From Nymphaea colorata (taxonomy: Eukaryota; Streptophyta; Magnoliopsida; Nymphaeales; Nymphaeaceae): 64,000 nucleotides of DNA. Shown here in pieces: positions 1 through 64,000 of this stretch (its first letter is position 1; each line of letters begins with the position of its first letter). The stretch is taken from assembly GCF_008831285.2 (NCBI RefSeq), contig NC_045138.2, forward strand, positions 6,541,205-6,605,204, given 5' to 3'. The notes under the pieces are model-generated. The model made no database searches. It was not told the DNA's origin and worked only from the letters and a program-made list of their open reading frames with translations. Both the position numbers and the translations under genes were made by a program.

Positions 1-1036
1 ATAGAGTTTTTATGTTTTTTCTTAAAAAAAAAACGGTTGTTAAAATGACGCATTTGTTTGAGGTTATCTCGTGACGAACAAACCAGAGGAAGAAAAAAAA
101 GATTTGACTTATTTTTTATTTTGGTTTTGATTGGAACACGTAGAAAAAGCATTTTCCTTTCTTGAGGAGTTGAGTATGGAGGATGGAGCAGGGGTGGTGG
201 GCATGATCGGTGGCAGATTAATTTGAGTTTTGGCCGTGAAGAAAAACAACACATGATTTTGGGGTTCGCTTTTATTAAATGCTTGTTACTTGTAACTAAC
301 CATGAATATGGTTCATCTCCCTTCCCCTTTAGGAGCATTTCAAATTCAGTTCGTTTTTCCTTGCATTCTTCTCACTTCACATTCACATTCTTCGATGCCA
401 GTTGTTGACTAGTTTATTTTGTCGCTCTTTGTTTGTTTGCCTTTTGTAGTTTATTTTGTATTCTTTTATTTTTTAGCTCCTTTGTCATAGTCTTTGTTAT
501 TGAATTTTTCATTTTATCGGTTATATGTGCACATATAAATAAACAGCACAGCATGTAAGCCAAAGACAAAGTGGGAGTCAAATGCTCTTTGTTGAGATCA
601 GAGACCAATTGAAATTCACTTATCGTTAAAGTGTACAGCTGATTCCCCCAATGCAACTGATAGATATGTGCTCACCTTTTACATTATTTAATAAAGGTCC
701 CCATCTATTTCAAGAAACTCCTCTGTAACTTCTATCTATAAGAAATATTAGCATTTTAATTATTTGCTGACCTTGCTGGAATGCAGTGACACTGTCGGGC
801 TCATCTGGTAAAACCAGAGAGGGAGCCCAGCAACGGAATAATGACTGTGGTCGTATGTAAAATTTTTGGAAACGAACTGAAAATTTACATAGGAGTGGGG
901 AACAAAGGTTGGAAAAAAAGGGAGGAGGCGGGGCAAAATTTTGATTATAGGGATATAAAAACCCCTCGCTCACGGATCTACCTCCAGGCCTTCTTCCCTC
1001 AAAACCAAGCTAAGATTTATGTAGGAGAGGAAGAAA
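1..1036 (+). promoter_or_regulatory. Upstream region of a MATE-type gene, copy A
   Basis: This non-coding stretch precedes the MATE start codon at 1037 and carries a TATA box at 954-960. It is repeated, with scattered differences, at 9945-10992 before a second MATE start, which shows that it belongs to the gene's promoter and leader. Positions ~85-415 also have an inverted counterpart at 1863-2347, whereas ~416-1016 has none, so the inverted copy lacks the TATA box. The region runs off the left window edge. No intact gene was seen in it. Confidence 0.6.
954..960 (+). promoter_or_regulatory. TATA box of MATE copy A
   Basis: TATAAAA sits 83 bp before the ATG at 1037, the right distance for a plant core promoter with a short 5' leader. 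The same motif in the same context occurs at 10909-10915 before MATE copy B. Confidence 0.65.
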
Positions 1037-1420
1037 ATGTGCAGGCAACCATCTCCTCCTCCAGAATCCTCCTCTTACCTTCTCTTCCCAGACAAAAATT
1101 GCCAGCTCCCCATCAAAGCCATGTCCTCCCTCTCTGACCACGATGACTCCCATAATCGTCAGCTCCCCTCGCTAGTAATCGGATTTGTAAACATAACGGG
1201 TGACTCTGTCATATCTGGCCTGGCGATGGGGATGGAGCCCTTCTGCGGCCAGGCCTACGGCACGCAGCAATGGAAGCTTCTGGACTGCTCCACAGTGGGG
1301 TGGGCTGCTCTGGCTGGCCGTGCCGACTTGCGTGTCAGTCTGCCAAGAGTGGTGATGGTATGAAATCATGGTGGTGCTCTGCGGGCTGCGGGCTGCTGGC
1401 AGACCCAAAGGAGGCGACGG
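1037..1420 (+). pseudogene. 5' fragment of a MATE (DTX) efflux transporter gene, left arm
   Basis: The frame opens at ATG 1037 and closes at TGA 1361-1363 (108 residues). The plant MATE signature is clear: IGFVNITGDSVISGLAMGMEPFCGQAYG, read as two adjoining stretches, matches the well-known ANITG...SGLAMGMEP.CGQAFG block of DTX proteins. MATE proteins are ~500-residue, 12-helix proton- or sodium-coupled exporters. Here the first transmembrane region between the proline/serine-rich N-terminus and the signature is missing, and everything after the second helix is absent, so no transporter can be made. The sequence continues, with frame changes, to about 1420, where it meets the 48-nt loop of an inverted repeat. 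It is a fragment by inspection; what its RNA might do is a separate question. Confidence 0.8.
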
Positions 1421-1468
1421 TTTCTGTGGATTTTCTGTGGTACGGCCAGGACGAAGACAGTCTCACCA
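1421..1468. other. Loop between inverted MATE arms
   Basis: These 48 bases separate 1401-1420 from its near reverse complement at 1469-1488 (ACCCAAAGG versus CCTTTGGGT cores). The loop shows no self-complementarity of its own. Confidence 0.7.
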
Positions 1469-1845
1469 CCGTCACCACCTTTGGGTCCACCATCAGCCCG
1501 CAGAACACCACCATGATTTCATAACAACTCCACTCTGGGTAGACGGACACGCAAGTCGGCACGGCCAGTGGAGCAGACCACCCCAAGGCGCAGTACAGAA
1601 ACTTCCATTGCTGCATGTCGTAGGCCTGGCCGCAGAAGGGCTCCATCCCCATCAGCAGGCAAGATATGACGGAGTAACCTGCTATGTTTGCAAATCCGAT
1701 TGCTAGCGAGGGGAGCCGACGATTATGGGAGTCATCGTGGTCGGAGAGGGAGGACGTGGCTTTGATGGGGAGCTCGTCTGGGAAGAAAAGGTAAGAGGAG
1801 GAAGCTGGAGGAGGAGATTAGATGGTGGCTTGCACATTCTCTTTT
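1469..1845 (-). pseudogene. 5' fragment of MATE transporter gene, inverted right arm
   Basis: Read on the minus strand this repeats the MATE 5' coding region of the left arm. The signature GMEPFCGQAYDMQQWK appears in an open stretch 1652-1335, and the N-terminal proline/serine-rich coding lies near 1845. It is mostly similar to the left arm (roughly 85-90% by eye), lacks a 9-bp insertion present near 1388-1396, and has its own substitutions. The upstream TATA region was lost from this arm, so it is probably not transcribed from its own promoter but could be read through from the left promoter as antisense MATE sequence. A second copy lies at 24605-24981. Confidence 0.8.
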
Positions 1846-2347
1846 CATCCTCTGCTACGTAAAACTAGTAAACAGCTGGCATCGAAGAATGTGAAAGTGA
1901 AGAGAGAAGAAAAGAATGCAAGGAAAGAGGAGCTGAATTTGAAATGCTCTTAAAGGGGAAGGGAGAAGGAGAATATTCATAGTGGCTCCTCCTCCTCCTC
2001 CTCCTTACGTTACCTTACCTTACTAAGAAAGGCAGAACCACTTGATCCTTTTCCCCTAATCAATTCACATCCTCATCCCAATCCCCATTATCATATCCAT
2101 AAGGAGCCCATTTTGCAAAACCTGCATCAACAAGTAACAAGTAACAGGCATATACTAAAAGCAAACCCCAAAGTCGTGTGTTGTTTTTCTTCAAGGCCAA
2201 AACTCAAATTAATCTGCCGCCGTTCATGCCCACCACCCCTGCTCCATCCTCCATACACATTGCCTCAAGAGAGGAAAATTCTTTTTCTACTTGTTCAAAT
2301 GAAAACCAGAAGAAAAATCAAATCAAATCTTTCTTTTCTTCCTCCAA

Positions 2348-2590
2348 AGAATCACATGCTACATGTTTTGCCCAAGATGAGGATGATTATTTCAATAAGC
2401 ACCAATCTGCAGGGGCAGTCTGATAGGCTCAAAAAGTCCAAGTAAATCATCTTTTTGTGTACACAGATAAACATTTTGACAAAAAGTTAGAAGCCTTCAG
2501 CTCTCTAGTCTTTTGTTTTGTGAATTTTACCCTTTTTTAACAAGCTAAACGGGTGAAGTTTTTTCAAGAAAAAAAATTCTCGCTTTCTTG

Positions 2591-2630
<40 letters not shown>

Positions 2631-3479
2631 GTAATAAATTTTTAATACCAGAGAAGCACCAACCCAAGATATCGAACACAATCCCCCAAAAAGAAAAACC
2701 ATCACCAGAAAGCAAGCAACGCAATATATTTCATTGGTTTGATTCCCGTAAGCACTACTCTCTGGACTGCAAACAGTGACCCCAAAATGATCACATTTTG
2801 AAAAAATTGGTTTTTGTTGATTGGTAAGTTTTTTCTTGGTGACCTTTTCTTTTCATTTTCTTCCTTTCTCAAAAGCATCAATCAGCAATGAAATACTGGA
2901 AGGGTTGGAAGTAGGAACCTTTCAAAATTGATGTTGCTTCTGAACTAATTTTATGAACATGGTTAAGAATCTAACTGGATGACAGAATTTAGCAGATTAT
3001 TCTTCTTCTTGTGGTTCTAAATCGTTTATGGTGGTGTCATTTCCAGAAACCATTTGCAAGAAACTCTTCAAAAGATCCCCATTTCTTGTCCCAGTCCTCA
3101 GAGGCTAATAACCTCTTCTCTCTTTCTCTCTAGGGGATAGGTTGGGTGCTTGCTTTTGGGGCAATAAAAATGAAAAATAGAAGACATGAAAGCATAAATA
3201 CTTTATGAAAAAGATAATAAAAAATAATGATAAACTAAAAACTGAGAAGCAAATCGAAAACATATTTGACAAACAATTTTCAACCCACTGAAAAAGCTCA
3301 TTACAACATCTCTCACTAAAAATTTCCTAAAAGAGTACGTCATTGAATCGAGTGAAGGCCCAAACCTTCACTTCTCCGATCTCAATCGTCGTAGAGTTCA
3401 GGACGACCTACTTTTGTTGTATAGGGTAACACCACCACTATACTTCAAATTTCATATCGATACATCATTACTTTTTGCA
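2348..3479. other. Gene-free AT-rich stretch
   Basis: No gene was recognised. It holds a (CT)n(TA)n microsatellite at 2591-2630 and an A-rich segment, all repeated at ~25470-26580 within the segmental duplication. Short open frames here are not conserved in length between the copies (for example 25573-25845 against its shorter counterpart), which argues against coding. Confidence 0.5.
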
Positions 3480-5587
3480 GTACAAAAATTTGATGCTACA
3501 AAAGTTTGAAACCGAGACTGACTGCTTACTGGCTCCCTCCCTCGAGAATAATATATAAATATTCAATGGATTGACTAAGTAAGAGATGAACCAATTACTT
3601 GAAATAATCTTTAGGCTGATAAGGAAGGAGAGGATTCTCCTATTTTCCTCATCACTTTCCTCCCTATATACAATTTTTTTTTTCAATTATTTAATTATTA
3701 TGGACAACATTCCGTGAAAAGTACTGCCCACTTGCCTTCACATTGTTGAGGGCAAAATTTTACAATCTTCCTTATCATTTTTCTCCATATATAATTATAT
3801 TCTTTTTCTTTATTTAATTTTTATTATAAATACTTGATGAAACAATAGTTCACTTGTTTTTAGCAATGTGTTCAAATTTTGAATCTGAAAGCAAAATGAT
3901 TCTATGAACCAGGGAATCGAATCCGAATCATTTGTGAATAAAAAGTTAATTAAATATTTATTTAGATATAAAAATTAAACAATTGAAATGTCAGTCAGAA
4001 AAAGAAGCAAAAATTTTTAAAAACTAAAAAAAAACACAATGAACTCATTTAATGGCGATTCTGCACCTGCTAGCAACATTTTTTTAATAGCAATAAAAAA
4101 CCAGTTCTTATTTAAGGTCTAATGAAATAAATTAAAACTTATTGTACGGTCTATTGAATAAAAGAAAAGGTTGAAGGGCTATTTGTACAATTTTTGGTCG
4201 TCCTTCTACCCATACATATATAAGGTGGAGCGGTGGATCCATACAAAAATCGCCAAATTTTTCATGGGCATTGAGTTGGCCTTCAGCAAACTGGTAAAGA
4301 ACCGATTTGATTCGAAATGGCCGATTCACCGATTTTAATAACACTAGTTTTTACATTGATGAGGTCGGGATTGTGATTCAAACTTCTTCATCGTTTTTCT
4401 CCATATATAATTTTATTTTTTCTCTAATTATTAATTTATATGATAAAGACTACTTGAAAATTATTGCCCACTTGTTTTCACACGATTGTGTATGAAGTGA
4501 GCTAATAAACTCTTGTTAATATAACTAAAACAAAATCAGAAATTGAATCAAATGGACCGATTCCAAAAAAGTAATAATAATGAGAAAAGGAAAAACATAT
4601 AAAAGCTTATTGAATGTTAAAAAATAAAAAAAATAAAACAATGAACAAAAAAGTAATGTGTGTCACATGGGGTAAGACGGCATTGAAATAGATTTTGGCA
4701 GAGGTAAGCAAAGATGAAACCTAGGGCACTGGCTCTCAGCTTTGGAACCATTAACGGAGCTCAACGACTCGTTTGCATGAGGAACATCGTGCGAGTGTTT
4801 TATGATTCTTACTCAAATATTGAGTTAAATTTATGAACCACTTGAATAATTTTTTCATGAATCTTCTCCAATATTTAAGGCAGATTAATAAAACAACCTC
4901 ATGCCTGACAGTTCAAAAGTACCTTTCTACATCTTATTGACAGGCAGTCCGTCCCTACTATTCTATTGTCCTATAGAAATATATCTATACCATGTGCCCT
5001 ATATAATTTACTTTTAATGTATTTTTATTTTTCTAACTTTTAATAGACTTTTACGTTTTTTTTATTTAATTACTTCGAATCAATCAATTTTTTATTTTTA
5101 GTTAATTCATGGGTAGAGTCTACCTCACTTATTATACCAAATCATGTGAAAACAAGTGGGCAGTACCTTTCATATAGTCTTCACCATAGAAATTAATTAA
5201 AATAAAAAGTGGAATTATATATAGGAGGAAAACGACCAAGAAGATTGAAAAAATCCTTTCTCCATCAATGTAAGGCAAAACCAGTGACCGATACTATTTA
5301 TGGAGTATTTATAATAGAAATTAAATGAAGAAAAAAAATAAAATTATATACAAAGAAAAATTATAAGGAAGACTAGAAAGTCTTCCCTCTCATCGATGTG
5401 AAAGCAAGTGGGTGGTACAATCTTCGTGGAGTCTTCACCATAATAATTAAGTAAATAATATATATATTTAAATGGGTGTGAATAACTTATGCCCCCCAAC
5501 CCTCCCAAAAAAAAAAAACTTTGGTTTTTCTTTCACACTCGTTGCTAAACACTTCAACCAGGACTCAGATTATTGTTAAAAAACTAT
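3480..5587. mobile_element. Foldback-like element with ~120-bp units, copy 1
   Basis: Units of ~110-120 bp recur here in two orientations. Direct units lie at about 3640-3740, 3745-3865 and 4385-4495; inverted units at about 5148-5255, 5258-5345 and 5350-5460. Each has CTCCATATATAATT near one end and a GTACTGCCCACTTG-type motif near the other. Arms built of short tandem repeats pointing inward around a unique middle (here ~3870-5150, with GAATC-rich sequence) are typical of foldback transposons. No transposase was seen. Related copies are 8640-9480 and 26580-28699. Exact termini and target duplication were not identified. Confidence 0.55.
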
Positions 5588-6439
5588 GATTTGTGAAATT
5601 AAGCCTAGTTCTCCAAACAGTACAACCTAAAAGCTTAAAAAAATTGAGAAAAAAAATTGCAAAATCGATTGAAAATGAAGAATTATGCCATATCACATAC
5701 AAGTGAAGAAAAGTCATAATATCTGAATACGAACCCAATGTTGGTCTGCTCACTTTTCCTGAAAGATATCCATTTTCATGAGCAAAAACTCAAAAAATGG
5801 ATCTTTCTAACTTGTTTGAACCAGAGCCAGAAATATATTTTTTGTGAATTTCATTTCCTTCACATTGGTACAGGGCTAACCAGATCTGGACCCATTTGTG
5901 CAATATCTGTATCTCTATTGGAATTAACGTTTGGATCAAGAAACAAATAAGAGCACCATTCACCCAGTTGTTCAACTTCAGGGGAGGTCAAGAGTTCAAA
6001 ACTGATGCGGGTGGAGAATAGGGCCTATCTAAGCTCAGCAATCATATTCTTTTTTACTTGACCAAGGGAATGAGAGGACAAGAGACAACAAAACAACATT
6101 TAACAAGAAGAGGTCCTCGTGCATCACATATATAAGAAGAAAAAAGTTACATTCTCATTCAGTTCTCATCTATTATTTCTAATTCGCTTTTACAAATTGG
6201 TATATGATTTGCAGGCAATTAACATGCCCATCTTTCGCCGTTGTTTTTTGCTTGCATTAACATAGAGAAATGTCGACGTGGACCAAAATTTGAATCTATA
6301 CTTTACAATATCTGCTTTTTCAGATATCTGTATGTCATATTTTGAATTCATGTTCCTTGCTGTCAAAGTAGAAATAAAAATATCATTATCTTTTAATGAT
6401 GTTTTCATTTGTCATATCTTACTCTCGATCCCCTAGTTT
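5588..6439. other. Gene-free AT-rich stretch
   Basis: No gene or repeat relationship was recognised. The short open frames are below 75 codons and without family features. This is the sequence beyond the right edge of segmental duplication copy 1. Confidence 0.4.
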
Positions 6440-7230
6440 GTATGGTTTTCTTTCGAGATGGCACATTGAAAGGAATGGGTGTTTGCGTGGCTGGTGATGC
6501 ATTAGAAAAGGGGGAGTGGGCTAAGTAGATTCCGGGTTTCAACCGATGGCTAGGGGGAGAAAGGAAGGGAACCGATAGAAGGGGCCAGCACTCGATCCAG
6601 AGTTAGCCGTCTACATGACTGGGCACACGTTTTAATGTGAGCACCAAGAGGAGGCTGAAGGAGATGCTTCCTTTTTTCTTTCTCTCTCTCTCTCTTTTTT
6701 CTTTGTAAAAGTTTTTTGTTTTATTTGACTGAGGCAGGCTGGGTAGCATTTTAGTGGGGAGATCTTCGTATCGGAATCTCCCGTCTCTCTTCCTCCATCT
6801 GAAATTTTATGTATTTATTTAAAAGGAAGCATAGGAAGAAATGTTTTTTTTTATATAAATGCATAAAATTTAAGATGGAGGAAGGGGGAGGGGGGATTCG
6901 AAAAAGAATATCTTTCCACCAAAGTGCTACACAGATTGGCTCAGGCAAATAAACAAAAAAAATCACAAAGATAAAAAAAAGAGTGAGAAGGAAGAAAAAA
7001 CATTTACTTGTGCCTCCACTTTCCTCTCTTGGAGCTCACATAAAAACCCGTGTCCACTCTTGTAAACTATTAGGCTGGGCTCGAGTCCCCTATACTGGTT
7101 CCTTTCTATCATTCCGCTGGCTATCGGTTGGCCCCCAACACCAATTTAACCAACTCACCCCATTGCTAATGCATCACTAGCCACACAAACACCCTTTCCT
7201 TCCATTGTGCCGTCTCGAAAGAAAATTAGG
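6440..7230. repeat. ~790-bp near-complete palindrome
   Basis: The whole segment folds back on itself about position ~6836. Outer pairing: TTTTCTTTCGAG at 6445-6456 with CTCGAAAGAAAA at 7213-7224. Inner pairing: TCCTCCATCT... at 6791 with ...AGATGGAGGA ending at 6882. Intermediate stretches (GTGGGGAGATCTTC..., TTTATTTGACTGAGGCAG...) also pair. The loop is ~20-25 nt, A/T-rich. Each arm also has a weak resemblance to a tRNA-type A box/B box pair (GGCTAGTGATGCA and GACTCGAGCCC on the minus strand), so an inverted pair of SINE-like sequences is possible but unproven. Confidence 0.7.
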
Positions 7231-7259
7231 CGAGCGGGGTCCGAGAGGTTGGAAATAAA

Positions 7260-7260
<1 letters not shown>

Positions 7261-7344
<84 letters not shown>
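7261..7344. repeat. (TA)42 microsatellite
   Basis: This is an uninterrupted TA run of about 84 bp just outside the palindrome's right end. Open frames crossing it code only alternating Tyr/Ile and are artefacts. Confidence 0.95.
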
Positions 7345-7346
<2 letters not shown>

Positions 7347-7489
7347 TTGAAGGCATCCAGTCATTTTAAGTTTCATCCAATCACGGCTACCCAAACCATT
7401 ATCAGGCAAACACGACCAAACAAACTGTCCATAACATCGGACACTCGAAATGCATTGGTGGTGTGTTGTGAAAGGCCCAAGGATTTGAC

Positions 7490-7628
7490 GAGCACTGGCA
7501 AAGTGAAGCATGAGGGCCGCTGGGGGCTTTGCTCGTGATGTGATGTGATATTGCTTCGCTTTGCGAGTTTGGCACACTCGCTTACTTTTGCTTCACTCGT
7601 TCCCTCATGCTTCACTTTGCAAGTGCTT
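7490..7628. repeat. Short inverted repeat, ~23-bp arms
   Basis: GCACTGGCAAAGTGAAGCAT at 7494 pairs with its near reverse complement at ~7604-7626 (ATGCTTCACTTTGCAAGTGC) around a ~90-nt spacer. It lies just upstream of the gypsy relic and may be part of it. Confidence 0.55.
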
Positions 7629-7859
7629 TGACAATACATCAACAATTTCCTCTCCTTGGGAGAGATTGGCCATCCTGCTTGCATCATGCCGCGGAAAAAT
7701 CTGTGTTTGTCACTGCCTCAAAATAACGTGCTCAATGGTAGAAAGATCTCGTTGAAACTATGGACACCCCAAAGAATCGATGAGAAGCTGCAAGAATTCG
7801 ACGCCAAGCAACTCAACCTCGATGACAATCGACTTACGCGTCGATCTCAGGACGACTGC

Positions 7860-8115
7860 TGCAATGTGTCGAAAAGATCGGAGCCGCTCAAGCGTTGCAA
7901 GAGGCTCATGCCGGCGCATGTGGTGAGCACCAAGGGGGACATCAGCTATCGCAGCGTATAATGAATGCGTGAAGGCTGGCCTACCATGAAAGGCGATTCA
8001 TTCCAGTTTGAAAGCTAAAGCATGTCGAAGATGTAAAGAACATGGGTTCCATGTACCGCATTCGACTCTGCATCCGACCATGACTCCTTGGCGGTTCTCA
8101 GCATGGGCATTGGAT
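7860..8115 (+). pseudogene. Ty3-gypsy integrase fragment
   Basis: Two frames together read a degenerate Ty3-gypsy polyprotein. From 7901 EAHAGACGEHQGGHQLSQRI matches the E.H.G.CG.HQ integrase zinc-finger start. From ~8008 CRRCKEHGFHVPHSTLHP and PWRFSAWALDIVG match the C..C...H.P...LHP...PWPF.AWGLDIVGP block. A stop and frame changes (7901 and 8008 are in different frames) and the absence of the DDE core, reverse transcriptase and LTRs make it a relic. Confidence 0.75.
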
Positions 8116-8535
8116 ATAGTTGGTCTACAATTGATCAGGTGGAGGTTACAGGTTGATACTTATGTGAATGGTTCCACTGGAAAACTGTATGGGAATGGTT
8201 AAGCTCACTTTAATTTCAAAATTCAACAAAAATACAAGATAGTTGATCAATTATTAGTGTTATAATATAATTACAGCAGTAGCTGAGGCAACTGTAGGCT
8301 GATGTTGGCTGTTGCCGGCAGGAGCCTTTGAAAAGGCACTCAAGTAAAACCATGTGGACTCTTCAAATGTTTTTTTTTTTTTTTTTTGTACAGTACTAAA
8401 AATAACATATTACATCCTTCAGAACTATGTAAGCATTTTACTATTTATGACCTAAACAAAAAATATTTTTTTTGGTTTGAGATGAAATGGTCTAGCAAGG
8501 AGGGCTAGCTTTCTGCAATGGTATATATATATATA

Positions 8536-8590
<55 letters not shown>

Positions 8591-8639
8591 GACATTTCTT
8601 CTATTTTTCAACTTCATATCTGTATCCTCCTTTTATAAT
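8116..8639. other. Gene-free stretch with (TA)n
   Basis: It contains a T-run near 8370 and an interrupted (TA)n at 8521-8585. No gene was recognised. Confidence 0.5.
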
Positions 8640-9480
8640 ACATTGATATTACAAGAATTCAAAATAAAAACTGATTGACCCTTGCTAAGTTCAAGTTTTA
8701 ATGAAAAAGAATCATCTCCTCAATCTAATCGCAAAGGGAACAATTTGATTCAAATCCACCTATTCAGGTTGATTCCCACTGATTTTACAACAATGCTTTC
8801 AACTCAATCCCTTGAATATCAAAAACAAATATCAACGATAATATATAGGAATTGGATAGATTCCCCAAGACTAAGAGATGCACCAGTTACCTGAAACAAT
8901 TCTTTGTAAATAAGGAAGAAGAGGATTCTCCAATCTTCATTTTCATTTTTCTCCATATATAATTCTACTTTTTTTCAATTACTTGATTATTATGGTTTTT
9001 CAATTACTTGATTATTATGGTCAACATTCCATGAAAAGTACTGCCCACTTGCTTTCACATTGTTGAGGGCCAAATTTTTCCAATCTTCCTTATCATTTTT
9101 CTCCATATATAATTGTATTCTTTTTCGTTATTTAATTTCTATTACGAATACTCAACGAATACAACTGTTCACCAGTTTGTACCAATGTCATCAAAGTCTG
9201 TTTTTTGGATGGAATCAGAAAGATAGATGATTCAGAATAGGTGAATCGGATGTGAATCAGAATCGTTTCTGAATCAGATTTGATTAAAGATGTATTAGAC
9301 TCTTGTCCATATAAGTAATAGAAAATCAAAAATCGAATCAAATGAACCGATTCCAAATAATTAAACTTATGAAAAATGAAAAGCATATAAAAGTTTTTTA
9401 AAATTTTAAAATATTTGAAAATAGAAGATAAATTAATTAGGTATTGCACCGAGGACATTCAATTACATTTTTGCAGGACA
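8640..9480. mobile_element. Shortened relative of the foldback element
   Basis: It is colinear with ~3480-4620: the same CTCCATATATAATT and GTACTGCCCACTTG motifs, then GAATC-rich sequence and the ACATATAAAAG end. The inverted half is missing. An extra tandem duplication of a ~25-bp segment (TCAATTACTTGATTATTATGG core) lies at 8968-9023. Confidence 0.6.
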
Positions 9481-9944
9481 CTGGTTTTTACGGTAGAACT
9501 GTGGGGATAGGTTGTGTGTCGGCGTGAAGCTGCAGAAATGCGCCTGACTAAAATGAATTGAATGCAAGGAGAAATCACTAGCAATATGCCCTCAAGTGTG
9601 ACGTGATATGTCATGCTCATCCCTCATGAGGACAGTGCAGGGAATCTAATTAGTTGTGTTTCAATAACTATGGCAAACCCTTTTTCTTAGAGATTGCTAA
9701 CTAATCGAAAGCACATCTAAAATCAATTTCGGGATACTTCTTATCTTAATAATTAGTAATGACTAATGAGAGATCTTGTGATTTGTAATAGCCTAATGCA
9801 ACATAAGTATGCCCATCTAGCCACTCATACATTGAGATATGAGTAGACTAGATGGGGTCAAAAAAATCGTTTTTGGCTCGTGTCCAGAAGGGATTTATAT
9901 ATGCAAGATTTCTGCATTTTTCTGTCCTGAAGGAATCTAATTAC
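9481..9944. other. Gene-free stretch
   Basis: No gene, repeat or regulatory motif could be supported in this interval. Confidence 0.4.
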
Positions 9945-10992
9945 ATATGTATGTTTTTTTTTCAAAAAAAAAAAGGTTGATGAAATGATGCATTTGTTAG
10001 ATGTTATCCTGTGACCAACAAACCGGAGGAAGAAATAAAAGATTTGACTTGATTTTTCTTTTGGTTTTGATTCAAACACGTAGAAAAGGCATTTTACTTT
10101 CTTGAGGCGATGAGTATGGAGGATGGAGCAGTGGTGGTGGGCATGATCTGCAGCAGATTAACTTGAGTTTTGGCCGTGAAGAAAAACAACACACGATTTT
10201 GGGGCATTTCAAATGCTTGTTACTTGTTACAAACCATGAATACACTTAGTCTCCCTTCCCCTTTAGGAGCATTTCAAATTCAGTTCCTTTTTCCTTGCAT
10301 TCTTCTCGCTTCACATTCGCGTTCTTCGATGCCAGCAATTGACTAGTTTATCATGTCGCTCTTTGTTTGTTTGCTTTTTGCAGTTTATTTTGTATTCCTT
10401 TTATTTTTTAGCTCCAGTATTCCTTTTATTTTTTAGCACCTTTGTCATAATCTTTGTTGTCGAATTTTTCATTTTATCGGTTATATATGCATATATAAAT
10501 AAAAGTACAGCATGTATGCCAAAGACAAAGTGGGGAGTCGAATGCTCTTTGTTGAGATCTGAGACCAACTGAAATTCACTTATCGTTAAAGTGTACAGCC
10601 GATTCCCCTATGCAACTGATAGATATGTGGCCATCTTTTACGTTATTTACTATATGTCCCCATCTATTTCAAGAAACTCATACGTAACTTCTATCTATAA
10701 GAAATATTAGCATTTTAATCATTTGCTGACCTTGCTGGAATGCAGTGACACTGTCGGGCTCGTCTGGTAAAACCAGAGAGGGAGCCCAGCAACGGAATAA
10801 CGACGGTGGTCGTATGTAAAATTTTTTGAAAGTAACCGAAAATTTACATGGGAGCGGAGAATAAAGGTTGGAAGGGGAGGAGGCGGGGAAAAATCTTGAT
10901 CCTGGGGATATAAAAACCCCCTTGCTCACGGTTCTCCCTCCACGCCTTTTTCCCTCAAAACCAAGCTGAGATTTACGTAGGAGAGGAAGAAA
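9945..10992 (+). promoter_or_regulatory. Upstream region of MATE copy B
   Basis: It is colinear with 1-1036 (offset about 9.96 kb; for example GACCTTGCTGGAATGCAGTG is shared). It includes the stretch missing from the inverted arm of copy A, and the TATA box at 10909-10915. It carries small insertions, for example a repeated TTCCTTTTATTTTTTAGC motif near 10395-10440. Confidence 0.65.
10909..10915 (+). promoter_or_regulatory. TATA box of MATE copy B
   Basis: TATAAAA lies 84 bp before the ATG at 10993, in the same sequence context as the box at 954-960. Confidence 0.65.
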
Positions 10993-11409
10993 ATGTGCAC
11001 GCCACCATCTCCTCCTCCAGCTTCCTCCTCTTACCATCTCTTCCCAGACCAAAATCGTCAGCTCCCCATCAAAGCCACGTCCTCCCTCTCCAACCACGTT
11101 GAAGAACAGGTCCACTTGGCTTATAATGTCACATCTAATCTCAAGATCAACACTACTCCTCAATACCATCACGATAGTGCTCTCCAACCCAACCTCACCC
11201 ATTGCGCTACCCATCACTTGGTGGGAGGGAGAGAGAATGAGTCTTTTTCTTTGCATTTTAGGGAAATAGTGCCTACAAGAATCAAACCAATGACAGTTAG
11301 GTTTCCTACAAACAAGAAAAACATTTCCTGCTTATTTACCTTCTCCTGGGAAAGTCATGCCCCTCATGCAATTGCAAACCAAATTTTGCAGTTTCTCTTG
11401 AAGAATTAG
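10993..11409 (+). pseudogene. MATE 5' end, copy B, joined to unrelated sequence
   Basis: The frame of 138 residues starts MCTPPSPPPASSSYHLFPDQ, clearly the same N-terminus as copy A (MCRQPSPPPESSSYLLFPDK). Homology ends at ~11098, just before the MATE signature; the remaining ~100 residues have no recognisable domain and no membrane pattern of a MATE protein. It keeps a promoter and an open frame, so a short protein could be made, but not a transporter. The inverted partner found in copy A is absent here. Confidence 0.6.
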
Positions 11410-12257
11410 TAGATAATAACAAAAACGTTCCTTAAAGGTCATACAAACACAGGACCACCTCTTAAAAGTTGAGTCCAAATGTTGCTGAATGCAGTGACTA
11501 ATGAGAAACAATTCTGCACCTGCCCCCATTGCCTTGGTTTGTCTTGAAATCAGTTTGGTCTTCCTTGGGTGGAAGCTCTGATTTCTGCCCTTTGTTTTTA
11601 CCAACTCTTGAAACACAAACTTTTCCTAGGAAAATCAATTCGCTGAATTGAGTGGCAGTTGCCCACACCAGTTTTACAACTTTTGTTTGTCTTATAGATA
11701 TTTGCTAATTTGTATCCACCGGTTCCCCTTAAGGAATGAAAATATCTGGTTCGGCCACTACGAAGTCAGAATCTGAGTGCATACAATAGAAAATTGGCAA
11801 AATCATTAAGAAGGGCAACTGCAACCCCAAAATGACATTGATAAACCACAGGGTCTCAAATGATCAGGAAGTATATCCGATTTGTATTGGACTTTTTCCC
11901 CTCTTTTGGGTTTGTGACTAGATCTCGATCCAAATTAGATGGAGCAATACAACCAGATAAGAAGTCTAAATCCAAACCATTGACCTAAACCATGAGATTT
12001 GAAAGAAGTTCATGCAGGTAACATGTTGCTACAACTGAGAAAAAAAGGATAAAATCCAAATTGATACTAAAAAAAGCTGATGGAATCCCTATCCATTTAG
12101 TTGGACTTGGTATCCAGTACCAGTAATTTGATGAATAACTGAATTTGGATAGGGTGTTTTCGTCATGTAAGCTGGATGCGACTTCGGCCACCTTTGGTGC
12201 CTACACCAGAGCGGGTCCAGCAATTCTAGCTCATTACATGCCACAAATTGACCATAT
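11410..12257. other. Gene-free stretch
   Basis: No gene or repeat was recognised; base composition is unremarkable. Confidence 0.4.
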
Positions 12258-12525
12258 CTCTGCTAACCGCAGCCCATGATCTACAAACAGTAATGACTTC
12301 TTGTGGAGCAAGCAGAATTAACCATTGATGGAGTAATTGAGAATAGGAAAGGAGGTCATCTATGTCTCCAGTTTTAAATTTGGAGCGTGTTTGGATCTTA
12401 TCAGAGGAACCGCATGCACTTGTGGAAAACAGGGTAATATTTGGTCACGGAAAGAGAATGCAATGCCTTGCTGATCAGAAATCACGAGTTCAAAGTCCGT
12501 TGTTCCAAACCCCACACAATGAGAG
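12258..12525 (+). repeat. Direct duplication, copy 1
   Basis: Segments beginning GCTAACCGC and including GGAGCAAGCAGAATT, CCAGTTTTAAAT, GAAAACAGGG and CTGATCAGAAAT recur in the same order at 14775-14960 and 15745-15805. The later copy is split by ~780 bp of other sequence. Confidence 0.7.
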
Positions 12526-14342
12526 CAAATATAGTCAACTGATCCCACGCCCTTGTAACCATGTCATCTCCTGATCTAAGATGAGTAAATATATATATAT
12601 ATATATTGTTTGGTCCCAGACCATTAGGTCAAGGACAAAACCAGATTGCGTAAATGCCATAATGAAAGTGTTTTTCTTGTAACCTAACCTTATTGATATG
12701 ACATTAAGAATGAGTTGATAAAAAACATATATTAACTTGATCATTTTTTTGGGAGTTTAATGGTGGTTTTATAATGAGCAAACATGAGCAGCTCCCATAA
12801 CATCAACATTTTGCTAGCAGAAAAATCTATGTTTTCCCTAAAACTAACATGAATCAAAGTTTTTTTTTATGAAAATAGTTTTTATAATTTTATTATGATG
12901 CTTATATTTTGCTTAAAACATTTTTTGATAAAAATTTAAAGGATTTGGTTTTTGTCTCTGACTTAAGGGTCTGGGACTTATCCCTGACTATGTATATATA
13001 AAAGAAGAACTCGCTAGCTATATCCAGATGGAAATTAAAATGGAGGTTGTATCCGCTAAGAATAAACAAGAGAGTGAGAGAGAGAGAGAGATGATGAAAT
13101 GAAAATGCATATTTAACCAAAAAAGTTAGTCATAATAATATAATAGCTCATCACAGTCCAACTCCTCACCTACTACTGTTAACCTTTCCCCCAAATGGAG
13201 TCTTACCTCGTCCAGCTGATCGACTGCGGGGCATCTGCAAATTGCCAACGATCCAAGCTTCGAGAGCTAGAAAAAGTCTTCCTTTGCATCTGTGTGAAAT
13301 GTTGTTGCTACTGCATCTTTTTTCAGAGAGGGTAGAAATGTTGATGCCTCCGATGGCAATGGCGATAGAATTGTGGATTCAAAAGCTGCCTCCAATGTCA
13401 AGTCAATGAGGTTAGGGAGGGGCTTAAGCAATTTCCATCCCAATCTTGCATTTGGCTCTTGAAAGAAAGAGTCCGGTGACATGATATGGTGGCTTATGGG
13501 AGGCCCATCCTAGGACACATTAACAATACAACATGATGGACGATCTAACAGGTAGAAGAATGTTAGTTGAGCTTCCCCCGCGTGACACTCCATCTCCATT
13601 TCCCTTAGTCCACAAATCCAAAAATTGAGGTCAAAATTTCTAACCAGCACGAGCACTTAAAAGTGTATATATATATATACATATATATATATAGTCACAA
13701 TATAATTTTTTATTGTTTACGATATTGATCTTCCTTGATCTTCTTTGTCAACATTTTATATATATATATTTAATATCCAGTTGCAGATTTTATGAGAAAG
13801 AATAGTCCCATCAACAAGTATCGGCACTTTAACCAACCTACAGCTTAATTTGGACTGTGGCGAGTCCATGTGCTTGGACAGGTCAGCTAAATCATTCAAT
13901 CCAACCTCACTCCAAAAATGGGTCAGGAAAAAGAACTGCTCCCCAAAACCTTTATCATGATACATTTCTCCTGTATCACAAACCGCACTAAAGAGTTATT
14001 ACGTGCTTATACTTGTGTGAAGGTTTTTCTATTAAGACCAAGACCTTAGAGGTCATTTGGCAGTAAAGTTGCTATTTGAGTATTTCAATGATTGGGGCAG
14101 GTTAGTTGGATACTAGAACTATTGTTCCATAAACCTGTTCTAATATTGGAGGTAAAGATTAGATTCAAGAGACACTTACAAAGTGTCCCTACCACCCAAC
14201 TACTTCTTAATAACCTAAAGCCTAGAAACAGCACCTACCAATCACTTTAATGGAATTGATGGATTCAGATCAAGTTGTTAGTCAACAATCATGACCTGAT
14301 CATGGTTATGGAAGTAACAATTTAGGTTCGATACATTGTAAG
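12526..14342. other. Gene-free AT-rich stretch
   Basis: It holds short (TA)n tracts at ~12591-12607, 13663-13693 and 13759-13770 and a GA run at ~13074-13091. The frames seen (for example 13482-13267 on the minus strand, 71 codons) have no recognisable family features. Confidence 0.4.
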
Positions 14343-14550
14343 CAAGGGCAAAGCCAGGAATTTTTTTGTTGCAGAGACCTAACTATACTTTCAAAATTTT
14401 AATATTGGCCAAAGTATAACTTTTCATATTTTTTCTATAGGTGAAACTGAGATTTATAAAATTTGCATATAAATATTTGAAATTTTAAAAATCTTGGGGT
14501 GGGGGTGGGGGCATGACCCCTGCCAGCGGTTTCCTGCCTCCAACCCTAAT
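14343..14550 (+). repeat. Dispersed repeat with GGGGCGGAGCC-like edge, member 1
   Basis: It begins with a GGGCAAAGCCAGGAATTTTT variant, runs through A/T-rich sequence and ends near GGGGTGGGGGCATGACCCC. Related stretches lie at 18660-18820, 19250-19430, 20935-21160 and 21655-21850. Such edges mark a dispersed plant repeat family; its class (hAT-like or LTR) cannot be settled here. Confidence 0.45.
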
Positions 14551-14774
14551 TGTAAGCCGTCATTGTTTTTTTACCTTTTTATGCATCAAAATAGTAAAAA
14601 GGTAAAGAAAACAAGGAACGCAAACAGTGATTCATATTTTTTTTAGAAATATTGGTTTTAATGATTTTTCTGTATTAATTATTTTATCAGTTTAAAATAT
14701 TAAAAAAATTAGATCCCAATAATTTAAACAAGTTGTGAAATCAGTTATAGGAGAAATTAAGGCAGCGACAAGAA

Positions 14775-15805
14775 TATGCTAACCGCTGCCCACGATCCAG
14801 AAACAGTAATATTCTTTACTTCATTATGCTGGTTCGTGGAGCAAGCAGAATTGACCATTGGTAGAGTAATTGAGAGTACGATAGGAGGTCCATGTACGCT
14901 TCCAGTTTTAAATATGGAGGGAGTTTAGGTCTGATCCGTATGTTCTCATGTGAAACAGGGTTGTTGGCTGAAGCAGGTTATATATCAAGGACTACGCATG
15001 ATTTTTTCATGCGCCATTTTAAGGACAAAAAAGAAACCAAAAAGGAAGATTTTGAGGCTTAGTAAAAGTAAAACGTGTCAGTCTCATTATCACCAATATA
15101 TTCCTCTGAGTGGCAAAAAAAAATTTTGGTTTTTTTTTTTTTGTCCTACTCATAGCTTTATCTTATGCATTTGTTATTATCTCATACATCTTCTGTTGTT
15201 TCATACATACTATCTCATTTTTCTGTCATTATCTCATACCATTGTCATTATCCCATTTTCCTGTCGTTATCTCATTCATACCCATCACTAACTCATACCA
15301 CTACTTATCATTATCTCAGACACTACAAGTATGAGATAATAGGTATGAGACATCAACACGAATATGATAATGACTGAGGTATGAGATAATGACTATGAAA
15401 CGTTATGAGTTCATGAATAATAAGTACGAGATAATGACATGGGTATAAGATAATGAGTATGACATAATGACAATAGTATGATAATGACAAGAGGTACGAG
15501 ATAATGTGTATGAAATGATGACATGGATATGAAGTAATGACAGAGGTACGAGATAATGATAGAAGTATAAGATAAGTGCATGATAAAAAATATTGGTTGT
15601 GCACATTGGGCCATTAAGGTAAAGATGCATATTGGTAGTAGGGCCCACATTTAGCATATGCTCAGTATGTTCATAGAGCAACATACAAAACTTAACATCA
15701 TTGTTGGGTCTGCTCAAAATAGCCTGAATTCCTCATCAATTAAAGAAAAAATAATGTCTTCCTGATCAGAATATCAATAGTTTAAAGTTAGTTGTTCCAA
15801 ACAGC
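14775..15805 (+). repeat. Direct duplication, copy 2, interrupted
   Basis: 14775-14960 and 15745-15805 match 12258-12525 in order. About 780 bp between them, including the inverted minisatellite, is extra relative to copy 1. Confidence 0.65.
15165..15575. repeat. Inverted minisatellite, unit about TATGAGATAATGA
   Basis: Left half 15165-15325 repeats TCATTATCTCATACC-like units (~16-25 bp spacing, at least seven). Right half 15330-15575 repeats the reverse complement GGTATGAGATAATGA about ten times. The turning point is near 15328-15335. Open frames on both strands here are by-products of the repeat. Confidence 0.85.
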
Positions 15806-15808
15806 TTT

Positions 15809-15842
<34 letters not shown>

Positions 15843-16339
15843 GCACACATATATAGATACAAAGATACTGGGTGTGGTGCTATAAATAAAATCAAAGCCT
15901 TTCCTTTGAAAAAAGCCTTACCTCCATTAAGAAGAGACTCACAGCCGCTACACCCTTTTATTGTGCCATTTAAAGTGACAAACTATATTGGGTCATTTGG
16001 CAAAAGGAACATTGTGTCAGTGTCTTATGAATCTACCCTGACTATTGAGGAGGTGAAATAACTCACTTGTTCAAGTATGCTCACGTGTCTGCTTTTGCAG
16101 TCATAATGTGTGCATATATTTGTAATTTGAGCTACTAAATTACAGTGGTGGCAGCCTTTGGGAATTGCAAACAAAAACATAATAGCAGAACAGATAAAGA
16201 ACCCGAAGAAATTCAAGTAATTGTGCTTTTCCTGCATCAATTTCTTTTCCCTCCAAACCTTATATTGCAAGATTCTCTTTTAGTTTATTCAAGCCTTTCG
16301 GTTGCATGGTTCACCCATTTCCCTGGCCGACTCTTCTCT
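15806..16339. other. Gene-free stretch with (TA)n(CA)n
   Basis: A TA run at 15811-15833 passes into CA repeats to ~15848. Nothing else was recognised. Confidence 0.4.
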
Positions 16340-16610
16340 GTCACTCTCATTTAAATTCAAGGTTTGCAAGTTACAAAGTGTACCAATCAATGTAGGCAGC
16401 GCTAGAAGAGCTTAGGTTGAGATACTTTAGAAGTGCAACATCTCTAATGGAATCGGGTAGCTCATCAATCTTACAACCATTCAATGACAACACTCTCAGC
16501 AGACTTAAATTTATGAAATTTGCAAGATTAACTGAAATTTCAACAATCTCTGCAACTTGTAAGTTGCTGCACGCGAGGCATTGCATATGGCTGTTTCTGG
16601 ATCTCCACAT
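16340..16610 (-). pseudogene. NLR leucine-rich-repeat fragment
   Basis: On the minus strand LLRVLSLNGCKIDELPDSI and LLKYLNLSS match NLR1's WLRVLSFRGCQMDELPNSI and LLKYLDLSWS. After a frameshift near 16402 the next repeat resumes as LPTLIGTLCNLQTLNLNE, matching NLR1's LPKSIGKLCYLQTLNLSY. Only the first three or so LRRs remain, with no NB-ARC on either side. It is a relic of the same CNL family, in the opposite orientation to the intact genes. Confidence 0.75.
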
Positions 16611-16646
16611 TGACCAGTAACAAATGGTGGTGTGCTCATTAGCAGA

Positions 16647-16647
<1 letters not shown>

Positions 16648-16736
<89 letters not shown>
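16648..16736. repeat. (TA)n(GA)n microsatellite
   Basis: A TA run of ~46 bp is followed directly by ~43 bp of GA. Reading frames through it are artefacts. Confidence 0.95.
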
Positions 16737-17389
16737 CAAGGTCATGGACAATGAATGTCATGCAGCTTGAGTTTCTTCTCCTGGGTGTATTGAGTTGAGC
16801 ATTTTCAATCAAGCAATGTCCACATGATGGAAAGTAGTTTGGAGTCAAGATTTTATGTGCATGATTAAAATTACCTAAGGGAGTCTTTTCCTTTCGATCA
16901 ATAGACCAAATATCATACGCATTTTCAAGCCAAAAAAGAGAAATTATCTATTATGAATCTGGTTATCTATATTTATCCAGCCATCTAATCAAGGCCGTCC
17001 ATCTAAAGAAGTGAGAAAAAAAAACAAAACTAATATTAGATGATGAAAATATTCATCATTTTTTTCTCTTTTTTTTTTTTTAACCGTTCTTGTTGGATCT
17101 AATGGTACATATTAGATGACTGAGTGACAATAGAAAACTAAGAATCACCATTCAATTTTTCTCGTTTGTTTCAATTGAGTGTATTTTAGTTATTTTATAT
17201 CGGTAAGCTCATTTAGTCCGTCAAAAACTTACCTGTCACTCTAATAACCCAAAAATTTGCAAGTCTATGTTCATCATTTTTCAAACATTTTGTTGCGAAT
17301 TTACAATAAATCTTTCAAGAATTTTTTACCTCAAATGGATCATCTTCCCCTAAATCTTTCAAGAATTTTGCACCTCAAATGCAGCATCT
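16737..17389. other. Gene-free AT-rich stretch
   Basis: No gene or repeat relationship was recognised. Confidence 0.4.
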
Positions 17390-17960
17390 TATATTTTCCT
17401 TTTCTCTCTTAAAATCTGTTTTTCTCTCTTTTATATTAATCTCTTTCTCTTTCAGCTTCTCCCTTAAACTCTCCATTTCTATCTCTTTTTTTAATCACCA
17501 ATCTCTTACTTTAACTTCTCACTCTTCATCTTTCTGTCTCTCTTGCTCTCTTTGATTTCTATATTTTGATTTCTCTTTAAAATATTTTTTCTCTTGATTT
17601 TATTAATGTTTCCTCTCTTTGATTAGTCTCTCTCTCTCTTCAATTTCTATCTCTTGGATTTATCTTTCAAAATCTGTTTTCTCTTTTTTTATTAATCTCA
17701 CTCTCTATCTCTCTATCTCTTTGATTTTTTTCTCTCTCTTTCTCTCTTGCTCTTTTCATTTTCTCTCTTTTATTAATTTTGCTCTCCTTCTTTCTCTTTT
17801 GGATTCTTCACGCTCCTTCTCTTTAAATTCTCTCTCTCTATTAGTATAGATTCCCATTTTATGGCGCTCTCTCTCTCTGTCTTTATGTCTTTCTCTTTCT
17901 CTTTCTTTTTTTTCTTTTTGAATACCCCTCTTTATTTGTCACCCACTTTTTCTATCTTTT
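17390..17960. repeat. Polypyrimidine (TCTCTTT) tract, block 1
   Basis: About 570 bp are dominated by T and C in degenerate TCTCTTT units with scattered ATTAATCTC and GATTTCT motifs. The same vocabulary recurs at 19480-19640, 19860-20260 and 20480-20720, and as its complement in the GAGA blocks at 36000-36530, 41110-41910 and 56100-56350. It is a decayed, amplified low-complexity component of a repeat family rather than a simple microsatellite. Confidence 0.7.
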
Positions 17961-17999
17961 TATCTTATAGTCTAGATCTAAATTCTTATTTTTCTTAGC

Positions 18000-19240
18000 T
18001 TAAAATCTACCAACTTGGCCGTGACCAATCAAGGCCACACACGTTGCAATGTGCCCATGCCCAACAGTGCTAGCAGCCAAGAGGTCAGCCTGCACCAATG
18101 ACTTGACAAGTGAGCTTCCAGTCATGCAGGCTGCAGCAGCAGGAAACAGATGCTGGAGAGGCTAATGTGGTCATTCTGACCATACCCAACTCGGTCACTG
18201 TTTGGCCAGAAGGCTACTCTCAGCTCGGCTTAGTTCGGTCGCACTCTGCGCATTGGACTGCGATGAGTCCACTTGCAGACAAGCCATGGACCAGGCACAG
18301 TCAATGCCTGGCCCAATGACACGGCTGCAGGCCCTTTGCCAACATGGAGGCGCCCAGACATTCCAAGTGCTGGGCCTTCAAAAATGGGCATCTGGGGGCG
18401 CAGCCAGCCATCAAATCTGAATGTCATCCCGGCCACTTGATTGGCTCCACGTTGCCAAGGCAGACCTGTTCAGAACACCCAAGGGACCCGCTAGACCACA
18501 CTGGCCCATTGGGTGCCTGTGCATGCTGCCTGGTCTCCTCCCAGTGCCTCAGCCCCACAAACACGGACTCTCCTCGGCCTCGGCTATTGGCCAGTGCTAC
18601 CCATCCGCCTCAGCTTGCTTGTCCCCCGTTCTACAGAGTCAGGGGCTGAAGAAAGGGAGGCTCGCTCCCACCTAATTGAAAAAAAAAAGTTACATTAAAA
18701 AAATTGAAAATTTGAAGTTGAGTAAATTGTTTTTTAGATTTAGGTTAGTTTAGCCCTACCCAAATAAGTTAGTTGAACTGTTTGACCTACCTCTAAACAA
18801 AAGTCCTCCCTTCGCCCCTAGCACCGCCAAACCCTGTCTGGCGACCTGGCCAGCATTGATAGAACTGGCTAAGGCCAGCCCACCACCTTCTCGCATTCAG
18901 CTGGTGGCCGGCCTATGGCCACAATCGCTGCACATGGCTAGGATCTGGCCGATGAGTGGTCGGCACTGCCTGCCTTTTCTCGTACACCCTTTGGCCTTCT
19001 CTTCATCTGGCAGCTAACGTCTTTGCTCAGCCAAGCTATCTTCTGCCCTGTGACTTGGCTCTCGACCACGATTGGCCCTAGGCCATATGACACCAGTTAG
19101 GTGCAGATCCTATTCTGGTCTGCGAGACCCCAGCTTCACATTGGCTGCTTTGCATTCAGATCCATGTGATGCATGGCCCTGGCCATGTGGCCTTAGCCCA
19201 TATGGTAAGGCTAGGTGGGTCTTACGCCACAGCTAAAAGA
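18000..19240. other. GC-rich island
   Basis: This stretch is markedly richer in G and C than its surroundings and full of GGCC, TGGCC and GCCAATG-like words. Short overlapping frames (18110-18698) carry no recognisable domain and differ in all three frames. It looks like degenerate transposon interior rather than a gene. Confidence 0.5.
18660..18820 (-). repeat. Dispersed GGGGCGGAGCC-edge repeat, member 2
   Basis: It shares AATTGAAAAAAAAA, TTGAAAATTTG, GTTTAG and CCCTACCCA words in order with 20935-21160 and ends in a CTTCGCCCCTA edge. Confidence 0.45.
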
Positions 19241-19249
19241 AAGTTAAAA

Positions 19250-19430
19250 GTAGGGGTGGAGTTAAAATTTTTTCATGAGGGAACTAAAGTGAAGTTTTTA
19301 ATTTTGACTATGACCCAAATAGCATTTTTAAAAATTTTGATATAAAATAAATAAAATTTTTTAAAATTTACATGTAAATTTAAAAAAAAAATGAGGTGGT
19401 GTCAGGGCCAGTCCACCCCCAGTTAAGAGA
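19250..19430 (+). repeat. Dispersed GGGGCGGAGCC-edge repeat, member 3
   Basis: GGGGTGGAGTTAAAATTTTTTC, TGACCCAAATA and AAAATTTACATGTAA words match 21655-21850 in order. It ends near AGTCCACCCCC. Confidence 0.45.
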
Positions 19431-19479
19431 CTCATGATCAAGTTTGTAGGACTGGCCTTAGGATACTCAATCACCCAAC

Positions 19480-20482
19480 GCCCATTGATTTTTCTCTCTT
19501 CCTTCTCTCTCTCTCCCTTTCTTGCAGAGGATGATTCTCTCCCTCTTTCTCTTTCTCGGATTTCTTTCTTAAAATGTCTCTTTATTTATTTCATTTGTCT
19601 CTCTTTCTCTTTGATTTCCTTCTCTCTTGCTCTCTATTTTATTATTCGGAGGTCACCCCAATATAATAGAACAAAATAATGGATATTTACAAATAAAAAA
19701 AATGAAAATCTGGGGGACAGCTTAGGCGGTAGAGCATTTAAAACAGATTATAAACCGCTGAACAAAGCATTAACAAAAAGGAAGTAACATCAAAGGCAGG
19801 GTTAAAATTAGACAACGAAATGTAATTCCTGCAGCAGAAAAGCATAGAATTTCTGAACCGCTTTTTCCTTTTTAATTTCTCGCATAAAATTTCTCTTACT
19901 GTCTTTTATTAATCTTTCTTTCTTTGTTCAATTTCTTTTTGAAAAATATCTTCAGTCCCTCTATCTCTTTGATTTCTCTCTTTCTCCCTCTACCTTCTAT
20001 TCTTTCTTAAAATCTCTCTTTGTCTCTCTTTTTTAACCTCTTTCTTCTTCCAATTTCTCTTTCTCTCTCTTTCTCATTTCTATTTTAAAATCGCTTTTTC
20101 TCTCTCTTACTCTGTTTCTTTTTTATTTCTCTACTGGAAGTTATTTTCTTTCTCTTTTATTAATCTCCTTGTCACTCTTTGATTTCTTTCTTAAAAATCA
20201 TTTTTTATTATTCTCTTTTTTTTATTGGATTTCTCTCTCTCCCTTCTTTCTCTCCATCTTTTGTTATTGATAACTGTAAACATGTTTCACAAGTGTTTTA
20301 TAATAAGCCTCTAAGGAAACTTTGGTGACTTATCCTAGGCTCTTCGGTAAGCCATAGCTCATTTCTGGCCTACAACAAAAATGACTAAATCAGTAAATTT
20401 TTAAAATTAAACTTACAATCTTAATTTCTACCAAAAACTAAGATATCCTCTTGATTACTTTTTAAAAACCTTTTTTGTTCTT

Positions 20483-20555
<73 letters not shown>

Positions 20556-20720
20556 ATTTCTTTCTCTCCCTCTTTATCTCTCTCTTTCTCTTCTATGTCT
20601 CACTTAAGTCTTCCTTTCTCATTTTTTTATTAATCTATCTCTAGTGAATTTATTTCTTTAAATCTCTTTTATTAATTTCTTTCCTTCTTTCTCTTTTTCT
20701 CTGGTTCCCATTTTTAAATT
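19480..20720. repeat. Polypyrimidine tracts, block 2, with pure (CT)33
   Basis: Degenerate TCTCTTT sequence lies at ~19480-19640, 19860-20260 and 20480-20720, including an uninterrupted (CT) run at 20488-20553. At 19711-19735 AGCTTAGGCGGTAGAGC resembles a tRNA D-arm/A box, but no convincing B box or cloverleaf follows. Confidence 0.7.
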
Positions 20721-20934
20721 CTCTTCTTCTCTTTCTTTTATAAGGTTTCGTAAGTGCATATTTCTGGGTTATCCATTTAGAAATAAGGCTTGCACGTAAT
20801 ATGATGTGGAAACTAAAAAATGATTTGCTGCGGCAAAGTGGTTTTTCATTAATGTATATTTCCTTTTCAAGAGATTCAAAGCTGTCCAGCATCAAGAGTG
20901 ATACCTATAACTTTGATTGAACTGCCACCCAATC

Positions 20935-21160
20935 AGGGCAGAGGGAGGGGGCCCGGCCTAGGCCAAGGCCTCACCCCAAGGAATTGAAAAAAAAATGCAT
21001 TGAAAAAATTGAAAATTTTTTGTTTCATCGATGTATTGTTTGGATTTGGGTTTAGTTTGGTCCTACCCAGATTCAACTCACAAAACCCAGTCCATTTCGT
21101 TGCAGTTCGTTGGACCACTTGACCCGCCCTCGAAAAAAATCATGGCTCCGCCCCTACACC
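20935..21160 (-). repeat. Dispersed GGGGCGGAGCC-edge repeat, member 4
   Basis: It ends ATGGCTCCGCCCCTACACC, the clearest copy of the family's edge. Its interior matches 18660-18820. An apparent partner edge in the opposite orientation lies at ~21658. Confidence 0.5.
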
Positions 21161-21654
21161 CAATGATTTTGAAAATCTAGTCAATGCAGATGGGTTTCAA
21201 CCTACAAGCTCCACAAATATCTCTAATACCGAACCACATTGATAAAGGTTTGATGAGAACCCCCATCAACCCAAACACTTGAACTTGAAAACTCAACAAT
21301 TAGTCTCCAATAGGATAATCCTATTGAAGCTATCACACAGCTTCATCGTTCATCAAGAACCCATAAACCTTCTGTTTTATTGTAAGACCTCTATTCCAGT
21401 GTGGCCATGCAATAGAAGCTTACAAGCCCAATTATCGTCAAGAAGGAATTAATGTTCTCGATTGGTACCTCTTTATCTAGTCTATATTTCTTGCATTCCT
21501 AATCTGGTTGGCTATGGTGAAGCAGGACATCATCATTAAGGGAAGCATGCCATGGCACCATAGGAAAATACATGGGTCTTTTGAATAAAGTACAAGGCTA
21601 CTGGACAATTGAAAGGCATGAGGCTCATTTAATAGTTATTCATAGGTTAAAGGT

Positions 21655-21850
21655 AAGGAGGAGCCGGAAATTTTTTATGAGGCGGACCTAATTAAAGTTT
21701 TTAAATTTTAACTAGGGCCAAAATGTTATTTTTTAAAGTTTTTATATAAAATAAGTGAAATTCTTTTAAAATTTACATGTAATTTTTTTAAAAAAAATTG
21801 ATGTGTGGCCAAAGCCCAAGCGGGCCCTACCTTGACTCTGCCCCCTGGTT
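21655..21850 (+). repeat. Dispersed GGGGCGGAGCC-edge repeat, member 5
   Basis: It begins AGGAGCCGGAAATTTTTT and is colinear with 19250-19430. It ends near GACTCTGCCCCC. Confidence 0.45.
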
Positions 21851-22309
21851 GAAGGTAGACACTATCACGAAACTTCCACACTAATTGTGAAGATGGTTAT
21901 TATAAGGCGTTTGTCATGAAAAATGGACATGAATAATGCATTTTTGCAAAGTTACATGGACTTGCCTTGTGGGTATGAAAGAAAAGGAAAGATGCGTATG
22001 TAAGTTGATAGAATCAATTTATGATATGAACACTTATTATTGAAAAGAAATTATTTTCTTTTGTTATTATAATATTAAGTTGAAGAGAGCATAATTTGAT
22101 AAATAATAATTAAAGCGGCATTTTTAAAAGAAAATTTTGTCTTTGGTTAAGAAACTTTATTTTCAGTAGTAAAATATTTCCATTGTTTTAATGAAGAATC
22201 TTTACTTTCAGTAGTAAAATAAGATTCGTGAAGCTTTTAGCGTCATTTTAAATTGTGACTGACAACACATCATTACGACCCTGATTTGAGCTCCTTGGCA
22301 ATAAGAACA
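21851..22309. other. Gene-free AT-rich stretch
   Basis: A short local duplication (CTTTACTTTCAGTAGTAAAAT-like, ~22147-22220) is the only structure seen; no gene was recognised. Confidence 0.4.
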
Positions 22310-23090
22310 CTAAAAAATGCGATAATGACGTTTTTTTTTTTTTTTTTCAATTTCATGTTTTTAAGGTGATATTTTGATAATAACCATACTTTTTTATAAT
22401 GGCACAAAGAAATTTTGGTTTGCGCTTGAACTATGTCTAATCTAGTCTAAGGCAGCGTTTGTATTATATACTAAAAAATCTAGTTTTATCTAAACAAATT
22501 TTCAAAAAAGTAGTTTTTTAGTTATTTTTGAAAACCTATCTGTGGGTTTGGATAATGAGACCAAAACACATTTTTTGTGTGAATAACCAATGAAGTGTCA
22601 AATCATTCATTCCTTTTTCAAAAACATGTTTTGTCAAATATGAGTTTCGGCAAAACTCATTTTTTATATCATCCAAACAAATAACAATTTTTAACTTCAA
22701 AAACTGTGTTTTTAAATTGATTTTGAGGTGTCTTCTGCAAAAAATTCTGGGTCAGAGGGAGCAGTTGACAGCTTCAGCTCAGCTCATGGATGTAGGCAAA
22801 TCGATAGTTCGGAAAATTGGATCCTAGAACAGTAAAAAATGCGATAAAACAAGTTGCTTGTCATTTCTTATTTTCTCAAGCTTTTACCACGATATTTTTT
22901 TAATAACGATATATATATTTTTTTACAATGGTGCAAACAACTTCGGGTTTGGGTTAATCTAAACTAAGGCAGCGTTTAGATGACACACTCAAAATTAAAG
23001 GACAGGTTTTACCCAAATTAATTTTTCAAAAAGTTGGTTTTTTAGTCATTTTTGGAGAACTTAATTGTGTGTTTGCGTAATGAGAATAGG
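22310..23090 (+). repeat. Tandem pair of ~260-bp repeats
   Basis: 22310-22570 and 22835-23090 share AATGCGATAA, CAATGGTGCAAA/TAATGGCACAAA, AAGGCAGCGTTT, AGTTTTTTAGT and GTGTGTTTG/GTGGGTTTG words in the same order. The copies are clearly diverged and no coding was seen. Confidence 0.6.
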
Positions 23091-23092
23091 GA

Positions 23093-23530
23093 TGTCAACG
23101 GATCAGATTCGAATCAGATATATCCTTAACCATATCCGCTTTTTCGTCACATATTCGGATTCAAATTCAAATACAGAAAAGTTATATCTGAATCTGAATC
23201 TGAATCTGAAATCCGATTTGACAATCTGAATCCGATTTTGATATTTATATCTAAATTCCAATACGAATCTTGAACTAGATTTTGCCAATTTTCAAAATTT
23301 AATAGCATTAGATGCATGATATTTGTCTAAAAATGAATTCGATCCGAATTCGAATATGAATCTGATTGGATATTTGTGTATACCCGAATCTGAATCCGGT
23401 CGGATGCCATTTATTAAATCTGAATCTGATCTGATTTCTTAATCCGATATTAAATTTTTTTTCATATCCATTTTTTTCAGATCGGATTGGTCAGATATCC
23501 TATTCAAATCCAATATATTCACATCCTTAA
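23093..23530. mobile_element. Possible small DNA element rich in GAATCCGAAT
   Basis: The segment opens TAGGGATGTCAAC and closes GTGAATATATT-type sequence ending CACATCCTTA, so the outermost ~9 bases are inverted (AGGGATGTC against its complement with mismatches). AATGAG occurs on both flanks as a possible target duplication. The interior is degenerate GATTCGAATC/GATCGGAT. Related interiors lie at 29880-30070 and 47270-47470. No transposase was seen. It resembles a hAT-type non-autonomous element, tentatively. Confidence 0.4.
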
Positions 23531-24143
23531 ATGAGTCCAACACATTCAGAGAGGAGTGTCAAGTCAATCTCATTCACTAGGAGATTGCTGCTGTGGCGTC
23601 TCCTGCGCTTTTAAATTTCAAATTCAGGAAATCTGAATTCATGAAGGGGTTGACCTAGTGGAAGCGGAAAGTATCAAGGGTTATGATTTGATTTTCATGG
23701 TTGTCAACCCTCAGCAAAAACCGAAGCGAGGCAAAGCTAAGTGCAATGTAGCCCTTGAAGACAAAGACCCTGTAATCTTGTAACTCATGCAAATGGCTTC
23801 TTTTGTATGTCGCTTTCTACAATGGAGGCAGGCTGGTTTGGTGTGGGCTTAAGAAAACAGGATCAGAATCACAGGAAAGAGCAGCCTGCGTCTAGTGACT
23901 AAAAAAAACATTAATTAAGATAAATTTTTCGCTATAAATGAACCCAAATACATACAGAAGTCATGCTTCATTTTGAGCCCAAAAGTGCACATATTTGTTG
24001 TTTAGATGAGTAGAATGCTAACCCTACTCTCAAGGGAAGGTCATAGCCTCTCCTTTTCCTTATCCCTTTAGGGCTTAGGACTGTTTTGAACTCATAGTGC
24101 AGACTCCAAATATTCACTGCAATTTGTTTGCCATGACATAAAA

Positions 24144-24180
<37 letters not shown>

Positions 24181-24230
24181 AATAGTGAATAGTTTTTTAG
24201 TCACCCAAGTGGCTAATCTATATTGTTCGA
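23531..24230. other. Gene-free stretch with (TA)n
   Basis: A (TA)n tract lies at ~24148-24178. No gene was recognised. Confidence 0.4.
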
Positions 24231-24277
24231 TTGAACATGATGGTGGCTTTGATGGGGAGCTCGTTTGAACATGATGG
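24231..24277. repeat. Tiny MATE-arm insert between 13-bp direct repeats
   Basis: TTGAACATGATGG occurs at 24231-24243 and 24265-24277. The 21 bases between (24244-24264) are identical to 1757-1777 and 24893-24913 in the inverted MATE arm. The match extends one base further left into the repeat. Confidence 0.7.
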
Positions 24278-24604
24278 ACAGTTAAGAGAAAAATAAAGAG
24301 AAAAAGGTGATAGGTATTTTCATCATCTAATATTAATTTATACATTTTTCTCTCAACCATCCGTCTGCTTTAGATGGACAGCCTTAGTTAGAAATCTGGG
24401 TGACTCTATATAACAAAAATAGTTCAGTCACACACACACACACACACATAGTCCGGCTGGTCGTGCCGACTTGCGTGTCAGCCTGCGTAGAGTGGTGGTG
24501 GTATGAAATCATGGTGGTGCTCTGCGGGCTGCTGGCGGACCCAAAGGAGGCGACGGTTTCTGTGGATTTTCTGTGGTACAGCCAGGACGAAGACAGTCTC
24601 ACCA

Positions 24605-24981
24605 CCGTCACCACCTTTGGGTCCGTCCGCAGCCCGCAGAACACCACCATGATTTCATACCACCACCACTCTGGGCAGACGGACACGCAAGTCGGCACGG
24701 CCAGTGGAGCAGACCACCCCAAGGCGCAGTACAGAAGCTTCCATTGCTGCATGTCGTAGGCCTGGCCGAAGAAGGGCTCCATCCCCATCAGCAGGCCAGA
24801 TATGACGGAGTAACCTGCTATGTTTGCAAATCCGATTGCTAGCGAGGGGAGCCGACGATTATGGGAGTCATCGTGGTCGGAGAGGGAGGACGTGGCTTTG
24901 ATGGGGAGCTCGTCTGGAAAGAAAAGGTAAGAGGAGGAAGCTGGAGGAGGAAATTAGATGGTGGCTTGCACATTCTCTTTT
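24605..24981 (-). pseudogene. MATE 5' fragment, copy C
   Basis: It is equivalent to 1469-1845. On the minus strand GMEPFFGQAYDMQQWK and EIMVVFCGLRTDPKVV are read, matching the MATE signature and the start of the next extracellular segment. The N-terminal coding and TATA box are missing and the rest of the gene is absent, so it is a fragment. With the ~100-bp remnant at 24456-24556 it still forms a short imperfect hairpin. Confidence 0.75.
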
Positions 24982-26579
24982 CATCCTCTGCTACGTAAAA
25001 CTAGTAAACAGCTGGCATGGAAGAATGCAAGGAAAGAGGAGCTGAATTTGAAATGCTCTTAAAAGGGGAAGGGAGAAGGAGAATATTCATAGTGGCTCCT
25101 CATCCTCCTCCACCTTACGTTAACTTACCTTACTAACAAAGGCAGAACCGCTTGATCCTTTTCCCCTAATCAATTCAGACCCTCATCCCAATCCCCATTA
25201 TCATATCCATAAGGAACCCATTTTGCAAAACCTGCATCAACAAGTAACAAGTAACAGGCATATACTAAAAGCAAACCCCAAAGTCGTGTGTTGTTTTTCT
25301 TCAAGGCCAAAACTCAAATTAATCTGCCGCCGTTCATGCCCATCACCCCTGCTCCATCCTCCATACACATCGCCTCAAGAGAGGAAAATTCTTTTTCTAC
25401 TTGTTCGAACTAAAACCAGAAAAAAAATCAAATCAAATCTTTCTTTTCTTCCTCCAAAGAATCACATGCTACATGTTTTGCCCAAGATGAAGATGATAAA
25501 GGATATTTCAATAAGCACCAATCTGCAGGGGCAGTCTGATAGGCTCCAAAAGTCCAAGTAAAACATCTTTTTGTGTACACAGAAAAACATTTTGACAAAA
25601 AGTTAGAAGCCTTCAGCTCTCTAGTCTTTTCTTTTGTTAATTTTACCCTTTTTTTACAAGCTAAACGGATGAAGTTTTTTCAAGAAAAAAATTCTCGCTT
25701 TCATGCTCTCTCTCTCTCTCTCTCTCTATCTATATATATATATTTTAACACCAGAGAAGCACCAACCCAAGATATCGAACACAATCCCCCAAAAAGAGAA
25801 ACCACCACCAGAAAGCAAGCAACACAATATATTTCATCGGTTTGATTCCTGTAAGCACTACTCTCTGGACTGCAAACAGTGACTCAAAATGATCACATTT
25901 TGAAAAATTTGGTTTTTGTTGATTGATAAGATTTTTCTTAGTGACCTTTTCTTTTCATTTTCTTCCTTTCTCAAGAGCATCAATCAGCAATGAAATACTG
26001 GAAGGGTTGGAAGTAGGAACCTTTCAAAATTGATGTTGCTTCTGAACTAATTTTATGAACATGGTTAAGAATCTAACTGGATGACAGAATTTAGCAGATT
26101 ATTCTTCTTCTTGTGGTTCAAAATCGTTTATGGTGGTGTCATTTCCAGAAACCATTTGCAACAAACTCTTCAAAAGATCCCCATTTCTTGTCCCAGTCCT
26201 CAGAGGCTAATAACCTCTTCTCTCTCTCTCTCTCCAGGGGATAGGTTGGGTTCTTGCTTTTGGGGCATTAAAAATGAAAAATAGAAGACATGAAAGCATA
26301 AATACTTTATGAAAAAGATAATAAAAAATAATGATAAACTAAAAACTGAGAAGCAAATCGAAAACATATTTGACAAACAATTTTCAACCCACTGAAAAAG
26401 CTCATTACAACATCTCTCACTAAAAATTTCCTAAAAGAGTACGTCATTGAATCGAGTGAAGGCCCAAACCTTCACGTCTCCGATCTCAATCGTCGTAGAG
26501 TTCAGGACGACCTACTTTTGTTGTATAGGGTAACACCACCACTATACTTCAAATTTCATATCGATACATTATTACTTTT

Positions 26580-28699
26580 TGCAGTACAAAAATTTGATGC
26601 TACAAAAGTTTGAAACCGAGACTGACTGCTTAGTGGCTCCCTCCCTCAAGAATAATATATAAATATTAAATGGATTGCCTAAGGGAGAGATGAACCAATT
26701 ACTTGAAATAATCTTTAGGCTGATAAGGAAGGAGAGGATTCTCCAATTTTCCTCATCACTTTCCTCCCTATATACATTTTATTTTTTTTCAATTATTTAA
26801 TTATTATGGTCAACATTCCGTGAAAAGTACTGCCCACTTGCCTTCACATTGGTGGGGGCAAAATTTTACAATCTCCCTTACCATTTTTCTCCATATATAA
26901 TTATATTCTTTTTCTTTATTTAATTTTTATTATAAATACTTGATGAAACAATAGTTCACTTGTTTTTAGCAATGTCTTCAAATTTTGAATCTGAAAGCAA
27001 AATGATTCTATGAACCAGGGAATCCAATCCGAATCGTTTGTTAATAAAAAGTTAATTAAATATTTATTTAGATATAAAAATTAAACAATTGAAAAGTCAG
27101 TCAGGAAAAGAAGCAAAATTTTTAAAAACTAAAAAAAACACAATGAACTCATTTAATGGCGATTCTGCACCTGCTAGCAACATTTTTTTTAGTAGCAATA
27201 AAAAACCAGTTATTATTTAAGGTCTAGTGAAATAAATTAAAACTTATTGTACGGTCTATTAAATAAAAGAAAATGTTGAAGGGCTATTTGTACAATTTTT
27301 GGTCGTCCTTCTACCCATACATATATAAGGTGGAGCGGTGGATCCATACAAAAATCGCCAGATTTTTCATGGGCATTGAGTTGGCCTTCAGCAAACTGGT
27401 AAAGAACCGATTTGATTCGAAATGGCCGATTCACCGATTTTAATAACACTAGTTTTTACATTGATGAGGTTGGGATTGTGATTTAATCTTCTTCATCGTT
27501 TTTCTCCATATATAATTTTATTTTTTCTCTAATTATTAATTTATATGATAAAGACTACTTGAAAATTATTGCCCACTTGTTTTCACACGATTGTGTATGA
27601 AGTGAGCTAATAAACTCTTGTTAATATAACTAAAACAAAATCAGAAATTGAATCGAATGGACCGATTCTAAAAAAATAATAATAATAAGAAAAAGAAAAA
27701 CATATAAAAGCTTATTGAAAGTTAAAAAATAAAAAAAATAAAACAATGAACAAAAAAATAATGTGTGTCACATGGGGTAAGACGGCATTGAAATAGATTT
27801 TGGCAGAGGTAAGCAAAGATGAAACCTAGGGCATTGGCTCTCAGCTTTGGGACCATTAACGGAGCTTAATGACTCGTTTGCATGAGGAACATTGTGCGAG
27901 TGTTTTATGATTCTTACTCAAATATTGAGTTAAATTTATGAACCACTTGAATAATTTTTTCATGAATCTTCTCCAATATTTAAGGCAGATTAATAAAACA
28001 ACCTCATGTCTGACAGTTCAAAAGTGCAAAAGTGCCTTTCTACATCTTATTGACAGGCAGTCCGTCCCTACTATTCTATTGTCCTATAGAAATATATTTA
28101 TACCATGTGCCCTATATAATTTACTTTTTATGTATTTTTATTTTTCTAACTTTTAATGGACTTTTAAGTTTTTTTTATTTAATTACTTCGAATCAATCAA
28201 TTTTTTATTTTAGTTAATTCATGGGTAGAGTCTACCTCACTTATTATACCAAATCATGTGAAAACAAGTGGGCAGTACCTTTCATATAGTCTTCATCATA
28301 GAAATTAATTAAAATAAAAAGTGGAAATTATATATAGGAGGAAAACGACCAAGAAGATTGAAAAAATCCTTTCTCCATCAATGTAAGGCAAAACCAGTGA
28401 CCGATACTATTTATGGAGTATTTATAATAGAAATTAAATGAAGAAAAAAAAATAAAATTATATACAAAGAAAAATCATAAGGAAGACTAGAGAGTCTTCC
28501 CTCTCATCGATGTGAAAGCAAGTGGGTGGTACAATCTTCGTGGAGTCTTCACCATAATAATTAAGTAAATAATATATATATATTTAAATGGGTGTGAATA
28601 ACTTATGCCCCCCAACCCTCCCAAAAAAAAAACTTTGGTTTTTCTTTCCACTCGTTGCTAAACACTTCAACCAGGTCTCAAATTATTGTTAAAAAACTA
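26580..28699. mobile_element. Foldback-like element, copy 3
   Basis: This is the counterpart of 3480-5587 within segmental duplication copy 2. It has the same direct and inverted ~120-bp units with CTCCATATATAATT and TGCCCACTTG motifs and a few indels. Confidence 0.55.
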
Positions 28700-29366
28700 T
28701 GCACGGAAGGATGTAATATGCTGAAGACTCTTGCTAATATGCCGTCCTTGGAGTCCTTGAGTGTGACATGTTGTGAGCAAGTAGCCGATATGCCAGGACT
28801 CAAGTCATTGATTGTGTTCGGATCTAATATGCTGAAGACTCTTGCTAATATGCCGGCCTTGGAGTCATTGAGTGTGACATGTTGTGACAGCCTAGAGCAA
28901 GTAGCCGAGATGCCTACACTCAGGTCATTGGAGGTGGTTGGATGTAAGAGGCTGAAGACTCTGGCTCACATGCCTAACCTCTTTGACTTGAGACTAGATG
29001 GGGCGAAGGAATCAACATTTCCACCCTCCCTCAAGGATCTCTCCCAACTGGAGGAATTACGGCTCATAAATTTCACTGAAGACATCAGGCTGGGAGGCCT
29101 ATGGCAATGCCTCCCAAAACTGAAAGCCCTCTGGGTTTCTGACTTCCTGAATCTCAAGTCTCTGGTGGACGTCAATAATATTGATTACTCCCCAACAAAA
29201 CTAAACAACATGTACCACAGATGCAAAGCAACAACAGATTGCCTTCCTCTTGAAGCTTGAACACTTAGCTATTTACAGATGCCCTGCACTCTATCTGCCA
29301 CAGGAGTTAAGAGACGGTCTTGGAAACAGGTTAGAAGAAGATGATGAATGGAGCAATGTTGCTTAA
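28700..29366 (+). pseudogene. 3' end of an NLR gene (C-terminal LRRs)
   Basis: From 28700 the sequence suddenly matches the LRR repeat array and C-terminus of NLR1: NMLKTLANMPSLESL, SLEQVAEMPTLRSLEV, then LAHMPNLFDLRLDGA, LKDLSQLEELRL, FTEDIRLGG.WQCLPKLK and SLVDVNNI. A single-base loss near 29243 moves the frame, so the first frame stops at 29258-29260. The next frame continues LKLEHLAIYRCPALYLPQ and ELRDGLGNRLEEDDEWSNVA to TAA 29364-29366. That tail shows what the family's C-terminus looks like. CC, NB-ARC and most LRRs are gone, replaced by the segmental duplication. Confidence 0.85.
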
Positions 29367-32155
29367 ATATTCATCTTTTTACATTTCATTGGCTCTTTTC
29401 TGAATCATATATATTAAAAAGTATAGCCATTAGATTGGTACTAGCCTTGGTTTATGATACTGTGACAGCTGTTGCAGTTTTACCAATGAATTATGGTTCT
29501 CTTAGAGGGTGTTTAAATGTCTTTAATGTTGACTTTATAATTGAAATGTCTTCAATGTTGATTCCACTTCTAACTTTCCTTTGTATTTAATAATATGAAA
29601 TTTTGATTTTAGAATTGAAAATGATGTGTTTGATAAAATAGAAATTAAAATTCCATAATTGATGAACTACGATCTTCGTAACAAATACCTTAAGGAAAAA
29701 TGAAAAAAATCTAGAATCATAATTCCACATCCTAAGATACAATCACAAGATTCTATAACGAGCCCGAAATTCTAAAATCAAAACTTCATTTGATAACACA
29801 ATTCCCATATCATCAAAAATAAGAATTCTAATTCTAGAATTCTACAATTCCGTCCTCATCAAATACTCACTTAGGGATGACAGTATATCCAATTTGAATA
29901 TGATATTTGATCAAACTGTTCCAAAAAAATCAAATATGAAAACAAATTGAATATCCACTTAAGAAATCAGATCGGATTTGGCTTCATGAAATGATATCCG
30001 ATCGGATTCTATATACATAAAATCTGATCGGATTCGGATATGGATTTAGATCACATTTATTTTTAAACAAATATCTCATATTTAATGCTCTTACATTTTC
30101 AAAATAGGCTAAATTTGGTTCAAAGGGAGATATTGAAGAAAGAGGCAGAGAGAGAGAGATAAGAAAGAATGAGAGATTTTAAGAGAGAAATCCAAGAGAA
30201 GAGAGAGAGAGATCTAAGAGAGAAAGTAACAAACGAGAGAGAAAAAAATATTTTAACAGAAAAATAGAATTATGCAATTATTTTATTGCTGAATAGAAAA
30301 TTTCGTACACATGGGCCACTTAGTTGATCTATATTTGCACGAGTTACTTGATGATCTATATATGCAGTTCAGCTTTATATCTTCATTTGGAACACCTTGA
30401 AATATTTTCTGCAGTTCAAGATGAAGCCACTTTTTGTTCCAAGTAACTGGTTGCAGCATCGAATAGAATAAAAATTAATCCTTTTTAGATAGGTCGTTGA
30501 AAGAAAAACGAAGATAAAAAAAGTGATAGGTCAACAGCTTAATCTATTATTAGTTCACATTTTTTTTCTTTGTTTTTTCTCTCAACTGCTGATCTACCAA
30601 GATCAAGAGTTGAAATTGTTTCTTATCTGTTTGGCATCTAAATGTCTTTTATCTCTCTCTCTCTCTCTCTTTCTTTATATATATATAGAGAGAGAGAGAG
30701 AGTGAGAATGCGCCACTTTTTCTTAGTTGTAATTAAAAAAAGGGGCAAAAGTGCAGGAGTTGCACTTTCTTTACTGAGTAGAGGTTCCTTCTTCTTTCTC
30801 TTCCAGGCATACCACCCCACCTCCCCCGGAACCAGTTGGGCCTTGTCGCAGCCTTGGACTATGGAGGCAAGGGGAAAAGAGGGGAGAGGCAAGGGGAAAA
30901 GAGGGGAGTTTCGGCTCCTTGGGCATCATAAAGTCCTTATAAGAAAAAATCCAGTCTTGATAAGCATAGGCCTAATATTGAAAATGGCGAAAACTGGTTC
31001 CTCTCTTGTGCATCTCGATCCCCTGAGACTTTATGTTCATCTCCTCATAAAAGTTGAGCATATAATTATCGACACAATTGAATTGATTATATAAAAGTGG
31101 GTATTAGTTGCATTATTAACTGCTTAAGTACATTATTTAATGGTCAAGGATTTATTCAAATGAGATATGTCATGGCTTCTTCCATTATTAAGGCCTGTAA
31201 GGTTTGGATTACCAAATCACTGCATGCTTCTTCTGAATTTATCAATTGAGAGATGATCATTAGAGTAAAAGTTAAACCATGTTATTAACCTAGTTTTGTT
31301 ATTAAAATGAATTGGTTTAAGTTAATTTTGATGATAAAACCATATTCCTTACATGGTTTTTACTTTTTAGCGTCATCCAAACGGGCCCATATAAGAGAAA
31401 TGTGCAAAGTAAAAAAAGAAGAAAAAAAGAAACAAGCAGAAACGATCGTCTCTCTCTCTCTCTCTCTCTCCTCCACCTCCTCTCCCTCTCTTCCCCCAAC
31501 CCTCTTTCTTTTTTGGAAGAGTACATATTTGTTGCGTGCACAGCGTCTCAATCAAGATCATCTACCTAACTGGAAATAATAGTTGTTTACAAGAGAATAT
31601 ATTCCTAATGCATTTATGGTTGGGTGGAAAACGCAACTCATGAATTGGAATTATCATCTGTAAACTCACATCAATTCAACTCCACCAGTAAAAGCAGGGC
31701 TTAACGTCTCGGATTCATATAAATAATTTGAGGGAGTCGTCTCAATGATCGACGACCATCATGGAATATCCTTCAATTGCCGAGGGATGAGGGTCCTTTA
31801 GTCTTGGAATCGAGCTTATCTTCAATTCTTTATTAATGGTGACAATGAAACCACTAGGCATGAACATGGTAGACAGAGCTCTTACAGGCGAGAGAAGGAG
31901 CATGTTCTAGAAGAATTAAGCTGCAAAAGTTTGAGGTTAAAAGTAACAACTAAAAAATTTTAGGTTGCTATTTAATAAAAAGGTGATCAACATGAATGCA
32001 GCTAGTAGGGGCTAAAAGAGTGTGGAGGAGGTTTTTTTTTTCCACATTAAAATTACTTTTTGTCCTGTTTTCTAAATTAAATGGAGGGAGGCACTCTGCA
32101 CCACTGACAGGACAATAATGTGGTATTGGAGCTAATTAAATTAAACGGACCCACT
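29367..32155 (+). repeat. NLR 3'-flank duplication, copy 1
   Basis: It is colinear with 46690-49295. Shared landmarks in order: AGAGGGTGTTT.AATGTCTT, the GATCGGATTC stretch (29880-30070), a GAGA stretch (~30140-30240), a CT-TA-GA microsatellite (~30651-30703), AACGATCGTC, GGTGATCAACATGAATGCAG and AATGTGGTATTG. The block therefore moved together with the NLR 3' end. No gene was recognised. An extra stretch at ~31770-31910 is missing in the other copy. Confidence 0.75.
30651..30703. repeat. (CT)n(TA)n(GA)n palindromic microsatellite
   Basis: CT repeats, a short T/C interruption, TA repeats and GA repeats follow one another, so the tract is its own reverse complement. The counterpart is at ~47959-48070. 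Confidence 0.9.
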
Positions 32156-32640
32156 CGCTCAACTTGATTTCTACAAGGGGAGGGCCCAAGTTTACAAGTC
32201 AACTGTAATTGTCAGCAGCCTGGTCTTTATCTATATTCTTGCTTTGACCTTTTTTGACTTCCATTTTTTTTGGGCCTGTTTCAATGAATTTCATCTTCAT
32301 GAAAAGTGATTTAGAATTATGGAATCATAATTCCATCTCATAGGATAGAATCACAATTCCAAAACTCTAATTCAAAAAATTTTTGTTGGATAACATAGTT
32401 CTCATGTCATAAAAAATGAAAAATTTAATTTTAAAATTCCACAATTTTGGTCTGATCAAACACCCTCATGCTTCATTGCGGATGTACAAATAGATCGGCA
32501 GTTCTCAAAATTAAAATATTTGCCAGGGAAGGGCAACTACTTTCCTTGGGTTTCTTACTAATTAAGTTGATTAGTTTAACTTCAAGTGTTTAAAGGCCAT
32601 TTTTCAAGAATGAATGTTGTTGAAACTTACTTGTATGGTG
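32000..32640. repeat. Left arm of a long inverted repeat
   Basis: It is the reverse complement of ~38700-39310 (for example the GGGAAGGGCAACTACTTTC and CATTAAAATTAC regions). The innermost ~45 bp (32596-32640) pair instead with 35068-35117. The arms flank the LINE fragment and nested repeats. Confidence 0.7.
32155..32260 (+). promoter_or_regulatory. Orphan NLR leader copy
   Basis: CAACTTGATTTCTACAAGG, TACAAGTCAA, GGCAGCCTG-like and CTGGTCTTTATC words match, in order, the sequences just upstream of NLR1 (42225-42340) and 41000-41110. No NLR coding follows. It is a duplicated promoter or 5' leader fragment. Confidence 0.5.
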
Positions 32641-32994
32641 AAACAAGAGAAATGAATGAGTGATATTTTTGGTTTAACTACAATGAGAAAATGAGAAAAG
32701 AATACTTTACACTATCGGTGATGAAGCGATTAACAATTGCTTTGAGAACACTAAAAGTAGACAAGATTGATTATAGAACTTTATATTATAATAGTTTGAT
32801 TTACGCAAGTCATGTCTCTTATAAGTTTTCTCAATTACAATTACATTTACATGTAAAAGAATAAAAGAATACAATATTTACAAACCAAAGATAAGCTCAA
32901 ACAAGAACATGAACAATCAATATCATGTCATCATGAATAGGCCATTGGGTTTAAAAATAGCAAGAGAAGCAAAATAGCTCACTACAATCCCATC
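32641..32994. other. Gene-free stretch
   Basis: AT-rich, with no gene recognised, between the inverted-repeat arm and the LINE fragment. Confidence 0.4.
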
Positions 32995-35067
32995 ACCATA
33001 ATTTGATTAGGGAGATTATTGGCTTCACCCTTGCACCAAACCTTCAGCTTGTCCCTGGTGGCCTCCAGTTTATGTATGAGCTTAATCATGGCATAGCCCC
33101 TAGTGTCTACTGCCTAGGCAGAACGGACTACATCGCTATATCCTGTCATGTCCTGCCAATACTGAAAGTGGCGAAAAGGAGAGCGACCCCAAGTGTTGTA
33201 CCTGCGTTTGGATATATAAAGCAAAATGGAATTGTGATCTGAGATGGTCCTTGGCTGCACTTCCAGGTGCAGGGTAAGTTCAGGGTCATCCAACCACTCC
33301 TGGGAGACATAGCACCTATCAATTTTTGACATGACATTCTCTTGTCCCACACGGTTGTTAGTCAAGTGAATTTCATGTCAGGACAGGATATTTCACATAA
33401 GGCCGATTGAGAAACAAAATTGGATAGAGCAATGCATGCTTGGATAGCCGGTGCCCTCCGAGTTTTTTCATTGTTGTTAGAAACTGCATTGAAGTCACCC
33501 ATACAAATTACCGTTACACTACATTGATTCACTACAGCGCAAAGCCTCAAAAAAAGGTCATTTCTTATTCTAAAATCAGTATGCATATAAACTCCTATAG
33601 CCACAAAATGCAGACCCGACTGAATTTTAGAGAAATGTAAAACGATCCAATGAGGATGAGCATACCAGTTATGCAGGGAGACCTCATATGGGTCCCATAA
33701 GGCGATGATGCGTGCCCATGGACCTGAAATATGGATGTTAGAAGCAAGCTGCATCTCTAGAACTTTGTATTTGAACTTCTGAAGTTGATCCATATTATGT
33801 TTGGTGCAAGGGTGCAGGAGGCGCCACCAGCCCGCGGACATTCCAAGCAAGAATATTCATAAGCAAAGGTGACCGAGCTGCCTCCCTTCTCAGCTACCCA
33901 TCCGGTCATTAGAAGTATCATCCTCATTATCATTGTCCATGGCCTTAGTACATGCCTTAGCCACTACGTTGCCAACATCCATATCATCTGTAGGGGGACC
34001 TTCCTCGACCATAATAAGGTCAGTCTTTACCTGTAAACACCCACATGTCTTCACATTTCTGTCGCTCTCTTTTGGTGAGTTGGTTCTCTTTTTGGTGTCA
34101 TTCACCTCCCTGTGCTTAAGAGTTCATTTCTTCACCTTCTCAAACATGTGGGTGTTGTTAGACTCTGGCAGAAGGTTTGAATCTATTGTTGCAGAACACA
34201 CAAGGCCATTTAGGGTGCTAGGGGTTGGCCCTAGAGGCACCAAGGCAGCTTGTGAGGCTTGCACAACTTCAGCGCCTTGCTGCGTGGACTGTGCAACTGG
34301 AATAGATCCGTCCTCTGCCCCATTAGCTTCTGCCAAATTAGTTAAACCCTTCCCCTTCCCTTCTGAGCTGTCTGTTACCCTCCCACCAAGACTTTTGGCA
34401 GAACTTTCCCTGTCAGTTTTGGTCTCTGGCAAAAGCATAAGTGCATGGAATCTGTTTTGTTTTAAGGAATCCTCTTTGTCCTTGTTGTATGGGACGCGTC
34501 TTCTGGGAGTTTTAACCAGTTGCCACCCATTGGGGGTGCCCTTCTCTCCTTTCGCGGCAGCCTCTCTTACAGCACAGGACCCTTCAAAATGAGCCATGGA
34601 TCCACATTTGTGGCAGTACTTAACCTTGGTTTCATATTCTATGGTTTGAATGAATATCTTTCCCCCTCAAATCTCCATCTCGATCTCTGATATGGGGCTG
34701 AACCCCAATGGTATTTCAATCTTTATGCGAGCAAACCCAAAACGATGAAGATGCCTAGTATATTCATTTGTTTCCACGAATGAGCCTCCTATTAACTCTG
34801 CAATGTCATTGAAAATGCGAGGATTCCACCATTCTACTGGTAAATCAGGCAGTCTAATCCATGTACAGCCATGTTCTCCCCCCAAAGCCATGGCTGTACA
34901 TGGATTCTCCACTCCCGTCTGGTCCCACCATGTTCTCCCCCGTGTTCTAATGCCCTTGATGGGCCACAGGCCCACCGAGGCCAGCTGCTGCTTCTTCCAC
35001 AATCGCGAGAGCTCCTGTGCCCTAGGAGAGAGAAAGTCGTGGGTGCTTCTTATATCTCCTTTCACCA
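32995..35067 (-). mobile_element. LINE (L1-type non-LTR retrotransposon), 3' part missing
   Basis: Read from 35067 leftwards: an ORF1 with RNA-binding DUF4283-like sequence, a CCHC zinc knuckle, a variable linker, then an apurinic-type endonuclease. The order matches plant L1 elements. Coding ends at ~32995, just after the endonuclease; the reverse transcriptase is absent. There are several stops and frameshifts. LINEs usually lose their 5' end on insertion, so loss of the 3' part points to a later deletion or rearrangement. Confidence 0.8.
33000..33850 (-). pseudogene. LINE ORF2 endonuclease fragment
   Basis: VICMGDFNAVSNNNEK is the GDFN motif of the exonuclease-endonuclease-phosphatase fold. 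DMKFT, then TNNRVGQ...SKIDRCYV and TISDHNSILL supply the W-T-N and catalytic SDH motifs. A one-base loss in the tryptophan codon near 33362 moves the frame. A further frame continues past 33114 as IKLIHKLEATRDKLKVWCKGE, the usual linker towards the reverse transcriptase, and homology ends near 32995. Confidence 0.8.
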
Positions 35068-35089
35068 TACAAGTAAGTTTCAACAACAT
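34124..35089 (-). pseudogene. LINE ORF1 (DUF4283-like plus zinc knuckle)
   Basis: The upstream part (35089-34667) reads WIRLPDLPVEWWNPRIF, then FARIKIEIPLGF, the hallmark of the plant LINE ORF1 N-terminal domain. A single in-frame TGA at 34667-34669 interrupts it. The same frame then gives the zinc knuckle CHKCGSMAHFEGSC (34574-34615; C-x2-C-x4-H-x4-C) and continues to the stop at 34124. ORF1 protein binds element RNA. One nonsense codon in a frame otherwise open for more than 300 codons suggests fairly recent decay. Confidence 0.75.
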
Positions 35090-35229
35090 TCATTCTTTAA
35101 AATGGCCTTTAAGCATTTGATGTTGAACGAGTAAAGTCAACGCCAACGATTTGTCTTGAAGTGGTCGAGGGAGTACGTATTCGAAGAAAACTTAAATCTT
35201 TTAAATATGTATGGGAAGAATGATTTTAC

Positions 35230-35552
35230 ATGCAAAATTATTTGCTGCTGGACTTCTCTCTCTCTCTCTCTCTCTCTCTCTTTGTGTGTGTGTGTGTGTG
35301 TGAATGGAAACAAGAAGAACCTGATAACAGTCAGAGACATGTGAACCCACTTGCGAACACCAATTATCTCCAAGTCCACGTTTCCTGATCGATAATTGAG
35401 TCTCCAGCTGTTAGGTGCAGTCAGTGGTCCATAGACAATAATGAAAAAGGATATGGAAGGCGACAAATGATCCATAATTGAGTCTTCTTTTTCTCTAATT
35501 TCTACAACTTCTGTCCTTATGTGTCGGCAAGCAGATTTCAAATGGGGTCGAG

Positions 35553-35612
<60 letters not shown>

Positions 35613-36660
35613 AACACAGCCATAGAGGCACTTAATGACCTGCACATTTCACCACTATGTGAAAATGAGTGGGATGAAATTGTTGGATTTCTGCTTCATG
35701 CACCAATTGCTTTAAACCTTCAATTGCAGCCTTACGTGCATGAAATCAAGGAAGCCCACATGAAATAAAATAACCAAAAGGCTAGTAACAAAATAATCCA
35801 CTAGCTGTGAAACCACAAAAGATGTAAATGTAGCCATAGGACTTGGAGCCAATTAGTAACAACTCTAGCTAAAGACCCTCTAAATCAAGTAGTTGATCAA
35901 CGTACCATTTCATAAATAGAGAGCGAGAAAGCAGGAAAGGGACATAGAAATCAAAGGTTAAAGATTTTAAGAGACAAATTGGAAAGAGATATAGAGATTA
36001 ATAATAGAGATAGAATGAGAGATTTCAAGTTTGAAATCGAAGAGAGAGAAAGATAAAAAGAGAGAGAAACCTATGAAAGAGAAAGAAAAAGATTAATAAA
36101 AAGAGAGAAAAAGATATTTTTAGAAAGAAATCAAAGAAAAAGTGATTAATAAAAGAGAGAAAATGAATTTTATAGAGAAGTCTAAAAATGGGAGAAGGAG
36201 AAAAAAAGAAATTGAAGGGATAATGACCATGAAATCAATAAAAGAGAGAAAAAGAGAATTTAAGACAGAAATAGATAACAGAGAGAGAAAAAGAGTGAGA
36301 TTAATAAAAAGAGAAAAAATTATTTTAAGATATTAATCTGAGAGAGAGACGGAGAGAGAAATAAGTAAAGGAGGGAGAGGGGCAAAGAGAGAGAAAGATT
36401 AATAATGGAGAAAGAAAAAGAAATTCTAAGAGACAAATTGAAGAGAGAGAAAGAGATCTAAGAAAAGGGATAAATAGAGAAGAGGGAGAAATAGATTAAT
36501 GAGAGAGAGAGAGTACGTCTGTGTGTGTGTTGGTAGTGTAAAAATAGATTTTTGATATTCAAGATTGTATCAAACATTTATAAAGATAATTATGCAAAAA
36601 AGATTATAGCAACTGTTATGTTTGAATTAAAATTTGTAGTGTGTATGTGTATATATATAT
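35230..36660 (+). repeat. Direct duplication with 39485-40875, copy 1
   Basis: AAAATTATTTGCTGCTGG, GAATGGAAACAAGAAGAA, CACCAATTATCTCCAAGTCC and GAAATCAAGGAAGCCCACATG occur in the same order in both copies. It contains CT/GT and TA microsatellites (35257-35301; 35558-35610) and a GAGA block (36000-36530). Confidence 0.75.
36000..36530. repeat. Degenerate GAGA-rich block 1
   Basis: A purine-rich AAGAGAGAAA sequence with ATTAATAAAAG spacers, the complement of the pyrimidine tracts at 17-20 kb. Frames through it encode only Lys/Glu/Arg-rich low-complexity sequence. Confidence 0.7.
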
Positions 36661-37120
36661 AGCCACAATGGCCTCATAAGTTCATTCCATACCGGGCCAA
36701 ACTGGAATAGGGTTATGTACATATGTAAATAGATATATATAGATACGAACACCTCTCTCGTTACATTCCATTTAAGATTAGGAAGAGGCGTAATCGGACC
36801 TACACTCATTTATATATTTCAAAAAGACATGAACATAACTATGTTCTCTAAATTATGTAGAAAAAACAGCCCTTATTTAACATAAACGGCCTCTTATGTA
36901 ACATACTTTGTGGTTGTGCCATAAAAGGTGTCCACTTAGCCACTTGCTTCTTAATTATACCTATAGATCAGAGTTTCAACGATCTTTTTAAAATTTTACA
37001 AATAGATTTCCACACTCAAGACTACACATAAAATATTTATATGTATCCTGAAAAATTTCCCCAAAGTGAGAACAATTGTTAGAAGGTGCATGAATAAACT
37101 TGAAAATGTGTGATTAACAA
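36530..37120 (+). repeat. Composite repeat family, member 1
   Basis: Modules in order: GTGTTGGTAGTGTAAAAATAG; TATGTTTGAATT; GCCACAATGGCC; TACACTCATTTATATATTT; AATTATACCTATAGATC; GAAAATGTGTGATTAA. The same modules occur in order, wholly or partly, at 54720-55190 and 57180-58710, and the first alone at 40715 and 41917. Confidence 0.6.
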
Positions 37121-37124
37121 TGTC

Positions 37125-37915
37125 ACCTAGGTGCAGGGTACAGGTGCCGGAGAGGCACATCTCAAAAATTTAGGTGCGGCGGTACAGCGAGGGTATTTTA
37201 TTATTATTGTTATTATTAATTTATTATATATTATAACTGAATAAGAATGTATATATTATTTTTGTAATTTAATTATTAATGTATATAACATACTTGCATA
37301 ATGTATATTGCATAGGAAAATATCAGAACAACATATATTATATATAATAATTTTGTAATATGACATTCTAACAATCTAACATATGACATAAAAAATTGAT
37401 AGAATCATAGAAGCAGAAATTGAAAATTTCAAATTAAAACTTCAAAAGAACAACACTAACCACAGCTGGTCAGCTGCATAATGCATATATAAAAAGCTTA
37501 TATTATATATTATAAGTTTATAACATGACAATATATCACTATATCAGTTGCAAAGTATATATGCACCGCTGCATATGTACAAGGCTGACAATATATATTT
37601 GTTAGTTTGAGCTTTGAACCTTTTATAGTAGATTCAAGAACAACTGAACAAGCATCTAAAATAAAATGCTAAAATGTATACAACAATAATACCAAAAAAT
37701 GAGACACATTTAGACCGGACCGGGGTTGACCACATCCGACTCGAGTTTGATGTGAGTGAGATGCGTGTCAGAAATGGACAAATATAGCTTGGTGCAGCTG
37801 ACCGCATCCGACTCGTGTTGACTGGGCTCGGGTGCGAATCGGAGCTGCACCCTTGTTCGGTGTGCACCCGACTCGACACGATTCGGGTGCGATAGTAAAA
37901 TAGAAGAGTCCGGGT
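37125..37915. other. Possible element with GGTGCGG-type edges
   Basis: The left end has AGGTGCAGGGTACAGGTGCC; the right end has CGACTCGACACGATTCGGGTGCG and GACCGCATCCGACTCG repeats. The middle is very AT-rich. Edges of this sort mark some plant DNA elements, but no inverted terminus or target duplication was confirmed. Confidence 0.3.
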
Positions 37916-38169
37916 GACTTAGGTGGTTAATAGATTTTATAAAATGTGGGGCTTTAACCTCTTCTGCATTGCCTTATCTACTGCTGGCCTTTGCATTGCC
38001 ATTGGAGTCTCTCTTGTTTAGGTGTGGGGCACTAGGCTGTTCTTGGGTTCAGCTTTAATGTCAATGGCATTTTTCTAAGGGCAGGCTGAGTCAAGAAAAG
38101 CATGCGAAGCGGAAGCTTTTCTCTCTTCTTTTGCTCTAATTTCTACAACTGCTGCCCCGTCCGCTTCTT

Positions 38170-38330
38170 CTTTATAAGAGGCCATACACACCTTTATCAA
38201 TCTACAAGCAAGAAGCTAAGCATACTTGTATTCAAGTTTGTTGAAGCCTGAGTTGGTTCTGTACCAACAGTCTGGACGTGATCCACTGCAACTTACAGAG
38301 ATCGTAGAGTTCTTTCTATTGTGGGTGAGT
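38170..38330 (+). promoter_or_regulatory. Possible core promoter and leader
   Basis: TTTATAAGAGG near 38170 is followed by a C/A-rich leader, and a GGTGAGTCT splice-donor-like site lies near 38322. A 119-codon frame follows (38226-38585) with hydrophobic residues but no recognisable family. It could be a retrotransposon leader or a gene start whose body is gone. Weak. Confidence 0.25.
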
Positions 38331-38699
38331 CTAAGCATTTCAACTTTGCCTATTTTTAGTATAAGACTTGGTGTTCATGATATTTTTGTACGCTTTCTCT
38401 CTTTTGCTATCGTTGCTGTTAATTTGTCTTTCCTTGTGATCGTTTTTCTATTTCATAGTCTCTTAAACTGTTTCATGATCCGCCTTGGTCATGTCTGGGT
38501 AACTGGTGCACTGTTAACTGTATCTCGTTTCTTCTTATTATTCGATGAATCGATGTGCACAATGGGGCCATTCATCTCGATATAGTATTAGAATGGAGTA
38601 CTACTGGATGATAATCTATCTTGACGGTCTGCTGCTAAGATGGGTGATCAAGAAAAACACTTCAAATGCAACTTAGTAGTTGCATTTCTATCGATCTTT

Positions 38700-39310
38700 T
38701 CTTCAATCTTTAAAAACTTGATGTTGAACCAATCAACTTAATTAGTAGGAAACCCAAAGAAAGTAGTTGCCCTTCCCTGGCAAATAATTTAATTTTGAGA
38801 ACTGCACATCCATTTGTACATCCGCATTGAAGCTTGAGGGTGTTTGATGATTAGACCAAAATTGTGGATTTTTAAAAGTAGATTTTCATTTTTGATGACA
38901 TGAGAACTATGTCATACAACAAAAAGTTTTAACTACAGAATTATATGCCCATCATTGGATTAGAATTTTGGAATTGTGATTCTATCCTAAGAGATGGAAT
39001 TATGATTCCATAATGTTAGATTTTTTTTCACGAAGATGAAATTCATTGAAACAGGCCCCAAAAAAATGGAAGGAAAAAAAAAGCAAAGCAAGAATAAGGT
39101 TAAAGACCATGCTGCCAACAATTACAGTTGACATGGGCTCTCCCCTCATAAAAATCAAGTTGAAAAAGTGGGTCCGTTTAATTTAATTAGCTCCACCAAC
39201 ACATTATTGTCTTGTCAGTGGTACAGAGTGTCTCCCTCCATTTAATTTAAAAAACATGACAAAAACGTAATTTTAATGTGAAAAAGCAATCCAACCAATC
39301 TCACACACCC
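38700..39310. repeat. Right arm of the long inverted repeat
   Basis: It is the reverse complement of 32000-32600: GAAAGTAGTTGCCCTTCCC, TGGAATTGTGATTCTATCC and GTAATTTTAATGTGAAAAA all have inverted partners there. The far end (39170-39200) carries an inverted NLR-leader fragment. Confidence 0.7.
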
Positions 39311-39484
39311 TTGTTGGTTATTATTCATGTGTATAAAGAAAGTTTAGATCATTTTGTCATGGCTTGCATATATATGGGTTGGACAATAGATGGAGCAGCG
39401 ACTGACTTTTGATATAATCAGTTGTAAAAACTAATTGTTATTGTCTCATGAACTTGTCTAAAAAATTAGGATAGATTTTAACCA

Positions 39485-39520
39485 AAATTATTTGCTGCTG
39501 GCCTTTGCTTTCCCATTGGA

Positions 39521-39579
<59 letters not shown>

Positions 39580-39865
39580 TCTGTGAATGGAAACAAGAAG
39601 AAAGTGATAACAGACAGGGACATGTGAACCCACTTGCAAACACCAATTATCTCCAAGTCCGCCTTGTCCCGATCGATAATTGAGTCTCCTGCTGTTAGGT
39701 GCAGTCTGTGCTCCATAGACACTAATAATGAAAAAGGGTATGGAAGGCGATGGAGGATCGATCATTGAGTCTTCGTTTTCTCTAATTTCTACAGCTGCAG
39801 TCCTTATGTGTCGGCAAACAGATTTCAAATGAGATCCAGTTCTAAATTTCCACACACACACACAG

Positions 39866-39964
<99 letters not shown>

Positions 39965-40827
39965 GGGACCACAGCCACAGAGGTACTTAATGAACTGCAC
40001 ATTTCACCATTAGGAAAAAATGGGTGGGATGAAATTGTTGGATTTATGCTTACAACAATTGTCTTAAACCCTCAAATGCAGCCTCCTGTGCATGAAATCA
40101 AGGAAGCCCACATGAAAGCAAATAGCTAAAAGAATGGTAACAAAATAATCCACTAGCTCTAAATCCACAAAATATGTAAATGTAGCTATAGGACTAGGAG
40201 AAAATTATTAACAACTCTAGCTAAAGCCCCTCTAAATCAAGTAGTTGATCAACCTAGCATGTGTATAGATGAAGACGCTAGCTGCTCCTATAGAAACTTC
40301 ACCTCCTAATACTAAGGCGCCTCATCAACCTGAATCTCAGACATCATCAAACCATGCACATACAATGCTGACTAGGTCTTTCAACGTACCTAAGGTCTAT
40401 ATCACTGGTATGCGTCCATTACCTATTGACATGATCCAACAAAGCCTGATCACCAAAAGGATACACTCAAGAAGAAGGAGTGCTACATCTAGAAAAGAGG
40501 GAAATTGAAAAGAGAGAGAGAGATTGAAAAGGAGAGAAAAAGATATCTTAATCTAGAAATCGAAAAAAAGAAGAGAAGGGGGCAAAGGGAGAGAACTATT
40601 AATAAAGGAGAAAAAAAGGTTCTAAGAGAGTAATTGAAGAGGGGCAGAGATTTTAAAAAAAGGATAAATAAAGGGGAGGGAAAAAGAGATTAATAAGAGA
40701 GAGAGACAGAGTGTGTGTTGGTGGTGTAAAAATAGATTTTTGATATTCTATATTGTATCAAATATTTATAAAGATAATTATGCCAAAAATATTGTAGTAA
40801 ATTTTATTTTGAATTTAAATTTGTAAA

Positions 40828-40875
<48 letters not shown>
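39485..40875 (+). repeat. Direct duplication with 35230-36660, copy 2
   Basis: It is colinear with copy 1 apart from microsatellite length (39537-39580 and 39863-39962 TA tracts; 40829-40874) and a copia-derived piece at 40269-40500 in place of much of the GAGA block. Confidence 0.75.
40269..40500 (+). pseudogene. Ty1-copia polyprotein scrap 1
   Basis: HTMLTRSFNVPKVYITGMRPLP corresponds to the H.M.TRSK.GI.KPK.....HPLP linker just before the copia reverse transcriptase. After QQSLITK an internal deletion jumps to the sequence matching GYTQEED further on. The copy at 55690-56095 keeps the part deleted here. Confidence 0.6.
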
Positions 40876-40877
<2 letters not shown>

Positions 40878-41115
40878 CGTCCCCATTGCATCTCTGGCGA
40901 TGTTGGGTATTTTTTTCTCTGTGGTCTAGTATTATAAGCATGTGAGCAAGAAAGCTGTTGCATCTATTTACTACTACTGTCTAAATTAGAGGTATCCCAC
41001 TCTTCCAACTTGATCTTTTTGAGAGGAGGTTGGCCAAAGACTACAAGTCAATGGTCATTGATGGCAGCCTGCTCTTTATCATCAGTTCTTGCTGTGCCTT
41101 TCTTTCCCTTTATTT
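40690..41115 (+). repeat. Duplicate of the NLR1 upstream region
   Basis: It matches 41890-42345: GTGTGTTGGTGGTGTAAAA, ATCTCTGGCGATG, CTAGTATTATAA, TTGATCTTTTTGAGAGGA, GTCAATGGTCATTG and GGCAGCCTGCTCTTTAT in order. It ends where the NLR1 leader would continue towards its ATG, and is followed by a GAGA block instead. Confidence 0.7.
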
Positions 41116-41874
41116 AAAAAAAAGGAGAGAGAGATTAATAAAAGAAAGAGAAAAATAAACTTTAAGAGGAAAATCAAAGAGAGGGAGAAGAAAGAAGAAG
41201 AGAGATTGCGTGAAGAGAGAAAGAAAATAAGAGAGAAAGAAAAAGAGATTTTAAGAGACATCCAAAATAGAGAAGGGAGAGATATTAATAAAAAAAGAGA
41301 AAAATAGATTTTAAAAGACAAATCAAAGAGGGAGACAAAGAGAAATCAAGAGGAGAGAGATGGGAGAGAAAAATCAAGAACAAAAAAAGAAAGCGGAGAG
41401 AGAGAAACCTAAGAAAGAGAAAAAAATAATAAAAAAACAAAAAGAGATGTTAAGAAAGGAATCAAAAAGCAAATTATTAATGAAAAAGAGAGGTAAGAGA
41501 GAGAGAGAGAAGGAATTTTATAGAGGAGTCAAAAAGTGAGAGAAAGAAAAAAATGAAGAGAGAAAAGGGTAAGATTAATAAAAGTGAGAAAAAGAAATTT
41601 TAAGAGAAATCGATGAGAGAAAGAGAGTTTTAAAAGAGAGAGAGTGAAGTTAATAAAAGAGAAAAAGGTAATTTAAAATATTAATCTAATAGATGGAGAT
41701 AAATAAAAGAGAGAAGAAAGATTTTCAATTAAGAATGCAAGAAAGGTAGAGATGGGGGCAAAGGGAGAAAACTATTAATAAAGGAGAAAAAAAAAGATGT
41801 TCCAAGAGAGTAATTGAAGAGAGAGACAGACATTTAAAAAATGGATAAATCGAGGAGAGGGAAAAGAGAATAAT

Positions 41875-41907
<33 letters not shown>

Positions 41908-41910
41908 AGT
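41110..41910. repeat. Degenerate GAGA-rich block 2
   Basis: ~800 bp of purine-rich AAGAGAGAAA sequence separate the two copies of the NLR1 upstream region. The composition is that of 36000-36530 and 56100-56350. Confidence 0.7.
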
Positions 41911-42296
41911 GTGTGTGTGTGTTCGTGGTGTAAAAGTAGATTTTTGATATTCTCATTTTATCACATATTTATAAAAATAGTTATGCAAAAAATATTGTAG
42001 CAAAATTTTATGCTTGAATCTACTCATCTCTGGCGACGCTTGCCTATTTTTCTCTATGTAGTCCAGTATTATAAACGTGTACTTTCACTAGATTGAAGAG
42101 AAACATCCTGCTATTGAATCAAGCTAAATTGGAGATAGAAAGAGTCGTGCATGGAATTTCTTTTTTACATCAAAACCACTTCCTGCCATGTTGTTTAAAT
42201 TAAAGGGACTGAGAAAGCTGTTGCAACTACCACTCTTTCAACCTGACCTTTTTGAGAGGATGGGGGCCGAAGTCGATGGTCATTGTTGGCAGCCTG

Positions 42297-42308
42297 CTCT
42301 TTATTATT
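42297..42308 (+). promoter_or_regulatory. Weak TATA-like site before NLR1
   Basis: CTCTTTATTATT lies ~95 bp before the ATG at 42399. The aligned position before NLR2 reads CTTTATATG (61976-61984), a better TATA match ~80 bp before its ATG. Confidence 0.35.
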
Positions 42309-42398
42309 AGTTGTTGTTCTGCCTTTCTTTCCCTCCATCTAAAAATTGCTTCTCTTCCTCTGCTCTTCAATCTAGTGAGAAACAAAACAGGGGCGGAG

Positions 42399-45300
42399 AT
42401 GGCGGGAGTAATAGGTGCTCTTGCAGAGACAACTATTTCCAATCTGTTGGGCGCTGTCAACAATTTGTTGAAAGAGAAGGCGGATGTTATCTTGAATGCC
42501 AATGATGATCTAAAGAACCTACAGGAGAAGCTGAAATTTTATCAAAAGGTCATCAAAGATGCAGATTGCAAGCCCTTTTTAAGCAGCGAGCGTGACAAAG
42601 AGCTAGAGGGAGATTTCAAGGATGTTCTTTATGATGCCGAGGACATCATCGAAGAATATCGAAGCAAAATTGAGGTCACCAAGAAGGATAATGGTTCTAC
42701 TTCAACGAACAAGGTATTTAAGTGCTTTGATGAACATGCTTCTTTTCCCTTGCAACTTGGCAACGAAATCAAAAAAATCAATGAAAGGCTTGATGAAATA
42801 AAAAAGAATTGGGACATGGATCTGCTCAAACCAAAACTAAAAGAGAGTAGCCAAGACCATATTGGTGGAGAAGATGACAACCCCGGAGAGACAACCCATC
42901 ACATAGGTGCACAACCACCCATAGGCAGGGAGAATGATAAAAGGGTGATAGTAGAAAAACTCTTGTCCAATGGCTCAGGAGAGAGTTATGTTTCTATTAT
43001 CTCTATTGTAGGAGAAGGGGGGATCGGCAAGACTACTCTTGCAAAAATGGTCTTCAATGAAGTCGAACAACAGTTTGGGAAACGCAGGTGGTGGGTTTGC
43101 ATTTCTGAGAGGCCAAATCGTATGGATTTATTGCGGAAAATACTGAAGGAAGTGTGCAAGGAATCTAAAGCAAGACTTGATACTTCTTCGGTTGACTTGT
43201 GCTATGAAATACGGACAGAGCTCAGGAGGGAAAGATTTTTGCTGGTCTTAGATGACGTATGGGAACTCGATTGGTGGCAGGGAGAGGTAGAGAACACTCT
43301 CACGAGCGTTGCAACGGGGAGCAAGATTTTGATCACTAGTCGAAATATAAATGTATCCGAAGGGGTCGGAGCTTTATATATGCATAGATTGCCAATATTG
43401 CCAGAAGATGAGAGTTGGAATTTGTTTTTGAACAAGGCAGTGAGGACCGAAAATGATTTGGCGAGCCACAATTTGCAAGATATTGCAAAAAAAATAGTCA
43501 AGAAGTGTGGTGGGTTGCCACTTCTGATCCAAACAATTGGTTCCTTAATGCAAACGAAAAGCATGGAAAAAGCAGAGTGGAAGGTGATTGCGGATAGTGT
43601 GATTTGGGAATGGAAGATGCCTGCCTCATCCTCTTTCTCTCAATATGGTAACATTCTTCCTGGTCTCATACTCAGCTACAATGACTTGCCGTCTTATTTG
43701 AGGAGTTGTTTCGTTTATTGCAACATTTTTCCAAAGGATCAGGAGATTGAAAGGGAAGGATTGATCATGCAGTGGGTGGCACATGGATTGATTGAGGAAA
43801 AGGAAGAAGTAGGTGTGGAAGTGACAGCAAACCAATACATTGAAGATCTGATAAGGCGTTGCTTGATTGAAGAAACCCATGATAGATTTTATAGGGGTAT
43901 TTATGTCAAATTGCATGACATTTTGCATGACCTTGCCTCGTACATAGGTGGAAAGGAATATAGCCATGCCTCTGCTACTGAGCACACCCGCCATCTATCA
44001 TTACTTGGTGTAGACGATGCAGAAGCAGCTATGCAATGTAACACCTCAGCAGCAGCAAATAAGCTGCGGACATTATTGTTGAGTGAATACTTGTCTTCGG
44101 TGGAATTCACCAATTTCAAGTGGTTGAGGGTGTTGTCATTTAGGGGATGTCAAATGGATGAGCTACCGAACTCCATTGAATTCCTTTTACTTCTAAAATA
44201 TCTCGATCTAAGCTGGTCAGAGGTGAGACAATTGCCCAAGTCAATTGGCAAACTCTGTTACTTGCAAACATTGAATTTAAGTTATAGTAAAATTGAAGAG
44301 TTGCCTGAGGAAATGGGCAAACTGTGCAACTTGAGGTATCTTGGGCTGGAAAGAACAGATTGTTTGACATTTATTGTAGAAGGCTTGGGGAAGCTTACCA
44401 ATTTACGGACCTTGCATAGGTTTTTGATACGCGATGACAAAGGGGACACAAGAGGATGCAACATTAGAGAACTAAAAGACTTGAACAAACTGAAAGGGGA
44501 ATTGTTAATAGAAGGTTTGGGTGGGGGAAGGGTGAAAGTAATTGATGCAGAGAAAGCACAGCTTAAGGAGAAGCATGAGCTAATTGGGGTGAAATTAGAG
44601 TTCAAGTTGAACTGGGATTACAAAGTGGATAGTGATTCTCAGATGGGAGAGGATGATGAAGTGGATAGTGCTTCTGAGGTGGGAGAGAATGACAAAGTGG
44701 ATAGTGCTTCTGAGGTGGGAGAGGATGACAAAGTGGATAGTGCTTCTAATCAGAGGGGTTTGCTGGAGGCTTTGGAACCTCCACATGGAATAGAGAGGTT
44801 GGGAATTTGTGATTATGAAGGAGATAGGCCTGCATGGTATTTGGACACCAACTATGTGGAGCTGCAGACACTACAGCTGCGACGTTGCCCATTGTTGGCA
44901 ACAGTGGTAGGAATTAAATCATTGAAAAAATTGGAAGTGTACGGATGTAATATGCTGAAGACTCTTGCTAATATGCCAACCTTGGAGTCGTTGAAAGTGA
45001 GAGATTGTGGCAGCCTAGAGCAAGTAGCTGAGATGCCTGCACTCAGGTCATTGGAGGTGGGCAGATGTACTATGCTGAAGACTCTTGGTAATATGCCGAG
45101 CTTGGAGTTGTTGAAGGTGAGAGATTGTGGCAGCCTAGAGCAAGTAGCGGAGATTCCTGCAGTTAGGTCATTGGAGGTGGGCAGATGTAATATACTCAAG
45201 ACTCTTCCTAATATGCCGACCTTAGAGTCGTTGCAGGTGGATGAATGTGGCAGCCTAGAGCAAGTAGCTGAGATGCCTGCACTCAGGTCTTTGGAGGTGG

Positions 45301-46148
45301 CCGGAAATAATATGCTCAAGACTCTTACTAATATGCCGGCCTTGGCGTCATTGAAGGTGTTTGCGTGTGGCAGCCTAGAGCAAGTAGCTGAGATGCCTGC
45401 ACTCAGGTCACTGAGGGTGGTCGGATGTAATATGCTGATGACTCTGGCTAATATGCCGGCCTTGGAGTCGTTGGAGGTAGGATTTTGGGATAGCCTAGAG
45501 CAAGTAGCTAAGACACCTGCACTCATGTCATTGGAGGTGGGCGGATGTAAGATGCTGAAGACTCTTACTAATATGCCGGCCTTGGAGTCGTTGAAGGTGG
45601 ATGAAAGTGGCAGCCTAGAGCAAGTAGCTGAGATGCCTGTTCTTAAGTCATTGATTGTGTACAGATGTAACATGCTGAAGACTCTTGCTAATATGCCGGC
45701 CTTGGAGTCGTTGGAAGTGAGATTTTGTGGCAGCCTAGAGCAAGTACCTGAGATGCCTGCTCTCAAGTCGTTGGCTGCATACAATTGTGAGATGCTGAAG
45801 ACTCTTGATAATATGCTGGCCTTGGAGTGGTTGGGGGTGTACAATTGTAATATGCTGAAGACTCTTGCTAATATGCTGGCCTTGGAGTCGTTGGAAGTGA
45901 ATTATTGTGACAGCCTAGAGAAAGTAGCTGAGATGCCTGTACTCAGGAAACTGTTTGTGTACGGATCCACTATGCTGAAGACTCTTGCTATTATGCCGGC
46001 GTTAGAGTCGTTGGAGGTGAGGTATTGTGACAGCCTAGAGCAAGTAGCTGAGATGCCTGCACTCTGGTCAATGTGGGTGGAGGGATGTAATATGCTGAAG
46101 ACTCTTGCTAATATGCCGTCCTTGACGTCATTGAATGTGGCAGCCTAG
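42399..46148 (+). CDS. NLR1: CC-NB-LRR immune receptor, C-terminally frameshifted
   Basis: Cytoplasmic immune receptor of the CNL class: the NB-ARC switches from ADP to ATP when the LRR senses a pathogen effector or guarded host protein, and the CC domain triggers defence. The ORF is single-exon, 1,249 codons from the chosen ATG. Rx-type CC ~1-150, with an EDVID-like DAEDIIEEY at 79-87. NB-ARC ~175-510: P-loop VGEGGIGKTT 204-213 (Lys211), RNBS-A WWVCIS, kinase-2 FLLVLDDVW (Asp285-Asp286; the final Trp marks non-TIR), RNBS-B SKILITSR 308-315, GLPL (GGLPL 371-375), RNBS-D CFVYCNIFPKD, and LHD in place of MHD at 505-507. LRRs start ~570; an acidic 12-residue repeat lies at 743-783; residues ~850-1249 are the homogenised LRR array. 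It ends at TAG 46146-46148 after a net 10-bp loss relative to sister repeats. An upstream in-frame ATG (42276) was not chosen because the aligned NLR2 leader has none. NB-ARC motifs look functional; loss of the last ~190 residues may impair or alter recognition. Confidence 0.9.
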   Translation: MAGVIGALAETTISNLLGAVNNLLKEKADVILNANDDLKNLQEKLKFYQKVIKDADCKPFLSSERDKELEGDFKDVLYDAEDIIEEYRSKIEVTKKDNGSTSTNKVFKCFDEHASFPLQLGNEIKKINERLDEIKKNWDMDLLKPKLKESSQDHIGGEDDNPGETTHHIGAQPPIGRENDKRVIVEKLLSNGSGESYVSIISIVGEGGIGKTTLAKMVFNEVEQQFGKRRWWVCISERPNRMDLLRKILKEVCKESKARLDTSSVDLCYEIRTELRRERFLLVLDDVWELDWWQGEVENTLTSVATGSKILITSRNINVSEGVGALYMHRLPILPEDESWNLFLNKAVRTENDLASHNLQDIAKKIVKKCGGLPLLIQTIGSLMQTKSMEKAEWKVIADSVIWEWKMPASSSFSQYGNILPGLILSYNDLPSYLRSCFVYCNIFPKDQEIEREGLIMQWVAHGLIEEKEEVGVEVTANQYIEDLIRRCLIEETHDRFYRGIYVKLHDILHDLASYIGGKEYSHASATEHTRHLSLLGVDDAEAAMQCNTSAAANKLRTLLLSEYLSSVEFTNFKWLRVLSFRGCQMDELPNSIEFLLLLKYLDLSWSEVRQLPKSIGKLCYLQTLNLSYSKIEELPEEMGKLCNLRYLGLERTDCLTFIVEGLGKLTNLRTLHRFLIRDDKGDTRGCNIRELKDLNKLKGELLIEGLGGGRVKVIDAEKAQLKEKHELIGVKLEFKLNWDYKVDSDSQMGEDDEVDSASEVGENDKVDSASEVGEDDKVDSASNQRGLLEALEPPHGIERLGICDYEGDRPAWYLDTNYVELQTLQLRRCPLLATVVGIKSLKKLEVYGCNMLKTLANMPTLESLKVRDCGSLEQVAEMPALRSLEVGRCTMLKTLGNMPSLELLKVRDCGSLEQVAEIPAVRSLEVGRCNILKTLPNMPTLESLQVDECGSLEQVAEMPALRSLEVAGNNMLKTLTNMPALASLKVFACGSLEQVAEMPALRSLRVVGCNMLMTLANMPALESLEVGFWDSLEQVAKTPALMSLEVGGCKMLKTLTNMPALESLKVDESGSLEQVAEMPVLKSLIVYRCNMLKTLANMPALESLEVRFCGSLEQVPEMPALKSLAAYNCEMLKTLDNMLALEWLGVYNCNMLKTLANMLALESLEVNYCDSLEKVAEMPVLRKLFVYGSTMLKTLAIMPALESLEVRYCDSLEQVAEMPALWSMWVEGCNMLKTLANMPSLTSLNVAA
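44625..44747 (+). repeat. 36-bp tandem repeat in NLR1 (acidic spacer)
   Basis: There are three full units (44625, 44661, 44697) and a 15-bp partial, coding VDSASEVGEDDK-type repeats. It sits between the first LRR group and the repeat-rich C-terminal LRRs and probably forms a flexible acidic linker. Units 2 and 3 differ very little, so they duplicated recently. Confidence 0.85.
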
Positions 46149-46150
46149 AG
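44946..46150 (+). repeat. 120-bp tandem array coding paired 20-residue LRRs
   Basis: Unit starts fall at 44946, 45066, 45186, 45306, 45426, 45546, 45666, 45786 (a 60-bp half unit), 45846, 45966 and 46086. Each full unit codes CNMLKTLANMPALESLEV and CGSLEQVAEMPALRSLEV types in alternation. Most units agree at about 85-95% by eye. The array lengthens by whole units, as expected of unequal exchange. Confidence 0.9.
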
Positions 46151-46666
46151 CAAGTAACTGACATGCCTGCTCTCAGCTCAATGGATGTGTTCAGTTGTAA
46201 TACGATGATGACTTTTGCTAATACGGCCTTGGAGTCCTTGACTGTGAGAGCTTGTGACATAGAGCAAGTACTTGAGATCCCTACACTAAGGTCATTGGAG
46301 GTGACCGGATGTAATAGGCTGAAGACTCTGGCTCACATGCCTAACCTCATTGAACTAAAACTAGATGGGGCAGAGGTATCAACATTTCTACCCTCCCTCA
46401 AGGGTCTCTCCCAGCTGGAGAAATTGGGACTCAAAAGTTTCACTGAGGACATCAGCTTGGGAGGCCACTGGCAATGCCTCCCGAAACTGAAAGAACTATG
46501 GCTTATGGACCTCCCCAATCTCAAGTCTCTGGTGGACGTCAATAATATTATTCCCCAACAAAATGAGACAACATGTCCTACTGATGCAAAACAGCAGATT
46601 GCGTTCCTCTCAAAGCTTGAATGCTTACGTATTTCCAGATGCCCTGCACTAGATCTGCCGCAGTAG
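46136..46666 (+). pseudogene. Detached C-terminal coding of NLR1
   Basis: In frame +2 relative to NLR1, TGT at 46136 restarts the LRR pattern exactly (CGSLEQVTDMPALSSMDV) and continues through LAHMPNLIELKLDGAEVS, FTEDISLGG, LKSLVDVNNII and LSKLECLRISRCPALDLPQ to TAG 46664-46666. The sister fragment at 28700-29366 has GAG at that last codon and goes on ~19 residues more, so this copy also carries a late nonsense change. An ATG at 46163 could in principle start a 167-residue protein, but no promoter was seen; it is best read as the cut-off tail of NLR1. Confidence 0.8.
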
Positions 46667-46689
46667 TTAAGAGACCATCTTGGAGAAAG

Positions 46690-47983
46690 GTTAGAAGAAG
46701 ATGATACTCGGTTTAGTTTATAAATATTATCTTTTTGTATTTCGTTAGCTCTTTTTTGAATCATAACCCATCCCACCTTATATTTTTAAAAGTATTGCTT
46801 AAAGTATATAGCCATTAGATTGGTACTAGCATTGGTTTATGTAACAGCTATTGCAGTTTTAGAGGGTGTTTGAATGTCTTGAATGTTGATTTTATAATTG
46901 AAATTGTAAAAACAAAATTATACCGCAAACTGGAATTCAAAAGAAAATTCAACTTCTAATTTTCCTTTGTATTTAATAATCTGAAATTTTGATTTTAAAA
47001 TTGAAAATGATGTGCTTGATAAAACAGAAATTCAAATTCCATAATTGATGAACTACAATCTTCGTAACATGTACCTTAAGGAAAAATGAAAAAAAATCTA
47101 GAATCATAATTCCACCTCCTAAAATACAATCTCAAGATTCTACAACGAGCAAAAAATTCTCAAATCAAAATTATTCATTTGATTACACAACACCCATATC
47201 ATCAAAAACAAGAATTCTAATTCTAGAATTCTACAATTCCGGCCTCATCAGATACTCACTTAGGCATGACAATATATCCAACTTGAATCTGATATCTTAT
47301 CAAACTGTTCTGAAAAAATCGAATATGGAAACAAATTGAATATCTGATTCAGAAATCAGATCACATTCGGCTTTATGAAATGATATCCGATCGGATTCTC
47401 TAATACATAAGATCTGATTGGATTCAGATATGGATTTAGATCACATTTATTCTAAATAAATATGCTATATCTAATGCTCTTAGATTTTGATAATTGGCTA
47501 AATTTGGTTCAAAGGGAGATATTGAAGAAAGGAGAGAGAGATTATTAAAAAGAAAGAAGGAGAGATTTTAAGAGAGAAATCCAAGAGAAGAGAGAGATCG
47601 AAGAGAGAAAGTAACAAACGAGAGGGATAAAGATATTTTAACAGAAAAATAGAATTATGCAATCATTTTATTGCTGAATAGAAAGTATCGTACACATGGG
47701 CCACTTAGTTGATCTATATTTGCACAAGTTACTTGATAATCTATATACGCAGTTCAGCATTATATCTTCATTTGGAACACCTTGAAATAATTTCCGGCAC
47801 CGGGTTGCTGCACCGAATAGAGTAAAAACCAATCTTTTTTAGATTATTATTATTTGTTCACACTTTTTTTCTTTATTTTTTCTCTCAACTGCTGATCCAC
47901 AAAATATCAAGGGCTGAAATGTGTTTCTTATCTGTTTGGCATCTAAATGTCTTGTACCTGTCTCTCTCTCTCACTCTCTCCCT

Positions 47984-48057
<74 letters not shown>

Positions 48058-49295
48058 AGAGAGAAAGTGTGAGAGTGTGCCATTTTTTCCTAACTATAAT
48101 TAAAAAAAAAAGAGAGAAAAAGTGCAGGAGTTGCACTTTCTTTACCGAATAAAGCTTCTTGCTTCTTTCTCCTTAAGGCATACGGCTAGGTGTTTAGATG
48201 GACAAAGCAAAACTTTTACTGCATACTTGCTGTTCAGCTGTCACCTAATTTTCCTAGCTCCCCCTCTAACCATGTTTGACATCATGAAAACTGGTTCCTC
48301 TCTTGTGCAGCTCAATCTACTGAGACTTCACTTTCATCTCCTCATAAAAAATGAGCATATCATTATCGGCACAATTGAACTGATTATGATAAAAATGGGT
48401 ATTAGTTTCATTATTAACTGCTTAAGTGCATTAATTAATGTTTAAGGATTTATTCAAATGAGATATGCTATGGCATCTTCCACTATTAAGGCCTCTAAAG
48501 TTTGGATTACCAAATCACTGAATGCTTCTTCCGAGTTTATCAATTTAGAGATGATCATTGGAGTAAAAGTTAAACCATGTTATTAACGTAGTTTTTTATT
48601 AAAATGAATTGCTTTAAGTTAATTTTGATGATAAAACCATATTGATTACATGATTTTTACTTTTTAGCCTCATCTGAACGGGGCCATATAATTGAAATGT
48701 GCAAACCAAAAAAGGAAGAAAAAAGAAACTAGATGAAACGATCGTCGCTCTCTCTCTCCTTCACCTCCTCTCCCTCTCTATCCCCAACCCTCTTTCTTTT
48801 TTAGAAGATTATATATGTGTTGCGTGAACAGAGTCTCAATCTAGATCGTCTACCTAACTGGAAATAATAGTTGTTTATAGGAGAACATATTCCTAATGCT
48901 TTTACCGTTGGGTGGAAAACACAACTCATGAATTGGAATTACCATCTGTAACTCACATCAATTCAAGTCCACCATTAAAAGCAGACCTTAAAGTCTCGGA
49001 TTCATATAACTAATTTGAAGGAGTCGTCTCAATGATCGACGACCGTCATGGAATATCCCTCAATGATCATGTGAGGTTAAAAGTAACAACTAGAAAATTT
49101 TAGGTTGCTATTTTATAAAAAGGTGATCAACATGAATGCAGCTAGTGGGGACTAAAAGAGTGTGGAGGAAGTTGATTTTTTTTTCCACATTAAAATTACT
49201 TTTTGTCCTGTTTTCTAAATTAAAAAGAGGGAGGCACTCTGTACCACTGACAAGAAAATAATGTGGTATTGCAGCTAATTAAATTAAACAGACCC
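46690..49295 (+). repeat. NLR 3'-flank duplication, copy 2
   Basis: It is colinear with 29367-32155, with the same order of landmarks: GATCGGATTC stretch 47270-47470, GAGA ~47520-47620, CT-TA-GA tract 47959-48070, AACGATCGTC ~48737, GGTGATCAACATG ~49120. The match stops near 49295. No gene was recognised. Confidence 0.75.
47959..48075. repeat. (CT)n(TA)n(GA)n palindromic microsatellite
   Basis: It is the counterpart of 30651-30703, expanded, with an internal CATA in the TA tract. It could extrude as a hairpin. Confidence 0.9.
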
Positions 49296-51740
49296 ACATT
49301 GGAAAGGGTTCTTTCAAAAATATTTTGAAAAAACATGATTTTAAATGTTTTTATATATGAACATAAACATAATCATGTCATTGGTTACAAGAAAATATAC
49401 CTCTTCCATCGTTTGGTGTGGAAGAAGAACAAATTATACGATAAGATGCTCATTCCGGTTCCTAATGGGATGATTGAAAGAAAACTAACGTAAATTGACA
49501 TGCAAATGCATATTAACATGTACATATTCGTAAGGGTTTTCCTCGGGTTGGACAAGTCTCAACTTGCAAAATTAGCATAAAAAGAAAAAGTCTCACACCA
49601 CACTCTCACTCTCATCATGCATTCACATATAATTTAGAAAAATCAAATAACTGAGCATAGATAATATCTTAAAACAAAGAAATATTCAAGGAAAGAGAGA
49701 GAGAATGACTTATTTATAAAATGAAATATCATCTCATTTTCTCATGCTCCTGGTGCACTCGAATATAACCTCTTGATTCTAAAATAGAGATTAAGGGCTA
49801 TCTCACTTGGCCATGAAGAGAAGAAAAAGTGAGGAAAGACAAGCATCACAGCAAGACTACATTTAAGAAAAGATAGAACATGATGCAATTATAAAATGAA
49901 ATAACATCTCCTCTCATGCTCCCGTTTCACTTAAGCATAGCTTATTGACTCTAAAATAGAGATTGAAAGTTACCTCATATAGCCATGAGGAGATGAATAA
50001 GAGAGGAAAGAAAGTAACAAGAACAAAACTATATTAAAGAAAAGAAAGAACATGATTTGATCATAAAATGAAAGATTACTTCACTTTCTCATCCTTCCGG
50101 TGCACTCAAGAATAGCCTCTTGACTCAAAAATAGAGATTTTAAGTGGATTTGGTGTTCTCTTAAGACTTTAACTGGGTTTCAGGTTTTGTTTTAATTTGG
50201 TTACTACTTAGTTAGAGGTCTATCTCATCTTACTTATGTTCTTTTGGAGAGTTGTTTGTGATCATAAGTGATGTTAAGTAAATGTAGATGTATGAATGCA
50301 TTGGTTCTACATGACTAAAAGAAAATAATTCATTTTTACCATTACATACATCTAAGTTTCTCATTCTTATAATTGTCATAGGTGTTTTTATAGAAAGAGA
50401 AAATTTTTTGAAAATGGAATGGGGTTGTAGTCCATCAAGTATAATTCAAATATTGGGCCATTACTTGATTTTTGGTCTTGGTGAAGTCAATAAATGAGAA
50501 GTTGAAACCTTATATCTTTGGTCAAAAATATTCAAAAGAATAGAAAAGGTGAAATACTCCCATAAAAAGAAAGAGAGAGAGAAAAAGATTTTAAGATCAC
50601 TAAATAAAAGATTTAAAAGGAGAGGGAGGTACGTATCTTTATATGTATATACATACAAGTATATATATGTATATGTACATGTATGCTCCTGAAAGCTTGT
50701 GAAAATGAAGTATTAACTTAAATAAAGAGGAAAAAGAAGATCTTAGAAAAAAAGAGAAAGAGAGATAGAGAAATGCACATATACATGTACATGCTATCAT
50801 ACATACACATATATGAAAGTTTATATAAAGAATGTATTGATTTGACGAGAAAGAGATTTTAGAGGAAATATATATATATATATATATATTTATTTATAAA
50901 ATAAAATATTCAACTTGAAGAGAATAACAGAACATTATAAAGAGAGAAAATGAAACACATGCATGTATGCATTCATGTGTATAAGAAAATTTGTAAATTA
51001 ATATGTTGAACCATAGAGAGAGAAGGACAAAAAGAGATACTAATGTGCACGTATACATGTATAACATATATATACATATTTGTCTTCATGAAAGTTGAAA
51101 TCAGTAAATGATTACAAATTGTCTGACTTCGATTTTTCTATGTAGGCTGAAGATGAACTTGGGCTCATGCAAGAGCCTAAGCAAAGTATCCAAGACTTCA
51201 TTAGAGAGGGTTCTTACTTTTGAAAATCTTTTGAAGAGCATTGATTTTAAATATTCTATATATTAATATACAACATTGTTATTTTGTTTGTTATAAGGGA
51301 ATATATTTCTTCCACCGTTGGGTATGGAAGAAAATCAAACAACATAATAAGTCACTCATTAGGGTTCCTAATCTGGTGATTAAGAATGAAACTAAACATA
51401 AGAATTATACGAAGAAGCATTTTTAACCTATACATATTCGTGAATGGCTTTCTCGGGTTGAATAAACTTCAATCTCAAAATCAACATAATAATAACGAAG
51501 AATCCCAACCCAAACACTCATTCTCATCGTTCATTCATATATAAATGGGAAAAATCAATCAACTATACATAAATCATATCTCAAAACAAGACAACATTCT
51601 AAAAAAGAGCACATGTTTCAATCTTAAAATGAAATCTTATTTTTCATTCTCACGCTCTTAGTGCACTCAAGAATAGGTTCTTGGCTTTGAAGAAGTGATT
51701 TGAGACCTATCTTATATGGCCATGGGAGATGAAGAAGGGA
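49295..51740 (+). repeat. ~530-bp direct repeats flanking low-complexity sequence
   Basis: 49295-49830 and 51205-51740 share GGTTCTTTC/GGTTCTTAC, AAAATATACCTCTTCC/GAATATATTTCTTCC, TACATATTCGT, TCGGGTTG, TGCACTCGAA/TGCACTCAAG and GGCCATG words in order. Within the first, ~175-bp units recur (49690, 49865, 50045: ATAAAATGAAAT...TGCACTC...ATAGAGATT). Between the direct repeats, 50560-51110 holds ~130-150-bp degenerate units with ACATGTATGC and GAAAGTTT. Terminal repeats of a small non-autonomous retroelement are possible, but no primer site or coding was seen. Confidence 0.55.
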
Positions 51741-52539
51741 AGAAGTAACGAAAAGAAATTGAGTTGGATATTGATTACATAGGTCCAAGGAGAATGATTT
51801 AGAAGATAATATCTTGTCGGATGACCCTAAGGTTGCATTAGGTGAAGCTCCAAGGTGATGTATATATGCTTCCAAAGTGATCTTCTTGTGCTCCCTTGAA
51901 GAGCTGAACCTTGAAGAAGCTCGCTCCCAAGGTTGGAGAAGAAGAAGAAGAGAAGAAGAGTGTAATGGAGAAAAAGAGCTAAGAGAAAACTCTAAATCTT
52001 CAAGTAAGTGAGCACTAGAGGTTCCCCAAGGGTTAGCTTATGCTCAAGGGAGAAGATTGAGGGGATATTTATAGAATGGTTTTGGAGCCAAAACTCCAAT
52101 TTTTTTTGATTTTTTTTTTTAATTTAACAATTTTTTTTGCGAATTTAAAATAATTTTGAATTATTTTAATTTTTGTTTTAAATATGTTTTGAATAAGTGA
52201 GATTGACCATTACCATTGCAGATACCTTGTTGGGGTGTGGGCAGGGCTAATGCCCACTCAAAATGGAAATGGGGCCTACGCCGTGTGCAGGCCTTGGCTC
52301 AGCCACAGGCGCACATGCACGTGGTTGCATGTGTGATCGCACGTCGCTTGGCGCATGGTCATGCGATGCAGTGGAACGCGTTTGCACACGATTCCATATC
52401 ATGCGGGTGCTCGACATCTTGTCGCGTGAAATTTTTTTAAATTAAAATAATATGAAATGAAATGAAATAAAATAAGATAAAATGAGTGAATAATAACTAA
52501 AAAGGGCTGTTTGTATAAAAAACATAAAACCATTTTTCT
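51741..52539. other. Gene-free stretch with a small GC-rich patch
   Basis: 51741-52200 is AT-rich. 52215-52430 is a sudden GC-rich patch with many GCACATGC/GCATGG words and no recognisable coding. Confidence 0.4.
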
Positions 52540-52910
52540 TTTATTTAAAATGTGTATAAAATTGGTTTTTGTTCCAAATGGGTGGTCAACTCCGTTTTGA
52601 GTGACTCCATACTCGTTTAAAAAATGGAATGGGTTCAATTAGTCGCCAATGTGCTCTAGTGTGCGATTTAGGCTTAAACACACATTTTGGTGCGAGAACG
52701 AAACATAAAACAAAGGGAAGGTCCGTGCACAAGCGCGGCGCTCATAAATTCAAATTTTGTTCTTGATTTCAGTATTGGATTTTGAGTTTGAAATAAGCAA
52801 TTGGGTCTAGACTTAGATTTTGGATCTTATTTGGACTTCAAAGTTGGATTTTGGATTTAAATCTCACGTCTAAAGTTGAGTTTTGAATTTGTGTTTGGGT
52901 GAAAAATGCA
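52540..52910 (+). repeat. Dispersed repeat pair with 56500-56890, copy 1
   Basis: AACTCCGTTTT, ACTCGTTT, TGGGTTCAATT.GTCGCC, GGTGCGAG, ACATAAAACAAAGGGAAGG and TTGGATTTTGGATTT occur in order in both. Probably a retrotransposon end or leader, of unknown class. Confidence 0.6.
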
Positions 52911-53449
52911 GTCTTTTCGAAAAAATTTGGGAAAACCCCTTTGCAAGAGTTGTGAACTTGAATACTAGTGAAATCATGGCTTCCTAAAGATGAAAAAAAG
53001 TTTATACTAAGGTTCCTCCTCATAAAGTTGAGATAGCAGACTACTGGAGTGGTGGTTGCATCGATCATAACCAACGCTTTCTTCCATCAATTTCTTGGGT
53101 TGCCCATTCAGGTACGTCCCCAGTTTCCAACCATCGAAAAGTGCTTTGCAATATCAAGATTGAAAAGAGATTGTTGTTTGTTAAATGAAGTATTCACAAG
53201 AGAGGAATTATATTCCCTTCTTGTCTAACACACTTTACAAGGCAAGCCTGGATTTATATATCACTATGTAATCACCGCAACTTTTTCAAAAAACTATTCA
53301 GACACTTTTTCAAATATTTTATGCTGAATTCACAACCAATATGAAAGATTTTTAGACTCAAACACTTCAACTTCCCATAATTTTGATAAACTTGTCATTC
53401 AATTTGATGGTCAACTCTATTTAGGATTCACTTGGATTTAATTCCAGAC
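52911..53449. other. Gene-free stretch
   Basis: No gene or repeat relationship was recognised. Confidence 0.35.
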
Positions 53450-54060
53450 TTTCCACCAAAGCCAATCCCCAATATAAACTTATTACATAATTCATATCCA
53501 AATTCAGATATAGATCCAGTCCAAAAACTCATATAGCCACCAATAACAAAGCCCTATATCTACATCTAGATCCAAATCCCAGCTGTAGCATCAAAGCAGA
53601 TCCCTAGATAAGGTTTCATATCCAAAATCTAGCTTTAGGATCCAAGGCAAAGCCATAGATCCAAAATAGTGCCCAGGTCCAAATCAGACATTCATATCCA
53701 AACTTAGATCCAAAATAGAATTTCAGATCCGAATCAAGATCCAAATCTAACTTCAAACCCAATCCAATTATGAGGCTTGGCTGCAATTTAGAGCTGATCT
53801 GGATCTAAGACCCAAAATCTATCCATGTTATTGTTTGGATCCTAATCCTCGCTTTGTATCCAAAATTAAATCCAATTCCATATTTTTTACTCAACCCAGA
53901 TCCAAAGATGTGATTAACATCCAAATCTGCAATTCCAGATCCGAATCAGAGACTCAAATCCAAAACTATGATTCTAGATCAATTCATAGATTTTGATCCA
54001 GATTCAGTTCTAATCTGCACTTTAGGTGCATTTCTAGATTCATATCCATTGCTTGTTTCC
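53450..54060. repeat. Degenerate TCCAAATC/AGATCC array
   Basis: The words TCCAAATC, AGATCCA and ATATCCAAA recur dozens of times at irregular 10-30-bp spacing over ~600 bp. The complementary vocabulary (GGATTTTGGATTT) appears at 52770-52900 and 56740-56880, so the array may be an amplified piece of that repeat. Confidence 0.6.
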
Positions 54061-54719
54061 ATTTCCAACTCAAAAATTCTAATGTCGACCTGGCTTAGTA
54101 TTTTGATCTAGTTCATATCCAAATCCAAGTCACAGACCCTTTTCAGGCCCAAGGATTGAGACATGGTCATTTCCAAACCATTAAATTTCAGTTCAAAATC
54201 CTCGAAAATGCCCTTAAATGTTCCCAAGATATCGTTGAATTTCCCAAATGCACTTGATTTTGTCAAAATATCTTTTATTTTTCCCAAAAACTTCATTTTT
54301 TTGATAAAAAATCCCAAAATGCCCTTTTTTTTTTCCTCTCTGAACAAGGCCGAGAGCTAACACAGCAGGACCTAACATCATCACAAGAGCAAAGCCCGCT
54401 TTTTAAGTGCTTTGTACATCACAAGCAATATGGTGATGTATGCCTACTTGATTGGCTAGGTAGGTTTTTGGGCCTTGTGTGCATTTCTTTGCTATTTAAG
54501 ATAATGGGCTTGGCCCATCTATTCCAGTTCAGTAGCCGATGGGTGACTGGGAAATTATAATTTTTGCCTATCTGCTTTTTGTTGGAACTCCAACTATTTC
54601 CTGGCCACCCTGAATGAGCGAAAGATTCACTCCTATCACCACGAGCGAGGCCCAAAGATTCATCCCTATCACCTGCAGCTTACGTTGATGTTGGTGGTGT
54701 CAATTTAGTGAAAGAGGGA
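54061..54719. other. Gene-free stretch
   Basis: A T/C-rich segment (54160-54350) and a less AT-rich segment (54360-54690) carry no recognisable coding. Confidence 0.35.
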
Positions 54720-55190
54720 GAATGAATTCAACATCTGCTGTTGGTGGTTTCATTATGGATTTTTCATATTTTTGTTTGTATCAAATATTTATAAAGATTA
54801 TTATGAAACAAAGATTGTATCAATGTTTATGTTTGAAATTCAAATTTGTAGTTGATATATATCTTGCACCCACAATGGCCATGGTCATTTCTATGCATAA
54901 TGCAAACTGCTTCATTTAACAGCCACGTTGTTAATTGTGACTGGTAAGAATGTTTGATATGCCACGGTCTTTACCTTGCCCGAAAGCCAATAGCCACCAA
55001 GGCTACAACCACAGCTCCCTTATCTAGTGGGCTGGGGAAACAGGCTGGCTGAAAAGGCATTCAGCCATAGTTTTCAGGCCTATGCCTATAGTGCCTTTGA
55101 AGAAAGAGGGTTCTCCCTCGAAACTGGATTCTCTACACTCATTTATATATTTAAAAAAGACATGAACTAAATTATGTTCACTGAAGACAT
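54720..55190 (+). repeat. Composite repeat family, member 2
   Basis: TATCAAATATTTATAAAGAT, TATGTTTGAA, CACAATGGCCATGGTCATTTC, ACAACCACAGCTCCC and CTCATTTATATATTTAAAAA match 36530-36860 and 57200-57500 in order. Confidence 0.6.
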
Positions 55191-55689
55191 GAAGCTGGAT
55201 TAACTGAAGGCTTTTGAAATTTATTTTTGCTAAAACTTGCGGACACCATTTACTATTTTAATATTGATGAGAATTTGATCAGCCATTCAACAATATTTTG
55301 ATTGTTTGGTGCGAACCCTTATGTTGGTAGTTAAGAAGTGCATGTGTGTGCGGAGCCTTGAGTGCATGTACACTTCTTTCATTGTAGTATCCTTTTTTTC
55401 CTTTGAATATATATATATATATATATGTTAAGGTCGACTCATTTGTTAAACAAGTGGAGCTCGGGCTTAAATTAGAATTTGAGTTTGTAAATAAGTCGCA
55501 TATATAATGAGTAACAGCAAGAACGGCCAGAATGCTCATGTTGCAGAAAATTTTTAGTGGTCCTGACCATGTTTAGTCCTAATGCAATGCTAGAGCGGAT
55601 TTATTTTTGCCTTGTTATAATTCAAGAATATGCACGTTGATTCCATTTTCAAGCTGATATGAATTCAACCTGGTGCTTAGTTGTTGCAT
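55191..55689. other. Gene-free stretch with (TA)n
   Basis: A TA tract lies near 55408-55426. Nothing else was recognised. Confidence 0.35.
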
Positions 55690-56095
55690 GATGTTATAAT
55701 TCCATTAGCTCAGACATCTCAACCTTCAAGTCAACCTCCACCAAACCAGACACATACAGTGGTGACTAGGTCTATGAACGGCATTAAAGTACTTAAGGTC
55801 TACACCACTGCTATGCATCCATTACCTATTGACATGATCCAACAAAGCCTGGTCACCACATTGGCAAGATGCAATGGTCTAGAAATATAAAGCTCTCCTT
55901 ACTAACCGAGCATGGACTCTTGTGTTTTGTGTCCACACAATCAAAATGTGGTTGGCTGCAAATGGCTTTTCAATATGAAGTGCAAGGCAAATGTATCCCT
56001 TGAACATTACAAGGTTTGCCTTGTACCAAATGGATACACTCAAGAAGAGGATGCTACATCTAGACATTTAGTCTCATAGTGAAGCCCACAACCAT
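55690..56095 (+). pseudogene. Ty1-copia polyprotein scrap 2 (linker and start of RT)
   Basis: HTVVTRSMNGIKVLKVYTTAMHPLP is the TRSK.GI linker of copia elements. Across frame changes it continues with WQDAMV, YKALLTNRAWTLV (the W..AM..E..AL..N.TW.LV block) and LVPNGYTQEEDATS, then VKPTTI (the LVAKGY.Q..G.DY...FSPVVK..T block opening the reverse transcriptase). Stops at 55888 and 56068 and frame changes show decay. The catalytic YVDD region is absent, and a GAGA block follows directly. Confidence 0.7.
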
Positions 56096-56099
56096 CTGG

Positions 56100-56187
56100 G
56101 AGAGAGAGGGAGAAATTTTTAGACAAATTGAATTGATAGAAGAAAAAATAGCAAAAGAGATAGAAAGAAAGATTTTAAGTGCAAAAT

Positions 56188-56225
<38 letters not shown>

Positions 56226-56350
56226 AAAGAGAGGGGAATCGCAAAGAAAGAGAGAGAGATTATTAAAAGAGTGGGAAAAAGAGATTTTGAGAGAGAAATC
56301 AAAGTGAGAGAGGGAGAACCAAACAAGGAAGGCACTCAGAGAAATTAAAA
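56100..56350. repeat. Degenerate GAGA-rich block 3
   Basis: Purine-rich, with a pure GA run at 56187-56221. It follows the copia scrap exactly as the GAGA sequence does at 40500. Confidence 0.75.
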
Positions 56351-56499
56351 GATATGGATAAATAAAAAAGAAAGAGATAAAACTTGTGCTCGTTGCCTCC
56401 CTTATTGTCTCTTTTGTACCAATAAGGGGCAGATTTCACCTCCCTAGCCTTCAAGGCCTTTTTTCATATAAAATACATTAAAACATGAAAATCATTTTC

Positions 56500-56890
56500 T
56501 AAATGTGTATTTAAAAGGAGTAAAAATGATTTTCGTTACAAACGGGGCCAACTCCGTTTTAAATTATTTCGGACTCGTTTTATATCTGGATTGGGTTCAA
56601 TTGGTCGCCGATGCATTTTGCTGAGTTCTTTAAGCTCAAAAACATTTTTTTGGGTGCGAGGATGAGACATAAAACAAAGGGAAGGTTTGTGAACGCGTGT
56701 GGTGCTCGATAGCATCAAATTTTGTCGTTTTGGTCTTAGTTTTGGATTTTGAGTTTCAAATTCTCGATTTAGATCTAAACTTGGCTTTTGCATCTAATTT
56801 AGATCCGAGAGTTGGATTTTGGATTTGAATCTCACTTCTAAATTTGGGTTTTGAAATTGAACTTTGTATTTGGGTTCGGAGATGGGTCTA
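56500..56890 (+). repeat. Dispersed repeat pair with 52540-52910, copy 2
   Basis: It is the counterpart of 52540-52910 with the same order of words, here lying between two GAGA blocks (56100-56350 and 56990-57190). Confidence 0.6.
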
Positions 56891-57179
56891 GAGATTCATT
56901 TTGGAACGAATAGTCGCGAACTCGAAAATAATTGAGAATTTCTTTTGGGTGAAAATAAAATACAGTTTTTTCAAAAAAAAAAAAAGGTGATAACAGAGAG
57001 ATAATAAAAGAGAGAAAAAAAAGATTTTAATTTAGAAATCGAAGAATGAGAGAGAGGGGGGTAAAGAGAGAGAATGATTAATAACGGAGAAAAAAAAGAG
57101 ATTAATTAAAAGAGAGAAAGAAATTTTAAAAAAGGGATAAATTGAGGTGAGGGAGATAAAGATTAACAAGAGAGAGAGA

Positions 57180-57674
57180 GAGTTGGTGGTGCAAAAATAG
57201 ATTTTTGATATTCTATATCGTATCAAATATTATAAAGATAATTATGCAAAAAATATTGTACCAACTTTTATGTTTGAATTAATATATATATATATATACA
57301 GCCACATTGGCCATGGTCATTTCTGTGGGTAATGCAAAAATATTCTGTGGTTGTGACATGTGACAGCCAAGGTGTTAATTGTGACTATGACAAATGATTT
57401 GATACTCCTAAGAGCCACAGTGTTTACCTTGCCCTAAACCCAATAGCCACAAAGTCTATAACCACAGCTCCCTCATTTAGTGGGCAGGTGAAAGAGAGTG
57501 GCTGAAAATACGTAAGCCATGGTTTTCATGGCCTATTACCCAGGGTGTGGTTGTGGCTGATGGCATATTCTGTAGTTGTGCCTTTGAAAATCACCACCGG
57601 TATAGGCCTGATACCCGTGCTAATACCAGGTAAAATTATCACTGGTGTACTTTTTTATTTTTTTTGTCCTAGTG
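57180..57674 (-). mobile_element. Composite repeat member 3 ending in a CACTA-like terminus
   Basis: 57180-57560 has the TTGGTGGTG, TATGTTTGAATT, GCCACATTGGCC and AACCACAGCTCCC modules. The right end reads TGTCCTAGTG at 57665-57674, i.e. CACTAGGACA on the minus strand, preceded by short ACCGGT/ACCAGG-type subterminal words, as in plant CACTA (En/Spm-like) elements. The opposite terminus and the 3-bp target duplication were not found, and no transposase was seen. Confidence 0.45.
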
Positions 57675-60258
57675 AGGTTAACTTCCATGAAACTATATCA
57701 ATTGCTTAGGTCTTTTAGCTTCTAGGGTCTATTTCTTAGTTCAAGATCCCTCTTATAGCAGCCCCCAAAAAAATGGCTCATTGTGCATTAGAAACAAAAC
57801 AATGTATAGGAAATAGTTTTTAGAGTATGACAAGTAGATCTGATATGCTTCTTTCTCAGGAATCTATGGCACACAGGAACACATGCATTATCGTGTGTGT
57901 TGCACCAAGTAGATGTAGCTAGAGACGCAAATGTGAAAGTGAGTTATAGATCAAGTCATGACTGAGCCTGTCTAATTTGATGTAGCATAGTTAACCTTGG
58001 TAGGGTCAGCTAAAAGTTATTCCTGGATTCAACTAGCTCAAAAGATCTGACATGTAAGGCTGGTGTGTAAGTGTGTTGAATTGTTCTATGAATTTGCCCT
58101 AGTTTACAAGATAGATTCATGGGATAGTAACAGTTTGTTATGGTTGCCAAATGGTTACCATATGTACCTACACTTGAGTCTTTGCTCCACTGTTCTCCAA
58201 TGTAAATTTACAAACAACTTAATGCTAAACCCTAGATTCAACTAAAGTCCTCCTTAGGAACAGAATGTAAGTACAATAATATTCATTTAATTTTAACCAT
58301 GTCAGTTTCATATTAATTTATTTATTTCATCAATGTTTCTTTGGTAATGCCAAGAAATCATAAAAAAGAGCCTAACTGATCAACGTTCACCAAAATTTCC
58401 CGCACTAATATCGTTGTCAAATTGTTGTAAATGTACATATTAAAAAGCCATAAAAGGGTACCGTGTAGATGTGATCTCATGGTCCCTAAGTTACAAGAAA
58501 AAAATGTGACTTGTTTTCTAATTATACCTATAGATCTGATTCACAAATCAGACTTCAATGATTTTTTTTTTTATAGATTTCTGCAATCCGAACATAGCCA
58601 TATGTAATTAGATGTCTAAAATATTTATTATCCTGGAAAATTTCCCTATAAAGTGAGAATAGTCCTTACAGGGGAAATAAACCTGAAAATGTGTAATTAA
58701 TAATGTTTGGTCTATCACAAAGAAAATGGCACTCTTGTCATCAGTTTGACTTTTATTGGTGTTCTATTAAAACTTCACAAGTGTCCTTTTTGCTTTAGTA
58801 TGTATGGCATCCTGAAGAGGATAAAACTCCCCTCCTTTTCCTCTACCTCAGGGTCTATGTCTGTTTCGAAACCTGGATGGGAAGCAGTCAATATACACCT
58901 CAACTAGAATATAGTGTATTCACTCTTTGCAGTCCAGAAGAATAAAACCCATGAGAGTTGAACTAGTGACTGAACTTTCGCCAGCACATCAGTCCGTCCA
59001 GAGAAACTACATGTTAGACGATTAAGAGACCCTAGGGACTCTCCAAACCCTCAACAATTTGATTTACTTTCTCAGTTAGGACGTTCAGTAATAGCTATCA
59101 CATTGTATTCTCACCACCGCCGTAATTTATCCTATAACTGTGACATATACTTTATAAATTTTTGGTATTTGATTTTTTTTATTGTTTTTAGCCGTGAAAA
59201 ACTAGTTAATGCTGGGACAACGTTAAAAGAAATAGTTTCTAAAAAAAAAAGAAAGAAAGACCACTATTGATTCCTCAATTGGGATTCTTGCAAGTCTGAC
59301 TGCTTCGGTTCAGTTTTTATCATAAAATCCAAGTTCAGTGACATATTTAAGTTGTTGCAATAGGCTGATCATGCAAATGAGTTGAATTTCAACTTTATAC
59401 TGGCTTTGGTCCAATTGAATTTGGATTAAGATTTGGTGAGCAACCAAAAAAAAAAAAGAAAAAAGTTTCAAATTTATATCAGAATGGCTAAATCAGAAGT
59501 ATGCATACTGTCAACTAAAATCAGATTACTGACCTTTTGCCATTGGATTCAGATTCAGTGCGCGCTCAACGCGCAGCATGCCTATTACTGGATAAACTAA
59601 TTAGACCTGCATCTCGTTGGACTACAATATTTCTATTCCAGCTATATATGAAAAGTGCCAATAACTAATATTTAGATTGGAAGTAATAGCCAAAACCTGC
59701 AGGAGATTACAATTATATCCCTTTAGAAATTTTAAGAGGAAGAAGAAAATATGAGGCATCTGAAGCAGATTTGAGTTGTGTGTGCCGTTAGGTGCATAAA
59801 ACCCATGTACCCAATAAGATTAGGGAGACATTTTGGTAATTTTTTTTTTTAAATATCCTTTCTGGTCTTTTTACTTTTTTTCAATTTTCATTTTGATGTT
59901 TACATAAGTTTTCTTTTCTATGTGAACTGCGGGTATTTTCATCATAACCATCCTAACGTACAAAAAATTTGTGCACCAATATAGACCAGGTTCACTAATA
60001 AAAGGTATGCTGAACTACACACTAGTATGACACATATAAGAATGCGGTTCATTTTATGAACTTTGTATTTTTGTCCTTGCTTAATGGAAAATTAATTTAA
60101 AACGAAAGCTTTAAAAATGATATTATCGGTTATAATAATGATGATCACGTGCGACTACGGGCAACATATGTTTGGCACCGCGTTTGCTAGTTAGGACTTG
60201 ATTTACGAATTTTTTCATCTTCATTTTAATATCATTTGTCAGTGACATACAAGTTCAA
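57675..60258. other. Gene-free stretch; part matches 36940-37120
   Basis: 58510-58710 shares AATTATACCTATAGATC, GAAAATTTCC and GAAAATGTGT.ATTAA with 36945-37115. Otherwise AT-rich sequence with homopolymer runs. Frames such as 58707-58907 (66 codons) have no recognisable features. Confidence 0.4.
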
Positions 60259-60681
60259 GGAGACGTAAATGATTGGGGTTGGCGAATTTTCCGGATTTAT
60301 TTATCTGCAATTGTAGATCTTGCCAACCTGTAGAGAAAAACACGGTCAAAATTAAGCAACTAGAAACTTAAAAAATTGGCAAGTAGAAATAAAAAAAAAA
60401 AAACGCTTCCCCGAAGGTTCATGCATGCATCCAATGTAAAAGGAATCCGACAAACTTGATCAGAAAGGGTAAATCTCTAGAAGACTAAACAAAGAAGATT
60501 GGGGTTGAGAGACTTTTCGGGATTTATTTAGCACCCATCATGGACCTTGCCAGCCCTTAGAGCACATGTCCAAAAATTAAGTGGTGGGCAGGCTGATGGG
60601 TTTATTCTATTTTATAAAATCAGCAACTATAACGTAAAGAAAGAGGAAGAACTAGGTGAATAAATAAAGGGGAAGACCTTA

Positions 60682-60728
<47 letters not shown>

Positions 60729-61570
60729 TGATGGGATTTGGTAACCTTATCTTTATACAGTCCCGTTTTTTGAAATCACAACATGTGAAACTAGAGCAGG
60801 GAAAAGAGATGGTCCAATATTAGCTTTCGCCTCCAATATATATTTTTTAAAATTGTCTGCGAACCTAAACGTCTAGGTGACGTAGAAGATTGGGGTTGGG
60901 GATTTTTCCTGATTTGTTTGATCAGCAATTATGGATCTTGCCAACCTGTAGAGAACATGAGCGCACCATGCTCCAAATAATATTCTAATATATTGGAAGC
61001 TGGGCTACAAGTGGCATGTTTCCAGTTCCTGGCTTCATTTTTCAACGTCAACTGCTCCCAAGAGCCAGCAAATTCGCAAGCTCATCTGCGTTGGAATTCA
61101 TCAAACTTAGTCTATCAATAAATGGAAGTAGTTGTCAAGATATAATGGCTTTAGACATATTTTGATCTCAATTATTAGCTTGGTTCACCTAACAAATTAT
61201 TTTTAAGGTAATATCTAAATGGTTAGACTGTTAAAAAAATGTTGAACATTGCATTTAGACATACGTAATTGTTCCTTTGCTAATGTTATACTTATTTCTC
61301 TCTCTCATATATATATATATATATATGACGTTGTGCCCAACTTAACATTATGAGAAAGGTTGGATCTGGCTAATGGATTCAATATGTAGATTTGCAATGA
61401 GTCCGAATTTGACTGTTAAATGCAGCAATTTGTTTGTAGCTAATGAAATCAGATAAACAGAAGATTAACATGAAATGTCACCAATCTGATAACAGGAACT
61501 CTAAGAGACTTAGAAGGCTTGTGTTAGGGATCTTTCCACCAGATTTATTTAGCAGCAACTAAATATAACT
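60259..61570 (+). repeat. Four spaced copies of a ~95-bp motif
   Basis: Copies start near 60259, 60494, 60877 and 61502. Shared words in order: GATTGGGGTTG, TTTTCCGGATTTATTT (variable), CAGCAATTATGG and CTTGCCAACCTGTAGAGA. The fourth is weakest. Spacers of 140-530 bp are unrelated, apart from a (CT)n(TA)n tract at 60681-60728. The array lies directly upstream of NLR2 and is absent before NLR1. Confidence 0.65.
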
Positions 61571-61634
61571 AATTTAATTTCTTCTTTAGCTCTACTTAAT
61601 AAAAACATGTATGATTGAATATTTTTGTTATGTG

Positions 61635-62061
61635 CTCCAGTATTATAAGCATGTTTCACCTGATTGAAGAGAAAAACAGGTCACACTATATGGCTAATGG
61701 GTAAATTCATGTGAATGGTATAAACATCTAGAATTGGAGAAAAAAGAAGCAGCAATTTGAATGAAGCTAGTCCGGATGGGAGAAAGAGCCGCCTATGGAA
61801 TTGATGAAAGAACGTGGATACCAAGGGCTGGATATATTTTTATATTAAACCCACTTGCTGTCATGTAACATAAATTAAAAGGAGAAGAGAGAGCTGTCGC
61901 ATCTACTCTCTACCACCGGCAAGCCAACCATGTGGTGGTGGAGGTAGTTGTCAACGGTAATTCTGACAGCATGGTCTTTATATGTTGGCTATTTGCCTTT
62001 CTTCCCACACTTGAAAATTGCTTCTCTTCCTCTTGCTCCATTTATTGAGAAACCAGCAAAG
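61635..62061 (+). promoter_or_regulatory. Promoter and leader of NLR2
   Basis: CCAGTATTATAA, GATTGAAGAGAAA and AAATTAAA, then the CTTGAAAATTGCTTCTCTTCC leader, match the NLR1 upstream region 42060-42398 in order. A TTTATAT at 61977-61983 is the likely TATA box. The frame before the ATG is open back to a TAG at 61945 but contains no ATG. Confidence 0.55.
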
Positions 62062-64000
62062 ATGGTAATGGTGATCGACACACTTGCAGAAACAGCTATT
62101 TCTAACCTGTTGGGGGCTGTAACCAGTTTGTTGAAAGAGAAGGTGGACCTCATACGGAATGCCAAAGACGATCTCAGAAAGCTCAATAGGAAGCTGGAAC
62201 GGTTGCAGAAGGACCTCAAAGCCACGGATTGCAAGCCGTTTTTCAGCACTGAGCGTGACAGAGATCTAGAGATAGAGCTGAAGGACATTTTCTACGATGC
62301 ACAGGACATCATCGAAGAATACCAAAACATAGTTTATCTCAGCAAAAGGGAGAAGGATTCTATGACTTCATTGAACAAGGTAAGAAAGCCCTGGATCACT
62401 CTGTGCTCTTGCTTTAAAGAACATGTATCTGCTTCTTACCAACTAGGCAATGAAATTAAAAAGATAAACCAAAGGCTTGATGAAATAGAAAACGATAGTA
62501 AAATGGTGGATTTGCTCAATACAACACCAAAAGAGAGTGGTGGTGGGGGTCCTATTGGTGATGAACATAACAATCCTCCAGAGACAACCCATCACATAAG
62601 TACTGCACAACCACCCATAGGCAGGGCAAACGATAAGGAGAAAGTAAAAGAACTATTGTTTGATGGCTCTACGGAGAATAGTGTGTTAGGAAGACGTGGT
62701 GTTTCTATTGTATCCATTGTAGGTCAAGGTGGGATTGGGAAAAGTACTCTTGCAAAAATGGTTTTTAAGGAAGCCGAAGAACAGTTCGGGAAACACAGAT
62801 GGTGGGTTTGTGTTTCAGATAAGCCAAACCGTACAGGTTTGCTGCAAAAGATACTAAAGGAAGTATGCAAGGAATCAGAAAGAGAACTTGAGGGTATCAC
62901 TTCCTTGAGTGACTTGTGCACACAATTACAGAGTGAGCTCTCGAAGAGCAGGTTTTTGTTGGTCTTAGATGATGTGTGGGAATTAGGTTGGTGGACGGGA
63001 GAGATAGAGAACACCCTGATGGGAGGTGCAAAGGCGAGCAAGATTTTGATCACCAGTAGAAATGTTGAAGTATCCCAAGGGATTGGTGCTAAAATGCATA
63101 AATTACCAGAAATGACTTTCGAGGAAAGTTGGAGGTTATTTCTGGATGTGGCATTGAAAGAAGAAAGTGAGTTGGTGAGTCACAATTTGAAAGGTATTGG
63201 GGAGAGGATCGTGGCCAAGTGTGGTGGGTTGCCGCTTGTAATCCAAACGGTAGGGTCCTTAATGCGTACAAAAAGGATGACCAAAGCTGTCTGGGAAAGC
63301 ATTGAGAAGAGTGAGATCTGGGAATGGAAGATGCCTGCCTCATCACCATCTTCTGAAATATATGGTAGCATTCTTCCTGGTCTCATGCTGAGCTATGATG
63401 GCTTGTCACATGATTTGAAGAGTTGTTTCACGTATTGCTGCATTTATCCAAAGGATTATGAGATTGAAAAGGGGAGTTTGGTAAAACAATGGGTGGCAAA
63501 TGGATTGATTGTCCAAAAGAAAGGCATTGATGTGGAAGAGACGGCAAATAAATATATTGATGATTTGATAAATCGGTGTTTGTTTGAAGAAACTGAATAT
63601 AAGGAAATCAAACTGCATGACATTTTGCATGACCTTGCCTCGTATATAGGTGGAAAGGAATATACCCATGCCTTTGCTACTGGGCACACCCGCCATCTAT
63701 CACTACTTGGTGTATATGATGCAGAAGCGGCCATGAACTATAATGCCTTAGGAGCAGCAAATAAGGTGCGGACATTGTTGACTGAATACTTGTCATTGTT
63801 GGAATTAACCAATTTCAAGTGGTTGAGGATGTTGTCGTTGATTAGTTGTCAGATGGATGAGCTACCAAACTCCATTGGATGCCTTTCACTTCTAAAATGT
63901 CTCGATCTATTCCGGTCTCAAGTGAGACGATTGCCCAAGTCAATTGGCAAACTCTGTAACTTGCAAACATTGGATTTAAGTTTTAGTCAAATTGAAGAGT
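62062..64000 (+). CDS. NLR2: CC-NB-LRR immune receptor (3' end outside window)
   Basis: A paralogue of NLR1, open without a stop from ATG 62062 to the window edge (646 codons seen; the family is normally 900-1,300). CC ~1-150, with DAQDIIEEY at 79-87. NB-ARC: P-loop VGQGGIGKST 220-229 (Lys227), RNBS-A WWVCVS, kinase-2 FLLVLDDVW (Asp303-Asp304), RNBS-B SKILITSR 326-333, GGLPL 388-392, RNBS-D CFTYCCIYPKD, and LHD at 518-520. The first LRRs follow (WLRMLSLISCQMDELPNSI, LPKSIGKLCNLQTLDLS). It differs from NLR1 by short insertions before the P-loop and in the CC tail. Every NB-ARC motif is intact and the promoter region is shared with NLR1, so this part looks functional. The same orientation as NLR1, ~16 kb downstream, indicates tandem duplication. 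It cannot be judged whether it carries the 120-bp LRR array. Confidence 0.9.
   Translation, partial: MVMVIDTLAETAISNLLGAVTSLLKEKVDLIRNAKDDLRKLNRKLERLQKDLKATDCKPFFSTERDRDLEIELKDIFYDAQDIIEEYQNIVYLSKREKDSMTSLNKVRKPWITLCSCFKEHVSASYQLGNEIKKINQRLDEIENDSKMVDLLNTTPKESGGGGPIGDEHNNPPETTHHISTAQPPIGRANDKEKVKELLFDGSTENSVLGRRGVSIVSIVGQGGIGKSTLAKMVFKEAEEQFGKHRWWVCVSDKPNRTGLLQKILKEVCKESERELEGITSLSDLCTQLQSELSKSRFLLVLDDVWELGWWTGEIENTLMGGAKASKILITSRNVEVSQGIGAKMHKLPEMTFEESWRLFLDVALKEESELVSHNLKGIGERIVAKCGGLPLVIQTVGSLMRTKRMTKAVWESIEKSEIWEWKMPASSPSSEIYGSILPGLMLSYDGLSHDLKSCFTYCCIYPKDYEIEKGSLVKQWVANGLIVQKKGIDVEETANKYIDDLINRCLFEETEYKEIKLHDILHDLASYIGGKEYTHAFATGHTRHLSLLGVYDAEAAMNYNALGAANKVRTLLTEYLSLLELTNFKWLRMLSLISCQMDELPNSIGCLSLLKCLDLFRSQVRRLPKSIGKLCNLQTLDLSFSQIEE

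Follow-up and report, generated by a model that had tools for sequence, protein, structure and literature searches.

The nearest known case to the locus described here is GmIRCHS, the soybean I allele, in which a promoter leads into 1,087-bp pseudoCHS3 arms arranged tail to tail around a 78-bp spacer; this promoter comes from another gene, GmJ1, and silencing of its target is documented (PMC13051633). The inverted repeat analysed here, named hairpin A, likewise combines a promoter with a closely spaced tail-to-tail pseudogene repeat and has intact relatives in the genome. Unlike GmIRCHS, it carries the promoter of its own parent gene, has a predicted transcribed stem of about 370 bp and has been multiplied. 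MIR1444 arose from PPO genes by inverted duplication (PMC5223194), an origin also described for young plant miRNA genes in general (PMC3237417). Its foldback, like that of hairpin A, consists of part of the target gene copied tail to tail, but small precursors, mature reads and extra conservation of the miRNA are described for it, whereas the family of hairpin A has long stems, and no clear case of a specially conserved stretch of the MIR1444 kind was found in it.

Two maize systems are also comparable. Mu killer, too, is an inverted duplication of partial length, and its hairpin RNA is a proposed source of siRNAs against the intact relative, as is conceivable here, but it is derived from a transposon and its transcript is described as read-through from a flanking gene (PMC3440606). 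Tpd1, the hairpin of Teosinte Pollen Drive, is a long non-coding hairpin with a potential host-gene match, as is hairpin A; for Tpd1, siRNAs of 22 nt, cuts in the target and a drive phenotype have been shown (PMC11390486). Among the titles listed in the literature searches, none concerned a MATE-derived hairpin, which is not proof of absence.

Hairpin A is the inverted repeat at positions 86-2344 of a 64,000-nucleotide stretch of Nymphaea colorata, referred to as the window (contig NC_045138.2, here C1; C1:6541205-6605204). The best account of it, which we hold to be fairly probable, is that of a pseudogene-derived inverted repeat belonging to a small hairpin family, which looks mainly like a by-product of the duplications that an unstable region undergoes. 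The evidence for this account and for its rivals is discussed below.

Structure and folding of the inverted repeat

Self-alignment of the window gave collinear arms at 86-1421 and 1468-2344 around a 46-nt centre. The features are listed below, where the parent is a MATE gene on contig C3, and B and H1 are further copies, all described in the following sections.

86..1421, plus strand: left arm, with distal upstream part, promoter, 5'UTR and three MATE pieces (self-alignment)
416..1012, plus strand: part of the left arm without a right-arm partner, 597 bp, containing the TATA box (alignment)
954..960, plus strand: TATA box TATAAAA, with the same 14-nt context in the parent gene, copy B and H1
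1037-1039, plus strand: MATE start codon ATG (read from the sequence)
1037..1157, plus strand: MATE piece 1, start codon and most of parent exon 1 (parent C3:24263381-24263501)
1168..1283, plus strand: MATE piece 2 (parent C3:24263919-24264034, 92% identical)
1282..1421, plus strand: MATE piece 3 (parent C3, about 24264447-24264578)
1422..1467, no strand: centre (loop), 46 nt (alignment)
1468..2344, minus strand: right arm, repeating the MATE pieces, 5'UTR and distal upstream part of the left arm in reverse, without the TATA region (alignment)
1984..2132, minus strand: right-arm stretch without a left-arm partner, about 149 bp (alignment)

The preliminary description had placed a TATA box at 954-960 and a MATE ATG at 1037, and both were read from the sequence at these positions. 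It had also described sense and antisense arms of about 380 bp around a 48-nt loop; the inversion was confirmed, while the collinear arms are far longer, reaching 86 and 2344, and the alignment leaves an unpaired centre of 46 nt. The inverted MATE duplication itself is real: positions 1013-1866 align to their own reverse complement with 81% identity over 889 columns, gaps counted, and the outer blocks 86-297 and 299-415 pair with 2133-2344 (88%) and 1862-1983 (85%), respectively. The coding arms are 89% identical, and their divergence (K2P 0.121) is similar to that of the upstream blocks (0.129 for 86-297 and 0.121 for 299-415). By eye, the centre resembles a further MATE stretch, CGGCCAGGACGAA, in plus orientation, whose location in the parent is between pieces 2 and 3.

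The predicted fold of the RNA 1020-1860 is far beyond chance, with -686 kcal/mol against a shuffle mean of -310 (z -48.7) and none of 20 shuffles as good. Folded alone, hairpin A forms 372 base pairs with a longest uninterrupted helix of 57 (G-U allowed), so the arms are predicted to be able to form the long double-stranded RNA that had been proposed. The locus was not filed as a miRNA gene. Usual miRNA precursors are far shorter than a stem of 372 pairs. Neither Rfam families nor tRNAs were found in the window.

PacBio RSII reads are known for palindromic artefacts. The N. colorata genome was assembled from such reads (PMC7015852), and the preliminary description had itself raised the objection that the inverted arm might be an assembly artefact. 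Such an artefact could stem from a palindromic read or from wrongly joined haplotypes. A read artefact, however, would yield near-identical arms, whereas those of hairpin A show 11% divergence. In addition, six other two-armed copies are found at a distance of 10.9 Mb, and the loop with both arm types recurs in copy C. The arm divergence and these independent copies make an artefact extremely unlikely.

The loss of the TATA region from the right arm was borne out, as the 597 bp at 416-1012 remain without a partner and the promoter stands on one side only. This stretch is also present whole, or nearly so, in copy B, H1 and H6, and homology to the promoter of the parent is seen in its proximal part, from 877 on; the promoter of hairpin A and that of the parent share the same GGGATATAAAAACC. 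The right-arm block 1862-1983 shares 95% identity with the H1 and H6 left arms, against 85% with its own left arm, a pattern that may indicate that arms or units have undergone exchange beyond the coding stem.

Elsewhere in the window, a 160-nt inverted repeat at 6673-7000, with 8 nt between the arms and 76% complementarity, is MITE-like by eye. A disease-resistance type NB-ARC/LRR gene with a long tandem LRR block lies at 42213-46148 (Pfam NB-ARC, 1.6e-51), and a second NB-ARC/LRR-like frame, by resemblance only, is found at the window end (61948-64000).

Origin from a MATE transporter gene

The genome, comprising 407,766,735 bases in 783 contigs, was searched with the arm query 1037-1420, which gave 29 matches. 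Three of these are collinear pieces on C3 (24263381-24263501, 24263919-24264034 and about 24264447-24264578), all within an open MATE gene. The exon 2 reading frame of this gene (C3:24263749-24265254) matches Pfam MatE with an E value of 2.7e-62 and DTX14 in the PDB with 9.9e-74; with GT/AG borders placed by eye, exon 1 covers 24263381-24263527 and exon 2 begins at 24263788. We identify the parent as this open two-exon MATE (DETOXIFICATION-type) transporter gene, the intact paralogue that had been expected elsewhere in the genome. Further intact MATE genes on C4, C9 and C2 gave weaker matches to the arm query.

In the preliminary description the arms were taken for one continuous MATE 5' end, but they consist of three gene pieces separated by two internal deletions, corresponding to 24263502-24263918 (deletion 1) and about 24264035-24264446 (deletion 2) of the parent. 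The same two deletions are present, where the arms are long enough, in A, C, H1, H2, U3, H4, H5, H6 and H7. As both arms carry them, the copy that was inverted was already broken and bore its promoter. Neither splicing nor retroposition was accepted as the origin of the deletions, as the copies carry the promoter and the ends of deletion 1 differ from the by-eye splice sites; deletion 1 reaches from the last part of exon 1 across the intron into the first part of exon 2, and is thus genomic. Translated as MATE, the arms reach 19.8 and 17.4 bits, under the Pfam cut-off of 24.9. Hairpin A does not encode a functional MATE transporter, with full-length MatE domains missing and two internal deletions.

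A lone match to the distal upstream part of the arms (317-660 at 84%) lies at C9:15084035-15084826, with none to the parent gene region; the upstream part of the arms may come from a source other than the parent.

Scattered promoter and exon fragments are a frequent product of transposon capture, and fragments of the parent promoter and 5' exons also occur at C3:11938233-11938475 and at C5:12717382-12718221, the latter an inverted repeat of the other polarity with promoter, exon 1 and intron fragments head to head. The gene fragments of hairpin A might accordingly have been captured and inverted inside a transposable element of the Pack-MULE, Helitron or foldback type. We regard this as rather improbable: no target-site duplication is visible by eye at 86 and 2344, and for the downstream unit (2345-2900), with 40 of 96 candidates scored, long matches are confined to C1, where they fall in the two clusters and at one eroded place, unlike a dispersed element.

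The hairpin family and its history

Hairpin A is not a lone event and proved to be one of seven known two-armed hairpins. The other six are arrayed in tandem elsewhere on C1, at a distance of 10.9 Mb (C1:17395179-17435018), together with one left arm with a partial loop (U3), and truncated copies occur at both places on C1. The copies are as follows.

H1: C1 17396272 (plus)/17396681 (minus), two-armed
H2: C1 17396995 (plus)/17397329 (minus), two-armed
U3: C1 17400426 (plus), left arm and part of the loop
H4: C1 17401687 (plus)/17402076 (minus), two-armed
H5: C1 17411256 (plus)/17411666 (minus), two-armed
H6: C1 17424754 (plus)/17425169 (minus), two-armed, collinear with window -63 to 7486
H7: C1 17431344 (plus)/17431735 (minus), two-armed
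Copy B: window 9950..11102, plus strand, left-arm type with promoter and start of exon 1, no hairpin (11-1146 at 87%)
Copy C: window 24452..28701, plus strand, duplicate of 1309-5588 (95.5%, BLAST)

Folded alone, the two-armed hairpins other than A form 308-349 base pairs. Of the hairpin, copy C retains some 105 bp of left arm together with the loop and the complete right arm, and its foldback (24457-24704) has a z of -21. An LRR fragment, by resemblance only, adjoins copy C at 28598-29260. The loop query matches A, C, H2, U3, H4, H5, H6 and H7, and not H1. About 105 kb past the array, at C1:17538935-17540621, lie eroded inverted pieces of the distal upstream part, matching 1914-2188 and 1950-2206, with no MATE arm match listed.

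The promoter deletion is common to the right arms of A, C, H2, H4, H5, H6 and H7; the right arm of H1 cannot be scored for it, as it stops where H2 begins. Ahead of the left arm, the MATE promoter is present only in A, H1 and H6, as well as in copy B, and is absent in H2, U3, H4, H5 and H7; a segment matching window 8121-8511 precedes the left arms of U3, H4, H5 and H7. The 14-nt TATA context is identical in the parent, A, B and H1 and damaged in H6, leaving A and H1 as the only hairpins with an intact TATA box. The ATG of H1 is lost.

A tree was constructed from 18 rows, namely 17 arms and the parent, with copy B excluded as too short. A branch with support of 85/87, present in 82% of 200 bootstrap trees, separates the right arms from the left arms and the parent, so later duplications copied the hairpin whole. 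The mean K2P distances are 0.141 between left arms and parent, 0.157 between right arms and parent and 0.152 between left and right arms; the pseudogene therefore parted from its parent and was inverted within a short time. The arms were not homogenised. Copies A and C differ by 116 substitutions in 4,226 aligned sites, so their duplication is younger.

The history of the family is reconstructed as follows. A copy of the MATE promoter and 5' half first lost two internal blocks, and this deleted copy was then doubled tail to tail. One arm subsequently lost its promoter, and tandem and segmental duplications then multiplied the whole hairpin unit in two regions of a single chromosome. This order of deletion, inversion, promoter loss and multiplication follows from the sequence.

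Tests for selection

The arms were compared with their flanks in 15 unit pairs with flank data. The flank 2345-3000 is less diverged than the left arm in 12 of the 15 pairs and than the right arm in 13, although the pairs are not independent, the arms are richer in G+C and some misalignment is possible. Between A and H6, for example, the values are 0.148 for the left arm, 0.129 for the right arm and 0.098 for the flank 2345-6000. Because the pairs share their history and the arms are richer in G+C, this result is read only as a lack of extra conservation. CpG decay as a mark of RNA-directed methylation was also considered and rejected, since CpG transition rates are similar in arms and flanks (small samples).

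Left and right arms match at 86.8% within hairpins versus 86.2% between hairpins, and 229 of 5,040 permutations reach the within-hairpin mean. Co-evolution of the arms within hairpins would be at most marginal and is open to explanation by shared ancestry. Among 20 changes affecting both arms, seven restore the match, no clear excess, although there is no formal expectation for this count.

Of the 1,668 21-mers of hairpin A (both strands), 80 match the parent exactly, and 15-47 (of 1,062 to 1,582) do so in the seven other foldbacks. In a shuffle test that counts each gap as one event, exact parent 21-mers exceeded the shuffles at <0.05 in three of 18 arms (A right, 0.005; C left, 0.018; H6 right, 0.047). 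The same test gave no case at <0.05 among seven left-right helix runs or eight flank control blocks. Strong values for several arms, seen when gap columns were shuffled singly, mostly disappeared when a gap was treated as one event. Parent-identical stretches do not appear to be clearly over-represented in the arms.

As regards the reading frame, the right arms of A, C and H5 have frames of 160, 189 and 215 aa, respectively, open through both deletions, and one might see in them a short protein-coding gene from fused MATE pieces. The frames, however, sit on the promoterless arms and have no usable in-frame ATG: 5 bp are inserted after the ATG in A and C, and the ATG is lost in H5. The right arms of H1 and H6 contain stops, those of H2 and H4 carry frame-shifting deletions (by eye), and the left-arm frame of A ends at a stop at 1363. 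By these readings most arms have lost the frame or the start codon, and a coding gene is hardly credible. The three open right-arm frames, together with the slightly stronger pairing in cis than in trans and the three of 18 arms with excess 21-mers, are counted against pure neutrality.

Possible silencing output and significance

Long hairpin RNA is a good substrate for Dicer-like enzymes. In hairpin A, RNA read from the remaining TATA promoter would fold into a stem of about 370 base pairs, which Dicer-like enzymes would cut, and some of the resulting siRNAs would be identical to stretches of the parent mRNA. Production of some siRNAs by the locus is likely, at about an even chance; that they regulate the parent in a way maintained by selection is less likely, and on the present evidence doubtful.

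The stronger proposal is a working hairpin-RNA gene that is kept by selection and acts on the parent MATE gene as GmIRCHS does on chalcone synthase, by silencing it. The anatomy of the locus suits such a gene, with one promoter leading into a tail-to-tail repeat with a short centre, and the exact parent 21-mers in A and the other foldbacks, as well as the retention of several copies, point in the same direction. We nevertheless consider it unlikely: the arms have diverged about as much as their flanks or more, the changes in both arms restore the match without clear excess, the exact 21-mers are mostly at shuffle level, and an intact TATA box remains only in A and H1, that of H6 being damaged and H2, U3, H4, H5 and H7 being promoterless. 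As for the silencing locus of the preliminary description, the hairpin anatomy thus stood, and its maintenance by selection was not supported by arm-flank divergence, cis pairing and 21-mers.

A further possibility, to which we give little weight, is that the seven-hairpin array acts as a dosage-tunable silencing cluster for the parent transporter with built-in negative feedback. A and H1 would then be expressed where the parent is, because they carry the parent's own TATA promoter, and the promoterless siblings would be carried along or read from other promoters.

Under the account preferred here, that of a pseudogene-derived inverted repeat multiplied mainly as a by-product of duplication, the locus is a natural hairpin candidate built like GmIRCHS, on which selection was not detected. 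The family forms a well-preserved series, comprising an open parent, a deleted pseudogene, inverted duplication, promoter loss, multiplication and truncation to a short foldback (copy C), and illustrates a proposed path from gene to silencing locus. With seven hairpins and one clear parent, and lying in an early-diverging angiosperm lineage, that of Nymphaea colorata, it is suited to asking whether promoter state, stem length or divergence decides siRNA production.
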